Assembly (NCBI RefSeq): GCF_001895005.1
Contig: NZ_BCXH01000015.1
Span: forward strand, 62,001 to 126,000
DNA: 64,000 bases
Direction of reading: 5' to 3'
From: Rhodococcus yunnanensis NBRC 103083
GTDB taxonomy: Bacteria > Actinomycetota > Actinomycetes > Mycobacteriales > Mycobacteriaceae
The notes under the pieces are model-generated. The model was not told the origin of the DNA. It was given only the letters and a program-made list of their open reading frames with translations, and ran no database searches. Below, piece by piece: positions 1-64,000 of this stretch. Positions within the stretch are counted from its first letter, which is position 1. Every line of letters starts with the position of its first letter. A program made the translations under genes and the position numbers.

Positions 1-396
1 GCGGAGTTCTGCGTCCGAGGGGATCGAGTCCTCGCCGAACGGAAGTGCCAGGCGTTCGAGCTCGTCGCGCAGCTCGGGCGCGAGGCCCTGTTCGAGTTCG
101 CGGATCGACGACTGGTGGATGTCTTTGAGCCGGGTGCGGCTCGCGTCGTCGAGCGGTGCGGCGCGCACTTCTTCGAGAAGTTGCTTGATCATGGTGCCGA
201 TGCGCATGACCTTCGCGGGCTGCTCGACCATCTCCGACAGCGGTGGTTCGGCGTTCTCCTGGCCTTCGGTGTCCGCGGCGCGGGCTGCCGCGGCGGTTGC
301 CTCTTCGCGGCTCAGTGCGAGAGGCTGTCCGTTCGGGCCGATCACGACGACGTGGTCACCGGCGTCGAGATTGTGGAACGAGTCCGATTGCGTCAT
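1..396 (-). CDS. bpa: Bacterial proteasome activator Bpa, N-terminal part (cut by window edge)
   Basis: The reading frame runs leftward from ATG at 394-396 off the window edge, leaving about 132 residues. The sequence carries 'VEQPAKVMRIGTMIKQLLEE' and then 'RELEQGLAPELRDEL', which I recognise from memory as highly conserved in the mycobacterial protein Rv3780 (Bpa/PafE, DUF2587). That family forms an ATP-independent dodecameric ring that opens the 20S proteasome and feeds it unfolded proteins in the cytoplasm. The first 40 or so residues are a variable acidic tail. The C-terminal GQYL-like proteasome-docking motif would lie outside the window. The neighbouring cysteine-desulfurase-like gene is divergent, as I remember it in M. 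tuberculosis. Identification is strong; the C-terminus cannot be seen. Confidence 0.93.
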   Translation of the reverse strand, partial: MTQSDSFHNLDAGDHVVVIGPNGQPLALSREEATAAAARAADTEGQENAEPPLSEMVEQPAKVMRIGTMIKQLLEEVRAAPLDDASRTRLKDIHQSSIRELEQGLAPELRDELERLALPFGEDSIPSDAELR

Positions 397-607
397 ACCG
401 CCATCCTTGCGCGTTGTGCGGGATTGCGCGACGAGCGGGGCCGATTATCCTGTTCGTGAGTCGGGTTCGGAGATGAAGAATCGCGGGGCGAAGATCCCGT
501 TCGTGGGTCCGTAGGAGGTAAGTACAGCGTGCTAGACAGCAGTGCCGTCCGGATGAATACGGGATGTGGAATACACGCTCACGAAATCGGCGCTTAGAGT
601 GTCCGGC

Positions 608-1810
608 ATGGGGTACGACGTCGCACGGGTAAGAGGGTCCATTCCCTCGTTGGGCGACGGTTGGATCCACCTCGATCCACAGAACGGGATGCAGATCCCC
701 GATCGTGTGTCGACCGCAGTGTCCACAGCGTTTCGCGGTAGTGCGCCAACTCACACTTCCGGCCATATGTCGTCGCGACGCAGCGCGGGGCTTCTCGACG
801 CCGCACGGCAGGCCATCGCCGACCTCGTCGGCGGAGATCCGGCCGGAGTCGTGCTCGGCCCCGACCGCGCGACGATGCTCGCGTGGCTCGCCGAGTCGCT
901 GTCGTCTCGGTTGGGTCTGGGGACGGGCCTGGTGCTCTCCAGGCTCGACGAGGAAGCGAATGTCGCGCCGTGGCTGCGCATAGCCAACCGATACGGCGCA
1001 CAGGTCCGCTGGGCCGAGGTCGAGATCGACACGTGTGAGCTTCCCAGCTGGCAGTTCGAGGAACTGATCACCTCCACCACCCGCCTCGTCGCCGTGACCG
1101 CTGCGTCGCCGATCGTGGGCTCGGCTCCCGATGTTCGCGTCGCGTCCGATCGTGTGCACGCCGTCGGTGGGCTCATCGTCGTCGATGCCGCAGGTGCTGC
1201 GCCGTACGCGCACGTCGACATCAACGAACTCGCCGCCGACGTCGTCGCGGTCAACGCGTCCGCGTGGGGTGGACCGCAGGTCGGGGCGCTCGTGTTCCGC
1301 GATCCAGGACTACTCGACCGGATTCCGTCGATGTCGCTCAATCCGTTCGCCAAAGGTGCCGAGCGGCTCGAGGTCAGCGGGCATCAGTACGCGCTGCTGG
1401 CGGGAGTCGTGTCCTCGATCGACTACCTGTCCAATCTCGACGAGGCCGCCACGGGTACACGTCGCGAGCGGTTGGAGCAGTCCATCGGCTCGCTGCAGGA
1501 TTACCACGATCGGTTGTTCGACTATCTGATGCGCGCGCTCGGCAAACTCGACCACGTCATGGTGCTCGGCGATGCCCCGAGCCGGATCCCGACCCTCAGC
1601 TTCACCGTCTCCGACACGGCGGCGGAGAAGGTTGCCGAACACCTCGCGCAGAACCGCATCGGAACCGTCAGCGGAATTCACAGCGGTTCTCGGTTGCTCG
1701 ACGCCCTCGGTGTGAACGACGAGGGAGGCGCCGTCACCATCGGTCTCGCCCCGTACACGACGCGTCACGAGATAGACCAATTGGTGAAGGCACTCTCCAC
1801 CCTCGCCTGA
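608..1810 (+). CDS. Cysteine-desulfurase-like (class V aminotransferase fold) protein lacking the PLP lysine
   Basis: A 400-residue protein of the NifS/SufS-like fold. I chose ATG 608 because 'MGYDVARVRGSIPSLGDGW' matches the start of the mycobacterial homologue I remember (Rv3778c); an in-frame ATG at 566 would add 14 unlikely residues. The fold is visible: an Asp in 'IVVDAAGAAPY' sits where the PLP pyridine nitrogen is normally held. However, the segment that in true desulfurases reads HK-GGP and supplies the Schiff-base lysine here reads 'NASAWGGPQVG', with no lysine. No obvious catalytic cysteine loop is seen either. A conventional PLP desulfurase reaction is therefore doubtful; it may be a non-catalytic or repurposed homologue. 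It is divergent from bpa and convergent with the quinone oxidoreductase. Confidence 0.85.
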   Translation: MGYDVARVRGSIPSLGDGWIHLDPQNGMQIPDRVSTAVSTAFRGSAPTHTSGHMSSRRSAGLLDAARQAIADLVGGDPAGVVLGPDRATMLAWLAESLSSRLGLGTGLVLSRLDEEANVAPWLRIANRYGAQVRWAEVEIDTCELPSWQFEELITSTTRLVAVTAASPIVGSAPDVRVASDRVHAVGGLIVVDAAGAAPYAHVDINELAADVVAVNASAWGGPQVGALVFRDPGLLDRIPSMSLNPFAKGAERLEVSGHQYALLAGVVSSIDYLSNLDEAATGTRRERLEQSIGSLQDYHDRLFDYLMRALGKLDHVMVLGDAPSRIPTLSFTVSDTAAEKVAEHLAQNRIGTVSGIHSGSRLLDALGVNDEGGAVTIGLAPYTTRHEIDQLVKALSTLA

Positions 1811-1823
1811 TGCGTGTGGCAGA

Positions 1824-2795
1824 TCAGGTGACCCGCAGGACGACCTTGCCGATCGCATCCGCGTCGAGCAGGCGATGTCCTTCTGCGGCATCGGTTATCG
1901 GGATCTCGGCATGTACGACGGGTCCGACGCGGCCCTCTTCGATCATCGGCCACAGGCGTGTGGTCATGTCGGCGACGATGTCGGCCTTGCTCGACCGTCC
2001 GGTGACGGGACGTCCGCGCAACCCGGCGGCGTGGACGGTTCCGCGTTTGGCCAGTAGTGCGCCGAAGTCGAGCTCGCCCTTGACCCCGCCCTGCATGCCG
2101 ATGGTGATGAGGGTGCCGTCCATCGCCAGCGCATTCACGTTGCGCTCCAAGTACTTTGCGCCCATGTTGTCGAGAATGAGGTCGGCGCCGCCCGGTAGCG
2201 CTTCGACGAAGTCCTGCTCCTTGTAGTTGATCAGGATGTCGGCGCCGAGCGAGCCGCAGAAGTCGAGTTTGGATTGCGATCCGGCCGTCACGGCGACCGT
2301 TGCGCCGAGAGCCTTCGCGACCTGTATTGCGTGCGTGCCGATTCCGCTGCCACCGCCGTGCAGCAGCACGGTCTGGCCGGACCGCATGCCGCCGTACATG
2401 ACGAGGTTCGACCACACCGTCGATGCGACCTCCGGAAGTGCTGCTGCCGCATGGAGATCGAGGGCTCCGGGAATCGGAAGGAGCTGTGTCGACGGCACTG
2501 CGACCTGTTCGGCGTAACCGCCGCCTGCGAGGAGGGCGCACACTCGATCGCCGACCTTCCAGCCGTGCACCCCGTCGCCGAGTTCGGCGATGATGCCGGA
2601 GCATTCGAGACCGAGAATGTCGCTGGCGCCGGGCGGCGGGGGATAGAACCCTTGGCGCTGCATCAGATCGGCGCGGTTGACGGCGGTGGCAGCGACGTCG
2701 ACGATGACCTCACCGTGTGCTGGGCGCGGATCGGGTACTTCGGTCCACTGCATGACGTCGGGAGACCCGAACTCGGTCAGGGTGATTGCGTGCAT
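1824..2795 (-). CDS. NAD(P)H:quinone oxidoreductase, medium-chain reductase family
   Basis: A 323-residue member of the zeta-crystallin/QOR branch of the medium-chain dehydrogenase/reductase superfamily, expected to reduce quinones or enoyl/aldehyde substrates with NAD(P)H in the cytoplasm. The N-terminal GroES-like domain contains 'VAATAVNRADLMQRQGFYPP', typical of the quinone reductase branch. The Rossmann domain has the nucleotide-binding glycine motif 'HGGGSGIGTHAIQVAKALGA' near residue 145. The catalytic zinc ligands of alcohol dehydrogenases are absent, as usual for this branch. It ends 13 bases from the stop of the convergent desulfurase-like gene. Its place next to that gene and bpa fits the Rv3777 position in mycobacteria. 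Confidence 0.9.
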   Translation of the reverse strand: MHAITLTEFGSPDVMQWTEVPDPRPAHGEVIVDVAATAVNRADLMQRQGFYPPPPGASDILGLECSGIIAELGDGVHGWKVGDRVCALLAGGGYAEQVAVPSTQLLPIPGALDLHAAAALPEVASTVWSNLVMYGGMRSGQTVLLHGGGSGIGTHAIQVAKALGATVAVTAGSQSKLDFCGSLGADILINYKEQDFVEALPGGADLILDNMGAKYLERNVNALAMDGTLITIGMQGGVKGELDFGALLAKRGTVHAAGLRGRPVTGRSSKADIVADMTTRLWPMIEEGRVGPVVHAEIPITDAAEGHRLLDADAIGKVVLRVT

Positions 2796-2890
2796 GTCAC
2801 CACCCTAGGCGGCTTCGCCGCCCGTGCGCGGAGAGTTACTGTCGGAGGTAACCCTCTGCCCTAACCTTCCACGCACCGGCAGCGACGCTG

Positions 2891-3925
2891 CTAGACATCC
2901 CAGAGATTTATCCCGAAATCCTTGGCGTGCCGATCGATCTTCGTCAGCTCGTCCGCGCTGAACTCGAGGTTGTCCAGCGCGCCGACGTTGTTCTCCAGCT
3001 GAGTCACGCTCGATGCGCCGACGAGCACCGAGGTGACGCGCGGGTCACGCAGTGCCCAGCTCAACGCCATCTGAGCGAGTGACTGGCCCCGCGAGGACGC
3101 AATCTCGTTCAGGGCGGTCAGTTCCGCGACATGATCCTCGGTGAACCACTCCGGATTCAGAGACTTCCCCTGCGCGGCGCGTGAACCCTCGGGAATGCCG
3201 GACAGGTACTTGTCGGTCAACATTCCCTGCGCGAGAGGCGAGAACGCGATCGTGCCTGCGCCCACCTTCTCCAGCGTGTCGAGCAGGCCCTCTTCGATCC
3301 ATCGGTTCACCAGCGAATAGCTGGGCTGATGGATCAGCAGTGGAACGCCTGCTGCGCTCAGAATGTCTGCCATCTTCGCGGTGTTGCCGGGGGTGTACGA
3401 GCTGATCCCGACGTACTGTGCCTTGCCCTGCTGCACTGCGCTGATCAGCGCGCCTGCCGTCTCGTCGAGCGGTGTGTCGTGGTCGGGGCGGTGGCTGTAG
3501 AAGATGTCGACGTAATCGAGACCCATCCGCTGCAGCGATTGGTCGAGCGAGGACAGCAGGTACTTGCGCGACCCACCGAACCCGTACGGGCCGGGCCACA
3601 TGTCCCACCCTGCCTTGCTGGAGATGATCAGCTCGTCGCGGTATCCGGCGAAGTCCTCCCGCAGGATTCTGCCGAAGTTCTTCTCGGCGCTGCCGTACGG
3701 CGGACCGTAGTTGTTGGCCAGGTCGAAGTGGGTGATACCGAGGTCGAACGCGCGACGCAGCACCGCGCGCCCCGTCGCCAGCGGCGTATCGTCGCCGAAA
3801 TTGTGCCACAGGCCCAGCGAGATCGCGGGAAGCTTCAGCCCGCTTCGACCGATGCGCCGATACTGCATCGACTCGTAGCGATCGGCGGCGGCCACGTACG
3901 GGGGATCGACATGAGGTTCGGACAT
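2891..3925 (-). CDS. Aldo/keto reductase (L-glyceraldehyde 3-phosphate reductase type, YghZ-like)
   Basis: A 344-residue NADPH-dependent aldo/keto reductase of the YghZ/AKR14 type. The catalytic tetrad is complete: Asp in 'FDLANNYGPPYG', Tyr in the same loop, Lys in 'IISSKAGWDMWPG' and His in 'FYSHRPDHDTP'. The extended loop 'NYGPPYGSAEKNFG' is a hallmark of this subgroup, which detoxifies L-glyceraldehyde 3-phosphate and methylglyoxal-like aldehydes. The gene is divergent from a MarR regulator 83 bases away, with a perfect inverted repeat between the two starts, so MarR control of this reductase is the simplest reading. Start ATG 3923-3925 gives the usual N-terminal extension before 'MQYRRIGRSGLKLP'. 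Confidence 0.9.
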   Translation of the reverse strand: MSEPHVDPPYVAAADRYESMQYRRIGRSGLKLPAISLGLWHNFGDDTPLATGRAVLRRAFDLGITHFDLANNYGPPYGSAEKNFGRILREDFAGYRDELIISSKAGWDMWPGPYGFGGSRKYLLSSLDQSLQRMGLDYVDIFYSHRPDHDTPLDETAGALISAVQQGKAQYVGISSYTPGNTAKMADILSAAGVPLLIHQPSYSLVNRWIEEGLLDTLEKVGAGTIAFSPLAQGMLTDKYLSGIPEGSRAAQGKSLNPEWFTEDHVAELTALNEIASSRGQSLAQMALSWALRDPRVTSVLVGASSVTQLENNVGALDNLEFSADELTKIDRHAKDFGINLWDV

Positions 3926-3973
3926 TCCTAGACACTATGCGTCCACCCGAATCGGACATCGCAGGTGGCGAGC

Positions 3974-3998
3974 TACTCAACAGTAGGACGGTTGAGTA
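3974..3998. promoter_or_regulatory. Perfect inverted repeat, probable MarR operator
   Basis: TACTCAAC (3974-3981), a 9-base spacer, then GTTGAGTA (3991-3998): a perfect 8-bp inverted repeat. It lies in the 83-bp gap between the divergent aldo/keto reductase (start 3925) and the MarR gene (start 4009), 10 bases upstream of the marR start codon. Position and symmetry fit an autoregulatory operator that would also cover the reductase promoter. Confidence 0.7.
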
Positions 3999-4008
3999 AT
4001 ATGGCCCG

Positions 4009-4506
4009 GTGACGGCCGAACAATCCTTTGGTCCAGGGGGGGACCCGCAGTGGCTCGATGCTGCGGAAATGAGAGCGTGGCGCGCCTATGTCGACGGCGC
4101 CCAACGACTGATGGGGGTACTCAACAAGGATTTGCAGGACGGGCACGACTTGACGATGGCGGAGTATCGCATCCTGGTGATGCTCTCCGAGTCCGCGGAC
4201 GGGTCGCTGCGTATGAGCGATCTGGCCGACGGTGTGCTGTCCTCACGAAGCAGGCTCACACACCAGATCCGCAGGATGGAGGCCGACGGTATGGTCGGCC
4301 GCGACACGTGCGTCGACGACGGCAGGGGCGTCCTCGCCGTCATCACCGAAGAGGGTCGGAGGCGCCTCGCCGATGCGGCTCCCACGCACGTCGTCAGCGT
4401 GCGCAAGCATCTGGTCGATCTGCTGACACCGCAGCAGCTCGCGGTTCTCGGTGACATTTTCGAGAAGGTCGATGCCGCGATGACCAAGTCCGAAACGAAG
4501 GGGTGA
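4009..4506 (+). CDS. MarR family transcriptional regulator
   Basis: A 165-residue winged-helix regulator. GTG 4009 is used because it opens the frame just after the operator-like repeat. The core reads 'LTMAEYRILVMLSE' (helix 2), 'LRMSDLADGVLSSRSRLTHQ' (recognition helix) and 'RDTCVDDGRGVLAVITEEG' (beta wing with the conserved D-x-R-G). MarR proteins bind palindromic sites as dimers and release on binding a phenolic or oxidant ligand. The divergent aldo/keto reductase and the inverted repeat between them suggest it senses a reactive aldehyde or electrophile; the ligand is not deducible. Confidence 0.92.
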   Translation: MTAEQSFGPGGDPQWLDAAEMRAWRAYVDGAQRLMGVLNKDLQDGHDLTMAEYRILVMLSESADGSLRMSDLADGVLSSRSRLTHQIRRMEADGMVGRDTCVDDGRGVLAVITEEGRRRLADAAPTHVVSVRKHLVDLLTPQQLAVLGDIFEKVDAAMTKSETKG

Positions 4507-4544
4507 ATGGCCCCTCCGTCGGCGAGGCGTTTACTATTTCCAAC

Positions 4545-4631
4545 GGAAGCGTGGCAGAGCGGCCCAATGCACTCGCCTTGAAAGCGAGAGACGTGTAAAA
4601 GCGTCCGGGGGTTCAAATCCCTCCGCTTCCG
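4545..4631 (+). tRNA. tRNA-Ser(UGA)
   Basis: An 87-nt type II tRNA. The acceptor stem is GGAAGCG (4545-4551) paired with CGCTTCC (4624-4630), with discriminator G4631. The anticodon arm CTCGCCT-TGA-AAGCGAG gives anticodon UGA (serine). The long variable arm and the T-loop GGTTCAAATCC are present. CCA is not encoded. Confidence 0.97.
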
Positions 4632-4990
4632 CTGCATATCAGGGGCGGTTTCGACAAACCGCCCCTGATATCGAAGCGTCTGGCCACATGCCGGTATGAC
4701 ACATTCAGTTCGGCTTCGTCGTCGGTTGTCCAGCCCCACTCGACACAGTCTGCGCACAGGACTTCGAGATTGCCTCGATCCGTCCCGTCGCCAACCACGC
4801 AGTAGCTTGCGTCGAATCGATGCGGTCCGTAGTCGTCGTAGGCAGTCCTGCGATCTCGGCGTCCACAGCTGACGATGGACTCACATAACCAGGGCTTCTT
4901 CTCGCAGGAGGATTCGACCCTGCTTCGGAGCGGCCGAGCAGGCAGCCCAACACGTGGCCGACGCACACTGTGAGATGTGGGCTCCACCAA
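4613..4990 (-). other. Open frame with a weak HNH-nuclease-like zinc signature
   Basis: This 125-codon frame holds 'SCGRRDRRT' and later 'TDRGNLEVLCADC', resembling the paired cysteine knuckles and the N-L-x-x-L-C-x-x-C end of HNH endonucleases. The central His-Asn/His pair of an active HNH motif is not recognisable. The 3' end runs through the terminator and into the tRNA, which argues that any gene here is a remnant or misread. I list it only because this is otherwise a 330-base stretch without a gene. Confidence 0.22.
4636..4671 (+). terminator. Terminator hairpin after tRNA-Ser(UGA)
   Basis: A perfect 16-bp stem: ATATCAGGGGCGGTTT (4636-4651) and AAACCGCCCCTGATAT (4656-4671) around a CGAC tetraloop. 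It begins 4 bases after the tRNA. There is no long T tract beyond the stem, so it is of the GC-rich actinobacterial kind. Confidence 0.8.
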
Positions 4991-5002
4991 ATTAGTTGCT
5001 GT

Positions 5003-5386
5003 TCACCGATTCCGTCCGAGCGGGTCCTGTCGGATGCTTTCGAAGTACATGTCGTCGTCCTCGAGAGTCTGCGCCGGGTGCGCCGGTTCAGCCTGTGTGC
5101 GGGCGGCGTAGGTATCGACGAACGAGGTCACTGCCTGGGCATCGGGGTCGCTGAGAACATCCCGCATCGCCTCGTCCAACTGCGGTTGCTTGTCGAGTAG
5201 CGCAGCTCGATAGGCAGCCACGATGATGTCGGCATCCGGATGATGTAGTGCGACGAGTCGGTTCTCGGCGTCAACCTCGACGGCGATACCACCAACCCTG
5301 CCGATACCACGAATTTCGCGCACGATCGATTGTGCGCGTTGCACTTTCGCGCCCAACTCGTCGAATTCACTGCTCGACACTGTCAC
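5003..5386 (-). CDS. YbaB/EbfC-like protein of an ESX-accessory cluster
   Basis: A 127-residue protein. I chose GTG 5386 because GAGGGAG lies just upstream and the family signature starts here with 'VTVSSSEFDELGAKVQRAQS'. The middle segment 'VGGIAVEVDAENRLVALHH' matches the YbaB/EbfC nucleoid-associated fold (small beta-hairpin after a long helix), followed by the helix 'IIVAAYRAALLDKQPQLDEA'. In actinobacteria such proteins often sit beside EspC-like and WXG100-like type VII secretion genes, as here. A DNA-binding or chaperone role is inferred from the fold only. The gene starts 25 bases after the lipoprotein stop, so it is the last of a four-gene leftward operon. Confidence 0.72.
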   Translation of the reverse strand: MTVSSSEFDELGAKVQRAQSIVREIRGIGRVGGIAVEVDAENRLVALHHPDADIIVAAYRAALLDKQPQLDEAMRDVLSDPDAQAVTSFVDTYAARTQAEPAHPAQTLEDDDMYFESIRQDPLGRNR

Positions 5387-5411
5387 CTGGACTCCCTCGA
5401 CGCGCAGACGA

Positions 5412-6023
5412 TCATGGGTTCGGCGCAACAGCAGGCTGCGGAGCCTGTGCCCCCGACATCTTCGCCTGGGGCAGACGACATCCCGTGTTCGCAGAGATGA
5501 CAGCTCCTCGGCTGCCGATGAAGATGGCCGTTCGTTCCGGGCTGTAGAAGCGGACTTCGTGGTTGTCCGGATCGTCGTGGAATGTCTGAACCTTGGTCGC
5601 GCCCGCAGCCGTGGCGACACGTGTGGCGAACTCGAACACCTGCGGCCATACTGCATCCGGGATTGGCCCCTCCGACACATAGTTCTTCAGTTGGACATCG
5701 TCACCGTCGGTCCCATCGAACGGCCGGCCGCAGCCGCCGACACTTCGCTCGCGTATCCAGGTCCACCCCATGCCGGGCATCAGGGTGTCCACGAATGCTC
5801 CGATCTGCACCACGGCACTCTCGAGCTGCACCTCGGTGTCTTCGAGCGACGGCAACGTCTTCAGGATCGCGGCTGAGTCCGCCGTTACTGTGGGGCTGGG
5901 CTTTTCGTACGGATCGTCGAGCACGCCTGATCCACATCCTGTCAACGTGAGGACTGCGACGACGGCAATTGCCGCCGACCACCGTCGTGGTCGTGTGTCG
6001 GTCGGTTTTCTCTCTCGCATCAT
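5412..6023 (-). CDS. LppA-family lipoprotein
   Basis: A 203-residue exported lipoprotein. Residues 1-30 form a basic n-region and hydrophobic stretch ending in the lipobox 'LTGC' (Cys near residue 30). The mature part has two conserved cysteines, 'VGGCGRPF' and 'NTGCRLP', as in LppA-type lipoproteins of mycobacteria. It should be anchored on the outer face of the cytoplasmic membrane; its function is unknown. The start ATGATG overlaps the stop of the upstream DUF1023 fragment, so the two were translationally coupled. Its place in an EspC/DUF1023/YbaB group suggests a type VII secretion accessory role. Confidence 0.82.
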   Translation of the reverse strand: MMRERKPTDTRPRRWSAAIAVVAVLTLTGCGSGVLDDPYEKPSPTVTADSAAILKTLPSLEDTEVQLESAVVQIGAFVDTLMPGMGWTWIRERSVGGCGRPFDGTDGDDVQLKNYVSEGPIPDAVWPQVFEFATRVATAAGATKVQTFHDDPDNHEVRFYSPERTAIFIGSRGAVISANTGCRLPQAKMSGAQAPQPAVAPNP

Positions 6024-6442
6024 CGCCCCAGCTCTGTGAGTTGGTTCAAAAGATCGATGCCGCCGGTCTCGACTGCCGAGTTGCCCGGGACGAGCAGGCC
6101 GGGCACATCAGCCAGACCGGCGATGACGACGGCTGTGTTGTAACCGGAGGTACGCAATTCGCCGTTGTCGCCCGACCTCGGGTACTCGCTGTGCCCGGTC
6201 GCGCCTTGGCGCGCTACTCCGTCGGCGGTGGTCGTCGCATCGGTGTCGAGGTGGGTGAACTCGGACATGTATCCGGGACTCCAGCCGAAGCGGTTCATGT
6301 GCGCGACGGGATCGTCGTGCGCGGTCATCTCGTTCGCGTGCCCCGTTGCGATGGTGAGCTTGTCGAGACTGCTGTCGACGAAGTCATGGCCGGTACCAAG
6401 GCCGGGAGACCCGTAGACCATCACATCGTCGATGGCGGTCAC
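6020..6442 (-). pseudogene. C-terminal remnant of a DUF1023 alpha/beta hydrolase
   Basis: About 140 residues corresponding to the C-terminal part of actinobacterial DUF1023 alpha/beta hydrolases: 'DDVMVYGSPGLGTGHDFVDS', then 'TAHDDPVAHMNRFGWSPGY' and the end 'NSAVETGGIDLLNQLTEL'. Family members I know are roughly 400-600 residues and carry an N-terminal helical region plus the nucleophile-elbow Ser, all missing here. The frame opens with GTG at 6442, overlapping the EspC-like stop as GTGA. This looks like an in-frame internal deletion that kept the coupled start and the C-terminal third. A genuinely short protein is possible but would lack the catalytic core. Confidence 0.68.
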
Positions 6443-6735
6443 CCCGGGACGCCGGCGTCGTAGCGCGTCAACTGAGAACTGAACGCCTCGTCGACGTCCT
6501 CGTAGCTCGTCGCGCTCCACTCACACGTTGCCGACATCTCGTCGAGATTGGTGGCGGTGCGCGAATAAGCCTCCGCCGTCGACCTCGTGCTCTGCTCGGA
6601 GTCCGCGGCAACGGGCGAGCCCGGCATCATGACCGTCGCCGTGACGCTGATTCCGTTGATTGTGCTTGCCGTATCGGCGAGTGTTCTGCCGAGCGCGCGA
6701 AGCTCCTCGAGATCGACTGCCAGCAGTTCGCCCAC
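6439..6735 (-). CDS. EspC-like type VII secretion target (DUF2580 type)
   Basis: A 98-residue, mostly helical, cysteine-poor protein. GTG 6735 is preceded by a purine-rich GGGGGGCGAGAAG. The pattern 'LEELRALGRTLADTASTING' followed by a central 'MMPGSPVA' turn and a second helix resembles EspC/WXG100-like secreted helical hairpins. It has no signal peptide, as expected for an ESX substrate. It heads the leftward group with the DUF1023 remnant, LppA and YbaB genes. A role as an exported partner of the hydrolase is inferred from context. Confidence 0.7.
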   Translation of the reverse strand: MGELLAVDLEELRALGRTLADTASTINGISVTATVMMPGSPVAADSEQSTRSTAEAYSRTATNLDEMSATCEWSATSYEDVDEAFSSQLTRYDAGVPG

Positions 6736-6848
6736 TTCTCGCCCCCCAGCGATTCCATCGGCACGATCGGACTAGCGCCATGCCGGCAGCAGGCTAACAC
6801 GCCGAAGTCAGGTAGAATTCACACCGCTTTGAACGACGGCGCGGCCGG

Positions 6849-7142
6849 TCATGAAGACTTTCGATCTTCGCGTGGCTCGAAGGATTTGGCGAACGCGTCA
6901 AGCTCTGTCACCGTGTGCTCGATGCCTGCTAGATGTAGCCGTTGGTCGAGCTCGAAGTAGAAGTGTCTTCCGAATCGAGTGCCTGTTGGTCGTACTCACA
7001 AAGTCGAAGGAGATATTCCACCGGAATCAGTGCCGCCACCGGCCGCCCGTTCTCCTCGATGACCATCTGCTCGGAGAGCCCCTCGGCGAAGCGGGCGATC
7101 ATGAGGGTTGGAGGCTGCTGAGCTGGTTTCAATCACGGTCAC
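6849..7142 (-). pseudogene. Phd/YefM-type antitoxin gene broken by two frameshifts
   Basis: The core 'EQMVIEENGRPVAALIPVEY' is the hallmark of Phd/YefM antitoxins. Its N-terminus lies in another frame: GTG 7142 starts 'TVIETSSAAS', a typical antitoxin opening, and the frame changes near 7105. The C-terminus changes frame again near 6950 into 'FELDQRLHLAGIEHTVTELD', ending at 6849. Neither single frame gives a complete protein. No toxin gene is found on either side. I read this as an orphan antitoxin in decay. Confidence 0.62.
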
Positions 7143-7278
7143 ATCCTGGCAGTCGTGTACATCAATCGGACGGGTTCAAGGTCGTACGGACCCGGCCCTG
7201 TCTGCAGACGACCGGTGATCGGCCGACATTTGCAGTCAGCTGGTGGAAGGGATCGCGCTTGCTCGAAAGTCGATGGCC

Positions 7279-7992
7279 TCATCCGGCATTCGCGGTCTGC
7301 TCCGGCACCGTCAGCGGAGTCAACCCAGCGCTGGCGAGCTGTTGCTGACCACGCGGCGAGAGTCTCACGGCGCGTGATGTCCCGATGCGGTGAACCCATC
7401 CGTTGTCGAACAGCAAGGTGCACAGTCGTTTCCCGAGTTCGCCGGCGAGATGGAAACGTCGTTCGGTGGAGTCCATGCAGGGCATCGCCGGGTGCGTGGA
7501 GGCATCGCACATTCCCCAGGAACTCAGTAGTGTGTTGCCGTCGTCGGTGAGTTGCCAATCGGGGCCGAGATGGCCGCGACGATGGAGTTGTTCGGTCAGG
7601 CCGACTCCGAACTGGCCGGCGAAGTGTTTGTAGCAGGTTCGCCCAGCCCGGACTTGATCGTTGCGTTTGGAGACGCGCAGCGACGGTGTCGATGCGACCG
7701 GCCCTGGGGCGATGACGCCCAAGCTCTCGATGACGTGCGCAACCTCGTCGCCGGCGACTCGTAGATAGCGGTGGCGGCCTTGCCGCACCTCGTCGACGAC
7801 ACCTGCTGCGATGAGTTTGTCTAGATGTTTGGACACCGTCGGTGCTCCGAGCGCGGCATAGGTGGTCAGTTCCGTGGCTGTCCACACCAGGCCGTTCATC
7901 AGAGCAGCGCACATCGCCGCTCTCGATGGGTCGCCCAGCACCGCGGCGACCGATGCGATGTCGGGGAGCGCCTCCGGAAATGTTCGGTCCAT
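7279..7992 (-). CDS. ArsR-type winged-helix regulator with a C-terminal extension
   Basis: A 237-residue protein starting at ATG 7992, where the recognisable HTH begins ('FPEALPDIASVAAVLGDPSR'). The ArsR winged helix is clear: 'VWTATELTTYAALGAPTVSK' as helix-turn-recognition helix and 'VDEVRQGRHRYLRVAG' as the wing. No obvious metal-binding Cys pair is seen in the alpha3 helix. The C-terminal 110 residues contain 'CYKHFAGQFGVGLTEQLHRR' and 'CMDSTERRFHLAGELG', a region found in a subset of actinobacterial ArsR-like regulators. The effector is unknown. Longer in-frame starts exist but add low-complexity sequence. Confidence 0.82.
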   Translation of the reverse strand: MDRTFPEALPDIASVAAVLGDPSRAAMCAALMNGLVWTATELTTYAALGAPTVSKHLDKLIAAGVVDEVRQGRHRYLRVAGDEVAHVIESLGVIAPGPVASTPSLRVSKRNDQVRAGRTCYKHFAGQFGVGLTEQLHRRGHLGPDWQLTDDGNTLLSSWGMCDASTHPAMPCMDSTERRFHLAGELGKRLCTLLFDNGWVHRIGTSRAVRLSPRGQQQLASAGLTPLTVPEQTANAG

Positions 7993-8609
7993 CCGTCCAT
8001 TGTGACCTGCTGATGGTTCGTCGGGCAGCGAACTGTCTGTGCTCAAGGTTGGTGAGTCCATCACGCCAAATTTTGAGGGGATCAGTGACGCTTTCATCGC
8101 AACTTCTCGATCACCGGCTGTCGTTCCGGGGGTCTGCCTTTGCCGGCGTGCTAGTCCCTTCCTCCCGACGCTGACATCCCTGCCGACTTCGTTGTCGTCG
8201 ACGAGGGCATTGCGTACCTGTCCGGGCATCTACCGACCGACCTCGACGGGTCGGTGAGGAGTTGGTTCGGTCTTCCCAGCTTTTCCACGGTTTGTCGGTC
8301 CTCGGGTCGGTGTGGCGGATCGGCAGACCAGGCCACCACATCAGCCCGAAGAAAGATCGAGGTCAAAGGGCCCGCTTCGATACTCGACTTTCTGGTTCGC
8401 CGTCGGCGGAGGGGCGGAGCTGCCTGAAGTGGGTCAACGTCTCAATCGGGTGCGGTGAATGCTGACGGTCCCGTCAGGGGTCGGTGAACGCGAGCGGCCT
8501 CGACGGTGAGTTCTACGACGTCCGCTGCCCCAGTGCACACCCACTAATCGGTGGACGGCTGCGAGAATCGACTGAAGATCACCATCTGCGGTGACGTCCG
8601 TATGGGCGC
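7993..8609. other. Gene-poor stretch; one short palindrome
   Basis: No frame here shows family-like protein sequence. The only structure seen is the palindrome CTGACGG-TC-CCGTCAG at 8461-8476. The ArsR promoter should lie at its left end. Confidence 0.5.
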
Positions 8610-9026
8610 TCATAGTAGGTCTGCGAATTCGGCACGGATGTCCTCGGGATACTCGACTCGGTGGAGGTGATCGATAGGGCTCTTCAACCCGAAGTAGCCC
8701 TTCATCGTTTTTGCCGTGGGATCCGCGCCACGGCTGCGCAGCAATCGAATGGTGCCGATGGGATCCTTGCCCGAGCCGACGATAGCCCAGTAGAGCGCGG
8801 GGTAGCCCTTGTCGGTGAATGCATCCACCCTTGCGCCGGCGTCGAGGAGAAGGGCAACGATGTCGGTATAGGCCGCACGAGATGCGAACAGCAGGGGCGT
8901 CCAGCCCTCCAGATCACGCGGATCAGGATCGTTCGTTTCTCCCAGAAGTCTTTTCACTTCTTCGGTCTCGCCGTCGAGGGCTGCGTAATGTAAAGGCACA
9001 CGCCCCCCTTGGTCGGTCTCGGTCAT
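8610..9026 (-). CDS. Ankyrin-repeat protein
   Basis: A 138-residue cytoplasmic protein made of about four ankyrin repeats: 'GRVPLHYAALDGETEEVKRL', 'GWTPLLFASRAAYTDIVALL', 'GYPALYWAIVGSGKDPIGTI' and a degenerate last unit ending 'HLHRVEYPEDIRAEFADLL'. Ankyrin repeats mediate protein binding. Small bacterial proteins of this type often accompany catalase or effector genes, but no such partner is adjacent here. ATG 9026 gives the natural start. Confidence 0.85.
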   Translation of the reverse strand: MTETDQGGRVPLHYAALDGETEEVKRLLGETNDPDPRDLEGWTPLLFASRAAYTDIVALLLDAGARVDAFTDKGYPALYWAIVGSGKDPIGTIRLLRSRGADPTAKTMKGYFGLKSPIDHLHRVEYPEDIRAEFADLL

Positions 9027-9384
9027 CTATTTCATCTCCCGTTGAGTTCCTGTGCGAAGCACTCACGGTTGCCCGTGCGATCGTGAGAGCCGAGATGCAC
9101 CCCTACGACGCCGTGATGCTGGACAAAGACACGCTGTTGTCCAGGCGCTCACCCTCGCCCGATCCTTGCGGCCGGCAGTACAGCCCGCCGATCGCGGGAC
9201 GCTTCGGCAAGCCTGTGCTGGTTCGAAGCCGCTTGGGGAGTTCTCGTTGAATATTCCGAGGTGGTGAGACGAGGCTCGTTGCGATCCTACATAGGACACA
9301 CCGCGAGGGAGCCACGAGCTGGCTGGGTTCCCCGAACTTCGATCGCTGGTTATATTCTTCCGCTAGCCAAGATCGAGGAGTTCG
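9027..9384. other. Intergenic stretch with no supported gene
   Basis: 358 bases between the divergent ankyrin and phosphoesterase genes. Frames on both strands are arginine/serine-rich and unlike proteins. The promoters of both genes should be here. The purine-rich GATCGAGGAG at about 9370-9379 may serve as the ribosome site of the next gene. Confidence 0.5.
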
Positions 9385-11172
9385 ATGCCAGGATTGTCTC
9401 GTCGTCAGTTCATGAGTCGGACGGCCGCGTTGGCCGCGTTGTGGGGTGTCACGCCTGCCCTGTTGGGGAGCCGCGTGGCGATGGCGCAGACTCCTACCGT
9501 TGCAGCGCCGTCGACACTGACGGGAACGATTCTGCGCGCTGCGGGTGATGCGCACTCGTATCGGACGTTGCGGGCGGGCCCGGGGGAGGAACATCTGCCA
9601 CGCCTGGACATTCTGCGACGGGCGCCCGCCGAGGCCAGGGTGCAGGCTCGGAGGTCGATTCTGTATCTCGGCCACCTGTCGGACATGCATGTCATCGACG
9701 CTCAATCGCCGGCTCGCATCGAACCGATGATCGTTCAGGACCACGCGACGTGGGGTTCGGCGTTTCACCCGCAGGATCCTCTGACAGTCCACGTGACCGC
9801 TGCGATGGTCAAGTCCTTCGCCGACAACACCATCAGCCCGGTCACCGGCGCGCCTCTCGGTGCTGCGACGGTCACCGGGGACAGTGCGGACATGCACTCG
9901 CATCTCGAACTGCGTTGGTACATCGATGTTCTCGACGGGTCCCCGGTCACGCCGAACAGTGGATCGCCGACGGTGTTCGAGGGCGTCCAGGCCTGGCGCG
10001 ACGCGCAGTGGGCCTATCGACCGGGCGACCCGTCGGGAGGATCGTTCGGCGACTACGGATTCCCGACGCTTCCCCGGTTGCTGGGTGATGCGATCGCCCG
10101 ACCTGTCGAGTCGGTGGGTCTGCCAGTGCCGTGGTACGCGGTGTACGGCAATCATGACACCCTTCTGCTCGGCACGTTCGACGTCTCGTCGCAACTGCGT
10201 TCGCTTGCCGTAGGAGGAGAGAAGGCATACACCTTCGAAGGGACGGCGTCGACGGCACTCGCCGGGTACGCATCGACGGCCAGTCCGCTGCAGAGAATGA
10301 TCGACGCCGTAGGCGTGCAAGCAGGAACGCGGCCAGGATTGCGCAGTGTCACAGCCGATCCGCAGCGCTATCTGTTCGAGCAGCGCGAGTTCATGGCCGA
10401 GCACTTCGACACCACCGACACGCCAGGTCCGATCGGGCACGGATTCACCCAGCACAATCTGGATACGGGCCAAACCTGGTGGTCGACGGATATGACGCCC
10501 CACGTTCGTGCTTTCGGCCTCGACACGTGCAACGCGGTCGCCGGTGCCGATGGGGCGGTGCCGGAGGACCAGTTCGACTGGCTCCGAGGCCAATTGGAGA
10601 GAGCGCAGGCAGAGAAGAAGCTCGTGCTGATCCTCACGCATCACAACAGTCTGACCCTGGAGAACCGAGCGCAACGCCCAGGAGTGAACACCAGACTCTA
10701 CGGGGCAGAGGAATTCGTGGACCTCCTCTTGACGTATCCGGTGGTGATCGGGTGGCTCAACGGCCATACCCATCAGAACCAGATCCTCGCGCATCGAGGC
10801 GCCGATCATGGATTCTGGGAGATCACGACCGCGTCGTGCATCGATTTTCCGCAGCAACAGCAGACGGTCGAGATCGTCGACAACCGCGACGGAACGCTGT
10901 CACTGTTCACCACGGTGCTCGACCACGCGTCACCGATCACGCCCGGCGGTTCCGGTGGTTACCTGGATCTTGCATCGCAGAGCCGCGAACTGGCGGCCAA
11001 TGATTGGGCCGAGAACCCCTTGATGAGACGAGGATCGGCTTTGGATCGCAACACCGAGCTCCTGCTGCCCGCGCCCTTCGACATGGAGACCGTCACCGAC
11101 GCATCACTCGAACAGCAGCATCTGGGCGAGCACGCCCGACTGCTCGCATACCAACAGCGGGCCACGCGGTGA
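9385..11172 (+). CDS. Secreted metallophosphoesterase, TIGR03767-like, Tat signal
   Basis: A 595-residue calcineurin-like phosphoesterase. A twin-arginine signal is visible at the N-terminus ('LSRRQFMSRTAALAAL', cleavage probably after 'AMAQ'), so it should be exported folded with its metals. Catalytic metal-binding motifs are in order: 'LGHLSDMHVIDAQ' (Asp, His), 'VYGNHDTLLLG' (GNHD), 'LILTHHNS' (His) and 'GWLNGHTHQN' (GHTH). The family is actinobacterial with an undefined substrate. The stop overlaps the start of a small lipoprotein gene (GTGA), indicating an operon of three exported or membrane proteins. Confidence 0.9.
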   Translation: MPGLSRRQFMSRTAALAALWGVTPALLGSRVAMAQTPTVAAPSTLTGTILRAAGDAHSYRTLRAGPGEEHLPRLDILRRAPAEARVQARRSILYLGHLSDMHVIDAQSPARIEPMIVQDHATWGSAFHPQDPLTVHVTAAMVKSFADNTISPVTGAPLGAATVTGDSADMHSHLELRWYIDVLDGSPVTPNSGSPTVFEGVQAWRDAQWAYRPGDPSGGSFGDYGFPTLPRLLGDAIARPVESVGLPVPWYAVYGNHDTLLLGTFDVSSQLRSLAVGGEKAYTFEGTASTALAGYASTASPLQRMIDAVGVQAGTRPGLRSVTADPQRYLFEQREFMAEHFDTTDTPGPIGHGFTQHNLDTGQTWWSTDMTPHVRAFGLDTCNAVAGADGAVPEDQFDWLRGQLERAQAEKKLVLILTHHNSLTLENRAQRPGVNTRLYGAEEFVDLLLTYPVVIGWLNGHTHQNQILAHRGADHGFWEITTASCIDFPQQQQTVEIVDNRDGTLSLFTTVLDHASPITPGGSGGYLDLASQSRELAANDWAENPLMRRGSALDRNTELLLPAPFDMETVTDASLEQQHLGEHARLLAYQQRATR

Positions 11173-11510
11173 GGCGCCTCGTCGCAGGTGTTGTTCTGAT
11201 ACTGGCTCTCGGTGGATGCTCCCAGGTCGACGCCCTTGCTCCCGTGGGCGGAGCTGGTATCGCCGACATGCGCTACGCCGTCAACGACGTACTGCTCGAG
11301 AAGGGCGTGGACATCCTGGTGGCCCCCGTGTGTTCCGGAGACGGACTCGAGCTGCGATGCACGGGTCAGACGGTGAACGACGAGACCATCACGGCAACAT
11401 CGACATCCGAGGACGAGAGTACGTTCGAGTTGGTCGTCGGCACCGAGACCGTCTACTCGGGGGATGTGCAGACCGTCCTCGAACGCAACGGGACGGTCGG
11501 TGCATCGTGA
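11169..11510 (+). CDS. Small lipoprotein of unknown function
   Basis: A 113-residue protein from GTG 11169, which overlaps the upstream stop. The first 17 residues form a signal peptide ending in lipobox 'ALGGC'. The mature domain has two cysteines, 'APVCSG' and 'ELRCTGQ', probably a disulfide, followed by a beta-rich end 'FELVVGTETVYSGDVQTVLE'. It loosely resembles DUF4333-type domains, but I cannot assign it firmly. Coupling on both sides (GTGA overlaps) ties it to the phosphoesterase and the membrane protein. Confidence 0.75.
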   Translation: MRRLVAGVVLILALGGCSQVDALAPVGGAGIADMRYAVNDVLLEKGVDILVAPVCSGDGLELRCTGQTVNDETITATSTSEDESTFELVVGTETVYSGDVQTVLERNGTVGAS

Positions 11511-12046
11511 AACGCTTTCTGGTCTGTGCGTCGATCATTCTGGTGGGTGCGGTGATTCAGGCTCTGTTGGTGGTCGGCGATCCGATCCCGACGCAGTCAT
11601 GGGCATTCTCGTTACGAGTAGTGGCGTCGGCGTCGGTGCTGATTCTGTTGGTCTGGTCGACGTTCGGGATCGTCGACGACAACCGGCTCACTCTCCGTTT
11701 GCTGCTGGTCACGATTGTTGCGGTGTTCTGCGGAATTCTCGCGGGCATACTGAATCCGGTTCTGGCCCTTGTTGTTGCCGTGATCTCGCTGCCGGTGCTG
11801 GCGGCTGCGGCGGCCGGACCAGTGCATGCGGTCACTCGGACGATCAAGGCTGCCCCGGTCCGGGTATTTCTCGGATTGGCCTGGGCTGCAGTGCTGCTCA
11901 TCGTCAATGCAGCGGTCGCGCTCGTCCTCGGATTCTTCGTCACGGGCCCTGCCGCCGCCGGGCTGACGTGGCTCGCGTTCGGAATCAGTGCAGCGGTTCT
12001 GGCGATCTACTGGGCGTCGCTGCACCGGCGGGCGCAGTCGTCGTAA
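11507..12046 (+). CDS. Integral membrane protein of unknown function
   Basis: A 179-residue hydrophobic protein, start GTG 11507 overlapping the previous stop. I count about six membrane segments, for example 'CASIILVGAVIQALLVVG', 'LVTIVAVFCGILAGILNPVL', 'VFLGLAWAAVLLIVNAAVAL' and 'LTWLAFGISAAVLAIYWASL'. There are no recognisable catalytic motifs. It is the third gene of the phosphoesterase operon. Its 3' end overlaps by 62 bases the convergent pseudouridine synthase gene. Confidence 0.75.
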   Translation: MKRFLVCASIILVGAVIQALLVVGDPIPTQSWAFSLRVVASASVLILLVWSTFGIVDDNRLTLRLLLVTIVAVFCGILAGILNPVLALVVAVISLPVLAAAAAGPVHAVTRTIKAAPVRVFLGLAWAAVLLIVNAAVALVLGFFVTGPAAAGLTWLAFGISAAVLAIYWASLHRRAQSS

Positions 12047-12947
12047 CCCATCTCTCCAAGGTTCGACGTGTGTCGAATCGGCGCACGTCACCTGATATCG
12101 GGTCCGTGAACTCCATTGCCGATGCGAGAAGCTGGAGAGGTGCGGTGAAGTCGTCGAGCGGCCTGTCGGTGGGCTCGGGATAGAGGTCGTCGCCGAGTAT
12201 CGGGACGCCGAGGGAGTTCATGTGCAGCCGGAGTTGATGTGTCCGACCGGTCCGTGGGTGAAGTCGATACCGGCCCAGGCCGTCTCGAACCTCCAGAAGC
12301 TCCACGACAGTCTCGGCGTTCGGTTCGCCGTCGACCTCCCGTGCCTCGAAGTCGCCCCTCTCCTTGACGATTCGGCTTCGTAGAGTGAGTGGAAACTCCA
12401 GGTTCGAGTACGGCGCGATCGCCTCGTATTCCTTGTTGACCTTTCGGTCCTGAAACAGCGACTGGTACGCGCCGCGAGAGGCAGGGTCGACGACGAACAG
12501 CACCAATCCGGCAGTCACGCGATCGAGTCTGTGCGCGGGAACGAGAGCCGGGAGGTCGAGATCACGGCGCAACCGGACCAGTGCGCTCTGCAGAACATGG
12601 CCGCCGCGCGGAATGGTCGACAGAAAGTGCGGCTTGTCGACGACGAGAAGCGTCTCGTCGCGATGGACAACGGTGATATCGAACGGGACAGGCGGTTCGT
12701 CCGGCAGGTCGCGGTGAAACCACACCGCCTCGCCCGGAACGTACGGCGCATTCGCAGCCACGGGACCGTTCATGTCGACGATCTCGCCCCCGGCGAACAT
12801 CTCGTCGACGCGTTCTGCTGGGATCCTTGTCTCACGGGCGAGGACGAAGTCGACGATCGTGGCCCATTCGCCGTCCTCGGGCATGCGAACCCGGGCCGGA
12901 TCGAGACCGTGTCTCTTCGGCAACGGGGGTTGCTGCCGTCGTCTCAC
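11985..12947 (-). CDS. RluA-family pseudouridine synthase
   Basis: A 320-residue enzyme that isomerises uridine to pseudouridine in RNA. The catalytic motif is 'LVPAHRLDRVTAGLVLFV' with the Asp of HRLDR, and the C-terminal part has 'LHPRTGRTHQLRLHMNSLGV', the RluA-type RTG-x-x-HQLR element. The N-terminal 80 residues form an S4-like or specificity domain. I chose GTG 12947 ('VRRRQQPPLP') because upstream residues come from a repetitive intergenic inverted repeat. The target nucleoside is unknown. The last 62 bases overlap the convergent membrane protein gene. Confidence 0.88.
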   Translation of the reverse strand: MRRRQQPPLPKRHGLDPARVRMPEDGEWATIVDFVLARETRIPAERVDEMFAGGEIVDMNGPVAANAPYVPGEAVWFHRDLPDEPPVPFDITVVHRDETLLVVDKPHFLSTIPRGGHVLQSALVRLRRDLDLPALVPAHRLDRVTAGLVLFVVDPASRGAYQSLFQDRKVNKEYEAIAPYSNLEFPLTLRSRIVKERGDFEAREVDGEPNAETVVELLEVRDGLGRYRLHPRTGRTHQLRLHMNSLGVPILGDDLYPEPTDRPLDDFTAPLQLLASAMEFTDPISGDVRRFDTRRTLERWVTTTAPAGAATPSRSPEPLH

Positions 12948-12960
12948 GGGATGACGGTAC

Positions 12961-13017
12961 CGAGTTCGCACTTGTGCTGACGAAATCGGCTCACCGGCCT
13001 GCACAAGTGCGAACTCG
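12961..13017. repeat. Perfect 17-bp inverted repeat
   Basis: CGAGTTCGCACTTGTGC (12961-12977) and its exact reverse complement at 13001-13017 flank a 23-base spacer. It sits between the stop of the Excalibur protein (13024) and the start of the pseudouridine synthase (12947), both on the minus strand. It could terminate the upstream transcript or be a dispersed intergenic repeat. Confidence 0.8.
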
Positions 13018-13023
13018 AGGGGC

Positions 13024-13392
13024 CTACTCGCAGCCGATGCCGTCGGAGTCTCGATCGAGGTGCGGGCCGTAGCCGTAGTCACCGCGACGGACGGGCGCTG
13101 CACCCGCGTTGCGGGCTTCGGTGCAGTTCTTGTACTGGAACGTGCTCGGTGCGGGGGCCGGCGCTGGGGCGGCCTGAGGTGCCGGGGGTGCAGGCGGTGC
13201 GGGAGGTGCCGGGGGTGCGGGAGGCGCAGGCGGCGGCGGCAGAAGCGGCGCCGGGCAGAACTGTGCCGATCCGGTGTTGCACAGGAAATCCGTGATCGGA
13301 TCTGCTGCCGCGACGGCGGGTGTGGTCATCATGGCTGCGGCGAGAACGATCCCGCCGAGGCCGACGCGGGCCAACAGGGTCTTGCGTGTCAT
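13024..13392 (-). CDS. Secreted Excalibur calcium-binding domain protein
   Basis: A 122-residue exported protein. ATG 13392 follows the ribosome site CAGGAG and opens a signal peptide, 'MTRKTLLARVGLGGIVLAAA' ending 'AVAAADP'. A proline/alanine-rich linker with PPAPPAP repeats is next (residues 45-80). The C-terminal Excalibur domain has 'KNCTEARNAGAAP' and the Ca-binding loop 'DRDSDGIGCE'. Such domains are attached to extracellular or wall proteins. Two Cys of the domain and two of the mature N-terminus (C-x-x-x...C) could form disulfides. Confidence 0.88.
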   Translation of the reverse strand: MTRKTLLARVGLGGIVLAAAMMTTPAVAAADPITDFLCNTGSAQFCPAPLLPPPPAPPAPPAPPAPPAPPAPQAAPAPAPAPSTFQYKNCTEARNAGAAPVRRGDYGYGPHLDRDSDGIGCE

Positions 13393-13519
13393 TCGATTGC
13401 TCCTGACGGAAAAAAGGGGTGTCAGGTTTGATTTTCGAGGCGCAGTCCTTGAACAGTCAATGAAGTCATTCCCGTGAATGAACGGGTTTGGGATGCGGGC
13501 AACCGGTGAATACGAACGT

Positions 13520-13723
13520 ATGAGCGAAAAAGAGCAGGTCACCCAGAATCCCGAGAAGGACCCCGAGAAGTGGGTCACCGGCGGAGAGCCCATCACCGGT
13601 CCGCAAGAAAGCTACCTGAACACCCTGGCGCAGGAAGCCGACGAGGAAGTTCCTGAAGATCTGACCAAAGCCGAGGCGTCGGAGTTGATCGACAAGCTGC
13701 AGGACGAGACCGGGCGGGGTTAG
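13520..13723 (+). CDS. DUF3072 small protein
   Basis: A 67-residue acidic protein. ATG 13520 is preferred over 13478 because the family begins near 'MSEKEQVTQNPEKDPEKW'. The signature 'TGGEPITGPQESYLNTLAQE' followed by 'LTKAEASELIDKLQDETG' is that of DUF3072, a small actinobacterial family of unknown role. The second half resembles the SAP/HeH-like helices seen in DUF3072 proteins. It stands alone between divergent and downstream genes. Confidence 0.85.
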   Translation: MSEKEQVTQNPEKDPEKWVTGGEPITGPQESYLNTLAQEADEEVPEDLTKAEASELIDKLQDETGRG

Positions 13724-13781
13724 CGCAAACCCACCCGCTGCGGATGACGACGGGGCGTGCGGGGCGAGTCAGGATCGAAAG

Positions 13782-15164
13782 ATGACACCGACGCTCGACC
13801 GGGAGGCCAGACGCAAGCGGGGTAAAACGGCGCGTCGCGCGACGCCGCTCGAGTCCCTCGCCGAGCACCGCGTCGTCCGGCGTGATCCGATTGCTCTGCT
13901 GGAACAACAGGCGGCGACGCGTGTGCCGGAGTTGGTGCCCATCCGGTACGGCCGAATGGTCTCGGCGGAGTTCCCGTTCTATCGCGGCGCCGCATTGGTG
14001 ATGGCGGATGATCTGTCCCGTTCCCCGAACTCCGGGATAGCAACGCAGCTGTGCGGCGACGCGCATCTGAGCAATTTCGGTGTCTACGCAACTCCCGAGC
14101 GTCGACTTGCATTCGACATCAACGATTTCGACGAGACGCATCCCGGGCCTTTCGAATGGGATGTGAAGCGGCTCGCGGCAAGTCTTGCAGTGGCCGCGAA
14201 GTCGCGGGAGTTCTCGGGTAAGCAACGACGCCGGATCGTTCGCGCCTGCGCGGCCGAGTATCGCGAAACCATCAGACGCCAAGCCGAACTCGGAAATCTC
14301 GCGGTCTGGTACTCCAACGTCGAAGTGACCGACGAGTTCGAGGCGATCCACAACCAGCTCGATCCCGTCCAACGCAAACGCATGCAGCAGCTTGTCCGAA
14401 AAGCGCGGTCCAGGGACAGCATTCAGGCACTCGGCAAGCTGACCGAGCTGGTCGACGGACGGCGTCGCATCATCGCCGATCCGCCGCTGATCGTGCCCGT
14501 CGAGGACATGATCGACGACGCTCCGGGCGCCTACCGCGATTTGGAAGATCGATTGCGGACCTACCGCGAGACGTTCCAACACGACAAGCAGGTGCTGTTC
14601 GACGACTTCCATCTGGTGCAGTTCGCGCGGAAGGTCGTCGGTGTGGGAAGCGTCGGAACGAGGGCGTGGGTGATTCTGATGCAGGGGGCCGATGAATCGG
14701 ATCCTCTGTTCCTGCAGGCGAAGGAAGCGCAGGAGTCCGTGATCGCGCCGTACTGGTCCGGGCCGAGTTACGACAACGAGGGCCGCAGGGTCGTCGAGGG
14801 TCAACGGCTGATGCAGGCGTCGAGCGACATCTTTCTCGGTTGGCAACGAAGCCACGATCCGGATGGTTCGAAGCGCGATTTCTATTTGCGCCAATTGCGC
14901 GACGGTAAAGGATCCGCTGTCATCGAGGTCATGGAACCGAGCGGTATGGAGATGTACGGCGTGCTGTGCGGGAGAGTACTGGCGTACGCGCATGCCAGGT
15001 CGGGCAATCGATTCGAGATCGCAGGTTATGTGGGTACGAGTACCAAGTTCGAGGATGCGATCACTGATTTCGCCGAGGTGTACACGGTGCAGAACACCGC
15101 CGATCACCAGGCGCTGATGGAGGCCGTCGACAGTGGCCGGGTGATCGCACAGCAGGGAATCTGA
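13782..15164 (+). CDS. DUF2252 protein (kinase-like fold)
   Basis: A 460-residue protein of the DUF2252 family. Recognisable segments are 'RYGRMVSAEFPFYRGAALVM', 'QLCGDAHLSNFGVYATPERR' and 'FDINDFDETHPGPFEWDVKR'. The H-x-x-N and D-x-N-D-F-D arrangement resembles the catalytic and metal loops of aminoglycoside-phosphotransferase-like kinases, which is why a kinase fold is assumed; no substrate is established. Later, 'VVGVGSVGTRAWVILMQG' is another conserved block. It is followed 4-7 bases later by the frameshifted membrane protein, probably one operon. Confidence 0.87.
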   Translation: MTPTLDREARRKRGKTARRATPLESLAEHRVVRRDPIALLEQQAATRVPELVPIRYGRMVSAEFPFYRGAALVMADDLSRSPNSGIATQLCGDAHLSNFGVYATPERRLAFDINDFDETHPGPFEWDVKRLAASLAVAAKSREFSGKQRRRIVRACAAEYRETIRRQAELGNLAVWYSNVEVTDEFEAIHNQLDPVQRKRMQQLVRKARSRDSIQALGKLTELVDGRRRIIADPPLIVPVEDMIDDAPGAYRDLEDRLRTYRETFQHDKQVLFDDFHLVQFARKVVGVGSVGTRAWVILMQGADESDPLFLQAKEAQESVIAPYWSGPSYDNEGRRVVEGQRLMQASSDIFLGWQRSHDPDGSKRDFYLRQLRDGKGSAVIEVMEPSGMEMYGVLCGRVLAYAHARSGNRFEIAGYVGTSTKFEDAITDFAEVYTVQNTADHQALMEAVDSGRVIAQQGI

Positions 15165-15171
15165 GGGGGTG

Positions 15172-15814
15172 ATGCTTCGTCGTGAGTCGTGGGGTTTTGT
15201 CATCGGATCGCTGCTGTTCGGCATAGCAGCTGTTCCGGGCTATGCCCAGCTCGTCGGTGTCGATGCCGACAACATCACGTATTTCGTGGGTTCGCTGTTC
15301 TTCACCGCGGCGGCGTTCATCGCGCTGCGGCTGAGCGGTCGACCTGTTCCCGGCGACGAGTCGGAGAAGGTCGAGCGTTTCGATTGGTGGGCCGCGACGA
15401 TTCAGTTCGTCGGCACCGTGCTGTTCAACCTCAGCACCGGAATCGCGATGGTCAGCGGATTGACGGCCGTGCAATCGGACCGGTGGGTCTGGCGACCGGA
15501 TGTCTTCGGCTCGGCGGCGTTTCTCATCGCCAGTGGATTGGCCGTCGTGGCGACGACGGAGACCGACAAGTTGTGGGATCCGCACGCGCGAAATTGGCGT
15601 AGTACCTGGCTCAACATGGTCGGGTCTATCGCCTTCGGAATCTCGGCGATCGCAGCATTCGTCTACCCGTCGACCGGAGACATTCGTCTACCCGTCGACC
15701 GGAGAGTTGGCGAACGTTGCCGTAGCTAACTTCGGAACCTTCGTGGGCGCTGTGTGTTTTCTGGTCGCGGCGCTGCTCATGCGCCCTTTTGGACATGTCC
15801 CAAAGAACCGCTAG
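15172..15814 (+). pseudogene. Multi-pass membrane protein gene frameshifted by a 25-bp tandem duplication
   Basis: The first frame (ATG 15172 or GTG 15169) gives a membrane protein up to 'ISAIAAFVYPSTGD' and then switches to nonsense, stopping at 15729. The correct continuation, 'VYPSTGELANVAVANFGTFV' to 'LMRPFGHVPKNR', lies in another frame ending at 15814. The break coincides exactly with two copies of a 25-bp unit (15656-15705). Removing one copy restores a 205-residue protein with about five membrane segments. The gene follows DUF2252 closely. The function is unknown. The lesion may be recent, reversible, or an assembly error. Confidence 0.85.
15656..15705. repeat. Perfect 25-bp tandem duplication
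   Basis: The unit starting CATTCGTCTACCCGTCGACC occurs at 15656-15680 and again, identical, at 15681-15705. The length is not a multiple of three and causes the frameshift of the enclosing gene. Confidence 0.95.
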
Positions 15815-15945
15815 AACTTTTGTACCGCCTTCGGGGCCGCTATTGTGGGCGGTGCCACAACTCGCGGCGACCCGACCTTGGGGTGAGTTAGGTTGGGTGG
15901 CGAATGTTGTTTCAGGTTGCGCCGTTTGCGGTGTGACGGGGGAGG

Positions 15946-16977
15946 ATGAACTTGTCGATGTACCGTCGTGTTCTGGCAACAGTGGGGGCCGGTATCGCGT
16001 TGTCGTTGCTGGGTACCTCGGTGGTGACCGCGCAGCCGCTACCGGGAACCGGGAGCTCGGACCCGGGTGCGCAGCCGTTTGCCAAGGCAGCTCGTATCGA
16101 CCATGTCGACATGATCACCGATCGGCGGGCAGCTGTGTTCGTCGAGTCGCCGTCGATGAACAAGATCGTTCAGGTGCAGGTATTGCTCCCGGCCGGCGGC
16201 GGACCGCGTCCCAGTCTTTATGTGCTCGACGGCGTGAGTGCAGGCAAGGAATCGAACTACCTCGAGAGCACGTGGACGCAGAAGACCGACATCGTCAGCT
16301 TTTTCGCCGACAAGGACGTCAACGTGGTTCTGCCGGTCGGAGGTTCGAGCAGCTACTACACCGACTGGAACGTGCCCGATCCGATTCTCGGAATCAACAA
16401 GTGGGAGACGTTCCTGACCTCCGAACTTCCACCGCTGATCGATGCTCGATTCTCTGGTAACGGAACCAACGCCATCGCAGGTGTCTCCATGGGCGCCCAG
16501 GCGGCCATGGATTTGATCACCCGTCATCCGGATCTGTACTCCGGCGTCGCCGGACTCAGTGGGTGCTACGACAATTCGCAGAACAATCTGAAGGACGCAG
16601 TGCGTGCCACCGTTGCGATGAACGGCGGCAACGCCACCAACATGTGGGGCGAGAACGCCGATCCGGGTTGGGTTGCACACGACCCGTCACGAAATGCAGA
16701 AGCGTTGCGCGGCAAGGACGTCTACGTGTCGGTCGGCACCGGACTGCCCGGTCCCTACGAACTCGGTCCTGGCGGGAAAGGTGTGCAGGAAGCAATGCAG
16801 GGTGGTCCGCTCGAAGCGGCTGCGCTGTACTGCACGACGCTGTTCGATACCAAGCTCAGGTCCATCGGCATCCCCGCGACGTTCACGTACCGCCCGTACG
16901 GTATTCATCAGTGGCCGTACTGGCAGGACGACCTGCGCGAGGCCTGGCCCACGCTGGAGCGCGCGCTCGATCTCTAG
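15946..16977 (+). CDS. Antigen-85/mycolyltransferase-family esterase, secreted
   Basis: A 343-residue exported alpha/beta hydrolase of the antigen 85/Cmt family, which transfers mycolates to trehalose monomycolate or arabinogalactan in the cell envelope. The N-terminus is a signal peptide ending near 'VVTAQPLPG'. The nucleophile elbow is 'AIAGVSMGAQAAMDL' (Ser), the tryptophan-rich loop 'SSYYTDWNVPDP' follows the family pattern, and a catalytic His is likely in 'YGIHQWPYWQ'. It supports a mycolic-acid-bearing host. The start could also be ATG 15958. It converges on the aminotransferase gene with a 4-base overlap. Confidence 0.88.
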   Translation: MNLSMYRRVLATVGAGIALSLLGTSVVTAQPLPGTGSSDPGAQPFAKAARIDHVDMITDRRAAVFVESPSMNKIVQVQVLLPAGGGPRPSLYVLDGVSAGKESNYLESTWTQKTDIVSFFADKDVNVVLPVGGSSSYYTDWNVPDPILGINKWETFLTSELPPLIDARFSGNGTNAIAGVSMGAQAAMDLITRHPDLYSGVAGLSGCYDNSQNNLKDAVRATVAMNGGNATNMWGENADPGWVAHDPSRNAEALRGKDVYVSVGTGLPGPYELGPGGKGVQEAMQGGPLEAAALYCTTLFDTKLRSIGIPATFTYRPYGIHQWPYWQDDLREAWPTLERALDL

Positions 16978-18044
16978 CGTGCGGCGGTAGCGGCGTACTT
17001 CAGGAAGGCGTCGTTCTCGTGCGGGTCACCGATGGTGATCCGCACGCCGTCGTTTCCGTAGGCGCGCAAGATCACTCCGGCTTCGGCTGCATTGTCGGCG
17101 AACGCGCCCGAGCCGTCGCCGAGGGGTAGGAACACGAAGTTCGAGTCCGAATGTGGCACGGTGTAGCCCCATTCGATCAACGCGTTGCGAACCCGTTCAC
17201 GCTCTTCGACGAGTGCGTCGGTGCGGGCGAGCAATTCGTCCTTGGCAGCCAGTGACGCCAGAGCAGCTTGTTGCGCAACCGAGTTGACCGCGAAAGCGAT
17301 GCGAACCTTGCCGAGGGCAGTGATGATCGCCGGATCGCCGACGGCATATCCCACGCGCAGTCCGGCGAGCCCGTAGGCCTTGGAGAACGTGCGCAGTACC
17401 AGGACGTTACGACGCCCTCGGGCGAGTTCGACTCCATCGGTGTATTCACCTTCGGGGTTCTCACGTGCATATTCGAAGTAGGCCTCGTCGAGTACGACGA
17501 GCACGTATGCGGGCACCGCATCGAGGAACTTCTCCAGCGCGGATCTGGTGACGACGGTGCCACTGGGGTTGTTCGGATTGCAGACGAAAACGACGCGGGT
17601 GCGATCGGTGATCGCGGCGAGCATCGCGTCGAGGTCGTGGACGTGGTTCTCGTCGAGAGGAACCTGCACCGGCGTCGCACCCGCGACGCGAGTGATGATC
17701 GGGTAGGCCTCGAACGACCGCCATGCGAAGACGACCTCGTCACCGGGGCCGCAGGTGATCTGTACGACCTCTTGGCACAGCGCCACCGAGCCATTGCCGG
17801 CGGCAACGTTCTTCGGTTCGACGTTCAACATCGCAGCCAGTTCGGCGACGAGCGCGGTGGCGAGGATGTCCGGGTAACGATTGACGTTCTGCACTGCCTC
17901 GGCGATCGCGTCGCGCACGCTCGGAAGCGGTCCCTGAGTGGTCTCGTTGCTCGCAAGCTTGATCGCGCCGGGGAAGTTGCGTCCCGGTACGTAGGCGGGG
18001 ATGGCGTCGAGGTCGGTGCGAATGCGAGCGGTCACGGGAGACAT
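16974..18044 (-). CDS. pat: Aromatic/histidinol-phosphate aminotransferase
   Basis: A 356-residue PLP enzyme of fold type I. The Schiff-base lysine is in 'VLRTFSKAYGLAGLRVGYA', the Asp holding the pyridine ring in 'YVLVVLDEAYFEYA' and the Asn in 'VFVCNPNNPSGTVV'. Sequence and position recall the second HisC-like gene (Pat, Rv3772) of mycobacteria, which transaminates aromatic amino acids and can act on imidazole-acetol phosphate. Exact preference between Phe/Tyr and histidinol phosphate cannot be fixed by eye. The gene is convergent with the mycolyltransferase. Confidence 0.87.
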   Translation of the reverse strand: MSPVTARIRTDLDAIPAYVPGRNFPGAIKLASNETTQGPLPSVRDAIAEAVQNVNRYPDILATALVAELAAMLNVEPKNVAAGNGSVALCQEVVQITCGPGDEVVFAWRSFEAYPIITRVAGATPVQVPLDENHVHDLDAMLAAITDRTRVVFVCNPNNPSGTVVTRSALEKFLDAVPAYVLVVLDEAYFEYARENPEGEYTDGVELARGRRNVLVLRTFSKAYGLAGLRVGYAVGDPAIITALGKVRIAFAVNSVAQQAALASLAAKDELLARTDALVEERERVRNALIEWGYTVPHSDSNFVFLPLGDGSGAFADNAAEAGVILRAYGNDGVRITIGDPHENDAFLKYAATAAR

Positions 18045-18126
18045 TATGCGCCTGGCAATCGGTCACGTTTCGTGCGCGTCCGGCGGTATTGGCCCGGTGG
18101 GGGCGCGTCGGCACTATTTTGTTTCT

Positions 18127-18873
18127 ATGTCGGGAATCTTCACGGATGTCGCTGTGCTGCGGATCGACGTGGATCCGGAGGCCGACGACGACGCCGAGCA
18201 GCTACCCCCGGTTCAGCAGAAGGTACCGCTGAAGGCGATTGCACCGGAGGGCAATGTTCGGGGCGGGATCGTCGTTCTGCACGAGTCCCGGGTGATTCCG
18301 GAATCGCTGATCGACCTGCTGCGGTCCCTGGCCCTCGAAGGATGGCTGGCTGTCGCCCCCGATCTGTTCCATCGAGGCAGTGACGGTGACGAGGTCTTCG
18401 GCGAAAACTTGTTCGCGGACTTCGACGCGACATTCGACTGGCTCACCTCACGTGGGGTGTATCCGGACTGTGTCGGGGTCATCGGGTTCGACGACGCGGG
18501 CACCGCAGCACTGATCGTCGCCACCAACCGCCCGATCGGCGCGGCCGTCAGTGTCGCCGCGGCAGGCATCCTCGAACCCATCAACGAGGACGCCGTCGCT
18601 CTCATCGAAGCCGCGCCGGGGCTACAAGCGCCGTGGCTCGGTTTGTACGGCGAGAACGACCCCCGGACCCCGCCGGAGCACATCGAAGGGCTCCGCGAGG
18701 CAGCCATGCGGGCGTCGGTGGCCACCAACATCGTCAGCTACAGCGGACTTCGACACCGCGCCGACGAAACGCAAGCACCGTGGGGCGGGGCCGAGGAGAG
18801 CGATCCGGCGACAGCAGCGCTCATCGAAGCCCAAACCAGAATCTTCGACTGGTTCGACTCGTTCCTCAGATGA
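18127..18873 (+). CDS. Dienelactone-hydrolase-family alpha/beta hydrolase, nucleophile motif altered
   Basis: A 248-residue protein with the dienelactone hydrolase outline: 'GGIVVLHESRVIPESLIDLL' for the first strand and oxyanion loop, then a nucleophile-elbow region, then 'LGLYGENDPRTPPEHIEGLR' with the acid Asp and 'SGLRHRADET' with the His. The expected G-x-C/S-x-G elbow reads 'VIGFDDAGTAALI', so the usual Cys or Ser is replaced by Asp. It may be inactive or use another mechanism. ATG 18127 is the only start giving the family N-terminus. Confidence 0.78.
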   Translation: MSGIFTDVAVLRIDVDPEADDDAEQLPPVQQKVPLKAIAPEGNVRGGIVVLHESRVIPESLIDLLRSLALEGWLAVAPDLFHRGSDGDEVFGENLFADFDATFDWLTSRGVYPDCVGVIGFDDAGTAALIVATNRPIGAAVSVAAAGILEPINEDAVALIEAAPGLQAPWLGLYGENDPRTPPEHIEGLREAAMRASVATNIVSYSGLRHRADETQAPWGGAEESDPATAALIEAQTRIFDWFDSFLR

Positions 18874-18987
18874 GGGCACCTCGGTCATCGCAGCCTTCAC
18901 TCCAGCTGGGTTGACCAGGCGTTTTGCGCTGACGGCTTCAGCGTGTGTAATCTCTTTCCTCGGCGGTCCGAGAGGGCCGGCAGCCTA

Positions 18988-19077
18988 GGAGGCGTGCCAG
19001 AGCGGCCGAATGGGAGTCACTGCTAATGACTTGACCCTTCACCGGGTCCGGAGGTTCAAATCCTCTCGCCTCCGCCA
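18988..19077 (+). tRNA. tRNA-Ser(GCU)
   Basis: A type II tRNA. The acceptor GGAGGCG (18988-18994) pairs with CGCCTCC (19067-19073); discriminator G19074 is followed by an encoded CCA. The anticodon arm holds CACT-GCT-AATG, anticodon GCU. It has a long variable arm and T-loop GGTTCAAATCC. Confidence 0.97.
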
Positions 19078-19140
19078 CGCTGATCCGCAAGGATCAGCAT
19101 GAAGTACGGTTGGTTCGCAAGAACCAGCACAACTGAACAC

Positions 19141-19213
19141 GCGCCCGTAGCTCAACGGATAGAGCACTTGACTACGGATCAAGAGGTTAGGGGTTCGAAT
19201 CCCTTCGGGCGCA
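19141..19213 (+). tRNA. tRNA-Arg(ACG)
   Basis: A 73-nt tRNA. The acceptor GCGCCCG (19141-19147) pairs with CGGGCGC (19206-19212); discriminator A19213. The anticodon arm CTTGACT-ACG-GATCAAG gives ACG (A34 presumably edited to inosine). It marks the start of the accessory region, but no duplicated 3' end was found downstream. Confidence 0.97.
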
Positions 19214-19218
19214 CAGAG

Positions 19219-19265
19219 ACAGCCCCTGAACTGCAGCTATATGCGTTCAGGGGCTGTTTGTTTTG
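19219..19265 (+). terminator. Rho-independent terminator after tRNA-Arg
   Basis: ACAGCCCCTGAAC (19219-19231) pairs perfectly with GTTCAGGGGCTGT (19245-19257), followed by TTGTTTTGG. It is a 13-bp stem with a 13-nt loop. It also closes the leftward broken GNAT gene from the other side. Confidence 0.88.
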
Positions 19266-19285
19266 GTTTCAACTCAACACTTTGG

Positions 19286-19799
19286 TCAACACAGACGGGT
19301 CTGTGGACGCGGAAAGTGTTGAGTGTTTCGGACTTCAGTGGCCGGGCATGGACCTCCCGAGACTTTTGGTCGTGAATAGAACTTTCGAAGCCGTTCTGCA
19401 TCGAGCTCGTCGGTCACACGACCGAACCAGACTCGTACACCTCGCTGCGTCAGCCGGGCCTCCACTTCCGAGAGCAATGCTGAGGCAAGTCCGTCATTCC
19501 GGTGCGCCGCATCAGTTGCGATCAAGTCGAGGTTGCTATGTTAGCGCCGTCCCATGAAGGTGACTGCCCTTCGCTGAAAAACCGACTATCCCAGCAATTT
19601 CGGTAGTTCGGCAGGAGAGGACGGCTGCCACAATCCGACCGGAACCCGCGTGGTCACGAATCATGAGGATCACGGGCTCGTAGAGTGAGTCGTAGTGCAC
19701 CGAAGGCACCGCGTCCGGCGCAATACCGCTGAAGACGGTCTCGAAAAACGCCTGCACTTCGGCGCGGTCATCGGAGGTCTCGGCGCTGGTTACAAGCAT
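19286..19799 (-). pseudogene. GNAT acetyltransferase gene with a frameshift
   Basis: The N-terminal half (from ATG 19799) reads 'VQAFFETVFSGIAPDAVPSV' and then 'AGIVGFSAKGSHLHGTAL'. The C-terminal half is in another frame: 'SNLDLIATDAAHRNDGLASA', the conserved acetyl-CoA pyrophosphate region (R/Q-x-x-G/A) of GNAT enzymes. The two join if one base is removed near 19545. The GNAT core is otherwise complete, so the break looks recent. Substrate is unknown. Its 5' end overlaps the end of the RES-domain remnant, suggesting they once formed a leftward pair. Confidence 0.72.
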
Positions 19800-20174
19800 A
19801 GGGTCGAAGGTAGACTACCCGAGCGAGAGGCGTGCGCCCCCGGCTGGTCGGCGAAAGTGTCGGTCTCGGTCACCTCGTAGCTCCCCGAAACTTCAGTCGG
19901 CGATGAGTGGGCGCCGGCGGTGCCGAAGAGGGCCAGACAGGCATGGGTGTGCGCGGGATCGTGTCGCGCCCAATATCGGATCCCGGCAAACCCTGCACCG
20001 TGGGGGCGGATGCCCATAGCTGTGTCAGCTGATAGTTCCCGGTGGTGAATATTTTCTGCTGTGACGCCGAATTGTGCGGAGGTGTTGGACGTCAGGTCCG
20101 CAAGCCAACGTGTGTCGCTTATCAAACTGTGTAAGTGCGCGTGCGGTGAGCTCGGTGCTCGGGACGACCCGCAT
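19790..20174 (-). pseudogene. RES-domain protein remnant with a frameshift
   Basis: The C-terminal part is clear: 'GAGFAGIRYWARHDPAHTHA' followed by 'CLALFG', the end of the RES fold (NAD-degrading toxins such as MbcT and Xre-RES toxins). A preceding segment, 'STELTARALTQFDKRHTLA', lies in another frame and belongs directly upstream; the frame change is near 20105. The N-terminal portion with the first RES Arg is not visible, so the gene is probably also truncated. No Xre-type antitoxin gene is seen beside it. Confidence 0.65.
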
Positions 20175-20225
20175 TCCGCCCCATTGTTTGGGAGTCAGTC
20201 AGTGATATCGAGTCTCGCCGCCAGG

Positions 20226-20390
20226 TTGACCGGCATCTATGCAGGTAGAATGGATGTAAGTGAAGGGTGGTGGTCTCACGAGGAAAAATTTCCAGAAAGA
20301 TTCAGGGATTTGGCCCACTGGGCCACTTAAGAGGAAAAGACACCCGAAGGGCTGAGGGTGTCATTCCCTCGCAAGCCCGGAGACATAGCC
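20226..20390 (+). promoter_or_regulatory. Promoter and structured leader of the sigma-like gene
   Basis: A -10-like TAGAAT (20246-20251) lies downstream of TTGACC (20226-20231), though the 14-base spacing is short. The leader then has hairpin TGGCCC-act-GGGCCA (20311-20325) and hairpin GACACCC (20339-20345)/GGGTGTC (20356-20362). Between them and the promoter lies TTCAGGGATTT (20301-20311), repeated before the next small gene at 21381-21391. Confidence 0.5.
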
Positions 20391-21179
20391 ATGGATCAAG
20401 CGGCCCGGCCCGCACAGCACTCTGCTGGTGATGGCGCACATCTACAACCCGAAGACCGCACTGATGTCGAGGGATGGCTGGTCGAGGCCGAGTTCGACCG
20501 TGAGAACGAGCGCATTCAGCGACTCGGCGGGGACGAGGAGCTGCTGCTTAAACTCCAACTCAGCTCTTTCGCTGATCGTGACTGGAACCCGGTTGCGCAA
20601 GAACTCGCCCGGTACGGGCTTGCAGTCATCACGAGCTGGATGCGCAAACGGTCGATCTACAGAAAGGTCAAACAGCGAACCAGCTACGGTCTGCCGACAC
20701 TCGATGACTGGCCGACCGACGACCACGTTGTCAACGACATCGCCGAGGACACTGTCGTCGAAGCCCTGGGGTACTTTAAGAAATACGTTCTCTTGGCGGG
20801 AAAGTGGGATCCGACCCGAGGAGCCAGCCTCCGGACCTACTTCATCGGTCAGTGTCTCTACAAGTTCGCCAACTGCTATCGCAAGCACTACGACGCCGAG
20901 GTCCTTCGCCGCTCGACGGAGTACATCACCGATGACGAGACTCTGGCCATCTTCGCCGCCTCCATCCGCGGTATCGAAGACTCAGTGGTCACCAACAGCG
21001 AAGTCCGCGAGGCACTGGCCTCAGTCACCACCACCCACGCCAAGATCGCCCTCATGCTCTATGCGCAGGGATACAAACACCAAGAGGTCGCAGACCGACT
21101 GGGGATCGTCGGCGGTGCAAAAGCTGTCGAGAACATGATCACTTATCAGAAGAAGCTAGCGAGGAAGAAGTCATCATGA
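20391..21179 (+). CDS. Divergent sigma-70-like factor
   Basis: A 262-residue protein from ATG 20391 (ribosome site GGAGA). The middle resembles sigma region 2 ('ELARYGLAVITSWMRKRSIY', then 'VVEALGYFKKYVLLAGKWDP' and 'GASLRTYFIGQCLYKFANCY'). The C-terminus is a region 4 helix-turn-helix: 'REALASVTTTHAKIALMLYA' and 'GYKHQEVADRLGIVGGAKAV'. It is unlike housekeeping or ordinary ECF sigma factors and may be an RNA polymerase-associated regulator of a mobile locus. Its stop overlaps the start of the next gene (ATGA). An alternative is a DNA-binding protein with a sigma-like fold but no polymerase role. Confidence 0.72.
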   Translation: MDQAARPAQHSAGDGAHLQPEDRTDVEGWLVEAEFDRENERIQRLGGDEELLLKLQLSSFADRDWNPVAQELARYGLAVITSWMRKRSIYRKVKQRTSYGLPTLDDWPTDDHVVNDIAEDTVVEALGYFKKYVLLAGKWDPTRGASLRTYFIGQCLYKFANCYRKHYDAEVLRRSTEYITDDETLAIFAASIRGIEDSVVTNSEVREALASVTTTHAKIALMLYAQGYKHQEVADRLGIVGGAKAVENMITYQKKLARKKSS

Positions 21180-21376
21180 ACACGCCCCCGCATGACATTC
21201 ATCAACTAATCGAACGTTCCTCTCTCGGCACGCAATCGGCTCGCGCGGCCAGGCACAGCGTCCCGGTCGAGCGCGGCCGGTCAATGGTGGCACGAGCGTC
21301 CGCGAAGCCGGCAACCAGTAGGAGACAGCGGGGGCGACAAGCTGACGTCTGGCCGCACGATGAACCTCGGAAATAG
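21176..21376 (+). CDS. Small basic protein coupled to the sigma-like gene
   Basis: A 66-residue protein whose ATG overlaps the stop of the sigma-like gene (ATGA), so translation is probably coupled. It is rich in Arg, Ala and Ser ('RSSLGTQSARAARHSVPVER', 'SRRQRGRQADVW') and has no signal peptide, membrane segment or recognisable domain. Position suggests a partner or modulator of the sigma-like protein. A strong hairpin begins 13 bases before its stop codon. I do not recognise the family. Confidence 0.5.
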   Translation: MNTPPHDIHQLIERSSLGTQSARAARHSVPVERGRSMVARASAKPATSRRQRGRQADVWPHDEPRK

Positions 21377-21399
21377 AAGTTTCAGGGATTTCCGAGGTT
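21363..21399 (+). terminator. 12-bp hairpin at the end of the coupled small gene
   Basis: AACCTCGGAAAT (21363-21374) pairs perfectly with ATTTCCGAGGTT (21388-21399). The loop contains TTCAGGG of the repeated 11-mer TTCAGGGATTT. It overlaps the stop codon at 21374-21376 and could be a terminator, attenuator or protein-binding site. Confidence 0.65.
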
Positions 21400-21460
21400 A
21401 CAACACTTAGTAGTAGTTGTCCGGCTCAACACCGAGTCGGTCAACCGAAAGAAGAAGACA

Positions 21461-21664
21461 ATGGCAAAAGGACACGCGCGCAGCGCAATTACAGGTCGCT
21501 ACGTCACCCGGGGTACCGCAACGCGGAACCCACGCACAACCGTTACCGAGCGAGGCGGCAATCACAGTGCCGGAACCCATCACCGCAGCGCCATCACGGG
21601 ACGCTATGTGACCCCCGCGACGGCCGACCGTCACCCGAACACGACAGTCACCGAGAGGGGATAA
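21461..21664 (+). CDS. Small protein of two near-identical repeats
   Basis: A 67-residue protein built of two units: 'RSAITGRYVTRGTATRNPRT' + 'TVTERGG' and 'RSAITGRYVTPATADRHPNT' + 'TVTERG', joined by 'NHSAGTHH'. The unit R-S-A-I-T-G-R-Y-V-T...T-T-V-T-E is one I recall seeing in short actinobacterial and phage proteins, without known function. It is basic, lacks Cys and membrane segments, and could be nucleic-acid binding. It follows the sigma-like pair and precedes the structured RNA. The repeats are also visible in the DNA, so the duplication is fairly recent. Confidence 0.68.
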   Translation: MAKGHARSAITGRYVTRGTATRNPRTTVTERGGNHSAGTHHRSAITGRYVTPATADRHPNTTVTERG

Positions 21665-21670
21665 CCCCCA

Positions 21671-21784
21671 GTAGGTCGTGGAGGGTTGGATCTAGGGGAA
21701 GCGATCCAGCCACACTGACGCCATCTACCCAGGAAGCGGACAAGTGACGGCGTCAAGTGCCACCTACCGCAAACCACGACCTGT
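21671..21784 (+). ncRNA. Candidate structured RNA (closing stem enclosing two arms)
   Basis: Closing stem AGGTCGTGG (21673-21681) pairs with CCACGACCT (21774-21782). Inside, arm 1 is GGTTGGATC (21684-21692) with GATCCAGCC (21703-21711), one G-U pair. Arm 2 is CACTGACGCC (21713-21722) with GGCGTCA-A-GTG (21749-21759), 10 bp with one bulged A. The three helices nest without conflict over about 110 nt. No protein frame fits. The strand is assumed to be that of the flanking genes; the pairing works for either strand apart from the G-U. Confidence 0.58.
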
Positions 21785-22049
21785 AGTGCTTTCGAAAAAG
21801 AAGAGCACCACACCTTGTGGTCAGACGGAGTGTCGCCACCGAAATTTCGGGAATGAAGGCTACAATTCGATGAGCAGAAACGCCTGGAACCTCAGGCGTC
21901 GGACTGCCTGAGGTTCCAGTGTGATTCCCTGCAAGGAATTCCTTCACACTAGGCCGCCAGGGCCCCCGGCTTCAAATCGACACGCTGAAGCCGTTCTGTA
22001 AGAGAGCAATACGCGATCTCGGCCCCAGGTCGACTCATCCGAGTCGGCC
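21785..22049 (+). ncRNA. Run of stable hairpins between the structured RNA and the zinc-ribbon gene
   Basis: Seen in order: GTGCTTTC/GAA-G-AGCAC (from 21786), ACCACA/TGTGGT around 21808-21822, a perfect 14-bp stem CTGGAACCTCAGGC (21884-21897)/GCCTGAGGTTCCAG (21906-21919), AGTGTGA/TCACACT (21918-21950) with an inner ATTCC/GGAAT, CGGCTTC/GAAGCCG (21967-21993), and GGTCGACTC (22028-22036)/GAGTCGGCC (22041-22049). The last lies just before the ribosome site of the small zinc-ribbon gene. Whether this is one RNA, a leader, or several elements is not known. Confidence 0.5.
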
Positions 22050-22068
22050 CCTAGAGAAGGATAAATAC

Positions 22069-22185
22069 ATGCCCTCTGTCCCAACCCTTACCTGTCCGTA
22101 CTGCCGCCATACCTTCGTGGGAGTGAAGGTAACCCAGCATGGTCTGATGACCTGCGGCAACTGCGGCAAAACGATACGAGTCTAA
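22069..22185 (+). CDS. 38-residue zinc-ribbon protein
   Basis: ATG 22069 is preceded by AGAGAAGG at a good distance. The product has two C-x-x-C knuckles: 'LTCPYCRHTF' and 'MTCGNCGKTI', ending in 'RV'. This is a minimal rubredoxin-type zinc ribbon, as in small transcription- or translation-associated proteins. It has no other domain. It ends the hairpin-rich locus that starts with the sigma-like factor. The strong ribosome site and conserved Cys spacing make it a likely real gene despite its size. Confidence 0.68.
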   Translation: MPSVPTLTCPYCRHTFVGVKVTQHGLMTCGNCGKTIRV

Positions 22186-22679
22186 GTGGCGATACTGCCC
22201 GGCATCTGTCTGGGCTGGCCAGGTGCGCAGCGGCCCTCCGGTCGCAGTTTGACCGACGGCCCGCTGCGCGCCGGCCTCGCCTCTGCGCGGCGATCTGGAT
22301 CCGGGTCGAACGGCAACCAACCCGTGTCTCGCCGTAGTGAGATTCGCGTTACGTTCCGTCACCGGCGACAAAATTCGTTGTGCTGCAACCTATGTCAAAA
22401 TAGAGATTGCGTCTGGCGACTGATCTCCAGGCCGTAAGCCAGTCTGCATTGGCCCACTTTTGTCATCGTCAGTTGACGGTGCGCAAACTGCGCTTGCCTG
22501 CAGCCGAAAGCAACACGACCAAGTCACTGACTTCGGGATGGCTGGTGGGTGAACGGCACGCAAACCTCGGTGTGCGCCACGCATCTTGGCCCGCTGTGCT
22601 GCGACTCTGATGTTTCGGCGAACCGAGGGAAGTGGCGACAGTGCGGAGTTCAACACGCCACTTTCCTTCGACGCGGCCC
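22186..22679. other. Gene-poor stretch
   Basis: No frame on either strand shows a family-like protein. The right part may contain degraded sequence from the adjacent nuclease-like remnant, but I cannot align it. Confidence 0.4.
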
Positions 22680-22868
22680 ACAACCTGCTTGAGTGCTTCG
22701 CGGGTGCGACTTCCTGCACGGCGAGAATATCGGGTCTCATGACGTAGATCGCGGCGGCGAGAGCGTCGGCTTTCGTATCAAAGTCCTGTTGGACCACCGT
22801 CCCAGCCGGGCAAATAAGTTTGGAGGTTCCACGTCGCTATTGCAGTGAAGGAAGCCGCTTCAACAACT
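22680..22868 (-). pseudogene. N-terminal fragment of an endonuclease/exonuclease/phosphatase-family protein
   Basis: Two adjacent frames read 'ASFTAIATWNLQTYLPGW' and then 'KADALAAAIYVMRPDILAVQ' + 'EVAP'. In order these are the first two catalytic blocks of the EEP (DNase I-like) fold: the N of T-W-N-L and the E of Q-E-V. The frame changes near 22795. The rest of the domain (about 200 residues) is absent. It is therefore a small remnant. Confidence 0.6.
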
Positions 22869-23222
22869 AACGTGCTTGGCAGAAACGCAGGACGTTCCCG
22901 AACGGGTCCACGACTTCGACAGTCGGACCGCCCGGCGCACCATCGTCGATGCCCGGTTGCATGCGTCGGTGCCCCCGGCTGGAGATTTCTGCATGAAACT
23001 CCGACGCGTTCGATACCGGAATCCACACTGCTCCGCCCGGAACGCAGTCGCCGTGATGTTCGGACAGATCGAGCACCGTCGCTCCGCGCCAGATCCTCAT
23101 ATAGAGAGGAAGATTGCCATCGAATCGGTGTTCCCAGTCCACGACGAAGCCCAAATAGTCGATGTAAAACTCCCGCGCCAACGCCTCATCCTGGACCCGC
23201 AGAATCGGTACCGCGCCGCCGG
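22867..23222 (-). pseudogene. VOC/glyoxalase-superfamily gene that lost its start to an IS21 element
   Basis: The open frame gives 'AVPILRVQDEALAREFYIDY' + 'LGFVVDWEHRF' and later 'AVWIPVSNASEFHAEISSRG' and 'TVEVVDPFGNVLRFCQ', a complete VOC domain of the bleomycin-resistance/glyoxalase type, including metal-type Glu in 'TVEVVDPFGN'. Upstream of 'AVPILRV' the frame runs straight into the terminal repeat of the IS21-like element, so the native start codon is missing. A TTG at 23181 could give a shorter product. Function unknown. Confidence 0.65.
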
Positions 23223-23285
23223 ATATCGGTGGACGACCTCACGTGTCGGTGTGTGTACGACCTGATGTGTCGGTGTCCGGCAGGT

Positions 23286-24059
23286 TCATGATGCCGGTGA
23301 TTCGACTGGTGTGACAAGTCCTTGCCGGTCTTTGAGTCGGTAGCTGGGGCCGTTGATGGCCAGGACGTCGCAGTGATGCAGGAGTCGGTCGAGGATGGCG
23401 GTGGCGAGGACGTCGTCACCGAGGACGGTTCCCCATTCGGTGAAGTGTTTGTTGCTGGTGATGATCGTGGATCCCTTCTCGTATCTGCGGCTGATCAGCT
23501 GGAAGAACATGTTGGCTTCGTCGCGGTCGAGGGCGAGATAGCCGACTTCGTCGATGACCAGCAGTGACGGTCGCATGAGGTTGGCGAGTTGGCGAGGGAG
23601 CCGGTTCGCGGCGTCGGCTGCTTTGAGTTTGCGGACGAGGTCGTCGAGGGTGGTGAAGTAGATCGATTTTCCGGCTTGGCAGGCTGCGACTGCCAGCCCG
23701 ATCGCGATGTGGGTCTTGCCTACTCCGGGTGGTCCGAGAATGGCGATGTTGCCTGCGCCGGTGAGGAATTCGAGGGTTGCGAGGTCGCGTACCCGGCGTG
23801 GTTCGAGTCCGGGTTGGAAGGTGTAGTCGAAGTCGTCGAGGGTTTTGTGGTGCGGGAGCCCGGAGAGTTTGAGTGCGTTGCGGAACCGCCGTGATTCACG
23901 GACGGCGACTTCTTCGGAGAGGAGATGGTCGACGAAGTCGAGGTAGCCCATCTGGGCGGAGTCGGCGCGGGCAGCGGACTCGGTGACCGATTCGGCTGTG
24001 TGGCCCAGGCCCAGCCGGAGGGCGTTGTCGATGATCCGTTGGGTGGTCAATGAACTCAT
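23286..24059 (-). CDS. istB: IS21-family helper ATPase IstB
   Basis: A 257-residue AAA+ ATPase. Walker A is 'AILGPPGVGKTHIAIGLA', Walker B 'LLVIDEVGYLALDRD', sensor region 'STIITSNKHFTEWGTVLGDD'. IstB assembles on DNA and activates the IstA transposase for strand transfer and target choice. It is full length and intact, and lies 50 bases downstream of istA, the usual order. Confidence 0.95.
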   Translation of the reverse strand: MSSLTTQRIIDNALRLGLGHTAESVTESAARADSAQMGYLDFVDHLLSEEVAVRESRRFRNALKLSGLPHHKTLDDFDYTFQPGLEPRRVRDLATLEFLTGAGNIAILGPPGVGKTHIAIGLAVAACQAGKSIYFTTLDDLVRKLKAADAANRLPRQLANLMRPSLLVIDEVGYLALDRDEANMFFQLISRRYEKGSTIITSNKHFTEWGTVLGDDVLATAILDRLLHHCDVLAINGPSYRLKDRQGLVTPVESPAS

Positions 24060-24109
24060 GGATGTGTACTTCCCGTTCGCGAAAGATGTTGCGATGTTTG
24101 GTTTGTGGC

Positions 24110-25483
24110 CTAGACGGCGTAGGCGGAGAGGGGCCGGTGTTCGACGTGGATGTGACCGACGAGGGAGATGACCTTCGCGGTCAGCGGATCGGATCCGTCG
24201 ATGCCGCCGGCGTCGGCCGGTGCGTCGGTGGTGTCGGCGTCGCTGCGTCCGTCGGTGGTGGCGCGGGTGTGGCCGTCGGGCAGTGATGCCCAGTGCGCGG
24301 GGTCGACGATCCAGGCGCCGCGGACGTGTGAGCGTGTGTGCACGGCCAGGACGGCGCCGCCGGCGCTGTCGAGGGTGGCGATGGCGATGTTGTCGCTGCC
24401 GGCGCGGACTTGGACTCGTTGACCTGCCCGGACACGGTCCGCGGGGACGGAGTAGAGCGAGGCCTCGAAGGAGATCAGCGAGTCGTTGCCGATGCGCCGT
24501 AGATGGGCTTCGGCGACCAGATACGGCTCGGCCGGGATCGGACGCAACGCCGCGTGATCGACATCTGCTCGGACGCCGATGACCTCGCGGTGCGTGCGGT
24601 GCACCTGCGTCCGGCGGATCGGGACCCAGTCCATGAAGGTGCGATCGGTGTCGGCGAGGTCGGTGAAGGTGCGGCCGGCGAGGACATGATCGCGGACTAT
24701 TTTCACTTGCCGTTCCACGCGGCCTTTGCCGGTGGGCCGGTAGGCGGCGAGGACGTCGATGTCGAAGCCGTAGTGCCCGGAGAATGCGACCGCTGCCGGG
24801 TGCAGCGGTACGGCATGTCCGGGCCGGACATGTTTGCGGACAATGGTTTTGGTGCGGTCGTAGACGATCGAACCAGGCACGCCGCCGAAGTGCGCGAAGG
24901 CCCGGATGTGGCTGCCCCAGAACGCGGCGGCATCCATCGAATGGGTGTAGCAGCAGAACGGATCACGTGAGAACGAGAGGGCCATGTGGAAGGAGTAGAC
25001 CTTGCGGCCGGTGCCGAACAGGTCGCCCTCGTCTCCCCAGTCGACCTGTGCTTGGGCGCCGGGGATCGTTTCGAAGCGGCGGTGCAGGTTACCGAGGACG
25101 GATTCTTCGGCGCCGAGTTCATCCCGAATGATCGGATGTGCTGTGCTGCAGTAGATTTTGACGCGTTGGTAGTTGACGTTGACTGATTTTTCGTTGGTGA
25201 GGCGTTCGTGAATGACCGACGCTGCGATGGTGATGTCGGCGCGCAGCATCTCCTCGATCATGGCTGCGATGTCGTCAGCGATGGCACGTTGCTGGGTTCC
25301 TGCTCGCGAGGTCTCCTGCGGTGGATGGGCGGGTGCATCCTCGGCGAGGTATCGGCGGACGGTGCGCCAATCGCAGCCGCATTCGCGGGCGATGTCGGCG
25401 TAGGTCGCGCCGGCCTCGTGCAAGGTTTTGAAACGGCGGATGTTCATCCAAGACTCTCCATCAAGGATCATGGCAAGGGCCAC
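24110..25483 (-). CDS. istA: IS21-family transposase IstA
   Basis: A 457-residue DDE transposase. The N-terminal HTH is 'HEAGATYADIARECGCDWRT' + 'VRRYL'. DDE residues are likely Asp in 'QAQVDWGDEG', Asp in 'GSIVYDRTKTIV' and Glu in 'GKGRVERQVK'. A beta-barrel domain and a variable tail follow. The start may be at 25483 or the ATG at 25471. No lesion is seen, so the element could be active. Confidence 0.93.
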   Translation of the reverse strand: MALAMILDGESWMNIRRFKTLHEAGATYADIARECGCDWRTVRRYLAEDAPAHPPQETSRAGTQQRAIADDIAAMIEEMLRADITIAASVIHERLTNEKSVNVNYQRVKIYCSTAHPIIRDELGAEESVLGNLHRRFETIPGAQAQVDWGDEGDLFGTGRKVYSFHMALSFSRDPFCCYTHSMDAAAFWGSHIRAFAHFGGVPGSIVYDRTKTIVRKHVRPGHAVPLHPAAVAFSGHYGFDIDVLAAYRPTGKGRVERQVKIVRDHVLAGRTFTDLADTDRTFMDWVPIRRTQVHRTHREVIGVRADVDHAALRPIPAEPYLVAEAHLRRIGNDSLISFEASLYSVPADRVRAGQRVQVRAGSDNIAIATLDSAGGAVLAVHTRSHVRGAWIVDPAHWASLPDGHTRATTDGRSDADTTDAPADAGGIDGSDPLTAKVISLVGHIHVEHRPLSAYAV

Positions 25484-25610
25484 CCTTCGGGTTCGTCGAC
25501 TTGGCGGTAGACGATTCGAAGGGTGGCCCTTGTCGTGAGCGAGTTACGACAGGACTCGCCGAGCACCTACATATGAGGTTGTACGGGGACCGTCACGTGA
25601 GGGTGTACAC

Positions 25611-25989
25611 CGATAGCGCCCACAACGTCGAAGGTTTTCGGACTCGGCCCCGACACCGCTGCCGCGCTTCTGGTCACGGTCGGAGACAATCCCCAACGTC
25701 TCAAATCGGAATCCTCTTTCGCCCATCTATGCGGTGTCGCCCCGATCCCGGCCTCGTCGGGCAAGACCAACCGCCACCGTCTACACCGCGGAGGCGACCG
25801 ACGCGCCAATCAAGCACTCCATACCGCCGTCATCGTACGACTCAGATACAGCGACCAAGCTCGCAGTTACGCAGACGCCGCAGGTCAGAAGGCAAATCGA
25901 CGCCGGAGATAATCCGCTGCCAAAAACGCTACCTCGCCCGCGAAGTCTTCACCGCACTCCGACAGGATTACCTAGCCCTCATCACTTGA
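25611..25989 (+). pseudogene. IS110-family transposase, C-terminal remnant
   Basis: The frame reads 'TTSKVFGLGPDTAAALLVTV' + 'GDNPQRL', then 'FAHLCGVAPIPASSGKTNRH', the C-terminal (transposase_20) domain of IS110/IS116 enzymes with its catalytic Ser region ('PASSGKT'). The frame changes near 25880, where the end 'EIIRCQKRYLAREVFTALRQ' + 'DYLALIT' lies in another frame. The N-terminal half is missing where the IS21 element begins. Confidence 0.8.
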
Positions 25990-26284
25990 CATCTATAGGA
26001 GCGTCATTCGCTACCTCACGCAGCGCGTCTTTCTCCAATTCGGCGTCGGCGAGCAGGCGTTTGAGCTTGCTGTTCTGCTCGCGGAGTTCCTTGAGCTCCT
26101 TCGCGGCGTCGGTGTCCATGCCGCTGTATTGGCGGCGCCAGTTGTACAGCGTCGCTGCCGAAACCTCGAGCTCGGCGGCGATCTCGTCCTGTGTCTTGCC
26201 TGCAGCGGTGAGCTCGTCGGCGCGCCGTAGCTTGCACACGATGTCCTCTGCCGAGTTCCGCTTCCGTCCAGCCATGTTCTCCAT
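25982..26284 (-). pseudogene. IS3-family OrfA remnant (orfB absent)
   Basis: About 100 residues: 'AGRKRNSAEDIVCKLRRADE' is the typical OrfA start, followed by the HTH 'EVSAATLYNWRRQYSGMDTD' and the coiled coil 'ELKELREQNSKLKRLLADAE'. The end 'LREVANDAPIDVK' departs from the family and runs into the IS110 fragment. OrfB, with the DDE domain, is gone. An open frame to 26314 exists but the family start is at 26284 or a few codons later. Confidence 0.8.
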
Positions 26285-26314
26285 CGTCCTATCTGCCCTG
26301 TTCGTGGGCAACAA

Positions 26315-26669
26315 GACTCTAAAACAGGGTGGCCCCGTTCACCGGGGACACGCCAAAATGGCGCTCAATTTCCGACATCGTAAACGCGGGTTCTTGTTTT
26401 GCACTCGTTATCTCCTAAGAGTCCGAGGTTCTGGAGCAAGCGCCGACACCGCCTTGGGGTGAGACGTCGCCCACTAGACGAAGCGCTGGTCGAGGGGCCT
26501 CAGCTCCAAGCACCTCCCGAACCCGGGAAGGGTGCCAGCTCAGCTGGCGCACTATATCGGCCTGCTCGCTGACTCGACGGTCAGCGAGCAGGGCGTCCTC
26601 CGAAAGTACCGACGGCACCTCACCGCCTTGGCGTCCATAGGTTCAGGGCGGCGAGCTGAACTGACACCA
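26315..26669. other. IS3 end region and two hairpins, no gene
   Basis: 26315-26350 probably includes the IS3 terminus (GGTGGCCCCGTTCACCGGGG at about 26321). At 26532-26552 lies a bulged hairpin GTGCCAGCT/AGCTGG-CG-CAC. At 26561-26592 lies a perfect 13-bp stem CCTGCTCGCTGAC/GTCAGCGAGCAGG with a 6-nt loop, placed so that it could terminate the leftward IS remnant or the downstream end of the biosynthetic cluster. No coding frame is supported. Confidence 0.55.
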
Positions 26670-27785
26670 CTAAATAAGCTCCATCACCGGCCCTTCGTGC
26701 ACAGCCTTGTAAATAGTGTTGCGGATCATGTTCGCCTCTTCTGAAGTGAGCGTGCGGTCAATCGGGCGCAACACAATCCGCAACAATAAATTGACTTGAC
26801 CTTCGCAGGTTCCGAGGCGCAATCGGGCGGCCTCTGGTAGCTGATCATGGGTGGTCCTGCTAATAATTTCGACTGCTTCGATCACGTCTGCGTCGTGGTC
26901 TAGAGCGACTCGAATTCTGTCGCCCAGCGTCTCTTCGTCCTCTCCCTCTGGAAGGATCACAGAAATGTCACGTCGAGCCGCCGGAAGAGACGAAACATGC
27001 TGCCACGGCTCCAAGTTGAGCATTTGCGACGCAACGCGCGGATCTTCAGCCCTGAGGTATCGAATGTCGGGGATGGACTTACGCAACATAAGGGCACGCT
27101 CAAGCCCCATGCCTAGCGCCAATCCCGACCACTGGTCGGGATCAATACCAGACCCCCGCATCACATCAGGGCTGATGCGCCCGCATTCAGCAAGCTCAAG
27201 CCATTCACCGTTATGCAGCACATCAATTTGTCGCGCACCGACGGTATACGGATGCTCGACATCAGTCACCGCCCATTCGGCGCCAGGCAGAACCGCTTCC
27301 ACCAAACAGCTGATCATCGTGAGCATGTCGTTGTCGTTGATCGTAGGTGTGCTACAAATTCGCCACAGATCCACTTGGTGCGGTTCGCCAACATGGCTTC
27401 GATCCATCACATCTCGCCGGTACGTCAGGCCCGGAGCCACAATTAGCTCATCAACAACTTCTTGACCGCCATAGGTTTCGAGCGCATGCGGGAGTTCGGC
27501 GCTCGTATGGCTACGAAGCATGACTGTCGGACTTATATATCGGGTGTAGCGGCGGGCGCGAGTCACGTCGCAAGGGTCATAACCGAGACGGTCGTAATTC
27601 TCGCGAACAGGGACGACTGGCGAGTTGCGAACATAGCGAACTGAGCTACCCCAAACAGATTGAACCGAGGTCACTACTGCACTGAGCAGCGCTTGGACGG
27701 CATGTTCGCCTTGGCTTGGGTCTGTGAGATCGCGAATTTTTAACGCACGATAAAGCTGTTCAGACGTAAGATATTCGGGGTCCAT
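26670..27785 (-). CDS. Single-chain phenylalanyl-tRNA synthetase homologue in a biosynthetic cluster
   Basis: A 371-residue class II synthetase-like protein with the layout of organellar monomeric PheRS: catalytic core, then an FDX-ACB anticodon-binding domain (residues about 268-371, ending 'LTSEEANMIRNTIYKAV'). Motif 1 end 'MLRSHTSAELPHAL' (89-102), motif 2 'RRDVMDRSHVGEPHQVDL' (123-140) and motif 3 'LALGMGLERALMLRKSIPDI' (222-241) are all present, so amino acid activation is plausible. The pocket segment usually F-P-F-T reads 'HPYTVGARQIDV' and the E after HQ is D, hinting at altered specificity. Start ATG 27785 has GGAGG upstream. It could be a resistant PheRS copy or the activating enzyme of the cluster. 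Confidence 0.85.
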   Translation of the reverse strand: MDPEYLTSEQLYRALKIRDLTDPSQGEHAVQALLSAVVTSVQSVWGSSVRYVRNSPVVPVRENYDRLGYDPCDVTRARRYTRYISPTVMLRSHTSAELPHALETYGGQEVVDELIVAPGLTYRRDVMDRSHVGEPHQVDLWRICSTPTINDNDMLTMISCLVEAVLPGAEWAVTDVEHPYTVGARQIDVLHNGEWLELAECGRISPDVMRGSGIDPDQWSGLALGMGLERALMLRKSIPDIRYLRAEDPRVASQMLNLEPWQHVSSLPAARRDISVILPEGEDEETLGDRIRVALDHDADVIEAVEIISRTTHDQLPEAARLRLGTCEGQVNLLLRIVLRPIDRTLTSEEANMIRNTIYKAVHEGPVMELI

Positions 27786-27873
27786 AATTGTTGCCTCCAG
27801 AGTGGTTGCGGGTCAGGGTCTGTACCTCTCCCCCGACCGCACCTACGGAGACCTAGTGCACTGAATGCACGTT

Positions 27874-27907
27874 AAAAGCCCCGCGGCCATGCTCCGGCCG
27901 GGGGTTT
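27874..27907 (-). terminator. Terminator/attenuator upstream of the PheRS-like gene
   Basis: On the minus strand CCCCCGGCC, loop ggagcat, GGCCGCGGGG, then CTTTTAAC: an interrupted 9-10-bp GC stem followed by four T. It lies 90-120 bases upstream of the PheRS-like start and 165 bases after the MFS stop. It may end the MFS transcript or attenuate the synthetase gene. Confidence 0.65.
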
Positions 27908-28070
27908 CTAAATCGCTGAGTCCAACGCACAGGCCCACGATACAGCAGGGCGCCTTTTTTGGACAGTCCCTGCAATGACATCTCACGTAAACAACCTCGA
28001 AATAGCCAACACACAATCCGCTTGATGGAGAGGTTCGAACTGACCAATTCGGACATCATTTGATCTTGAG

Positions 28071-29303
28071 TCATGTCGATCCTTGTTCCGCTTGCGTGGC
28101 ATTTACGGATGACCAGCGCAGTAACAATCGCGTGGCGACTCCCACAGGCAGGAGCGCGATGGCCGCCAGCACGAGCCATCCTTGCTGGAAGGAAATCAGC
28201 GCTGTGACCAAGACGGGCCCAACGACCATCTGGACATCCAGCCCTAGTCCGAACACTGACTGATACTCACCGACCCGTCTTTCATCAGCCAGGGCGAAGG
28301 ACAGTCCCCATGCGCCCGCAGTCTGAACGATCTCGCTGATCGTTAGCAAGATGACTGCTGCAGCAAGCAAAGTCCACGAGAGCGCGGTCATTTGGTCACC
28401 TATGAACACCAGCAGCACACACGCGCCTGCCAACATCATGGTGCCGCGCCAGTGAGCTCTCGTCGCACCGCGCACGGTGTCGGTGCCTCGGCTAAGCCGC
28501 ACCTGGAGTCCGACCACCATTAGACAGTTGACCGCGAGGATCGACGGTACGACCCAGCTAGGCGCGTCTGTACGGTGTAGAAGCCACAGAGGAAGACCGA
28601 TCAGAAGCGCGGAATTGTGCAGGGATCCGAACATGCTAGCGATGGTGGCGACGACAAAGGGCCGATCTCGCAGCGCAACATAGCCTCGCCGAGACTCGGC
28701 TGCGACGGGTTTGGACCGAACAGGGGGCAAACGCAACGCAATCAGCACGCATGCCACAAACATGGCGACGTTGACTAGCAGTAACACATTGAAGGCGCCT
28801 GAGCCTCCAACGAGTAACGCTCCCGCTGCAAACAGACTGCCAAGTGCGAAACCGGCGTTGAGCGACACGTGTGCCGCAGCCCGGACCTTGAGCCGCATAG
28901 TGGGGAACAGTTGGGCAATCACTGCTGGGCGGATGGGGTTTAGCAGCCGCTGGCCGAGCACCACTAGTGATGTTGTGACAAAGAATCCGATCAACGACGT
29001 CGGCAGCAAGTAACCAAGCAGGAAGAGCGCGACTGCGCTATTCAGTAAGACGAGCAGTCCGCGGCGGTCTACGCGATCGGCAAGTTTACCGAATGGCAGT
29101 ATCAGGGCGAGGGCGACGAAGCTGGCGGTCGACAACGCGACGCTGATCTGCCCTGGGCTACGCTCAAGTACCTGGGTAAAAAACACTATTCGGGATGACA
29201 CGAACGCGCCCGCACCGAAGGCTTCCAGCCCGTACATGGCGATGATTCCGCGACGAGCCGAACTATTGGTCTCCAACTCGGTCGCTTCACCTGGCGAATT
29301 CAT
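28071..29303 (-). CDS. MFS exporter of the biosynthetic cluster
   Basis: A 410-residue major facilitator protein with 12 predicted membrane helices. The motif A loop between helices 2 and 3 reads 'PFGKLADRVDRRGLLVLL', typical of drug/proton antiporters. Closest in style to 12-helix exporters found beside peptide natural product genes. The gene lies 119 bases after the aminotransferase-carrier gene on the same strand. Its likely role is export of, and self-protection against, the cluster product. Codon use is less GC-biased than in the flanking core genes, as for the whole cluster. Confidence 0.85.
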   Translation of the reverse strand: MNSPGEATELETNSSARRGIIAMYGLEAFGAGAFVSSRIVFFTQVLERSPGQISVALSTASFVALALILPFGKLADRVDRRGLLVLLNSAVALFLLGYLLPTSLIGFFVTTSLVVLGQRLLNPIRPAVIAQLFPTMRLKVRAAAHVSLNAGFALGSLFAAGALLVGGSGAFNVLLLVNVAMFVACVLIALRLPPVRSKPVAAESRRGYVALRDRPFVVATIASMFGSLHNSALLIGLPLWLLHRTDAPSWVVPSILAVNCLMVVGLQVRLSRGTDTVRGATRAHWRGTMMLAGACVLLVFIGDQMTALSWTLLAAAVILLTISEIVQTAGAWGLSFALADERRVGEYQSVFGLGLDVQMVVGPVLVTALISFQQGWLVLAAIALLPVGVATRLLLRWSSVNATQAEQGST

Positions 29304-29421
29304 CGGGCAACTCCGACCGCAACGGTGATTCCACTCCGCAATTCGGCACAGGTGCGCGACCAGCCCCTGATTGGCGGACGCAGCAATGTGGTCGATCTCA
29401 CGAAATTTTGGACAATCAGCA

Positions 29422-30813
29422 TCAGGAGCAAGTTTCTACCTTCTTAGCTATTTGTGCGCTCATAGCGTCGATAAAATCGGTGAGCCTAGGGTTGTTATAG
29501 AGGTCACGAATCGAGGCGTTAAAGCCGTAGATTTCGCTAATTCTGTTGATGACTCGCGCTGCTGTCACGCTGTACCCGCCGGACTCGAAAAAGTCGGATT
29601 CGCCACTCACCTGGGCTGTGAGGACCTCACCCCAGATCAAGGTTATAGTTGCGCTGACATCAGTGGTGTTCTTGGTTATGTCGGCCATGCTCCAACCCTC
29701 ACGTGTGTCGTCGATCCGGTGGAGCCAACCATCGGAGGCTTTATCGATGCCGCGGTGAATGCTCGTTATCAGCGCTTGTAACTCTGCGGCGACCGGTCCG
29801 GGGCGACCGTCGCCAATTTGCCACGACCGGGCATGCCCGCGAACATGCCCGACCGAGGTAATTTGAGCAGCGGTGCCGCAGGCGAGGGTTTCGGTGAACC
29901 GGCCGGATATACAACCGGACTCCCACTCATCGACGCTTACCGGACGTTCAACCACGGAAAGTCCGAGACGAGGGCCAAGCTCCAGGATCGACTCCCTGGT
30001 AACGCCTGGCAATATTGTCCCGGTCAATGGCGGTGTGACCAACTGGGCGGCATCGGGCTCGACGAAAAGAAGATTCATTCCGCCGAGCTCTTCGATCCAC
30101 TGGCGTTCGATTGCGTCGAGCCAGACCACTTGGTCGCAACCATGTTCTGCGGCCTGCTCCTGTGCGCGATAGCTGGCGGCATAGTTTCCCGCGTACTTAG
30201 CCGCGCCTACCCCACCAGGGACGCTACGTACGTAGTCTTCACTCAACCAGACGTCGATGGCGCGCCTGGCACCGAAGAAGGTCTCTGTGACGAACCCTGT
30301 GAGCACGAACAGGTAGTTGCGAGAGGGATGAAGCCCGAGGTCCGCGTCGGCAGCTAGCAGAAGTGGGCGCAGATAGAGGCTACGGTCTTGTTCCAACGGA
30401 ACCCAAGCTGCATCCTCCCGAACTAAGTGCTCAACTGCGTGGACAAAGTCACACACTGGGAGTTGCGGCATCATCAGACGCTCAGCGGAGCGTTGGAATC
30501 GCTCGGCATATCGGTCGGGCCGGAATACGCCAACACATCCATCGTCCAGTCGATATGCCTTGAGCCCTTCGAAGACGATCTGCCCATAGTGCAAGCCCGC
30601 CGTGGCCGGATCCAAGAGCAGCGGGGCAAGAGGCTCGACCTGACCGTTGTGCCATCCCGCATCAGGACTCCACCGCAACGTGACCATGTGTTCGGTAAAT
30701 GCTCGACCGAAAGTAGCGTCCCGGCAGCGTTCGACCCGAGTCTCGACATCGAGCTTGTTGGTGGCCGCGCGGATGGTGAACTGCACAGCATCTCTATTCG
30801 CAGCGCTGGTCAT
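29422..30813 (-). CDS. Branched-chain aminotransferase fused to a carrier (PCP) domain
   Basis: A 463-residue fusion. Residues 1-370 are a class IV (IlvE-type) aminotransferase: 'GQIVFEGLKAYRLDDGCVGV', PLP lysine in 'GGVGAAKYAGNYAAS', and 'LACGTAAQITSVG'. Residues about 385-463 are a thiolation domain with the phosphopantetheine serine in 'DFFESGGYSVTAARV'. The fusion implies that an amino or keto acid is transaminated near, or while tethered to, the carrier. The start overlaps the stop of the condensation-carrier gene (ATGA), so they are coupled. The usual branched-chain specificity may be relaxed; this is inference. Confidence 0.87.
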   Translation of the reverse strand: MTSAANRDAVQFTIRAATNKLDVETRVERCRDATFGRAFTEHMVTLRWSPDAGWHNGQVEPLAPLLLDPATAGLHYGQIVFEGLKAYRLDDGCVGVFRPDRYAERFQRSAERLMMPQLPVCDFVHAVEHLVREDAAWVPLEQDRSLYLRPLLLAADADLGLHPSRNYLFVLTGFVTETFFGARRAIDVWLSEDYVRSVPGGVGAAKYAGNYAASYRAQEQAAEHGCDQVVWLDAIERQWIEELGGMNLLFVEPDAAQLVTPPLTGTILPGVTRESILELGPRLGLSVVERPVSVDEWESGCISGRFTETLACGTAAQITSVGHVRGHARSWQIGDGRPGPVAAELQALITSIHRGIDKASDGWLHRIDDTREGWSMADITKNTTDVSATITLIWGEVLTAQVSGESDFFESGGYSVTAARVINRISEIYGFNASIRDLYNNPRLTDFIDAMSAQIAKKVETCS

Positions 30814-32249
30814 AGGGGTTCCTTTCCTGGTGGTGAATCCTCCGGCTTCAGCCCGAGGAATTCGATATCGGCTTGCTCCTCAGTCATTTCCAGCAACCCC
30901 AAGACAAACCTCGCCTCGGCCATTGCAAACTGCCCACCTCCGAGCGCAGCAGCTAGGTTTGCTGCCACCAAGCGCGGTGTCGGGGCTCGGAACATCGTGA
31001 CCTCTGTAATTCCAGAGTCATGCGCCAGCCCGAACAATTCCCGTAGTTCAACAGCGATACGAGCAGCAGCGAGAGAATGTCCCCCTAGTGCCAAAAAGTC
31101 CTCGTCCGGGTCGTTAACCTCAGTCCGCAAGTGAATGGCCCACACCGCCTGCACTATGCTGATCATCACGTCATCCGAGTCCGGCAAGGGTAAAGTTGTG
31201 GGTTCGGTAGGTATTTCGGGCGCGGCCGATGCCGTAGGTACGCTTACGAGTTCGGATAGTTCTGAAATCATGACAGCTTCGGGGTCAGACAGTGCGGTGC
31301 ACAGTAATTCTATGAACTCGTCGGCTATTTGGCCGGCCGCAGTATCGTCGTAAAGCGTGATCGCGTAGATAAGTTCGAGATCCGCACAGTCCTGCTCACG
31401 ATCGAGCACGCTAACAGTGAGCGCGAAAGGCGAGCGGCCGCTGTGAAGTTGCTCGATCGGGCCGATGTCCAAGCCGGCAAAGCCGTTGCGAGGTACCCGG
31501 ATGGGATCGACAAGGGCAAACAGCACCTGAAACAACGGACCGAATCCGCTAATACGAGGTGGGTGAACCTCCTCGACCACTGCCTCGAACGGCAACCGCT
31601 GGTGGTCCATCGCGTCGAAAACGGATTCTCTTATGTTCCGCACCAACGCGCCAAACGACATTTCACGGAAAACTGTTCGAATTACCACGACGTTTACCAA
31701 ATAGCCGATCAATCGCTCGAACGCACTCTGGTTCCGAGCGGCCACTGGAGTGCCGACGGCGACGTCGGACAGCCCCGTGAGTCTGTGCAAGAGAACGTTC
31801 ACGACAGCGAGATAGACGGTAAATTGGGATGTATGTTGGCTACGCGCAAACTCACGCACTTTCGCGACAACACTTGCAGGCAAGGAACGCTTACAGATCC
31901 GAGTCTCCCACGATCGCGCTCCGCCCAGTCTTTCTCTCTCTGTGTTGCCACGGCTGGACGGCGGAAGCACCAACTCTGGTACTCCCGCAAGCTGCTTCCG
32001 CCAGAAGTCAACCAGTGCAGGCCTATTGGGGCCACGAAGTAGATCCTGCTCTACCTTTACAGCGTCGGCGTAGCGTGCTTCCAGGATGGGAAGCATAGGA
32101 TCCTCACCGCGCACACGGGCAGAGTAGATCTCGCCGAGCTCTTCCAGCAGCACATCGCGCGATACTCCGTCGAATATGATGTGGTGCACAATAAAAAGCC
32201 TTGATGGTCGCTGTAAATACCGCCTGACAGTGCGGTAACTGTCGTTCAC
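30810..32249 (-). CDS. NRPS condensation-carrier protein, N-terminally truncated
   Basis: A 479-residue protein. The condensation motif 'IVHHIIFDGVSRDVLLEEL' (HHxxxDG) lies at residues 22-28, whereas in full domains it comes after about 130 residues, so the first part of the N-lobe is missing. The rest is intact: 'VAVGTPVAARNQSAFERLIG' and 'DHQRLPFEAVVEEVHPPR'. A C-terminal carrier has the pantetheine serine in 'DFLALGGHSLAAARI'. No adenylation domain is present in the cluster. GTG 32249 is the first start; the 280 bases upstream hold only broken frames. It may be a decayed gene or start-less remnant. Confidence 0.78.
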   Translation of the reverse strand: MNDSYRTVRRYLQRPSRLFIVHHIIFDGVSRDVLLEELGEIYSARVRGEDPMLPILEARYADAVKVEQDLLRGPNRPALVDFWRKQLAGVPELVLPPSSRGNTERERLGGARSWETRICKRSLPASVVAKVREFARSQHTSQFTVYLAVVNVLLHRLTGLSDVAVGTPVAARNQSAFERLIGYLVNVVVIRTVFREMSFGALVRNIRESVFDAMDHQRLPFEAVVEEVHPPRISGFGPLFQVLFALVDPIRVPRNGFAGLDIGPIEQLHSGRSPFALTVSVLDREQDCADLELIYAITLYDDTAAGQIADEFIELLCTALSDPEAVMISELSELVSVPTASAAPEIPTEPTTLPLPDSDDVMISIVQAVWAIHLRTEVNDPDEDFLALGGHSLAAARIAVELRELFGLAHDSGITEVTMFRAPTPRLVAANLAAALGGGQFAMAEARFVLGLLEMTEEQADIEFLGLKPEDSPPGKEPL

Positions 32250-32526
32250 GCAGCGTCCGCGTCGACCGAGACTTCCGGTTGTTTGAATGAATGGACGGCA
32301 AGCGAACTGCTCCTCGCCCCTGGGTCGACGGCCTCACAGAGTCGGTGGAACCGGAAGAATGGTGACAACCAATACGCGGCGGCCTATCAGATCGCGAACT
32401 GGACTGGTCTGTCCCCCGCCGTTTGCTTGCCAAAGGCAGGCCATCGTTGAATTGCGACTCACCAAAGCAGCCCACTGGTAGATAATCACGAGAACAAATG
32501 AACGGGAGCCAGGCTGATTCTCTGAC

Positions 32527-33231
32527 TCAATCGTTCGTGTAGCCGAGTGCGAGACGTAGCGCTCTTGCTTCGTCAAGGTCCGGCGAGTGTGGATCGCCTG
32601 AGAGTCGAAAGACAGTCCCGTGAACGGCTTCGCTGACATCGACGGTTCCAGGAAGGAGCGCGAGGTCCACGTCGACGGCACTTGCGACGTACGTCAACCA
32701 TCCGACCGGAATCTCCTTTGCACGTCGGTTGATCTTCTGCGCTTTCCGAAATGATGCGGTTAGTGCCGACGCATGATCGGGCTGCCATGTTTCGATAAGG
32801 GTATCGAAGGATTCTTTGACCACGGGTGCTGTTCCGGTGGCGGGGATTGCATGGTCAGGGTTGGGGAAGTCGAATTGCACGAAGTTGCCGGTGCGCACGT
32901 TTTCGACGTTGCACCGGACGCGGTACTTCACGGGACGGTCATTGTGAAGGCGGGCCAGGGTGAAGCTGAATCCGCTGCCGTCCATTACCTCACCGCGATC
33001 GTTCATGAGCCTGCTGGACTCGACCAACTCCGAGAGGCCATCCAAACCTGTTGGCAAGGAATCTAGATCGGCGGCACTGGATGCGCCGCCCTCGGGAATC
33101 ACGAGCCAATTCGAGAACAGATCTCGTTGCGCTGGAATGCCATCGACCGACTTGCTGAGCCGCTCTGCGCACTGGTAGGCCGACTCCGAGCGTGGTCCCC
33201 ACGCGAGCCCAACCGTCAAGCTTTCACTCAC
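32527..33231 (-). CDS. Imm52-family immunity protein
   Basis: A 234-residue cytoplasmic protein. GTG 33231 is preceded by GGAGGGACGTAGG; an ATG at 33246 is an alternative. The opening 'TVGLAWGPRSESAYQCAERL' matches the Imm52 pattern (aromatic-W-G-x-R-x-E-S...C-A), a family reported beside Tox-REase-5 nuclease toxins, which is exactly its neighbour. Later, 'DLFSNWLVIPEGG' and 'GWLTYVASAVDVDL' also fit. It should neutralise the toxin by direct binding. It is intact although the toxin gene is broken. Confidence 0.78.
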   Translation of the reverse strand: MSESLTVGLAWGPRSESAYQCAERLSKSVDGIPAQRDLFSNWLVIPEGGASSAADLDSLPTGLDGLSELVESSRLMNDRGEVMDGSGFSFTLARLHNDRPVKYRVRCNVENVRTGNFVQFDFPNPDHAIPATGTAPVVKESFDTLIETWQPDHASALTASFRKAQKINRRAKEIPVGWLTYVASAVDVDLALLPGTVDVSEAVHGTVFRLSGDPHSPDLDEARALRLALGYTND

Positions 33232-33250
33232 CCTACGTCCCTCCATCTCG

Positions 33251-34321
33251 TTACTTCGGCGGAACAAAGACAACCTCGATCTGACCGAAACCGGCAGCAT
33301 CGAGAGTATTCTGCATCGCCTCAGCGGCGCGTTCGTCGGCAGCAGACCACACAACCGGAGTGTCACCCGCCGCAGCCAGCTGACGTTCGGCTTGTTTAAG
33401 AAGCTCGTCGTCGCCTTTGAAGAACGGTTTCCACTCACCATTCGCATCCAGAAACTGCTCGTATCCGGGACCTTTGGCGTCCTGAAGTGCCCCTCCGCGA
33501 ACCCGTCGAACGCAACCCCGTCGACAACATACTCGGTTCCGGGTGGGCTACCGGTTACCTGCTCCTGGTACTCCATGGCCCGCTCGGACATGTGGTGGTT
33601 TCGAGCTTCCCATTGGCCTGGGCCATCGTCGGAGCGGAATACATCCGGGATCTTTGACAGGATCTCGTCTACGGATGCGACTGCACCGAACTTGTCCTGC
33701 AAGTAGGCGATGACTGCTGCGCCGCTGACAACGCCGGTCGCGGTCAGCGCTGCGGTTGCTAGAACCGATGGCGGAGGCGAACCCGATGATCACAAGCGGG
33801 AAGAAGCCCTGCATGCCGCCGTTCGAGTCGCCCAGCGCCGCAGTCGTAGACTCCACTGCTGACGCCGCGGCCGCATCTGCGGCCAGGAGTTCCGCCTGCG
33901 CTACGGTAATCGCTGTTGTCCACTCAGCGAGCTTTGCAGCCGCATCCGGTGCATCTGGGTCCAACGGGACTAGCGCCCAATTGTCGGACACAAGAATGCC
34001 GTTCGCTTCCGCAAGCTTGGCGAGGTGGAGCAACCGTAACCGGGCAGTGGCAATATTCGCCAAGCCGAATGTGACGTCCGCCCGAATTTGCTTGATCCCG
34101 CCAGCCGTGATCTTCGCGCCGTTAGCGAGTGTGTCGATCTGCTCACTGGCGGCATCATGGGCGCTACCGCTCCACGCCCCATCTGAGGGCGTGCCCGACA
34201 CGTGCGAGCTGAGACGCTTGCTCTGACTCGAGAGTCTTTCCGCAATGTCGTCCAGCATCTTGATTTGTGCGGACGCGGAGGTTGGATCCCACGTCGAGAT
34301 GGCTTCCCGCTGATAGCTCAC
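33251..34321 (-). pseudogene. WXG-type polymorphic toxin with Tox-REase-5 nuclease end, two frameshifts
   Basis: The N-terminal part (GTG 34321) is a WXG100-like helical domain with 'DGAWSGSAHDAASEQIDTLA', marking a type VII secretion substrate. Near 33765 the frame changes into 'LATAALTATGVVSGAAVIAY' + 'LQDKFGAV', a hydrophobic hinge. The C-terminal domain starts with 'HHMSERAMEYQEQVTGSPPG' and reaches 'VAFDGFAEG'; at a run of four C (33490-33493) the frame changes again into 'ALQDAKGPGYEQFL', 'QAERQLAAAGDTPVVWSAAD', ending at 33251. These are the restriction-endonuclease-fold catalytic blocks of Tox-REase-5. One base at each site would repair it. Confidence 0.77.
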
Positions 34322-34538
34322 TCGTCGAACTTCTGAAGCGACTGGGCAAATGCGTCATCGGTCCTCTTCCTAGCCACCCGCTGAGGCGGTGACGTTGAAG
34401 CCGCTGGCAGGCGGCACTTTCACGCGCGTCACATACACACCGTGAAAAGGCCTTGCTGGCTCGACCAAAAGTGGCTCACGAGCCGATCAAGCGCCGATAC
34501 TCGATCAGAGATAATCTGATACTTGCGGCCGGGATGAA

Positions 34539-37289
34539 TCAGGCAGCCTCGACCATGAGTCTCACTAGTTGTGTTCGATTGTTTATTCCCAGCTTTCGAT
34601 AAATGTGTGTCAGATGGATATCGACGGTCCGGGGACTCAGGTGCAGCAGATCAGCTATTGCCCGGGTCCGCATTCCAGTTGCCGTGATCTGCGCGATCTC
34701 CACCTCTCGCCGGGTCAGCGACGCGAGTGCGGGGGGTGGTGTGGTAGCGGTCTCTCTCGAAATCGGTATGACCTTGCGGCGAGTGGACTCGGTGTTCTCG
34801 TAGACGACGGACTTGCCGGCCCGATGTGCGAGTTCTCGCGCCGCCCGCAGGTCCGGGGCGCCGTTACCATCCTGTCCGGCGGCTGAGGCTAGGGCCCCCG
34901 CTTCGTTGAGTGCACGGATCTGCGGTCCCCGCATACTCAGCTCCGCAAAAAGCTGCGCGGACCGGCGATACAGCTCGGCCGCCACCAGATGCTGCTCGCG
35001 CATCCGAGCCAGATGACCCGCCGCCAGAGTGGCATAAGCGTTCGCGTGTCCGGCCGCACCGGCACCGGACGCCGCCTGCTGGGCGCGGTCGACCCAATCG
35101 ACTGTGATTGGGTCGTCCTGGTCGGCGCCGATGTCGGCCAGGGTTTCGTAGCACCAGGGACGCATCGACGGTGCAATGAACGACAGATCGGCTCCCGCCC
35201 CTGTGGATAAGATGACGGCGGCGCAGCGATCAGCGTCCCCGTGCATCTTCAGCGCGGAGGCCAGTTGTAGTGCTGCATTCGTGCCGAACCACCAGCCGCC
35301 CAACTTCCGAGTAACGAGCGCCTTCTCTGCGGACTGGACGGAGACCGAGCTACCGTCTACCCGGTCACTCCAGGAAAGATACGAGTATTCGAGCACTTCG
35401 GCGACCTCTGCGACCCGGCCGGCGCCGAGTGCCCTCGCCGCGGTCTTTGCATCGGTGGCGATCCGTTGGGCGGTATCGACAAGCGCTTTGCAGTGGTAGG
35501 CCGTACTCAGTCCTATGAGAATGACAGGTGTCATGCAGGACAGCCCGTGTTTATGTGCGATGGACATCTGGCGCTCGAAATGAGCTATAGCGGAATCGAA
35601 TTGCGCTGTCATGATCTCGGACCATCCGAGGATGGCGAGGTAGTCGGGATAGTCGTCCAGTTCGTCGTCTGTGGAGAGTATCGCAAGCTCGGCGGCATGC
35701 GATATTTTCTGCGCTGCGCTCGCGAAGTCGCCGTGGTAGGCGGCGGACAGGGCCGCCATGCCGACCATCGCGAGCTCGTCCACGTTCGTCATCTGATGGG
35801 CATGTCGCGAGTTACGGCGTGGTGGCACCGATCCGAGTTGGTCGATGTCAGGAAGTTCTCCGTCGAACATGCCAACGATCGTGAGGCGGGCGACCATTCG
35901 AATCTTGTCTGTGAGTCGATGGTTACTCGGTCTGCTGATCTCGACCTGGAGATCAGTGCGTGCGGACACGTCCTCCTCGAGAAAGCACTTGATCAGGGCC
36001 AGATCTGTCACGATCAACGAACGTTGGCGATCTGTGGCGCCGACACGCTGCTGCGTCAGGATGGCCGCTGCGTCGACCAGTTTTCCCTGAGTGACGAGTG
36101 CCTTCGCGAGGAGACGGTTCTGCTGAACGGCCTGATCGCCCGGGGTTGCGACGTCCGCAGCTATACGCAACCATCTGATTGCGTCATCGGGGCGGTCTGC
36201 GAGGACCTCCTGGGCCGCGAGGCTGAACGTCTCGAGACCGGAAGCGCATCGGCTCGCCGCGATTTCGAGATGACTCGCGAGCGTGGGTGCTTTGGCTGTC
36301 TCGGCGAGCACCACTGAAGCACTCAGGTGAAGCTTCTTTCGGTGGGCCGGCCGGATCTGGCGGTACACTGCGTGACGAACCAACTCGTGCCGGAACCGGA
36401 ATACCTGCGGCTCCAGGGTCGGTCGGATCAGATCGTGGTCGAGTAGTTCTTCCTGCGTTTCGGCAACGTCGATCGACTGCTCGAGGAGCTGGGCGGCATA
36501 AACGATCGAAAAAGTGCTGCCGAGTATCGCTGCCGCCTGCAGGAGAGTTGTACCGGAGCGCGTCAAAGCCTCGGTCTCACCAGCGACGAGATCGTCGAAC
36601 TGGGTGTCGGCAGGGTTGTCGTCGACTGTCCACTCCCAAGTAGATGATTTTGCCAGGAACAGTAGATACCGCGGCACTCCATTACTGGCGCTGTGTACGT
36701 TCATCAGATCGAGTCCGGACATTTCTGCCAGTGCGGACGATTGCTCAACGGTCAATGGCGGCAACGGCATACGGATTGTATGACCTGTCTCACATCCCTT
36801 GGCAAGAGCTGAGCGCAGTGCCGAAGTTGCTTGGCGGGGACGATACGAGAGTACGAGTAGCACCGGGCCGCCAAGTGGGTGGCGGGTGAGGTATTCGACC
36901 AGCTGAATACTTTCGTCGTCCGCGTGATGGAAATCATCGAGCACGAGGAGCGTTGGGATCGAGCGTAATTCGTGCAATGCCCTGTGTAGCTCTTGCATGG
37001 TCGGCTGGGTGCCTCGCGGCGCTGCGTCTTCCAGTAGGGGCGAGAGCGCTGACAGGGGTGAGCGCCGATCTTGCGCCGCACTACGGCCGTGGAGAACAGC
37101 AATGCCAAGATCTTTTGCCTGTTGGCACATTCCGACGACGAGGCGGGTCTTACCGGAGCCGGGTTCACCTGCCAGCGCTATCAATCCGCCAGTACCCTTG
37201 GCCAGTTGGTGAAGCGCGTCGGTCAGTTCGGCGGCTTCAGATGTGCGTACCTGAACGGTATCGGCTGAGGTGAGGCGCGCAAAGTCCAC
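34539..37289 (-). CDS. Large ATP-binding LuxR (LAL/MalT-like) regulator
   Basis: A 916-residue regulator. N-terminal AAA/NACHT-like ATPase: Walker A 'LAGEPGSGKTRLVVGM' (about residue 38), Walker B 'TLLVLDDFHHADDESI'. A long TPR-like middle follows. The C-terminal LuxR helix-turn-helix is 'LTRREVEIAQITATGMRTRA' + 'IADLLHLSPRTVDIHLTHIY'. LAL proteins switch on natural product or catabolic genes in response to a ligand. It is transcribed away from the broken aldo/keto reductase and toward the toxin/biosynthetic region. Regulation of the PheRS/carrier cluster is possible but not shown by any site I can see. Confidence 0.9.
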   Translation of the reverse strand: MDFARLTSADTVQVRTSEAAELTDALHQLAKGTGGLIALAGEPGSGKTRLVVGMCQQAKDLGIAVLHGRSAAQDRRSPLSALSPLLEDAAPRGTQPTMQELHRALHELRSIPTLLVLDDFHHADDESIQLVEYLTRHPLGGPVLLVLSYRPRQATSALRSALAKGCETGHTIRMPLPPLTVEQSSALAEMSGLDLMNVHSASNGVPRYLLFLAKSSTWEWTVDDNPADTQFDDLVAGETEALTRSGTTLLQAAAILGSTFSIVYAAQLLEQSIDVAETQEELLDHDLIRPTLEPQVFRFRHELVRHAVYRQIRPAHRKKLHLSASVVLAETAKAPTLASHLEIAASRCASGLETFSLAAQEVLADRPDDAIRWLRIAADVATPGDQAVQQNRLLAKALVTQGKLVDAAAILTQQRVGATDRQRSLIVTDLALIKCFLEEDVSARTDLQVEISRPSNHRLTDKIRMVARLTIVGMFDGELPDIDQLGSVPPRRNSRHAHQMTNVDELAMVGMAALSAAYHGDFASAAQKISHAAELAILSTDDELDDYPDYLAILGWSEIMTAQFDSAIAHFERQMSIAHKHGLSCMTPVILIGLSTAYHCKALVDTAQRIATDAKTAARALGAGRVAEVAEVLEYSYLSWSDRVDGSSVSVQSAEKALVTRKLGGWWFGTNAALQLASALKMHGDADRCAAVILSTGAGADLSFIAPSMRPWCYETLADIGADQDDPITVDWVDRAQQAASGAGAAGHANAYATLAAGHLARMREQHLVAAELYRRSAQLFAELSMRGPQIRALNEAGALASAAGQDGNGAPDLRAARELAHRAGKSVVYENTESTRRKVIPISRETATTPPPALASLTRREVEIAQITATGMRTRAIADLLHLSPRTVDIHLTHIYRKLGINNRTQLVRLMVEAA

Positions 37290-37446
37290 TCAACTAGGTT
37301 CCCCTGCCGGTCGTGGAAGCTCAAGATTAAAGGCAAGCACTGATTTTAAAGAAAGGTCTTCTTTGTCGCCGTATTGACAGGCGGGCCGGATCTGCGGAAG
37401 CGAGTCGACGGGTCAGACCCGGCCCTGCCGGTAGAGATCACCCGCG

Positions 37447-38450
37447 TCAGAGGTCGACGAACTGGAGACTAAAATCTGTCAGCTTGTTACCTCGTACCAG
37501 GGAGGCAGGTAGAGCCCTTTCGATCTCTTTGACCTCGTCGGCGCTCAGCAGTATCGATGTCGCACGGAGGTTCTCTTCGAGATGATCGACGCGTCGCGTG
37601 CCGGGGATGGGGATCACGTCTTCCCCCTGATGCAACAGCCATGCGAGCGCAAGCTCACCCGGGGTCGCGCCGTGCTCGCGAGCGAGTTGTTCGAAAGGCG
37701 CCAGTAGGGCGAGATTGGCGTCGAAGTTCTCCTCGCTCAGTCGCGGTTGGGCCGCGTAACGGAAGTCATTGGCGTCGAATGCTTGACGCGACCGATAACG
37801 GCCGGTGAGAAATCCTCGACCAAGTGGTGCGTTCGGAACAATTGCTATCCCCAGTTCCCGCGCGGTCGGGGCGATTTCGGCTTCGATTTCCCGGGACCAC
37901 ACCGACCACTCGGTCTGCAACGCGGTGATGGGATGTACCGCGTGTGCGCGTCGAATCGTCGCAGGTGCTGCCTCGGAGAGGCCGACGTGCAGGATGTCAC
38001 CGGCTCTGACCAAGTCCGCCAGGGCTCCGACGGTTTCTTCGATGGGTGTGTTCACGTCCACACGCGCTTGATAGTAGATGTCGATGTGGTCGGTTCCGAG
38101 GCGCTGTAACGAACCGTGGACGGCCTGCTTGACTAAGCTGCGTCGCCACGAACTTCCTGACCGATTCCGTTGTCGGCGCGTCTGACTCCGAACTTTGTCG
38201 CGATCTGGACCTCCTCGCGGTGCGGAGCCAAGGCGCGTCCGAGCAATCGTTCATTCTCGCCGTGACCATACACATCACTGGTGTCGAACAGGGTCACGCC
38301 CAACTCCACCGCTCGCTGCATTGTCGCGAGCGACTCCGACTCGTCGGTGGGCCCATAGAATTCGCTCATTCCCAGACCGCCGAGGCCAAGAGCGGCGACT
38401 CGTCCAGTTCCGAGTGTGCGTACGGTAGTTCGGTCATTCCTATGCTCCAT
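37447..38450 (-). pseudogene. Aldo/keto reductase gene, frameshifted and lacking the catalytic His
   Basis: The N-terminal half from ATG 38450 has '[20 protein letters not shown]' (Asp, Tyr) and '[15 protein letters not shown]' (Lys). The frame changes near 38135; the continuation is '[20 protein letters not shown]' + '[20 protein letters not shown]'. The family normally reads Y-Y-Q-H-R here, so the catalytic His is Ala. The remaining C-terminal half is complete to 37447 ('[19 protein letters not shown]'). With two lesions it is very likely inactive. It precedes, on the same strand, nothing else of the operon; the DHA2 exporter lies upstream. Confidence 0.8.
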
Positions 38451-38575
38451 ATGGTGTTGTGGGTGTGGTCGTCTTTCAGCCTGTAACAACGGTCTAATGG
38501 CGGGCTTGAGGTCTCGGTGGCGCCCCTCGAGCCCGCCACGAGGTGTCGTTTTCGACTGCGTGTTCGGGGTGATGT

Positions 38576-40057
38576 CTAGGTGGTCCCAACGGTGTCTTGT
38601 TTGCTTCTCTCCGGCGTGAACCAGAAGCCGAGAGTGACGATGATGGCAAGCGCTGCGATTCCCGCCGACCACTGGAAGACGGACGATATTTGAGGACCGT
38701 CACCGGATGTGTACGGGATGAGCAGTATTGCGATGCCGAGGGAGCCGCCAAATGTCAAGGCGGTCTGCAGGATGCCTGCCGTGATGCCGGTATCTTCTGC
38801 GGCGGTGCTGCCGAGGATGATCATATTGAAAGGCACGATTGCCAATCCGACTCCCGCGCCGAGCACGACCAGCCAAGGAAACACATCTGACCAATATTCG
38901 CTACCGCCGTCGAGCCGGATCAGCAGTGCCACAGCCACAGTCACGATCACCAATCCGATCAGCCCTCGCAGTTTGAGGCTGACCGCCGCAAGGTAGCGCG
39001 GTGCGAACTGGGCGACGACAAAAATTGCAACGGCAAAGGGAAGGATCGCGAACCCGGTGGCGAGGGGTCGCAAGCCGAGGCTCGAGGCGAGGTACTGCGG
39101 AATAAAGAACAGGAACGAGGTCAGGACCGCCGCAAGCAGCAGCAGGTCGATGAAGCCTCCGAGGCGCACGCGCGATGCGAAGATACGGCCGGGTAGCAGT
39201 GGATCGTGTGTGCGGCCGTCCACGGCGACGAAGACTCCCAGCAGAACCAGGGCGGCGGTCAACGAGAACAGCGTCCACGCGTCACTCCACCCGTCGTGTG
39301 ATGCGCGAACCAAGCCGTAGACGCCGGAAGTGAGCGCAGCCGTTACGAGTGCTGAGCTGATGACGCCAAGTGAACGTTTCGTCGGCGCAGCGCTCGGCGG
39401 ATGGATCGTCTTGATGCCGATGAGCACGATCACCACCGCAAGCGGTGTGTTGATCAGCAAGCTCCAGCGCCAACCACCGGCTTCGGTGACCAGGGCTCCG
39501 AGTATGAGGCCTGAGGCAGCGCCCAATCCGGTGACTGTCGAGTAGAGGCCGAATGCCCGCTGCTGCCTGGCGCCCTGGAAGAGCGCGGCCAGCAGAGCGA
39601 GACCGGCCGGACCTGCGAGTGCTGCACCCGCGCCCTGTCCGATGCGGCCGATGATCAGGGTTGCAAAGTTCGGTGCGAGCCCGGCGACGAGTGAAGCCGC
39701 AGCAATCGACGAAGCTCCGGCGAGGAACACTGTTTTGTGCCCGAGCGCGTCTCCGAGACGTCCGCCGAGAAGGAGGAAGCCTCCAAAGGCGAGGAGGAAA
39801 GCGTTCAAGACCCAGGATGCGCCCGCTTCGGTGATCCCAAGATCCGCGCGGAGCTCCGGAAGAGCGACGTTGACGATCGTGCCATCGAGCTGAAGCATGA
39901 ACTCGGCGCTGACGATGGCTGCGAGAGCCAATCCTCCTGCCAGCGGTGCTCCGGTGTCCGACGATGCGGGCTTCGTCTGGTCGGGTGGGTCGAGCTCGGC
40001 GACATCGGGTTCAGGGCCATCCACGTTCGTGGTGGCGGATCTGGCCTGTTCACTCAA
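38576..40057 (-). CDS. DHA2-family (14-helix) MFS drug exporter
   Basis: A 493-residue EmrB/QacA-type transporter. Motif D1-like 'MLQLDGTIVNVALPELRADL' and 'ASWVLNAFLLAFGGFLLLGG' + 'RLGDALG' are typical of DHA2 proton antiporters, and about 14 membrane helices are visible. It is divergent from a TetR gene 100 bases away with an inverted repeat in between, the classic arrangement of a repressor-controlled efflux pump. The substrate is unknown. The downstream broken aldo/keto reductase was probably in the same transcript. Confidence 0.9.
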   Translation of the reverse strand: MSEQARSATTNVDGPEPDVAELDPPDQTKPASSDTGAPLAGGLALAAIVSAEFMLQLDGTIVNVALPELRADLGITEAGASWVLNAFLLAFGGFLLLGGRLGDALGHKTVFLAGASSIAAASLVAGLAPNFATLIIGRIGQGAGAALAGPAGLALLAALFQGARQQRAFGLYSTVTGLGAASGLILGALVTEAGGWRWSLLINTPLAVVIVLIGIKTIHPPSAAPTKRSLGVISSALVTAALTSGVYGLVRASHDGWSDAWTLFSLTAALVLLGVFVAVDGRTHDPLLPGRIFASRVRLGGFIDLLLLAAVLTSFLFFIPQYLASSLGLRPLATGFAILPFAVAIFVVAQFAPRYLAAVSLKLRGLIGLVIVTVAVALLIRLDGGSEYWSDVFPWLVVLGAGVGLAIVPFNMIILGSTAAEDTGITAGILQTALTFGGSLGIAILLIPYTSGDGPQISSVFQWSAGIAALAIIVTLGFWFTPERSKQDTVGTT

Positions 40058-40090
40058 TTTGTTCCTCCGGTTGATAGGGGGGCTTAAGGT

Positions 40091-40135
40091 GAGCCTGGTT
40101 CGAGTTACTCTGGAATGGTAAGTCGAGACAGCCTC
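40091..40135. promoter_or_regulatory. Imperfect 18-bp inverted repeat, probable TetR operator
   Basis: GAGCCTGGTTCGAGTTAC (40091-40108), 9-base spacer, GTAAGTCGAGACAGCCTC (40118-40135); 14 of 18 positions are complementary. It lies between the start codons of the DHA2 exporter (40057) and the TetR gene (40158). Confidence 0.68.
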
Positions 40136-40157
40136 AGTTTGTCAACAGGAGAGTCAG

Positions 40158-40772
40158 ATGAAGCGAGATAAGGCGTATGTGGCCAAGAGGCCGAAGCGGG
40201 CCGACGGGCAGCGAAACTACGATGCTGTGCTGTCGGCCGCAGCGAAAGCCTTTGCCGTCGAGGGTGCGGATGCGTCTCTGGCCGACATCGCCGCGGCGGC
40301 AGGGGTAGCCGTCGGAACGTTGTACGGTCACTTTCCCACCAGGGAGTGTCTGGTCGAAGCGTCGACCCGCGATGGTCTCGATCGACTGGTACGGCATGCC
40401 GACGAGGTCTCGGCGCAGCTCGATCCCTACTCGGCGCTAGTCGACTGGATGAAGCGAACTGTACTGCACTTCAGCACATTTCGAGGTCTGGTGGGAATTC
40501 TGACCAAGAGCATGTACGACGAAGGAACACCGTCGCATCACTCGTGTCTGGCGATGCACGCAGCTGGCGCAAAATTGTTGAACGGAGCGCACCGCGTCGG
40601 GACTGTCCGTGATGATCTGACTGTCGATGAACTGTTCGATGTGTTGTCGGCGGTTGCCTGGCTTCGCGAGGCGGCGGATCAGGACGTCGAGCGAAGGTCG
40701 TCGCGCACCTTCGAGATCATGTTAGCGGGGATCAGCAGTTCAGTGCCGCCGGCCGAGTTTTCGTCTTCGTGA
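40158..40772 (+). CDS. TetR-family repressor of the adjacent exporter
   Basis: A 204-residue TetR protein. The N-terminal HTH is 'SLADIAAAAGVAVGTLYGHF' followed by 'PTRECLVEA', the canonical TetR signature. The C-terminal ligand domain ends 'DLTVDELFDVLSAVAWLREA'. It most likely represses itself and the divergent DHA2 exporter through the repeat at 40091-40135. It is close to the family of regulators that keep flavin- or quinone-related efflux genes off; ligand unknown. The next operon starts 90 bases downstream on the same strand. Confidence 0.92.
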   Translation: MKRDKAYVAKRPKRADGQRNYDAVLSAAAKAFAVEGADASLADIAAAAGVAVGTLYGHFPTRECLVEASTRDGLDRLVRHADEVSAQLDPYSALVDWMKRTVLHFSTFRGLVGILTKSMYDEGTPSHHSCLAMHAAGAKLLNGAHRVGTVRDDLTVDELFDVLSAVAWLREAADQDVERRSSRTFEIMLAGISSSVPPAEFSSS

Positions 40773-40796
40773 TTTCAGGCGGCCTTTAGGTCGACG

Positions 40797-40865
40797 ATGC
40801 AACGTAGACGGCTGACGCTGATGGGCGAGGACGGGAGCAAGAGCATGACGGAGTCGAAGCTGTGA
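40797..40865 (+). CDS. Short upstream reading frame coupled to the NtaA-like gene
   Basis: ATG 40797 opens 22 codons, 'MQRRRLTLMGEDGSKSM' and on, whose stop overlaps the GTG start of the next gene (GTGA at 40862-40865). The arginine-rich opening resembles short leader peptides found before sulfur-assimilation operons in actinobacteria, but it lacks their cysteine run. It may act only to deliver ribosomes to the monooxygenase start. No clear ribosome site is seen for it. Confidence 0.35.
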   Translation: MQRRRLTLMGEDGSKSMTESKL

Positions 40866-42214
40866 CTTTTGGATCGGTCGACATCGGATCACGTGAACTG
40901 ATCCTCAATGTTCATCCGGTGGGAACCGGAAACCACCCTGGAGCCTGGCGGTGGCCGGGCGCTGACCCGCGTGCTTTCGCGAAGTTGGACGGCTATCTGG
41001 AAGCCGCCAAGGTGGCCGAGCGAGGCAAGCTGGATGCGATCTTCCTGGCAGACGTGCCGGGACTACACGCGCCGATCACCGACTACCCGATTGTCAACGG
41101 GCTGGAACCGACCATCATCCTGTCCGCCATCGCGGCCGTGACGGACCGTATCGGTCTTGTGGCGTCTATCTCGACGTCCTCGAATGAGCCCTACAACGTT
41201 GCGCGCCGACTGAGGGCGCTCGACCTCGCGAGCAATGGGCGGGCCGGATGGAACGCGATCACCACATCGAATCCCTTGGTGTCCCTCAATTTCGCGAATG
41301 AACTCCAGCCCTCGGACGAGAGATACGCGCGGGCCGACGAGTTCGTGGCAGTGGTGAAGGCCCTCTGGGACAGTTGGCGGCCCGATGCGTTGGTCGCCGA
41401 CGTCGGGACCGGGCTGTTCGCGGATATGACCAAGATCGTCCCGATTGACCATCACGGAACCTTCTACGACGTGCGTGGACCGATCACATTGCCGCCGTCC
41501 CAGCAGGGGCATCCGGTGATATTCCACGCGGGTGTGTCCGATTCGTCGCGTAGGCTGACCGCGCGCACTGGCGAGGCGATGTTCAGCGCTGTTCCTGATA
41601 TCGAAACCGCGCACGCGGAGAAGACTCAAATCGGCCGGCTCAGTGCCGAACTGGGGCGACCCGAGGGGGCGGTTCGGTATTGCCCCGGTCTGATCACCAG
41701 TGTGGGCAGTACCGAAGCAGAAGCTCTGGTTCGCCGCGAGCAACTCGACGAATTGAGTGACCTCGACGGCTTGGTCCGTGGACTGGCAGGCGTCCTCGGG
41801 GTAGACCCCGGCCATCTCGAATTGGACAAGCCGGTGCCGGTATCGATACGTGAGAGATTGACCGGTCACCAAGGTCGCGGCCGTCGCGCGATCGACCTGG
41901 TGCTACACGGTTTCACGGTTCGGGACGTGATCCGCAGGGGTGGTGCCAGCGGCCACATCACGGCAGCAGGAACGCCGGAGCACATCGCGGATCTGATCGA
42001 GAAGTGGTACACGGCAGGGGCAGTGGATGGATTCACGGTGATGCCGGACGTTACCTTTGATGGTCTTCCGGCGTTTGTGGACTTCGTTGTGCCGCTACTG
42101 CAGAAACGGGGAATCTTCCGAAAGGAATACCGTGGGACCACGCTGCGGGATCATTACAGACTCGGTGCGCCTGAGGTTGCCACCCGCACTGAACTGGTGA
42201 GGCATTCGCGATGA
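40862..42214 (+). CDS. NtaA/SnaA/DszA-family flavin-dependent monooxygenase
   Basis: A 450-residue bacterial-luciferase-like monooxygenase, using FMNH2 from a separate reductase. Family marks are 'HPVGTGNHPGAWRWPGADP', 'ERGKLDAIFLADVPG', 'LASNGRAGWNAITTSNPLVS' with the N-x-V-T-S-like segment, and 'GTPEHIADLIEKWYTAGAVD'. Members split C-N or C-S bonds (nitrilotriacetate, dibenzothiophene sulfone, dimethyl sulfide) or hydroxylate other substrates. It starts an operon with a second luciferase-like enzyme and a peptide-type ABC importer, indicating uptake and oxidative breakdown of a small organic N- or S-compound. Confidence 0.88.
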   Translation: MTFGSVDIGSRELILNVHPVGTGNHPGAWRWPGADPRAFAKLDGYLEAAKVAERGKLDAIFLADVPGLHAPITDYPIVNGLEPTIILSAIAAVTDRIGLVASISTSSNEPYNVARRLRALDLASNGRAGWNAITTSNPLVSLNFANELQPSDERYARADEFVAVVKALWDSWRPDALVADVGTGLFADMTKIVPIDHHGTFYDVRGPITLPPSQQGHPVIFHAGVSDSSRRLTARTGEAMFSAVPDIETAHAEKTQIGRLSAELGRPEGAVRYCPGLITSVGSTEAEALVRREQLDELSDLDGLVRGLAGVLGVDPGHLELDKPVPVSIRERLTGHQGRGRRAIDLVLHGFTVRDVIRRGGASGHITAAGTPEHIADLIEKWYTAGAVDGFTVMPDVTFDGLPAFVDFVVPLLQKRGIFRKEYRGTTLRDHYRLGAPEVATRTELVRHSR

Positions 42215-43242
42215 CAGTGGTCTCATTTCTGGATCAGGGCCCCGTTTCGGAGGCGACCGGCCCGTCGCAGAGTCATCACGAGTCCGTTCGTCTGGCCCAG
42301 CTGGCAGAGGAGCTTGGCTATGTACGTTACTGGGTTGCCGAACACCACGGGGTTGCGAACATGGCCATCGCGGCCCCTGAGATCATGATCGGCCACATCG
42401 CGAACCGCACCTCGACGATACGGGTGGGCGCCGGCGGCATAATGCTCCCGAACCACACGCCACTGCATGTGGCCGAGCAATTCCGCACGCTCGAAACATT
42501 GCACCCGGGGCGGATAGACCTGGGCATCGGACGGTCGACGGGTACCGGCGATGATCCGACGAAGGACGCGTTGCTCCGATATCCGGACGCAATCGAGCGG
42601 TTCGCCGAGCACCTCACGCAACTGCTAGCGGTCGGGCGCGGACACGGGACCGGATCGCCGGACTCGTACGGACTACGGACCGCATCTCCGAGCGATGCTG
42701 TGCTACCCGAAGTATTCGTCCTCGGCTCGAGCGTCAACAGTGCGAGGTTCGCAGGGGCCGCAGGTCTGGGTTACGCCTTCTTCTGTGTCAATCAACGCGA
42801 CGAACGCGCAGTGGACGCGCTCCGCAGTTACCGCGCCGCATTCGTACCCGCAATTCCCGGCGCGCGGCCACGCGGGGTCCTCGCTCTACGCGTATGGGTT
42901 GGTGATGATCAGGAGCATGCAGAGGCCTTGGCGGCGTCGGAACGACTAGCCGTACTCGACTATCTCGCAGGCACTCCGAAGGTACTCGAGCCCATGGATG
43001 CCGCGCTGCGTCGAAAACTGACCGCCGAGCAATGGGCAATCAGCCAAAGTCTGGACATGACTTCTGATCTCGTCGGCGGCGTCGAACCGGTTCGGCAGCG
43101 GTTGGCCAGTCTTCTCGATCGCACGGGTGCGGACGAGGTCATCGCGATCTCCAACATCCATGACCCCGCCGAACGCCGGGGTTGTCTTCGCCGACTCGCA
43201 GAAGCTGCAGCAGATCTCGTCGCGGGCTCTGCACTCGTCTGA
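42211..43242 (+). CDS. LLM-class flavin-dependent oxidoreductase (MsnO8-like)
   Basis: A 343-residue single-domain luciferase-like protein. The start overlaps the previous stop (ATGA). 'YVRYWVAEHHGVANMAIAAP' and 'IRVGAGGIMLPNHTPLHVAE' are classic for the MsnO8 group, as is 'PGRIDLGIGRSTGTGDDPT'. It would use reduced FMN or F420 with the NtaA-like enzyme on a related substrate or its product. The substrate cannot be deduced. Confidence 0.88.
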   Translation: MTVVSFLDQGPVSEATGPSQSHHESVRLAQLAEELGYVRYWVAEHHGVANMAIAAPEIMIGHIANRTSTIRVGAGGIMLPNHTPLHVAEQFRTLETLHPGRIDLGIGRSTGTGDDPTKDALLRYPDAIERFAEHLTQLLAVGRGHGTGSPDSYGLRTASPSDAVLPEVFVLGSSVNSARFAGAAGLGYAFFCVNQRDERAVDALRSYRAAFVPAIPGARPRGVLALRVWVGDDQEHAEALAASERLAVLDYLAGTPKVLEPMDAALRRKLTAEQWAISQSLDMTSDLVGGVEPVRQRLASLLDRTGADEVIAISNIHDPAERRGCLRRLAEAAADLVAGSALV

Positions 43243-43327
43243 CCGATCCTGATCTTCCATCCCTGTACAACTCGATATTTCGCCCAACAGGCTGCTGCTG
43301 GAACCGATCCTTTGAAGGAGAAAACCG

Positions 43328-44971
43328 ATGTTGTCCCGTAGAGACTTCCTGGCAAGGTCCGCCTTGTCTGCGGCCGGCCTGGCTTTGACATCGGTTGCGC
43401 TGCAGGCATGCGCATCCGGCTTCGACGGTGGGTCCGATGACGGACCTCCGCGCCGCGGCGGCACACTGACGTTCGCCACGACCGCCGAGCCGGACAGCTG
43501 GGACATCCACGTCTCCGTTTCGAGCCTGTCGGCACTCGTGCTCCGAAGTGTCTACGACTCGCTGACCAACTTGCGCCAAGACGGAACGGTGGAGCCATGG
43601 TTGGCCAAATCCTGGACGGTATCACCTGACGGAAGACAGTATGCGTTCGACTTGCGTGAGGGCGTGACCTTCAGTGACGGAGCACCGTTCGATGCGGAGA
43701 CGGTGAAGCTCAACTTCGATCACATCGTGGCCCCAACCACCAAATCCCGGTTCGCGAAGACGCTCCTTGGTCCATACGAACGCACGGAGGTGACGGGACC
43801 ACACTCGGTTGTCGTCCATCTGAGTGCGCCATATTCGCCTTTTCTCGGTGCGGTCAGCAGTACATACCTGGGGTTCCACTCGCCGCAGGTTCTTCGCGAT
43901 CCCGGGCGCATTGCGCAGGGTGGCCAAAATCTTGTTGGCACAGGGCCATTCGTATCGACCTCGCTCACTGCCGGGCAAAAGGCGAGCTTCGCCCGGCGTG
44001 CCGGCTACGGTTGGGCGCCGGAATCGGTATCGAATCAGGGCGAGGCATATCTGGACGGGTTCGACCTCCAGTTCCTCTCCGATGACGCCGCGCGCGTCGG
44101 TGCACTCAGCTCGCGCCAGTTGGACCTCGCCGATCAGGTTCCGCCCACGCAGGTGGCGACTCTCAAGGGGCAGCCCGATCTCGAGATCACTGGCAAAGAC
44201 AGCCTGGGTGCGCCGTTCACCTACTATCTCAACTCGACTCGAGGCCCCTTCGCCGACCAGAAGGTCCGCAAAGCCTTCCAATCCGCGGTGGACACCGCTG
44301 CCATCACCGATGGTCTCTTTCAAGGGGTCTACAGCAGCGGTTGGTCGGCGATCACGAGCTCGACGCCGGGCTATGACCCCTCGGTCGAAGGCACGTGGGG
44401 ATTTTCGAGCGACAACGCCGACGAGCTGCTCGACCAGGCCGGATTCACCCGCACGGGAGAGTTCCGGAGCCGAGGCGGAAGTCCGCTGACGGTGACGTTG
44501 GTGTATGCCTCGGAGTTCACCACGCAATCCCAGCTGGATTACCACACAGCCGTCAAAGAGGCTGTAAAGGCGGTCGGTTTCGACCTGCAACTGCGTCCGC
44601 TGGACACCACCGGGATCGTCGCCGCCTTCACCTCCGGGGATTATGATCTCGGAGCCGCGTCGGCCACCGGTGTCGACGGATCTGTGTTGCGATCACTCTT
44701 TCATTCCGCACAATTGCCTGCTGTCGGCGGCGGGAACGTGGCGCGCGTGAACGATCCGGAGCTCGATCAGCTGCTGGATCGAGCTCTCAACACAGCGGAT
44801 GACGAAGAGCGAAACACCTTATACGGCAGGGTGCAGCACAAGGTCATCGAGCAGGCGTACATCCTCCCCACGTTTGTGTCGCAACGCACTTTCGCGTCGC
44901 AGAAGCGGGTCAGAGGCCTCGCTTTGACAGTCCAGAACGAACCTGCCCTGGGTCGGATATGGCTCAGTTAA
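43328..44971 (+). CDS. ABC importer substrate-binding lipoprotein, peptide/nickel class (family 5)
   Basis: A 547-residue extracellular solute-binding protein. The N-terminus has a twin-arginine-like 'LSRRDFLARSALSAAGLAL' and a lipobox around 'ALQACAS' (Cys near residue 28), so it is exported and lipid-anchored. Family 5 signatures: 'GGTLTFATTAEPDSWDIHVS' and 'LAKSWTVSPDGRQYAFDLRE' + 'GVTFSDG'. ATG 43328 follows GAAGGAG. It supplies the substrate to the permeases encoded next, whose first gene overlaps its 3' end by 13 bases. Confidence 0.92.
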   Translation: MLSRRDFLARSALSAAGLALTSVALQACASGFDGGSDDGPPRRGGTLTFATTAEPDSWDIHVSVSSLSALVLRSVYDSLTNLRQDGTVEPWLAKSWTVSPDGRQYAFDLREGVTFSDGAPFDAETVKLNFDHIVAPTTKSRFAKTLLGPYERTEVTGPHSVVVHLSAPYSPFLGAVSSTYLGFHSPQVLRDPGRIAQGGQNLVGTGPFVSTSLTAGQKASFARRAGYGWAPESVSNQGEAYLDGFDLQFLSDDAARVGALSSRQLDLADQVPPTQVATLKGQPDLEITGKDSLGAPFTYYLNSTRGPFADQKVRKAFQSAVDTAAITDGLFQGVYSSGWSAITSSTPGYDPSVEGTWGFSSDNADELLDQAGFTRTGEFRSRGGSPLTVTLVYASEFTTQSQLDYHTAVKEAVKAVGFDLQLRPLDTTGIVAAFTSGDYDLGAASATGVDGSVLRSLFHSAQLPAVGGGNVARVNDPELDQLLDRALNTADDEERNTLYGRVQHKVIEQAYILPTFVSQRTFASQKRVRGLALTVQNEPALGRIWLS

Positions 44972-45924
44972 AGAAGCTCTCCCGACCCGCGACCTTCGTG
45001 ATCACCAAGGTCGCGGCGGGAGTGTTCGTCGTGTGGGGCGCTGTCACTGCCGTGTTCTTCGTGAACGCATTCGCCGGCGGGAACAATGCCGAATCGATCA
45101 TCGGCGCTGAGTCGGCAACCGTGCCGGGACTACGGGAACAGGTGACCGCGCAATACGGTCTGGATAATCCGTTGGTCGAGCAGTACTGGGATCGGATGTC
45201 CGCGTTGGCAACCGGTGACCTGGGTTGGTCGTACCAGCGAGACGAGCCCGTGACTCACGTCTTGGCGGGGCAGGTGATCCCGACACTGGTGTTGGCCGGT
45301 GCAGCTGCACTGATGGGTCTGCTGCTTGCGCTGTGTGCGACTGCGGCAACAGTGGGCCGAACCGGCGCATCGTCGAAGCTTCCCGGGGTCATCGAGATTC
45401 TGTTGGTGGCAACACCGCCATTCTGGACGGGGATCGTCCTGCTGACGATTTTCTCGTTCGGACTCCAGTGGTTCCCGGCCTTCGGGGCGACGGGGCCGGT
45501 GAGTCTGGTGTTGCCGACCGTGGCTCTCGCACTTCCTATCGCCGGTGTGCTGGCCCAGATCATGCGCAACCAGTTGGCGGAGGTGGATCGTTCGGCGTTC
45601 GCGTTGAGTGCGCGCGCCCGTGGCCTCACCGAGCGATCCGTGTTCTGGCATCACACGCTGCGGCATGCCATGTTGCCGACCCTAACGTTGTCTGCATGGA
45701 CCCTCGGGACCCTGATCGGTGGGGCAGTTCTCGTCGAGCAGGTGTTTTCGCGCCCAGGTCTGGGTCGAGTTCTAGTGGATGCGGTGAAGGGCCACGACAC
45801 ACCGGTGGTGATGGCGGTCGTGACGATCTCGGCGATCGTCTTCGTGATCGCGAACACCACCGCCGATCTAGTCCTGCCGCTTATCGATCCGCGAGTTCGG
45901 GATCTTAAGGGGGCAGACGCATGA
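44959..45924 (+). CDS. ABC importer permease, DppB/OppB-like
   Basis: A 321-residue integral membrane protein with about six helices. The EAA loop that docks on the ATPase is 'ALSARARGLTERSVFWHHTL' + 'RHAMLP', and 'QYGLDNPLVEQYWDRMSALA' is the conserved periplasmic block of DppB. It starts inside the end of the binding-protein gene and overlaps the next permease by four bases, so the operon is tightly coupled. Confidence 0.92.
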   Translation: MAQLKKLSRPATFVITKVAAGVFVVWGAVTAVFFVNAFAGGNNAESIIGAESATVPGLREQVTAQYGLDNPLVEQYWDRMSALATGDLGWSYQRDEPVTHVLAGQVIPTLVLAGAAALMGLLLALCATAATVGRTGASSKLPGVIEILLVATPPFWTGIVLLTIFSFGLQWFPAFGATGPVSLVLPTVALALPIAGVLAQIMRNQLAEVDRSAFALSARARGLTERSVFWHHTLRHAMLPTLTLSAWTLGTLIGGAVLVEQVFSRPGLGRVLVDAVKGHDTPVVMAVVTISAIVFVIANTTADLVLPLIDPRVRDLKGADA

Positions 45925-46775
45925 CGATCGGTGGTGTGACGACATCTGATCTCTCCGATTCGAGCCGACCCGACACCCCCCGTAAAGGCAAGGTCACGAT
46001 CGTCGTTTTCGTCGCGGGATTCGCCCTCCTGGTGCTGGTCCTGCTGTTCCCTGCGGTATTCGCAACAGAGTCGCCCACCGCCACCGACGCCCAGAACTCA
46101 TACGCAGCGCCTGGCTGGGGGCATGTTCTCGGCACCGATCAGCTCGGTCGCGACGTCTACTCGCGGATCATCTACGGAGCGCAGGTATCGGTGATGATTG
46201 GATTGGTCGCTGCCTCGATCGCACTGGTGATCGGGTCTGTCGTAGGTTTGCTGTCCGCACTGGGAGGCCGGTTCGTCGACTCGACCTTCATGAGGGCAGT
46301 GGACATCTGGATGGCATTCCCCGAAGTGCTCTTGGCCCTCATGATCATCGCGTTGGTGGGTCCGGGGTCAGCCAACATCGCAGCGGCCGTCGGATTCGCT
46401 GCAGCGCCCTATTACGCCCGACTCATACGCAGTCAGGCGTTGGCGGTGCGGCATTCAGAATATGTCGAGGCGGCCAAGATCATCGGGGTTCATCCGGTCG
46501 TATACGGCGTGCGGCATGTGTTACCCAACATCGCCGGTCCGGTAGTGGTGCTCGCCTCGCTCGGCACTGGGACTGCTGTGGCGGCGGCCGCCGGCCTCAG
46601 TCTCCTCGGATTAGGACCGCCGCCGCCGAGCGCGGAGTGGGGGGCGATGATCGCCGCCGGTCAGCCGTATCTGTCGACTGCGTGGTGGATCGCCACATTC
46701 CCCGGGGTGGCATTGGTGGCGGTGGTGGTCATCTTCACTGTCGCAGGGCGAAAGCTGACGAAAGGTAGACGGTGA
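45921..46775 (+). CDS. ABC importer permease, DppC/OppC-like
   Basis: A 284-residue permease with an extra N-terminal helix, as is usual for DppC. 'HVLGTDQLGRDVYSRIIYGA' is the family hallmark after helix 1, and the EAA loop is 'YVEAAKIIGVHPVVYGVRHV' + 'LPN'. Starts and stops overlap with both neighbours. It pairs with the DppB-like subunit to form the membrane channel. Confidence 0.93.
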   Translation: MTIGGVTTSDLSDSSRPDTPRKGKVTIVVFVAGFALLVLVLLFPAVFATESPTATDAQNSYAAPGWGHVLGTDQLGRDVYSRIIYGAQVSVMIGLVAASIALVIGSVVGLLSALGGRFVDSTFMRAVDIWMAFPEVLLALMIIALVGPGSANIAAAVGFAAAPYYARLIRSQALAVRHSEYVEAAKIIGVHPVVYGVRHVLPNIAGPVVVLASLGTGTAVAAAAGLSLLGLGPPPPSAEWGAMIAAGQPYLSTAWWIATFPGVALVAVVVIFTVAGRKLTKGRR

Positions 46776-48343
46776 AGGCAAATCTGGTCGAGGTCTGCGG
46801 CTTGGAGATCGGCTTCGGCGCCGGCGAGAAGCCGGTCGTCAACGGCGTGTCATTCGAGATTGCCGCCGGAGAATGTCTGGCGATCGTCGGTGAATCGGGG
46901 TCGGGCAAATCTGTGACTGCGCGGGCGTTGTTGGGCCTGAGCGGTCGCGGCGCGATGGTTGGAGCAGAGAGGTTTCTCATCGGTGGTCATGATGTGACCC
47001 GGTTCGAAGAGAGTGACTGGCGGCAAATCCGTGGCGGGCGAATCGGGTTGGTTGCGCAGGACGCGATGCAATCACTCGATCCGCTGCGCAAGATTGGTAA
47101 AGAGGTCGAGGAGGGAGTCGGGCACACTCCTGGCGGCTCGTCGGAGCGCAAGCGGTTGGCGTTGGATGCGCTGCGTCGGGCAGGGATTACCGACGCACTG
47201 ACTCGGATGGGGCAGTATCCCCACGAATTGTCCGGTGGATTGCGGCAGCGCACGTTGATCGCGTCTGCTGTGGCAGCGGGTCCGGACCTACTCGTCGCAG
47301 ACGAACCCACTACGGCGCTGGACGTTATCACCCAACAGACGATCCTGGAACTATTTATCGAGATCAAGAAAAGCGGAACGGCGCTCCTGTTCATCAGCCA
47401 TGACTTGGCCGCGATCTCCAAGGTCGCTGACCGGATAGCGGTGATGAAAGACGGTGTCCTCGTGGAACAGGGCACAGCAGAGGAGATCTTGACGCGGCCC
47501 TGCCATGAATATACTCAGCGCCTGCTGAGGAATTCGATACACACTCGGCGCGTCCGTCCCAGGAAGACCGGAGACGTCGTGCTGTCCGTCGATGGAGTGA
47601 GCAAGACCTATGGGGGTCGAGTTGCAGTCAACGATGTGTCGATCACCACCGCGGCGGGAGAGACGGTCGGGGTTGTCGGCGAATCCGGGGCTGGGAAGAG
47701 CACTCTTGGACGTCTGATCATGGGCCTGGATCGACCCAGCGCCGGCTCGATTCACGTTGATGGTGAGCCCTGGTCGGGGCTCAGCGAGCGACAACGGCGT
47801 CGGTTGCGGCGTCGGATCCAGTTGATCCACCAGAATCCGCTCGCTGCATGCGATCCCCGGTATTCGGTGCGACGCATCATCGCTGAGGCAGTGGGTTCGG
47901 GCAATGCTGTGGCGGAACTGCTTTCACTGGTGGGGCTACCAGAGGCGATCGAGCGGCGGCGTCCAGATGAGATCTCGGGTGGTCAGCGCCAGCGAGTCGC
48001 GATCGCTAGGGCACTGGCAACTGATCCGGACGTGCTGGTATGTGACGAGGCGGTGTCCGCACTCGATGCCTCTGTCCGGGGCGAGATCCTTGAGCTGCTG
48101 GCAGAGATCCAGCGGATCCGCTCGCTGGGCATCCTGTTCATCACCCACGATCTGGGTGTGGTTCACGAGATCTGCGATCGGGTTCACGTGATGAAAGATG
48201 GGGTGGTGGTCGAATCCGGTTGGACTTCCGAAGTCTTCGAGAACCCGCAGCACGCCTACACCACAGCGCTCCTGGACAGTGTGCCACGCATCGAGTTCCC
48301 CGCGACGGCGCGGGTCGGGGGTGGCGACGGCGCGTGGCCGTAG
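46772..48343 (+). CDS. ABC importer ATPase, two nucleotide-binding domains in one chain
   Basis: A 523-residue fusion of DppD- and DppF-like ATPases. First domain: Walker A 'GESGSGKSVTARALLGL', signature 'YPHELSGGLRQRTLIASA', Walker B 'LLVADEPTTALD'. Second domain (from about residue 268): Walker A 'GESGAGKSTLGRLIMGL', signature 'PDEISGGQRQRVAIARAL', Walker B 'VLVCDEAVSALD'. In the second domain the residue after DE is Ala rather than Pro, and the catalytic Glu is kept. It powers the peptide-class importer. The convergent hydrolase gene ends 41 bases beyond its stop. Confidence 0.93.
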   Translation: MKANLVEVCGLEIGFGAGEKPVVNGVSFEIAAGECLAIVGESGSGKSVTARALLGLSGRGAMVGAERFLIGGHDVTRFEESDWRQIRGGRIGLVAQDAMQSLDPLRKIGKEVEEGVGHTPGGSSERKRLALDALRRAGITDALTRMGQYPHELSGGLRQRTLIASAVAAGPDLLVADEPTTALDVITQQTILELFIEIKKSGTALLFISHDLAAISKVADRIAVMKDGVLVEQGTAEEILTRPCHEYTQRLLRNSIHTRRVRPRKTGDVVLSVDGVSKTYGGRVAVNDVSITTAAGETVGVVGESGAGKSTLGRLIMGLDRPSAGSIHVDGEPWSGLSERQRRRLRRRIQLIHQNPLAACDPRYSVRRIIAEAVGSGNAVAELLSLVGLPEAIERRRPDEISGGQRQRVAIARALATDPDVLVCDEAVSALDASVRGEILELLAEIQRIRSLGILFITHDLGVVHEICDRVHVMKDGVVVESGWTSEVFENPQHAYTTALLDSVPRIEFPATARVGGGDGAWP

Positions 48344-48383
48344 CTACGGTGCCGGTACCAGGGAAGGTGCCGTGTGCCGCCGC

Positions 48384-49364
48384 TCAGGGCAGACGTACCC
48401 GGTCGTCTGCAGGCACGGCCAGCCCGGCTGCCACGGCGCGAAGCCGTTCCTCTGCCGCTCTCAAGGAAATCGCGGCGAACGGGGCGAACATCTCCGATCC
48501 GTGAAATGTTCCGGGAAACGAATGCACCTCCACGCCGACTCCGGCGGCGGAAAGCCGGGCGGCGTACTCGATTGCTTCGTCCCGAAGCGGATCGAGTTCT
48601 GCCGTCGCCACGTACGTCCTCGGTAGGCCTGAAAGGTCGGACGCCCGGGCCGGTGCAGCGTAGTATGTCACGTCGGGGTCTCCGGGGCGTTGGTGTGGCC
48701 CGAGATAGGCCGTCCAGGCGGCGAGGCCGCCCGCGCTGGTGAAGCCCGGAGTGTCCGTGAAGTCGATCGCCGAACGGGTGGCCAGTCGATCGTCGAGCAT
48801 CGGCACATCGAGCAACTGGAACGCCACGGCCACTTCGCCTTTGTCGCGCGCGAGCAGAACCGTCGATGCAGCCAGGGCGCCGCCCGAACTCGCGCCCCCG
48901 ACGCCGAATCGATCTGAGTCGAGTCCGAAGGCGTCGGCCGACGCCGCGAGGTGGGTCAACGCCGAGTAACAGTCATCGAGGGGCTCGGGGAAGGGATGTG
49001 CCGGGGCCAGTCGATACTCGACGTTGGCAACCGCGATGTCGAGTCGGGCCGCGACGTCGGCGCAGAACCTGTTTGCGGCGCCGGCACTTCCGGCAGTGAA
49101 CCCGCCGCCGTGAATCCAGACGAACACCGGCACCGGACCTTTCGGGCGTGGCCGCCGATAGAGACGGATCGGCACGCCCTCGGGTGTCACCAGATCGACA
49201 CCCACGACCGGTGGCAATGTTCGTCGGGCAGCGGCGTCGGCCAGCTGCCGTTCGGCGGCGGTACGGATGGCAGCGAACGTTTGCGGCCGGGCGTGGTGCA
49301 AGTCCTGGGCGACCCGTGCCAGCTCGGGATCGATCCGCGCACGCCAGTGGTCGGGGTTGCTCAT
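48384..49364 (-). CDS. Alpha/beta hydrolase, hormone-sensitive-lipase type (carboxylesterase)
   Basis: A 326-residue esterase. 'VFVWIHGGGFTAGSAGAANR' holds the oxyanion H-G-G-G motif; the nucleophile elbow is 'FGVGGASSGGALAASTVLLA' (Ser in G-A-S-S-G, i.e. GxSxG); acid and base are likely in 'ATAELDPLRDEAIEYAARLS' (Asp) and 'SFPGTFHGSEM' (His). ATG 49364 is chosen because it overlaps the stop of the upstream acyltransferase fragment (ATGA) and opens the family N-terminus. It acts on short-chain esters; the natural substrate is unknown. Confidence 0.9.
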   Translation of the reverse strand: MSNPDHWRARIDPELARVAQDLHHARPQTFAAIRTAAERQLADAAARRTLPPVVGVDLVTPEGVPIRLYRRPRPKGPVPVFVWIHGGGFTAGSAGAANRFCADVAARLDIAVANVEYRLAPAHPFPEPLDDCYSALTHLAASADAFGLDSDRFGVGGASSGGALAASTVLLARDKGEVAVAFQLLDVPMLDDRLATRSAIDFTDTPGFTSAGGLAAWTAYLGPHQRPGDPDVTYYAAPARASDLSGLPRTYVATAELDPLRDEAIEYAARLSAAGVGVEVHSFPGTFHGSEMFAPFAAISLRAAEERLRAVAAGLAVPADDRVRLP

Positions 49365-49519
49365 CGGTTCGGCTCCAATCCCAGCCCGTCGCTCCCGGGC
49401 GATTCGAGGTTCAGGGTCCGTGTGTGAGGCCGACTCCAGCGTTTCACTATCGGATCCTCCACTAGGACGAAGAGAGCTCGCCCGATCGCGACGCTGACGC
49501 CGAGTAGCAGAACACTCAT
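49361..49519 (-). pseudogene. C-terminal tail of an acyltransferase-3 (OafA-like) protein
   Basis: 52 codons from ATG 49519: 'VAIGRALFVLVEDPIVKRWS' is the last membrane helix and the end of acyltransferase-3 proteins, which acylate sugars and lipids. The other 9-10 helices are missing. Its start overlaps the stop that ends the truncated FkbH frame. The simplest reading is a deletion that fused the middle of fkbH to the last helix of this gene. Confidence 0.6.
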
Positions 49520-50661
49520 GACTCTGCCGCGACGAGAACCCCCTGCGCGGAAAGTTGTTTGACGACGCCCTGCAGTGAGCGGAAGGACTCGACCCTGTAG
49601 GTGTCGGCGACCTCGATGCCCTCGACCCCGTCGTCACCGAGCACGCCACCCCAGAGTGTTCCGTCGAGGTCCACCGCGAGGATCTTCTTACTCCGACCGA
49701 CCCGTTGCCTGGCGATGTGGCCGACCTCTCTGGCGTATCGATTCAGCAGTTCCGGACTCAGGTGGGCTTTGGCGTAGACGCTCAATCGTGGTTCGGTGAC
49801 GGCGATTCCGTCGAAATAGAGTGTCTCCGTGTCCACCACGACGACGCCCGCGAGCTCGGCCAGTTCCAGGATCCGCACGTTGGCGCTTCGCCAGATGGCT
49901 CCGAGCCGTGCGCGCGATCGGTGATCGGTGAGCTGTGCAGCGGCCAGTCGGGGGAGCGGAATGGTGTTGAGTACCAGAGTAGTTGCGGGGTTTCGCCGAC
50001 TGAAGTCCGTGACCAGCGAGGCCAGGAGATCGATCCGCTGATCCAGTACCGACTGCACGTTGTCGGGGCTCCAGACCGGTGGAACAGATCCGAACACGAC
50101 GGCGGGGTCGAGTACGACGAGGGCAAGGTCGGGTGGGGAGACCGAGAACGGTGTCTCGCCGTCGCCGAGATCGCGGATCCAGGAGTCGAAATCGCATTCA
50201 TCGACGCTCGCGAAAAGGCCGTGGCGGGCGCACTGTGCGGTCACCGCAGCCGAAAGGCCGCTCAGGACTGCGTTACCGGTCACCCCGACGGTGATGGTCG
50301 GGGTCCCCGGATGCGATGCCAGGACGTCGCGCGCTTTGATCTTGGACAGCGCGCGGCCTGCTTTGGACAGTTCTCCGGGTGGCAGATCGGCGAGCAACCC
50401 GCGGACCCGGGGATATTCGGCCACGAGGTCGCCACGTCGATGGAGGGCCAACACGGGCTCGGCGCTGGCGCCGGTGGGTTCGACGGCACTGCTGTGTGAA
50501 GGGCTGGGCATGTTGTCCATGCTCGTGGTCTGCGCTGAAGCCGAACCAAAGCTCAGCACAAGCGGCGCATTCTCGACAAAACCCGGCCGGTCGGTGACCC
50601 GTTGGCCGAAGATACGTAATTTCTCCGATGTGCTGTGCTGACCCTTTTGGGCAGACTTCAT
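49516..50661 (-). pseudogene. FkbH-like protein truncated inside the HAD domain
   Basis: 381 residues. The N-terminal SGNH-like domain is present ('FASVDECDFDSWIRDLG', 'LDQRIDLLASLVTDFSRRNP'), and the HAD domain begins with motif I 'KKILAVDLDGTLWGGVLGDD' but stops 45 residues later at 'QGVLVAAES'. FkbH proteins of glyceryl- or methoxymalonyl-ACP pathways run on for about 200 more residues with HAD motifs II-IV and a C-terminal GNAT-like part, so this one cannot be a phosphatase or transferase. The start may instead be ATG 50520. It diverges from a SARP gene, the usual neighbour of such genes in biosynthetic loci. Confidence 0.75.
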
Positions 50662-50720
50662 GATGACCGGTCCGAAGTGCCCGGTCTATCGTAGTCGGCG
50701 CTTTGAATGGGAGGTCAGAG

Positions 50721-51524
50721 TTGCGTTATCAAATACTTGGTGGGTTGAACGTAGTGTCGGACGACTCCCGCGGCAATGACGAGCAGTTGGGCGAGCAGAT
50801 GACCGAGGACGTGTCGTTGCTCGGTGCGCGCAAGGTGCAGACGGTTCTGGCCGCGTTGTTGATCCGATCGAATAAGGTTGTGTCCAGTGATCAGTTGCTG
50901 CCTGAACTGTGGGGAGATTCTCCACCGCGTCGTGCCACCGCCGGTCTGCACGTCTACATCTCGCAGCTCCGCAAGTACCTGGCGACGGTGCAGCCGGGCC
51001 GGTCTCCGCTGATTACGAGGTCGCCGGGTTATCTGATCGAACTCGGTAACGATGATCTCGACCTGCTGGTGTTCCGCCGGCTCGTCCGAGAGGGACGCAC
51101 CTGGATGCGGGCTGGCCGTCATGAAGAGGCCTCGGCCTCCTTCTGGTCCGCGCTCGAGCTGATCCGCGGCCCGATACTGAGCGATCTGGACGAGGGGGAG
51201 ATCGTCGGCCGGTTCGTCGCGTGGGCCGAGGAGGCGCGACGGGAATGTGTCGAACTGCTCGTCGAATGCGACTTCATCCTGGGGCGTCACCGTGAGCTGA
51301 TCGGTTTTCTCTATGACCTCGTCTACGAGCAGCCCCTCCGCGAGGTCTTCTACCACCAGCTGATGCTGGCTCTCTACCGGAGTGACCGGCGCGCCGATGC
51401 GCTCCGTGTCTACACAACCGCCCGCGAGACGTTGACGCGGGAACTGGGGCTCGAACCGTGCCGTGCACTGCGCGAACTACATCACGCAATACTCGTCGGC
51501 GACGAAACCCGACTGGCGGGCTGA
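50721..51524 (+). CDS. SARP/AfsR-type transcriptional activator
   Basis: A 267-residue regulator of biosynthetic genes. TTG 50721 is chosen because GGGAGGTC lies 8 bases upstream and the family opens 'RYQILGGLNVV'. The OmpR-like winged helix is 'GARKVQTVLAALLIRSNKVV' + 'SSDQLLPELWGDSPPRRATA' + 'GLHVYISQLRKYL'. The bacterial transcriptional activation domain (BTAD) follows, ending 'ARETLTRELGLEPCRALREL'. SARPs bind direct repeats near -35 boxes of pathway genes. Its likely targets are the allene-oxide-cyclase-like gene downstream and the divergent fkbH locus, which is now broken. Confidence 0.9.
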   Translation: MRYQILGGLNVVSDDSRGNDEQLGEQMTEDVSLLGARKVQTVLAALLIRSNKVVSSDQLLPELWGDSPPRRATAGLHVYISQLRKYLATVQPGRSPLITRSPGYLIELGNDDLDLLVFRRLVREGRTWMRAGRHEEASASFWSALELIRGPILSDLDEGEIVGRFVAWAEEARRECVELLVECDFILGRHRELIGFLYDLVYEQPLREVFYHQLMLALYRSDRRADALRVYTTARETLTRELGLEPCRALRELHHAILVGDETRLAG

Positions 51525-51616
51525 TCGATCCTTTCGTGGACGTTCGATGTCCGAAACGAAAGGTACCTGCGACCGGCATCCGCACATCAACCGCCTAAAC
51601 AGGAGTTGTGAGGAAC

Positions 51617-52144
51617 ATGTCAATCTTGTCCATTGCAAAGCGTCTCCTCGGTGCGGTCTCGTCGTTGGCCATCTCGCGACTTGCGGTCCCGCCTTTCGCT
51701 CCCGCGGCCGAAGACCCGGCCGTTGCCGATCAAGCGAATTCCCTGCTGGGGCTGAATCTCTCGGAACGAGTGCTGAAGTACGACTCGAACAACGAGGATC
51801 CCGAGGGATTGAATCCGACCGTCGAGGATGCGGCGACCGTCGAATACGAGCTGTTCGACGGCGACGTGAAGGTCGGACAGATGAAGGGCGTGGGCCGGAT
51901 GCTCTACAAGCGTGACCATGGTGCCTTCGTCGCGTATTTCTCCGAGGTGATCACGCTGACCGATGGCACTGTGATCCGGATCGGCGGACTCGTCGACGAT
52001 TCACGCCTGACCGCGGGTGAGTAGGCAACCATCCAGGCCGTTGGCGTGGCAAGTAAGTTCAAGGGAGCGGTGGGCTTTCGACAATTCCAGCCGGTTGACA
52101 CTCACAACGAAGATAAGTCGAACATCGTGCTGTACCGCCGTTGA
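51617..52144 (+). pseudogene. Allene-oxide-cyclase-barrel-like secreted protein with an in-frame stop
   Basis: ATG 51617 opens a signal-like segment and then a lipocalin-type barrel: 'ERVLKYDSNNEDPEGLNPTV', 'VEYELFDGDVKVGQMKGVGR' and 'AYFSEVITLTDGTVIRIGGL'. The frame stops with TAG at 52022-52024 after 'RLTAGE', but continues in the same frame with family-like sequence 'ATIQAVGVASKFKGAVGFRQ' + 'FQPVDTHNEDKSNIVLYRR' to TGA 52142-52144. A CAG-to-TAG change explains it. The full product would be 175 residues. Such barrels act as cyclases or ligand-binding proteins in actinobacterial pathways. The upstream SARP gene suggests a biosynthetic role. Confidence 0.72.
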
Positions 52145-53046
52145 CGGGCCGCGCATCTTCGGTCTCCGATCGGCAAAGCAACTAGTCGATCTCGCACTCC
52201 ACTGGGTGCTGGGTGCGGGTACTTTGGGCAGCTTACTCGGCTGGCGTCCTTCGGCGCCGGGACTGGGGTGATCCGAGGGGTTGAACGGTTCAGGTTGGAC
52301 CGGTCCCACACAGTGTCACACGCGCAGCCTTCGTCGGTGAGGGACAGTGTGGGTGCTGCGGGACGCATCATCGGCCTGACAACCGAGACATAGGGTCAGC
52401 CGATCGACTAGACCGCTAATCGACGGCCCAGCGGCAGTGCGCGACCGAAAGGTGCTGCCGCACCGCATATGCAGACTGTGAATTGGCGTAACGAAAATTA
52501 TCAGTGCCCGGCGCCTGCCGGGGGTACGTCCTTGCCGGACCAGAAGGGCTACCAGGATCCAATGATGGAACGTGTCAGGATCTGAGTATGGATGCAGAGT
52601 TCGAGTTTCAGATCGGCACGACCCCACCCGTAGGTGATCTTCAGTTCGAAAAGTTCTGGACAGCCTTCTCCGAAGAAGCTGCAAGCAACCGCGCGGAGAA
52701 GTCAACAGCGCGAAATTCGTTTTGTGACGAAATGTTCGTCACCCACAGAGCAGCATTGGAAGCGATGGATCTGCTAAGCCTTAGGTTAAGGCACCGCATC
52801 AAGATCAACTTCGATTGTGGACTGTCACCCATGTCCCGGTGACGCTGGGTCAAACATGTCCCGAACCCTTACACGTCATCCGGAGCGGTAACGGAACCTC
52901 ACTGCCGGAGCGCTCGTTGGCCAGCGCTGACCGATGCACGGAAGGCTTGCAGTTGTTTCTGGGAACGTCCCAGGAGTCCACCGGCGGGGTAAGTCTCGGC
53001 AAATCGTATTGATTGGGCGGGCTTTGCCTTCCAGCAGACATTCCCC
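52145..53046. other. Gene-poor stretch with a possible insertion-sequence end
   Basis: Roughly 900 bases without a convincing gene. A frame at 52504-52842 (plus) is not family-like. At 52823-52865, TGTCACCCATGTCCCGGTGA and then CAAACATGTCCCGAACC resemble the termini of IS481-type elements (TGTCA...ATGTCCC), so this may be an IS scar. No transposase fragment was recognised. Confidence 0.4.
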
Positions 53047-53769
53047 CTATTTCGCTGTACTGAGATGGACCATCGCGTGGTACAGCTGGTCGGACGTCAT
53101 CGGCGGCTCGGGGAGTGGATGTGCCCGCTCGGCCCGATAAGCGTCGAGCATCAGATGAAGATAACGTCGCCAGGCCTGAGGGGCCGTAGCACCGGTGGCT
53201 TCGATGATCCGGCCGAGAGACCAGATGAGGTTGATGATATCGGCCAGGGCGATATCGGCCCGGACCTCGCCCGATTCTTGTGTGCGGGCCAGAACGTCCT
53301 CGATCTGTTGGCACATCTGGTCGTGGACGCGCTCGGTCCGCGCGTTGTCTGTGAAGCGACGGGAGAGGAAGTCGTTGAAACCTCGGTCACCTACCTGCAT
53401 CGCGAACATGTTTTCGAGGTAGAAGACAAAACCTTCCCACGGATCAGCTATCTTCAGGGCCTTCTCGGCACCTTCGAGGAATTCCTGGAGCCGTGGCGTG
53501 AATGCGGCCATGAGCAGGTCCAGGCGCGTCGGGAAGTGCCGATACAGCGTACCGATGGACACCTCCGCTCCGCGCGCGATCCCCTCCAGGGACGCATCCG
53601 CACCGTGCGCGGCGAACTCGCGCTGCGCCGCCGCAATGAGCTTGTCGTGGCTCGCCCGGGCGTCGCGGCGCATAGGCCGCCGCGCCTGTTCGATGTCGCT
53701 CACGCCCACCCGAACGACTCTATCAACGATGGCAGGAGTATCTCGTTCGGTTTCCTCGACCGACGGCAT
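53047..53769 (-). CDS. TetR-family regulator
   Basis: A 240-residue protein from ATG 53769. The HTH is 'SLEGIARGAEVSIGTLYRHF' + 'PTRLDLLMA'. The ligand domain has the TetR_C_33-like end 'DIALADIINLIWSLGRIIEA'. A basic 50-residue N-terminal extension precedes the HTH; a start at the internal Met ('MRRDARASHDKLIAAAQREF') is possible. It is divergent from a run of three NAD(P)-binding genes, with a perfect 17-bp inverted repeat between, so it very likely represses them in the absence of an electrophilic or oxidising ligand. Confidence 0.9.
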   Translation of the reverse strand: MPSVEETERDTPAIVDRVVRVGVSDIEQARRPMRRDARASHDKLIAAAQREFAAHGADASLEGIARGAEVSIGTLYRHFPTRLDLLMAAFTPRLQEFLEGAEKALKIADPWEGFVFYLENMFAMQVGDRGFNDFLSRRFTDNARTERVHDQMCQQIEDVLARTQESGEVRADIALADIINLIWSLGRIIEATGATAPQAWRRYLHLMLDAYRAERAHPLPEPPMTSDQLYHAMVHLSTAK

Positions 53770-53847
53770 CTGCCGTGACCCTTTTCGATCGCATCCGCTT
53801 CGCCGGGACAGGCCGACCAATCGGAATCTCGAAGCCCTCGGAATAGA

Positions 53848-53902
53848 ATGAGGCACCCCTCCGGTTACTGTGGGAGTATCCGAATCCGGAGGGGTGCCTC
53901 AT
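53848..53902. promoter_or_regulatory. Perfect 17-bp inverted repeat, probable TetR operator pair
   Basis: ATGAGGCACCCCTCCGG (53848-53864) and CCGGAGGGGTGCCTCAT (53886-53902) are exact reverse complements around a 21-base spacer. The repeat lies between the TetR start (53769) and the divergent reductase start (53939). The spacer could hold a -10 region, for example near GTATCC. Confidence 0.65.
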
Positions 53903-53938
53903 GTTGGCCCCTTCGCCCAGCAATCCAGGAGAACTTCC

Positions 53939-54559
53939 ATGACGACTATCAGCATTATTGGTTCGGGCAACATGGCCACCGCCATCGGCACCAGGGCAAT
54001 ACGGCACGGCCACACCGTCGAAATCCTGAGCCGCGACAGCGCCAAGGCTCAGGCACTCGCCGAGCGGATCGGCGACGGAGCCACCGTCGGCACGTATGGC
54101 CATGCGCCGGCCGGTGACATCGTCATCGTGGCTGTTCCCTACTCCAATGTGGTTGCAGCGGTGAAGAACTACGGCGAGCCCTTGGCGGGCAGAATTCTGG
54201 TCGACATTTCCAACACTTTCAATGCCGACGCCAGTTCACTGGCGACCGCCCCGGGGAGCTCGGCGACCAAGGAAATCGCCGCTGTCGCCCCCGAGGGCAC
54301 ACAGGTCGTGAAGGCGCTGAACACGATCTTCGGGCACGTCCTGACCCGCGGCACATCCCTGGACGCATTCCTTGCAGGCGACAATGCAGATGCCAAGGAA
54401 CGGGTCGCTGAATTTCTCACCAGCATGAACCTGCGCCCCCGAGACACGGGTGGCCTACGCATGGCCTCGGTACTCGAATCGGCAGGCCTCCTGCTGATGG
54501 GGCTCGCGCAGAACGGTGCCGGATTCGACCTCGCCTTGGGCGCCGCCGACGTCCTCTAG
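53939..54559 (+). CDS. NADP-binding oxidoreductase, coenzyme F420-dependent-reductase fold
   Basis: A 206-residue Rossmann protein. 'TISIIGSGNMATAIGTRAIR' is the dinucleotide-binding loop, followed by 'GDIVIVAVPYSNVVAAVKNY' and 'GRILVDISNTF'. It resembles F420:NADP oxidoreductase (Fno-like) and related small NADP-binding proteins; whether it binds F420 cannot be seen. 'VVKALNTIFGHVL' is a conserved block also present in the third gene of the group. ATG 53939 follows CAGGAG. It is the first of three co-directed redox genes controlled by the TetR regulator. Confidence 0.85.
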   Translation: MTTISIIGSGNMATAIGTRAIRHGHTVEILSRDSAKAQALAERIGDGATVGTYGHAPAGDIVIVAVPYSNVVAAVKNYGEPLAGRILVDISNTFNADASSLATAPGSSATKEIAAVAPEGTQVVKALNTIFGHVLTRGTSLDAFLAGDNADAKERVAEFLTSMNLRPRDTGGLRMASVLESAGLLLMGLAQNGAGFDLALGAADVL

Positions 54560-54689
54560 CGAAACTTCGCTCTTGCAGTCAGGGCATCGGGACATACAGC
54601 ACTGCCACTCTCGCGCCATATCCCGCCAGCGGTTTACGGCACACGAGAAGGGCGTCACCTTTTCGTCACACCCTCGAAGGGACAGTCAC

Positions 54690-56015
54690 ATGCGCGTTTT
54701 CATCACCGGCGGGACCGGCCATTCCGGTTCGCACATCATCCCCGAGCTCATCGCGGCCGGACATCAGGTCACCGGCCTGGCCCGTTCGGACACCTCCGCG
54801 TCCGCGTTAGCTGCGCTCGGCGCCAGAGTGCGCCGCGGAAGCCTCGAGGACCTCGACGGCCTGAAAGAAGCAGCCGCAGACTCCGACGGAGTCATCCACG
54901 TCGCGCACCGTCAAGACTTGCTCCCGTCCGGCGGGATGGACGCCGTAGCTTCCGCGGAACTTCCGATCATGCTCGCCTACGGCGAAGCACTCGCAGGATC
55001 GGGAAAACCTCTGGTCGCGGCAGGAAGTATCGGTTCGACCGGGAACTTGGGACGACCCGGCACCGAAACAGATCCCGCGCTTCCCGTCGGCGTCGAGGAC
55101 AGTGGCACCCTGCGTGCGCGGAACATCGTGGAATCGACCGTCATCAGCCTCGCTGAGCAGGGTGTGCGGTCATCGATCGTGCGGATTGCCAATATCGCTC
55201 ACGATACGACCGATAGCGCCGGCTTCCTCCCTATGCTGATCGCGCTGGCGAAGGAGAGGGGTTTCGCCGGCTACCCCGGAGACGGCACGAACGTGTGGAA
55301 CGCCGTGCACGTACGAGATTTGGCGTCCGTGTTCCGACTGGCGCTGGAAAAGGGCCCGGCCGGAAGCTACTGGCACGCAGTCGAAGACGGCGGCGTCTCG
55401 TTCCGTGAGATCGCCGAATCGATCGGCAGTCGCCTGGGCGTGCCTGCTGTGAGCATTCCCTTGGACGAACTGATGCTGCCGGGATATTTCGGGTTTCTCT
55501 CGAACGTCGTCACCCAGAGTTTCCCGACGTCCAACAACGTCACCCGAAGTACCCTCGGATGGCAGCCCACTGAGCCGAGCCTGCTCGCCGACCTGGACAA
55601 CGGTCATTACTTTCCCGTTGTCACCACAGCCGACCGCGACGATGTGGCGACCCTGGCGCGATTTGTGAACGCCAGCAACAAGTCCGAAGCTATGGCAATG
55701 GTCGACGAGGGGGCGGTGTGGCACGAGGCGGCGTCGTTACCCTGGGGTGGAGAATGGACAGGGCCTGAAGGGTTTACGCGTCTGACTCGCGAAATCGACA
55801 AGGTGGTCGAGCTGACCGTGCGGGAGCACGAGATCGTCCAGGCCGGCGCGGCAGTGGAATTGCGACTCGACGCTGAGTTCACCTCACGCAAGAGCGGGCG
55901 CCGGCTCCCGATGAAGGTCGTGGAGCACTACCGGGTACGCGACGGCAGGATCTACGGAGCCGATGCCTATTACAAAGACACCCAGGCCGTAAACGACCTC
56001 GTAGAACACGGCTGA
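54690..56015 (+). CDS. SDR-family epimerase/reductase fused to a SnoaL-like domain
   Basis: A 441-residue fusion. Residues 1-290 are an extended/atypical SDR: 'MRVFITGGTGHSGSHIIPEL' (T-G-G-T-G-x-S-G), 'AAADSDGVIHVAHRQ' and 'VWNAVHVRDLASVFRLALEK'. The C-terminal 120 residues are a SnoaL/NTF2-like barrel: 'TRLTREIDKVVELTVREHEI' and 'MKVVEHYRVRDGRIYGADAY'. The classical catalytic Tyr-x-x-x-Lys is not obvious, as in atypical SDRs. ATG 54690 is preceded by GAAGGGA. It sits between two Fno-like genes. Confidence 0.82.
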   Translation: MRVFITGGTGHSGSHIIPELIAAGHQVTGLARSDTSASALAALGARVRRGSLEDLDGLKEAAADSDGVIHVAHRQDLLPSGGMDAVASAELPIMLAYGEALAGSGKPLVAAGSIGSTGNLGRPGTETDPALPVGVEDSGTLRARNIVESTVISLAEQGVRSSIVRIANIAHDTTDSAGFLPMLIALAKERGFAGYPGDGTNVWNAVHVRDLASVFRLALEKGPAGSYWHAVEDGGVSFREIAESIGSRLGVPAVSIPLDELMLPGYFGFLSNVVTQSFPTSNNVTRSTLGWQPTEPSLLADLDNGHYFPVVTTADRDDVATLARFVNASNKSEAMAMVDEGAVWHEAASLPWGGEWTGPEGFTRLTREIDKVVELTVREHEIVQAGAAVELRLDAEFTSRKSGRRLPMKVVEHYRVRDGRIYGADAYYKDTQAVNDLVEHG

Positions 56016-56048
56016 TATCACAGCCGTCGACCGACGGAAGGGAATTAC

Positions 56049-56717
56049 ATGACAACAGTGGGATTCATCGGGAGCGGCAACATCGGCGGTACCGTCGCGC
56101 GGCTCGCGGTCAATGCTGGGCATCGAGTTGTGCTCAGCAACTCGCGCGGTCCCGACCCCCTCGCTGACCTCGTTGCGGAACTAGGGCCGCGATCGTCTGC
56201 GTCGACCAGCGTGGAGGCTGCGGTGGCCGGCGACATCGTCATCGTTTCGGTTCCGCTGCAAGCGTTCCCGGACCTGCCCGCCGCGCATCTTGCCGGGAAG
56301 ACGGTCATCGACACATGCAACTACAGCCCTGAGCGAGACGGACACATCACCGAACTCGACGACAACACGCTCACCTCCAGTCAGTTGCTGGCGCGGCACC
56401 TTCCGGGCGCCGCCGTCGTAAAAGCGTTCAACAACATCTTCTGGAAGCACTTGCTGTCACTTGCCCGTCGTCCGGGGGCTGCCGACCACACGTACCTGCC
56501 GATCGCCGCGGATTCCACGGCGGCGATCGCCGCTACGACCGAATTCATCGAGTCCGTCGGGTACAGCGTCGTGGCCGCTGGGTCGCTGGCCGACAGCTGG
56601 CGTCAGGCAACGGGAACGCCGGTGTGGGGGACCCCGTACGGACCCTACTCGAACACGATGGGCATATCGGCCGACGAGGAGGTCATCCGCGCGGCGCTGG
56701 GCAGTGCAACGCGCTGA
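56049..56717 (+). CDS. NADP-binding oxidoreductase, F420-dependent-reductase fold (second copy)
   Basis: A 222-residue paralogue of the first gene of the group. 'TVGFIGSGNIGGTVARLAVN' and 'GHRVVLSNSRGPDPL' bind NADP; 'VIDTCNYSPERDGHI' and 'AAVVKAFNNIFWKHLLSLAR' are shared family blocks. The start has GAAGGGAATTAC upstream. A flavin- or F420-linked reduction of quinone-like or halogenated aromatic compounds is a possible role; nothing in the sequence fixes it. Confidence 0.85.
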   Translation: MTTVGFIGSGNIGGTVARLAVNAGHRVVLSNSRGPDPLADLVAELGPRSSASTSVEAAVAGDIVIVSVPLQAFPDLPAAHLAGKTVIDTCNYSPERDGHITELDDNTLTSSQLLARHLPGAAVVKAFNNIFWKHLLSLARRPGAADHTYLPIAADSTAAIAATTEFIESVGYSVVAAGSLADSWRQATGTPVWGTPYGPYSNTMGISADEEVIRAALGSATR

Positions 56718-56867
56718 ACAGGCGGTTATCGGTGCAGCGTGGTCGAGGTGGCGGCCCAGCGCCGGTCGTAGGTCAGCGAGATGAGCATGTCGGTGCCCTC
56801 GAGAGCTTTGCCATGATGGCTGGGACATCCATACCGAAAACTACTCGAGCGTAGATGCCCAGGGAAT

Positions 56868-56883
56868 ACCCACATCGGTGGGT
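56868..56883. promoter_or_regulatory. 16-bp palindrome, copy 1 of 2
   Basis: ACCCACATCGGTGGGT, half-sites ACCCAC/GTGGGT around ATCG, 75 bases upstream of the VOC gene start. The same sequence with one base different recurs at 58637-58652. Probably an operator of the LuxR-type gene lying between the copies. Confidence 0.65.
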
Positions 56884-56958
56884 GGCGCGATGCGCGCGTG
56901 TGCCTGGTCCGATAACCCGTATCTCGCGTATACAGAATCGGACGAAAGGTAATCTTCG

Positions 56959-57453
56959 ATGACGCAGCCTTTGCTCGACGGTGTGCACCACCTCAAAGTG
57001 CCCGCATCCAACCTGTCTCGCAGTCTCGACTGGTACGAAAAGCTTTTCGGCGTTGCGAGGTTGGCGGAGTTCGACCACATCGGCAGATCGGGCAGAGTTT
57101 ACGCACATATTCTCGATGTTCCCGGGGTCGGCCTGTTCGAGGTGCGCGAAGCACCGATCACGGCTGGAAACATGTCGGGGTTCGATCCTGTCACCTATGC
57201 CGTGAAGGATCGGCGCGATCTAGCAGCCTGGGCCGAGCATCTCGATAACCTCGGGATCGAGAACTCGGGCGAAATCAGAGGCGGAATCGGTTGGCTCCTC
57301 GTGTTTTGTGACCCCGACGGTATGGCCATCAGGATTTACACACGCCAGCAACATGAACTCGATATCGCTGGCGCCGACACTGATTCGCACTGGTTGAGAC
57401 TGGCGCCGGATTCCTCCATCGTCGACAGCGACGTCCCGCCGGCAGATGGCTGA
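56959..57453 (+). CDS. VOC-family (glyoxalase/extradiol-dioxygenase-like) protein
   Basis: A 164-residue vicinal-oxygen-chelate protein. 'LLDGVHHLKVPASNLSRSLD' + 'WYEKLFG' is the first VOC module with a likely metal His; 'DVPGVGLFEVREAPI' offers a Glu; the second module has 'WLLVFCDPDGMAIRIYTRQQ'. A small lactoylglutathione-lyase-like or ring-cleavage enzyme is likely. ATG 56959 is preceded by GAAAGG. It is divergent from nothing, and it begins the probable catabolic regulon, with an operator-like palindrome upstream. Confidence 0.85.
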   Translation: MTQPLLDGVHHLKVPASNLSRSLDWYEKLFGVARLAEFDHIGRSGRVYAHILDVPGVGLFEVREAPITAGNMSGFDPVTYAVKDRRDLAAWAEHLDNLGIENSGEIRGGIGWLLVFCDPDGMAIRIYTRQQHELDIAGADTDSHWLRLAPDSSIVDSDVPPADG

Positions 57454-57557
57454 GTCTCTCCCCGTGTCCAAACCTGTACCCGAGGTGTAGCTGACCGGAT
57501 ACTCTCCGATGGAGCCGCGGTTGCCGTCGGAGTGGCCGCTCGTACAGAGGTCGTCGC

Positions 57558-58613
57558 ATGGAGCAAGGTCTGATCGAAGTAGTCCGCGACCTGGTGGGCA
57601 AGGGCACACGTAGCACCGCCGGCGCCTATGCGCGTGCTGTGGTGGCGTGCGGTCCTGCCGATCACGTGACCATAGCGTCGATCGATAGTTCTTCCGGCAA
57701 CTGCGCTGTTCTGGGCGCATCCGATCAAAGTCTGATCACGGTCGGTACCTCGGTATCAGCCGACACTTCGACGCGATTGAGTAACGCGTTGGCCAAGCGT
57801 ATCTGGAGTTCGGCGGACTTCAGCCGAGAAGCCGACTACACATTGATCGTCGATCAGATGGCCCGAGCGGCAGGCCTGAAATCAGGATTCAGCATGCCGC
57901 TGGTGGTGGATGACAAAGCTGTGGCCGTCATCTGTGCCTCGTCGGTCCGCGAGAACGTGGACTGGAGCGGATTGGTCGAAGCGATCAACCACGCTGATCT
58001 GCTGTTGAAAGCAGGTCTGAGCCTGACCAGCGTCGGCAGCCGTCCGTTGCGATTTCTTGTAATACACCAAGAGTCCCTCATCGGCCACGGGCTCGCTCGG
58101 TTGATCGAGCTGGGCTTGGGCGCGGAGGTGGTGCTGGCAGACGGCCACACCGATCCTCGTCTACCTGCGCTCGCCAGGTCGGTGGACTTGATCGTCGCAG
58201 ACAGCGGCTTCGTCGACTCGCAGTCCGAAGCAGGCGGGCATCCATTCCGGCCACGAGTTGGTGCTACCCCGACGATTGTGGTGACCGAGCCGAATACGGA
58301 TGTGGACAGTGTCTCGTACGACCGAGTCGTCTCCCGTAGAGCGGCGCACACCGAACTGGTTCCGGCGATTGCCTTGGCGCTGTCCGGGCTGCGGAGATCT
58401 CGAGAACCTGACGTGGACGCGATCGCGTTGACCAGTAGGGAGTTGCAGCTTCTGAGCGAGTTGGACACCGGGGCTTCGTTTCAAAAGATTGCCGTCAACA
58501 TGGGCATAGCCACAATGACCGCACGGAGCTACTCACGCGGGCTGTTCGCCAAACTCGATGTGCATTCTCGCGGCGAAGCTGTGTTCGAAGGCCGCCGCCG
58601 CGGATATCTCTGA
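57558..58613 (+). CDS. LuxR-type regulator with a GAF-like sensor
   Basis: A 351-residue protein. Residues 1-150 look like a GAF sensor ('DHVTIASIDSSSGNCAVLGA', 'GFSMPLVVDDKAVAVICASS'). Residues 165-275 resemble a receiver-like domain ('LRFLVIHQESLIGHGLARLI') without a clear phospho-accepting Asp triad. The C-terminal LuxR HTH is 'LTSRELQLLSELDTGASFQK' + 'IAVNMGIATMTARSYSRGLF' + 'AKL'. It lies between the VOC gene and the hydrolase-transporter operon, and palindromes lie upstream of both, so it probably controls both in response to the imported compound. Confidence 0.85.
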   Translation: MEQGLIEVVRDLVGKGTRSTAGAYARAVVACGPADHVTIASIDSSSGNCAVLGASDQSLITVGTSVSADTSTRLSNALAKRIWSSADFSREADYTLIVDQMARAAGLKSGFSMPLVVDDKAVAVICASSVRENVDWSGLVEAINHADLLLKAGLSLTSVGSRPLRFLVIHQESLIGHGLARLIELGLGAEVVLADGHTDPRLPALARSVDLIVADSGFVDSQSEAGGHPFRPRVGATPTIVVTEPNTDVDSVSYDRVVSRRAAHTELVPAIALALSGLRRSREPDVDAIALTSRELQLLSELDTGASFQKIAVNMGIATMTARSYSRGLFAKLDVHSRGEAVFEGRRRGYL

Positions 58614-58636
58614 GTACCAGGCCCACTGCTCGCAGC

Positions 58637-58652
58637 ACCCACATCAGTGGGT
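58637..58652. promoter_or_regulatory. 16-bp palindrome, copy 2 of 2
   Basis: ACCCACATCAGTGGGT, differing by one base from the copy at 56868-56883. It lies 101 bases upstream of the FAH-family gene, in its promoter region, just after the regulator stop. Confidence 0.65.
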
Positions 58653-58697
58653 ACAGGACTGCGATGTCTGTGGCTGGTGTCGCCTCCATTTCCCCGA

Positions 58698-58727
58698 CAT
58701 GCTCTATGAGCTAGGTCATAGAGCATG
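58698..58727. promoter_or_regulatory. Perfect 12-bp inverted repeat before the hydrolase-transporter operon
   Basis: CATGCTCTATGA (58698-58709), spacer GCTAGG, TCATAGAGCATG (58716-58727). It is 26 bases upstream of the FAH-family start codon. It could be a second operator, an RNA hairpin in the leader, or a weak terminator of the regulator gene. Confidence 0.65.
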
Positions 58728-58753
58728 GCCGCGTCGAGATGAGGAGTGACGGA

Positions 58754-59674
58754 ATGAAATTGGTGAGTTTCGGTTCGGTAGGAATCGAACGCCCCGGCGT
58801 GTTGCAAGGCGGGCAAATACTCGACGTCTGCGCAGCCTTGGCTCGTCGTGGTCATTTTGGAATTCACACAATGATTGACCTCATCTCTCTTCCACATTGG
58901 CAAGAGATTCTGAAGGTTTTGATCGACGAATGCCTTCCCCGCGATTGGGTCGATGCCTCGGGCGTGCGGCTTGGCGCGCCTGTACCGCGCCCCGGAAAAG
59001 TTATTGTGATCGGAGCCAACACATACTCGCATGTCGCGGAAGCCGCCCTGGTCAGTAACAACGAACCGCCGCTCGAGGTAATGGCTCTGGCCAAAGCCGG
59101 CACTGCAGTGGTCGGACCGAACGATGACGTCGTGCGACCGGACGGGGCGCGCACGTTGGACTACGAGGTTGAACTTGGAGTCATCATCGGACAAGCCGTC
59201 CGCAACATACCGGAATCTCGGGCGCTGGAGGCGGTCGCCGGCTACACCAGCGTGAACGAGATGTCGGATCGAGACATGCAGACTTCGTCGCACGAGACCA
59301 ATTCCTTCTATCGCACCCACTTTCTGGGTAAGAGTTACGACGGTTTCTGCCCGGCAGGACCTGCCTTGGTCACGTTGGACGAAATGGGTGAGCCCGGTGA
59401 CACGCGGCTTCGCACATGGGTGAATGACGAACTCCGACAGGACGATACGCTGCTGGATTTGGTCTTCCCGGTCGAACGCATAGTCTCGTATCTGTCCAAG
59501 GTCATGACCCTGTTACCTGGGGACCTGATCTGCACGGGCAGTCCTGCAGGCGTCGGCGCGTTCCGGGAGCCGTTGGGATATCTCGAACCGGGAGACACCG
59601 TGCGAACCGACATCACAGGCATCGGCGGAACCGCGAATCTCATCACCACACTGGAAACGCTCGAACCGGTGTGA
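58754..59674 (+). CDS. Fumarylacetoacetate-hydrolase-family protein
   Basis: A 306-residue enzyme of the FAH superfamily (acylpyruvate hydrolases, 2-keto-4-pentenoate hydratases and related decarboxylases). The metal-binding Glu pair is in 'TLDYEVELGVIIGQAVRN'; the His-containing lid is probably 'SSHETNSFYRTHFLGKSYDG' and the end 'LLPGDLICTGSPAGVGAFRE' is the family hallmark. ATG 58754 (GGAA upstream) opens 'MKLVSFGSVGIERPGVLQGG'. It is the first gene of an operon with a NitT/TauT ABC importer, so it probably acts on a breakdown product of the imported compound. Confidence 0.9.
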   Translation: MKLVSFGSVGIERPGVLQGGQILDVCAALARRGHFGIHTMIDLISLPHWQEILKVLIDECLPRDWVDASGVRLGAPVPRPGKVIVIGANTYSHVAEAALVSNNEPPLEVMALAKAGTAVVGPNDDVVRPDGARTLDYEVELGVIIGQAVRNIPESRALEAVAGYTSVNEMSDRDMQTSSHETNSFYRTHFLGKSYDGFCPAGPALVTLDEMGEPGDTRLRTWVNDELRQDDTLLDLVFPVERIVSYLSKVMTLLPGDLICTGSPAGVGAFREPLGYLEPGDTVRTDITGIGGTANLITTLETLEPV

Positions 59675-59731
59675 CACCGCGTTTCGCAACGTCCGCACGA
59701 TCATTGACAGAAGATTCCCGGAAAGGGCGTC

Positions 59732-60724
59732 ATGGCCCAGAACAACTTTCTCTCAGCACCCCTCGTCGCGGCGACAGCTCTGATGCTACTCGCAGCGTGC
59801 GCATCGTCCGACGGCTCCGTGGACGAAAGCGGAGTCCACAGCATCAAGATCGGAAGCACCCCTTCGCTCTCCGCCGCCTCGCTGAACCTGGCCGCCGAGC
59901 CCGATGGGCCCCTTGCCGGCCACGGTATTTCGATAGAGCAGCAGACGGTTCAGGGTGGACCGCAGGCCCTGCCGCTTCTCTTGAACGGGCAGTTGCAAAT
60001 CACAGTGGGCGACCCCGCCAGCATAATCCTGGCAGCATCCAAGAAGACTCCCTTGGTCATTGTCGGCCAGGCGGTCGTCGTATCTCCTGACGCCTCGAAG
60101 GACACGTCGGCGATCGTTGCGCGTGACACCACCGCAATTACCTCCCCCTCCGACCTGAATGGAAAGACTGTAGCGGTGGTGGCGCTCAACAGTCTGAATA
60201 CCCTCGTCGTCAGAAACCTGGTAGACAAAGATGGGGGAGATTCAAGTTCGGTGAAGTTTGTCGAACTGCCATTCGGTCAGATCGCCGAGTCCATTTCCGC
60301 AGGGAGGGTCGATGCGGCGCTGTTGATCGAACCGTTCAAGTCCGAAGCTGTAGCTGCAGGCCTGAAAATCGTTTCTCCCGCTGCGTCGGCGTCAGTTCCC
60401 GGTGTGCCTCAAGCCGCCTACATCACCACAAAGTCATTTGCAGAAAAGAATCCACAGTTGATCGCAGACTTTGCTTCCTCGATCGCTGCTGCAAACGAGG
60501 AGTTGGAAGCAGACAAGTCGACAGTGAAGAGCATTGCACTCGAGACGACCCAGCTTTCGGCGGAGCAACTCGACGCAATGACGTTGCCGACCTTTGTTCC
60601 GGCTTCGATCCAGCTAGGCCCACTCGAAGACCTTGCGGGGTTGATGCAGCAGTACGAGATGCTGGGAGCACCGTTCGACGTCCGGTCGATTGTAGATCCG
60701 GCTGCGCTAGCCGATGGCCGGTGA
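59732..60724 (+). CDS. ABC importer substrate-binding lipoprotein, NitT/TauT class
   Basis: A 330-residue periplasm-like binding protein of the SsuA/TauA/ThiY type. Lipobox 'LLAACAS' with Cys near residue 23 anchors it. 'LLLNGQLQITVGDPASIILA' and 'RDTTAITSPSDLNGKTVAVV' are typical of the class, as is 'SISAGRVDAALLIEPFKSEA'. These importers take up sulfonates, nitrate, aromatic acids or pyrimidines. The stop overlaps the GTG start of the permease gene. Confidence 0.9.
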   Translation: MAQNNFLSAPLVAATALMLLAACASSDGSVDESGVHSIKIGSTPSLSAASLNLAAEPDGPLAGHGISIEQQTVQGGPQALPLLLNGQLQITVGDPASIILAASKKTPLVIVGQAVVVSPDASKDTSAIVARDTTAITSPSDLNGKTVAVVALNSLNTLVVRNLVDKDGGDSSSVKFVELPFGQIAESISAGRVDAALLIEPFKSEAVAAGLKIVSPAASASVPGVPQAAYITTKSFAEKNPQLIADFASSIAAANEELEADKSTVKSIALETTQLSAEQLDAMTLPTFVPASIQLGPLEDLAGLMQQYEMLGAPFDVRSIVDPAALADGR

Positions 60725-61521
60725 CAAGGGTGAAAGCATCTGTGCGCCATGAAGGGGCGAGGCAGCTCTATCGCATCGGTGCCGTCGCAGTAGCGGTCGT
60801 CGGCTGGCAGTTCGCGTGCGAAATCGGACTAGTACCCGGTAGCGCGATAGCTTCGCCAATCGGGCTTTCGGAGTCGGTCTTCGAGATCGTTCGGACCACG
60901 CAGTTCTGGTCGAACAGCGTAAGCACACTTCGAAGTTGGATCCTCGGTTTTGCGATCGCGGCGGGACTGGCCATACCTACTGGACTCGTCATAGGCTCCA
61001 GTCACGTCGGGTATCGGATGACTCGAGTGATGATCGATATACTCAGGTCGCTTCCCCCCGTGGCTATTATCCCTCTGGTGCTCCTGTTGTACGGTGCTAC
61101 GGAGAAGATGGCAGTCGTCATTATCGTTCTGGGCTCGGTGTGGCCCATCCTCCTGCAAAGCATCGATGGCGCAAGACAAGTCGATCCCACAGTGCGCGAG
61201 ATGGCTCTGTCCTATCGTGTGCCTCGGCCTTTGAAGAATTTCGTCGTAGTCCTACCCAGCGCAGCGCCATTCATAGCTACAGGTCTGCGAATCGCAGGGA
61301 CGATGTCACTATTGTTGGCAATTGGTGCGGAGCTTATCGGCGGTGCGCCAGGTCTGGGCTCTGCGATAGTTCAGTTTCAGCTGGTGGGGGATGTGGACGG
61401 GGTGTTCGCAATAGTTGTGGTAACAGCAGTTCTCGGCATTGTCCTCAATCAATTCATGTTGAACTTGGAGCGTAAGGTCCTGCGTTGGCATCCCTCGCAT
61501 CGAATCGTGGTCTCGGCATGA
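60721..61521 (+). CDS. ABC importer permease, SsuC/TauC-like (first)
   Basis: A 266-residue permease, six helices. GTG 60721 overlaps the previous stop (GTGA). The EAA loop is 'VREMALSYRVPRPLKNFVVV' + 'LPSAAPF', and 'DILRSLPPVAIIPLVLLLYG' is the conserved block of NitT/TauT permeases. Next to a second permease of the same type, which suggests a heterodimeric channel, less common than a homodimer. Confidence 0.9.
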   Translation: MTRVKASVRHEGARQLYRIGAVAVAVVGWQFACEIGLVPGSAIASPIGLSESVFEIVRTTQFWSNSVSTLRSWILGFAIAAGLAIPTGLVIGSSHVGYRMTRVMIDILRSLPPVAIIPLVLLLYGATEKMAVVIIVLGSVWPILLQSIDGARQVDPTVREMALSYRVPRPLKNFVVVLPSAAPFIATGLRIAGTMSLLLAIGAELIGGAPGLGSAIVQFQLVGDVDGVFAIVVVTAVLGIVLNQFMLNLERKVLRWHPSHRIVVSA

Positions 61522-62294
61522 AGGCGTCCGCCAGGTCGCGTGCCTTGATTCTGGAGTTCACTGTGCCGGTCGCGTGTTTCGCTTTGTGGTGGATACTCAG
61601 TAGCAACAGTGAATCTCTCTATTTTCCGCCTTTGTCTGAGATACTTCGAACATTTCGAGATCTATGGTTGCTCGACGGCTTCAGCTCTGACTTTCTACCC
61701 AGCATGCAGAATCTCATCCTCGGCCTCACTGCTGCGGGTTTTCTTGGGATCGCTGTGGGTTGCATTCTGGGACTTACGCCAGTTCTCTGTCATGCGCTGA
61801 CGCCCATAGTCGAATTCATGCGTGCTGTACCCGCTGTGACGGTGCTCCCGATAGCATTGCTGCTGCTCGGCCTATCGCCGGAAGCGCGGATCTCGGTGGT
61901 CGTATACGGCTCTATCTGGCCCATTCTCCTCAATACGATCGACGGAGTCAGGTCAGTGGATCCGGTTGTCCTCGACGTCGCTCAATCTTATCGCGTGCCG
62001 CGATGGCGCAGGCTGATCCTGATTGTCCTGCCCGCTGCTTCCCCTCAAATCATGGCAGGGTTGCGAACCGCTCTTTCGCTCGGAATTACGTTGATTGTTC
62101 TGAGCGAGCTGTTTGGTTCGACCAATGGTATCGGCTATTCGATTCTACAAGCGCAGCGCGACTACGAACCCACCGGCGTATGGGCGGGAATCCTGTTGCT
62201 CGGGATCGTCGGTTACGGAGCGAACATGGCGTTGCGCGTCGTCGAGTCGATTCTGCTGGGGTGGCACAGGCAAATGATTGCGGGTCAACGATGA
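61518..62294 (+). CDS. ABC importer permease, SsuC/TauC-like (second)
   Basis: A 258-residue permease. ATG 61518 overlaps the previous stop (ATGA). The EAA loop is 'VLDVAQSYRVPRWRRLILIV' + 'LPAASPQ' and 'FMRAVPAVTVLPIALLLLG' is the block upstream. It is clearly paralogous to the first permease but divergent, consistent with two different subunits in one channel. Confidence 0.9.
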   Translation: MKASARSRALILEFTVPVACFALWWILSSNSESLYFPPLSEILRTFRDLWLLDGFSSDFLPSMQNLILGLTAAGFLGIAVGCILGLTPVLCHALTPIVEFMRAVPAVTVLPIALLLLGLSPEARISVVVYGSIWPILLNTIDGVRSVDPVVLDVAQSYRVPRWRRLILIVLPAASPQIMAGLRTALSLGITLIVLSELFGSTNGIGYSILQAQRDYEPTGVWAGILLLGIVGYGANMALRVVESILLGWHRQMIAGQR

Positions 62295-62329
62295 AGTCGT
62301 GCATGGTCACCAACGAAACAGGAGTTCAT

Positions 62330-63148
62330 ATGCAGTCTGCGGCCATCAAATTGAATGCCGGTCCTACCAACGATGTTGTGCTATCGGTGCGCGGGGTGTC
62401 GAAGACCTACGGCTCGGGGCGCGACGGTCGACTGGTCCTCGACGGTGTAAACGTAGAAGTCGAACGAGGGGAGTTCGTCTGCATTGTTGGCCCCTCGGGC
62501 GCCGGCAAGACAACTCTGATCAGATGTATGGCCGGATTGATGCGCCCCAGTGCGGGAACAGTTCAACTCGACGAGGCTCTAGTGGAGAGCCCACCCGAGG
62601 GTCTTGCCGTCGTATTCCAGGATTACAGTCGCTCCCTCCTACCGTGGATGTCGATTGCAGGAAACGTCAGGCTGCCTTTGCGTGGCAAAGGGATCCCCAA
62701 GAAGGAACAGACAGCGCGAGTCTCGGAAGCACTGGAAGCAGTCAATCTTGGGCACACTGCCGAGCAATATCCCTGGCAGCTCTCCGGAGGGATGCAACAG
62801 CGTGTGGCCATTGCCAGGGCTCTCGCGTCCAACCCCGAGGCCCTATTGATGGACGAGCCGTTCGCCTCGGTGGATGCTCAGACCCGTTCGGAACTCGAAG
62901 ACTTGATTTTGGGAGTACGTGCACAGTATGGCGTGACCGTTGTACTGGTAACGCACGACATCGACGAGGCCGTCTACCTGTCAGACCGTATCGTGGTGCT
63001 CAGCGGTTCGCCGACCCATGTAAAAGAGGTGATCGCGGTTGAGCTTGGGACCACACGTAGCCAAATGGAAACCAAAGCGACGCCGACTTTCGCTCGACTC
63101 CGAACACACGTACTCGGATTGATCACGAAACAACAGACACCGGTGTGA
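62330..63148 (+). CDS. ABC importer ATPase, NitT/TauT class
   Basis: A 272-residue ATPase. Walker A 'VGPSGAGKTTLIRCMAGL', signature 'YPWQLSGGMQQRVAIARALA', Walker B 'ALLMDEPFASVDAQTRSELE', switch His 'VVLVTHDIDEAVYLSDRI'. I chose ATG 62330 because GGAG lies 6 bases upstream; ATG 62291, which overlaps the permease stop (ATGA), would add 13 residues and is also plausible. It completes the importer. Confidence 0.92.
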   Translation: MQSAAIKLNAGPTNDVVLSVRGVSKTYGSGRDGRLVLDGVNVEVERGEFVCIVGPSGAGKTTLIRCMAGLMRPSAGTVQLDEALVESPPEGLAVVFQDYSRSLLPWMSIAGNVRLPLRGKGIPKKEQTARVSEALEAVNLGHTAEQYPWQLSGGMQQRVAIARALASNPEALLMDEPFASVDAQTRSELEDLILGVRAQYGVTVVLVTHDIDEAVYLSDRIVVLSGSPTHVKEVIAVELGTTRSQMETKATPTFARLRTHVLGLITKQQTPV

Positions 63149-63481
63149 CGACCCGACGAGTCTCGGTGCGTGAAACGGTGGCAGGTACCCGACAGTCGGG
63201 CCGCCTCGGTATGGCGCCACGGTCTGAGTAATCTCGTGTCGCTTCCCAGGTTGATGGGACCAACTGATTGCCAGAGGGTACGGACCGCCGTGGCGCGTTG
63301 TCGAGGATGCGTGTTGTCGGTTTCGGCGTCGACTGTTCCGGGTCGGGTCCGTTAAAAGTAGGACGGTCCTTCGATGATGAGGGTGTGTGCGTTTGAGATC
63401 GCGAATTCGCCGGGAGCCATGACTTGGCGATTGTCGACGCGAGTTGGTCCCGCGGCGGCTGAAGCTTCCGTTTACAACCGG
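63149..63481. other. Intergenic stretch with no supported gene
   Basis: 333 bases between convergent units. No family-like frame or strong hairpin was noticed; terminators of both sides are expected here. Confidence 0.45.
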
Positions 63482-64000
63482 TCATATTTCTTCGGGTGGT
63501 TCGGGTCGCTGTGGTGTGCGGTCGTTCGACATGCTCGTCTGGCCTTGGGCTGTCGTCGGAACAGGCGATCTACGCTCGGAGTGACGGGCCGCGGTCGAAG
63601 GCCTGTCGAGCGACCAGCTCGCGAGAGTGTTCATCGCTTGGCGTGATGTGGTGCCGGCTTCCGTCGAGTAGACGAAGAGAGTCTGGTTCGGATCGCCAGG
63701 GAGCGTGAGGGTTTCGTACTCGACGGTGAGGTCACCGACGATCGGGTGCCGTAGTTTCTTCGACCCGAATGTGCGTTGGTAGACGCGGTGATCGACCCAC
63801 CATGTGCGAAACTCTGAGCTTGCCGCGAGGAGCTCGTCTATGAGGTCGGCGCATCCCTTGTCGTCGGGGTTGTTGCCGGCATCGAATCGTAAGCTCTCGA
63901 CCGCGGACCGGGCTTGAACGTTCCAGTCCACGAACAGATGTCGTGGCTCGTCGGCAAGAAACATCCACCGTGCGTAGTTTCGACTGTGTGGCGGCAACGA
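63482..64000 (-). CDS. MmyB-type helix-turn-helix regulator, C-terminal part (cut by window edge)
   Basis: About 172 residues of the C-terminal ligand-binding domain (MmyB/PAS-like). Marks are 'NYARWMFLADEPRHLFVDWN', 'LIDELLAASSEFRTWWVDHR' and 'GDLTVEYETLTLPGDPNQTL', all typical of actinobacterial XRE-MmyB regulators. The N-terminal XRE HTH lies beyond base 64000. The last 40 residues are a Ser/Arg/Pro-rich tail. Such regulators often control a divergent dehydrogenase gene, here not visible. Confidence 0.85.
   Translation of the reverse strand, partial: SLPPHSRNYARWMFLADEPRHLFVDWNVQARSAVESLRFDAGNNPDDKGCADLIDELLAASSEFRTWWVDHRVYQRTFGSKKLRHPIVGDLTVEYETLTLPGDPNQTLFVYSTEAGTTSRQAMNTLASWSLDRPSTAARHSERRSPVPTTAQGQTSMSNDRTPQRPEPPEEI

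Follow-up and report, generated by a model that had tools for sequence, protein, structure and literature searches.

The gene srmL probably encodes an auxiliary single-chain phenylalanyl-tRNA synthetase (PheRS) that would be kept off by ribosome-mediated attenuation until charged tRNA-Phe becomes scarce, and its NRPS neighbours are probably unrelated to it. The locus lies in a stretch of 64,000 nucleotides of Rhodococcus yunnanensis NBRC 103083 (contig NZ_BCXH01000015.1), referred to here as the window, with the following features:

23286..25483, minus strand, IS21-type istA/istB (NF033546 and NF038214 above cut-off)
25982..26314, minus strand, IS3-type transposase fragment (partial NF033516 match, 46.5 bits, below the cut-off of 160)
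26670..27785, minus strand, srmL, single-chain PheRS homologue with class II core and FDX-ACB (NCBIfam NF051887)
27794..27798, minus strand, Shine-Dalgarno (SD) GGAGG of srmL, located by sequence; concealed by pairing in the free fold
27847..27852, minus strand, anti-SD strand GTCTCC, predicted to pair with the SD
27853..27930, minus strand, leader ORF MRWTQRFRNPRPEHGRGAFNVHSVH, start GTG (F-x-x-P-[R/G] leader in 109 of 113 srmL loci)
27879..27888, minus strand, attenuator segment 2 GGCCGCGGGG, predicted to pair with segment 1 or with the anti-SD strand
27896..27904, minus strand, attenuator segment 1 CCCCCGGCC, predicted to pair with segment 2
27910..27912, minus strand, conserved leader Phe codon TTT, the proposed sensor (alignment of 57 leaders; 109 of 113 loci, under a search motif that itself requires F)
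28071..29303, minus strand, MFS exporter of the NRPS remnant (MFS_1)
29422..30813, minus strand, branched-chain aminotransferase-carrier protein of the NRPS remnant (Pfam; relatives in loci L159, L161 and L163)
30810..32249, minus strand, condensation-carrier protein, N-terminally truncated (homology from about 32198)

The four leftward open reading frames (26670-27785, 28071-29303, 29422-30813 and 30810-32249) carry the Pfam domains tRNA-synt_2d plus FDX-ACB, MFS_1, Aminotran_4 plus PP-binding, and Condensation plus PP-binding, respectively, which confirms the gene content given by a sequence-only reading of this DNA. That reading had also pointed to the lack of an adenylation domain, a lowered GC content and flanking IS remnants, and these points held as well. 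The Pfam scan gave no AMP-binding match within the window (92 occur genome-wide, those of this contig, at C15:18422 and C15:156802, both lying outside it), and IS21 genes and an IS3 fragment adjoin the locus. GC content is 0.57–0.59 at about 26–33 kb versus 0.60–0.66 across most of the window, yet it is equally low at about 19–23 kb and 60–63 kb.

The window protein matched the whole model of NF051887, 'PheS-related mystery ligase SrmL' (507.9 bits, positions 1-349 of 349; curated cut-off 300), and scored 123.3 bits against TIGR00469 (pheS_mito), short of the curated cut-off of 258.35. The class II core, motifs 1-3 and the anticodon-binding domain described from the sequence alone were all found, FDX-ACB at 29.8 bits, narrowly below the Pfam cut-off of 31.1, and the best structural match of SrmL is a tRNA-bound PheRS. 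The altered pocket motif HPYTVGARQIDV is also real: comparison with the host PheS showed His178, Tyr180 and Glu200 in place of Phe, Phe and Gly, and the bacterial-type Phe pocket (Phe258, Phe260 and a glycine floor) is absent from SrmL. As the pocket differs from that of bacterial PheRS at three places, another substrate is possible, and SrmL might activate another amino acid, of more polar character, or serve an acceptor other than tRNA-Phe, the leader Phe codon then reporting an accompanying stress. The polar pocket that these three residues would form, and the name 'mystery ligase' chosen by the NCBI curators, lend some appeal to this unlikely reading. However, in human cytosolic PheRS, which is a true PheRS, the two bacterial Phe/Phe positions are occupied by Asn/Tyr, according to an excerpt of PMC3275996, and in SrmL by His/Tyr; because the human enzyme deviates too, the altered pocket argues less strongly than had been supposed. 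Moreover, FDX-ACB is retained, the top structural match binds tRNA, and the leaders and nearby tRNAs described below indicate phenylalanine. Among the matches listed in a literature search by name, the titles used 'SRML' in other senses and the full family phrase was absent; nor was SrmL found among the matches listed on PheRS paralogs, actinobacterial phenylalanine attenuators, phage PheRS or PheRS self-resistance.

A conserved leader of its own (27786-27933) stands between srmL and the MFS gene, and the actinobacterial form of this leader carries a single conserved Phe codon rather than a run. The motif first applied, F-x-x-P-[RG]-[PL], was strict and occurred in 3 of 25 leaders in class-wide loci (controls: 29 matches in about 20,000 windows, and 0 in 32 beside PheS). 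After inspection of 11 class-wide loci it was relaxed to F-x-x-P-[RG] with an added GC arm, which raised the yield to 109 of 113, a count of Phe codons conditioned on the motif's own F (controls: 66 of 20,000 random windows, and again 0 of 32 beside PheS). The four loci missed were L055 and L097 (each with the 3' half alone, near a contig end), L031 (near a contig end) and L106 (which looks rearranged). All 107 leaders have Pro at +3, which the motif imposes, and 98 of them have Arg at +4. Three automatic leader picks (L040, L056 and L069) were misplaced or out of frame: in the alignment of 57 leaders and in the leader model R1 the L040 reference was corrected by hand and the other two are off by a base, and the duplex test, constrained folds and stall-position folds include all three misplaced picks. 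R1, which holds only four base pairs and is mostly sequence, was run on 61 genomes and ranked six srmL leaders on top, mostly its own training sequences, with a seventh at rank 14. Use of the leader elsewhere was considered from three of the weaker R1 matches (L146, L147 and L148) and rejected for these, two reading as NRPS carrier-domain coding sequence and one as an unrelated frame. Rfam 15 yielded nothing over the leader at E values up to 1; the sole Rfam match, mir-540 at 25469, fell under the gathering score.

Both a leader ORF with a codon for the relevant amino acid and mutually exclusive helices, as expected of an attenuator, were found, though the helices are weak in the window's own duplex test, where segment 2 with the anti-SD strand is near chance and the anti-SD strand with the SD is weak. 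Across the alignments, segments 1 and 2 form standard pairs in 91.8% of cells (A3) and 95.0% (A4), segment 2 and the anti-SD strand in 99.2% (A3), and the anti-SD strand and the SD (helix 1) in 98.5%, the last with two pairs changed on both sides. For the first hairpin in A3, pairs with two-sided changes were not above shuffles, 409 of 500 of which reach the count. The hairpin begins a few bases 3' of the conserved Phe codon, and the constrained partial-transcript fold of the window contains the switch (0.2 to 10.3 bp). No intrinsic terminator was found ahead of srmL at the window leader. In the proposed mechanism, plentiful charged Phe-tRNA would let the ribosome move past the leader Phe codon, so that segments 1 and 2 would pair and leave the anti-SD strand free to hide the srmL start. 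When Phe-tRNA is scarce, a ribosome halted at the Phe codon would cover segment 1, segment 2 would take the anti-SD strand, and srmL would be translated.

With 20 extra upstream bases, a stall at the Phe codon switched the fold in 77 of 107 cases; stalls anywhere from codon -1 to codon +4, the conserved Pro and Arg codons among them, flipped the fold model similarly (73–82 of 107), and stalls farther upstream switched it in 54–59 of 107. The SD was freed by the Phe stall in partial-transcript folding, not in full-leader folding. In the latter, scored for 39 of 43 extracted leaders, placing a ribosome on the Phe codon opened the SD in 2 of 39 and left it hidden in the rest, and placing one on the leader stop codon opened it in 16 of 39. 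Since the full leader keeps the SD hidden at the Phe stall, the model requires folding during transcription; an opposite logic, by which a ribosome at the stop codon and not the Phe stall opens the SD, is also conceivable. The folds bear likewise on the idea, which we find somewhat harder still to accept than a different substrate, that the leader responds to ribosomes stalled by a drug, or slowed at the Pro or Arg codons, instead of to uncharged tRNA-Phe, making srmL a drug-induced gene like many inducible resistance genes. Pro at +3 and Arg at +4 are as conserved as the Phe codon and stalls there would flip the fold equally well, and Cmx/CmrA chloramphenicol exporters occur near srmL (7 of 10 scanned exporters above the NCBIfam cut-off, in L023, L025, L040, L044 with two, L054 and plasmid L164). 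But the GC stem itself dictates the Pro and Arg codons and not the Phe codon, and phage leaders have Phe runs without Pro-Arg.

SrmL also occurs on plasmids and in huge phages, the NF051887 cut-off being exceeded by the window protein, an Azotobacter plasmid protein and six phage proteins. The srmL leaders of two huge phages (L166 and L168) contain runs of four and six Phe codons together with terminators, and the Azotobacter plasmid gene has a Phe leader and a terminator; terminator-like hairpins were seen in L165, L166 and L168. In the plasmid and these two phages an equivalent logic would act on the intrinsic terminator. tRNA-Phe genes lie close to srmL in two phages, within large tRNA arrays, a tRNA-Val standing between the two genes in L171; four of the six phage loci have no Phe leader, and four of six have no near tRNA-Phe. 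The Phe leaders, terminators and near tRNA-Phe genes of these distant members support a phenylalanine signal. A dedicated tRNA beside bacterial srmL was sought in 50 loci and discarded (tRNA genes in 3, tmRNA in 1, tRNA-Phe in 0). A conserved partner gene was likewise not seen: the next neighbour cluster is present in 30 loci at scattered distances, and the clusters found in most loci we infer, from their length and place, to be frames over srmL itself.

The sequence-only reading had joined the four genes into one adenylation-free NRPS cluster, a view that a truncated condensation domain, the separate srmL leader and the lack of co-occurrence elsewhere contradict. The Condensation domain begins mid-domain, at profile position 134 of 456; residue 18 of the window protein corresponds to residue 136 of a full-length relative, so that about 118 N-terminal residues are absent, and eight relatives measure 550–598 aa. 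The missing N-terminus was not seen when the three frames immediately upstream were read by eye. The MFS exporter is 79% and 67% identical to exporters that adjoin these genes in L159 and L163. Adenylation (AMP-binding) domains are present in each of the three homologous clusters found (L158-L163), and SrmL was not found in any of them within the 40 kb fetched. Judged by sequence, a larger NRPS cluster has been cut short here, leaving the condensation-carrier, aminotransferase-carrier and MFS genes as its end, and most likely this remnant is unrelated to srmL, a neighbour by chance only. An aminotransferase search of genomes of the order gave 1 of 397, the window's own (E <= 1e-145); further searches for the NRPS cluster gave 0 of 5 and 0 of 22 (E <= 1e-140), and those with the condensation protein 0 of 3, 2 of 390 and 1 of 354 (E <= 1e-75). 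A blastp comparison placed no relative of the other three genes beside SrmL elsewhere (0 of 7 relatives), and neighbour clustering of 87 loci, whose flanks were not all full, gave no partner in common with the window NRPS genes.

That srmL adjoins NRPS genes in the window could suggest that SrmL shields its host from their product, but this is very improbable, since the leader recurs in those 109 of 113 loci, the 87 neighbourhoods share no partner and plasmids and phages carry copies; the three cluster relatives without SrmL within the 40 kb fetched, and the absence of relatives of the cluster genes beside SrmL elsewhere, tell against it too. The earlier suggestion of a resistant PheRS copy thus survives in part: a spare, possibly inhibitor-resistant PheRS fits much better than a carrier ligase, not as a guard against this cluster's product. 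Loading of the two carrier domains by SrmL in place of an adenylation domain, the first proposal for this locus, is barely credible even with the window devoid of AMP-binding matches and class II synthetase-like carrier ligases known, because all three homologous clusters found contain adenylation domains, an outcome that the sequence-only reading had itself named as fatal to this model, and lack SrmL within the 40 kb fetched, and because SrmL occurs elsewhere without relatives of these carrier genes, while the window condensation domain is truncated and SrmL retains a tRNA-binding domain and its own leader.

The gene moves among bacteria. With srmL taken as an auxiliary PheRS under a phenylalanine attenuator, its most likely role is to get round a house PheRS that is inhibited or lost. 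It is possible, though we would put it at somewhat under an even chance, that SrmL is a mitochondrial-type bypass PheRS with a Phe-sensing attenuator, spread by plasmids, phages and islands and selected by an inhibitor of bacterial PheRS that is common in nature or, in phages, by the disappearance of the host's Phe-tRNA in the course of infection. If this were true, single-chain PheRS would serve bacteria and huge phages as well as mitochondria, and the spread of srmL would hint at natural PheRS inhibitors so far unrecognised. A curated 'mystery ligase' family gains a concrete candidate function and inducer, read from its leader peptide, and the tempting picture of an adenylation-free NRPS is dispelled.

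NF051887 is named without reference to a function; what this analysis adds is the Phe leader, the copies on plasmids and in phages, and the near tRNA-Phe genes. Human FARS2, the mitochondrial single-chain PheRS, has the same domain order as SrmL, tops its fold matches, with nearly the entire chain aligned, and is also its best sequence match in the PDB; identity in structural alignments is 27–29%, and the pocket is Phe/Phe/Gly in FARS2 versus His/Tyr/Glu in SrmL. Class II synthetase-like amino acid:carrier protein ligases are not known to carry a tRNA-binding domain, whereas SrmL has FDX-ACB. The pheST and pheA attenuators of the E. coli type have a leader peptide with Phe codons and competing helices, both shared with srmL, and the hairpins of the plasmid and phage set noted above resemble their terminators; in contrast, the window leader has one conserved Phe codon and would hide a Shine-Dalgarno instead of forming a terminator. 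Vecchione and Sello reportedly described in 2010 an auxiliary, antibiotic-resistant Streptomyces TrpRS under ribosome-mediated attenuation that confers indolmycin resistance. That system couples an extra synthetase to an attenuator that would respond to the enzyme's own amino acid, as proposed for srmL, although the two differ in amino acid, in enzyme class and in the level at which control acts, and the TrpRS alone has a known inhibitor.

The four leftward ORFs of the locus were present as the sequence-only reading had given them, with domains borne out by Pfam:

26670..27785, minus strand, single-chain PheRS homologue (srmL)
28071..29303, minus strand, MFS exporter
29422..30813, minus strand, aminotransferase-carrier protein
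30810..32249, minus strand, condensation-carrier protein

The absence of an adenylation domain was likewise confirmed, as no AMP-binding match was detected within the 64 kb of the window (C15:62001-126000, in a host genome of 6.37 Mb). The proposal that the four genes form one adenylation-free NRPS-like unit, in which the PheRS homologue loads the carriers, did not hold. Searches with the condensation-carrier protein retrieved homologous clusters in 2 of 390 genomes of one family and 1 of 354 of another. An aminotransferase (79, 74 and 68% identity) lay near the condensation-carrier gene in all three, in a window-like arrangement, and the exporter was likewise nearby in two (79 and 67%). All three carried AMP-binding domains, each with one A-carrier protein and one C-A-carrier protein, as well as thioesterase domains, and the Kutzneria-like and Micromonosporaceae-like clusters had additional AMP-binding domains. 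SrmL was not found within the ~40 kb fetched per cluster; the sole PheRS-like match (34% over 74 residues, locus L161) is probably the host's own PheS. The condensation-carrier protein of the window aligned only from its residue 18, at residue 136 of a 598-aa relative (eight relatives, 550–598 aa), and no lost N-lobe of the condensation domain was seen by eye in three frames upstream. IS21 genes and an IS3 fragment border these genes. We conclude that they are what is left, at the 3' end, of an ordinary cluster with adenylation domains.

The homologous loci (L158-L163) represent a rare NRPS cluster type combining a condensation-carrier protein with an aminotransferase; AurF- and OTCase-like genes were present in the Kutzneria-like cluster and a carbamoyltransferase in the Amycolatopsis-like one. 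Two ORFs at 32527-34321 of the window adjoin the truncated condensation gene, one matching Imm52 (immunity protein 52) and the other without a family match, and appear to belong to another locus. An AAA/LuxR-type regulator of 916 aa is encoded at 34539-37289.

With 507.9 bits against a cut-off of 300, the PheRS homologue itself falls into NCBIfam family NF051887, 'PheS-related mystery ligase SrmL'. A protein search returned 1822 proteins at E ≤ 0.001 from 8000 candidates scored, among which there may be ordinary PheS. The distribution across genomes was patchy, with SrmL-grade matches (E below 1e-100) in 8 of 101 relatives' genomes and, class-wide, 26 of 394 genomes above the NF051887 cut-off, 21 of them from one family of which 22 genomes were sampled. 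The host of the window retains its own pheS and pheT, and no common partner gene emerged across 87 neighbourhoods. Because the window SrmL is nearer to the copies recorded for Nocardia, Labedella and Streptomyces (79–80% identity) than to those of three same-genus genomes (54–57%; 77% in a fourth), its sequence suggests horizontal transfer. SrmL was also encoded on one Glutamicibacter and one Azotobacter plasmid, in one phage record and in five IMG/VR contigs (viral records of 181–578 kb), and an unannotated piece (residues 156–371, 74.5% identity) lies on Corynebacterium diphtheriae plasmid OV884290.1 at 11582-12229. In the actinobacterial family f34 (L109, L111, L114-L124, L126-L133), SrmL was found in 21 of 22 genomes, as if it were a core gene, and the ten leaders read there were of the type MPGQRWFSGPRSANVRRPEGAHA (F-x-x-P-R-S).

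Upstream of srmL, a short ORF with the motif F-x-x-P-[R/G] and Phe at residue 3–9 was present in 109 of 113 loci, using a relaxed version of the motif that was loosened once part of the data had been seen; among controls, the motif occurred in 66 of 20,000 random windows, and none of the 32 stretches adjoining PheS genes had it. Of 107 distinct picks, 102 had TTT as the Phe codon and five had TTC, three of the latter being wrong picks whose true leaders carry TTT; within srmL genes, Phe codons were TTC 84 times and TTT 5 times. The residue preceding Phe was variable, and the Pro and Arg behind it are encoded by the GC-rich arm of a hairpin.

Conservation extended from leader sequence to structure. 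In one alignment of 28 leaders, standard pairs made up 91.8% of the first hairpin, in which two-sided changes were not in excess over shuffles, and 98.5% of the helix between the Shine-Dalgarno (SD) sequence and the anti-SD strand. The alternative helix, in which the anti-SD pairs with the second arm of the hairpin, reached 99.2%, versus 43–57% in slid versions. Two pairs had changed on both sides in each of the latter two helices. The first hairpin showed 95.0% standard pairs in a second subfamily (29 leaders), one member of which, drawn out, had SD and anti-SD that differ in sequence yet stay complementary. Duplex tests on 106 leaders agreed with all three pairings; the alternative helix gave the weakest signal (mean z −0.8 and −1.0), which in the window itself came close to chance.

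Folding was then modeled for 107 leaders as transcripts cut off before the SD, with a ribosome placed at a leader codon. A ribosome at the Phe codon reduced the hairpin from 8.8 to 1.8 bp and extended the alternative helix from 3.6 to 11.8 bp, with gains of at least 3 bp in 87 of 107 leaders and losses of such size in none (one with a longer footprint). With 20 extra upstream bases the Phe stall switched 77 of 107. Because stalls at codons −1 to +4 were equivalent (73–82 of 107), the Phe codon in these models is within the right stretch, and the fold by itself does not single it out; stalls farther upstream were weaker (54–59) and late stalls abolished the switch. The full-length fold remained closed with a ribosome at Phe, so that, according to the models, the switch would need to be set during transcription. 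The opposite logic, with the SD opened by a ribosome at the leader stop codon, may operate instead, as the full-length fold opened in 16 of 39 leaders with the ribosome so placed.

On phenylalanine as the candidate signal sensed during leader translation, distant members were informative. The Azotobacter plasmid copy (49% identity, 514.7 bits) follows a leader reading ...RSHRFSRPW... and a terminator. In one phage, srmL (40%, 423.4 bits) is preceded by the leader MNTNTTFNFFFSHKMV together with a terminator; in a second (387 bits), the leader is MLNKNNFSFFMFDFFGTQARGAILLKE, accompanied by two terminator-like hairpins. Among six phage loci, two had a Phe leader, two a nearby tRNA-Phe and two neither. 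In L169, tRNA-Phe is the closest tRNA gene on either side of srmL, and in L171 it lies shortly upstream with tRNA-Val in between; each of these loci has 12 tRNA genes, 2 of the 12 being tRNA-Phe. Taken together, these remote relatives favour phenylalanine as the likely signal. The six SrmL-bearing huge-phage contigs (L166-L171) include two with srmL inside large tRNA arrays, tRNA-Phe being close; in L167, srmL lies behind a frame read as a HisRS end.

Ten exporters near srmL were scanned: nine taken from a neighbour cluster of 16 members, and the plasmid one. Seven, from five chromosomal loci and plasmid locus L164, were chloramphenicol exporters, an indication that srmL moves together with resistance genes.

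Cmx/CmrA exporters exceeding the NCBIfam cut-off near srmL (locus:coordinates)
L164:3326-4507, one exporter, plasmid
L040:8326-9507, one exporter
L044:8397-9662 and 14559-15734, two exporters
L023:6256-7446, one exporter
L025:12784-13908, one exporter
L054:17789-18979, one exporter

Exporters of this family sit 0.3 to 6.7 kb from srmL, in several genera and one plasmid.

The conservation of sequence and structure shown here fits a reading of srmL as a putative auxiliary PheRS whose expression would be kept off by a ribosome-mediated attenuator sensing Phe-tRNA; we infer charging by SrmL, sensing by the leader and a selective agent acting on the system. A direct precedent is reportedly the auxiliary, antibiotic-resistant TrpRS of Streptomyces, which SrmL would resemble in being an additional synthetase.
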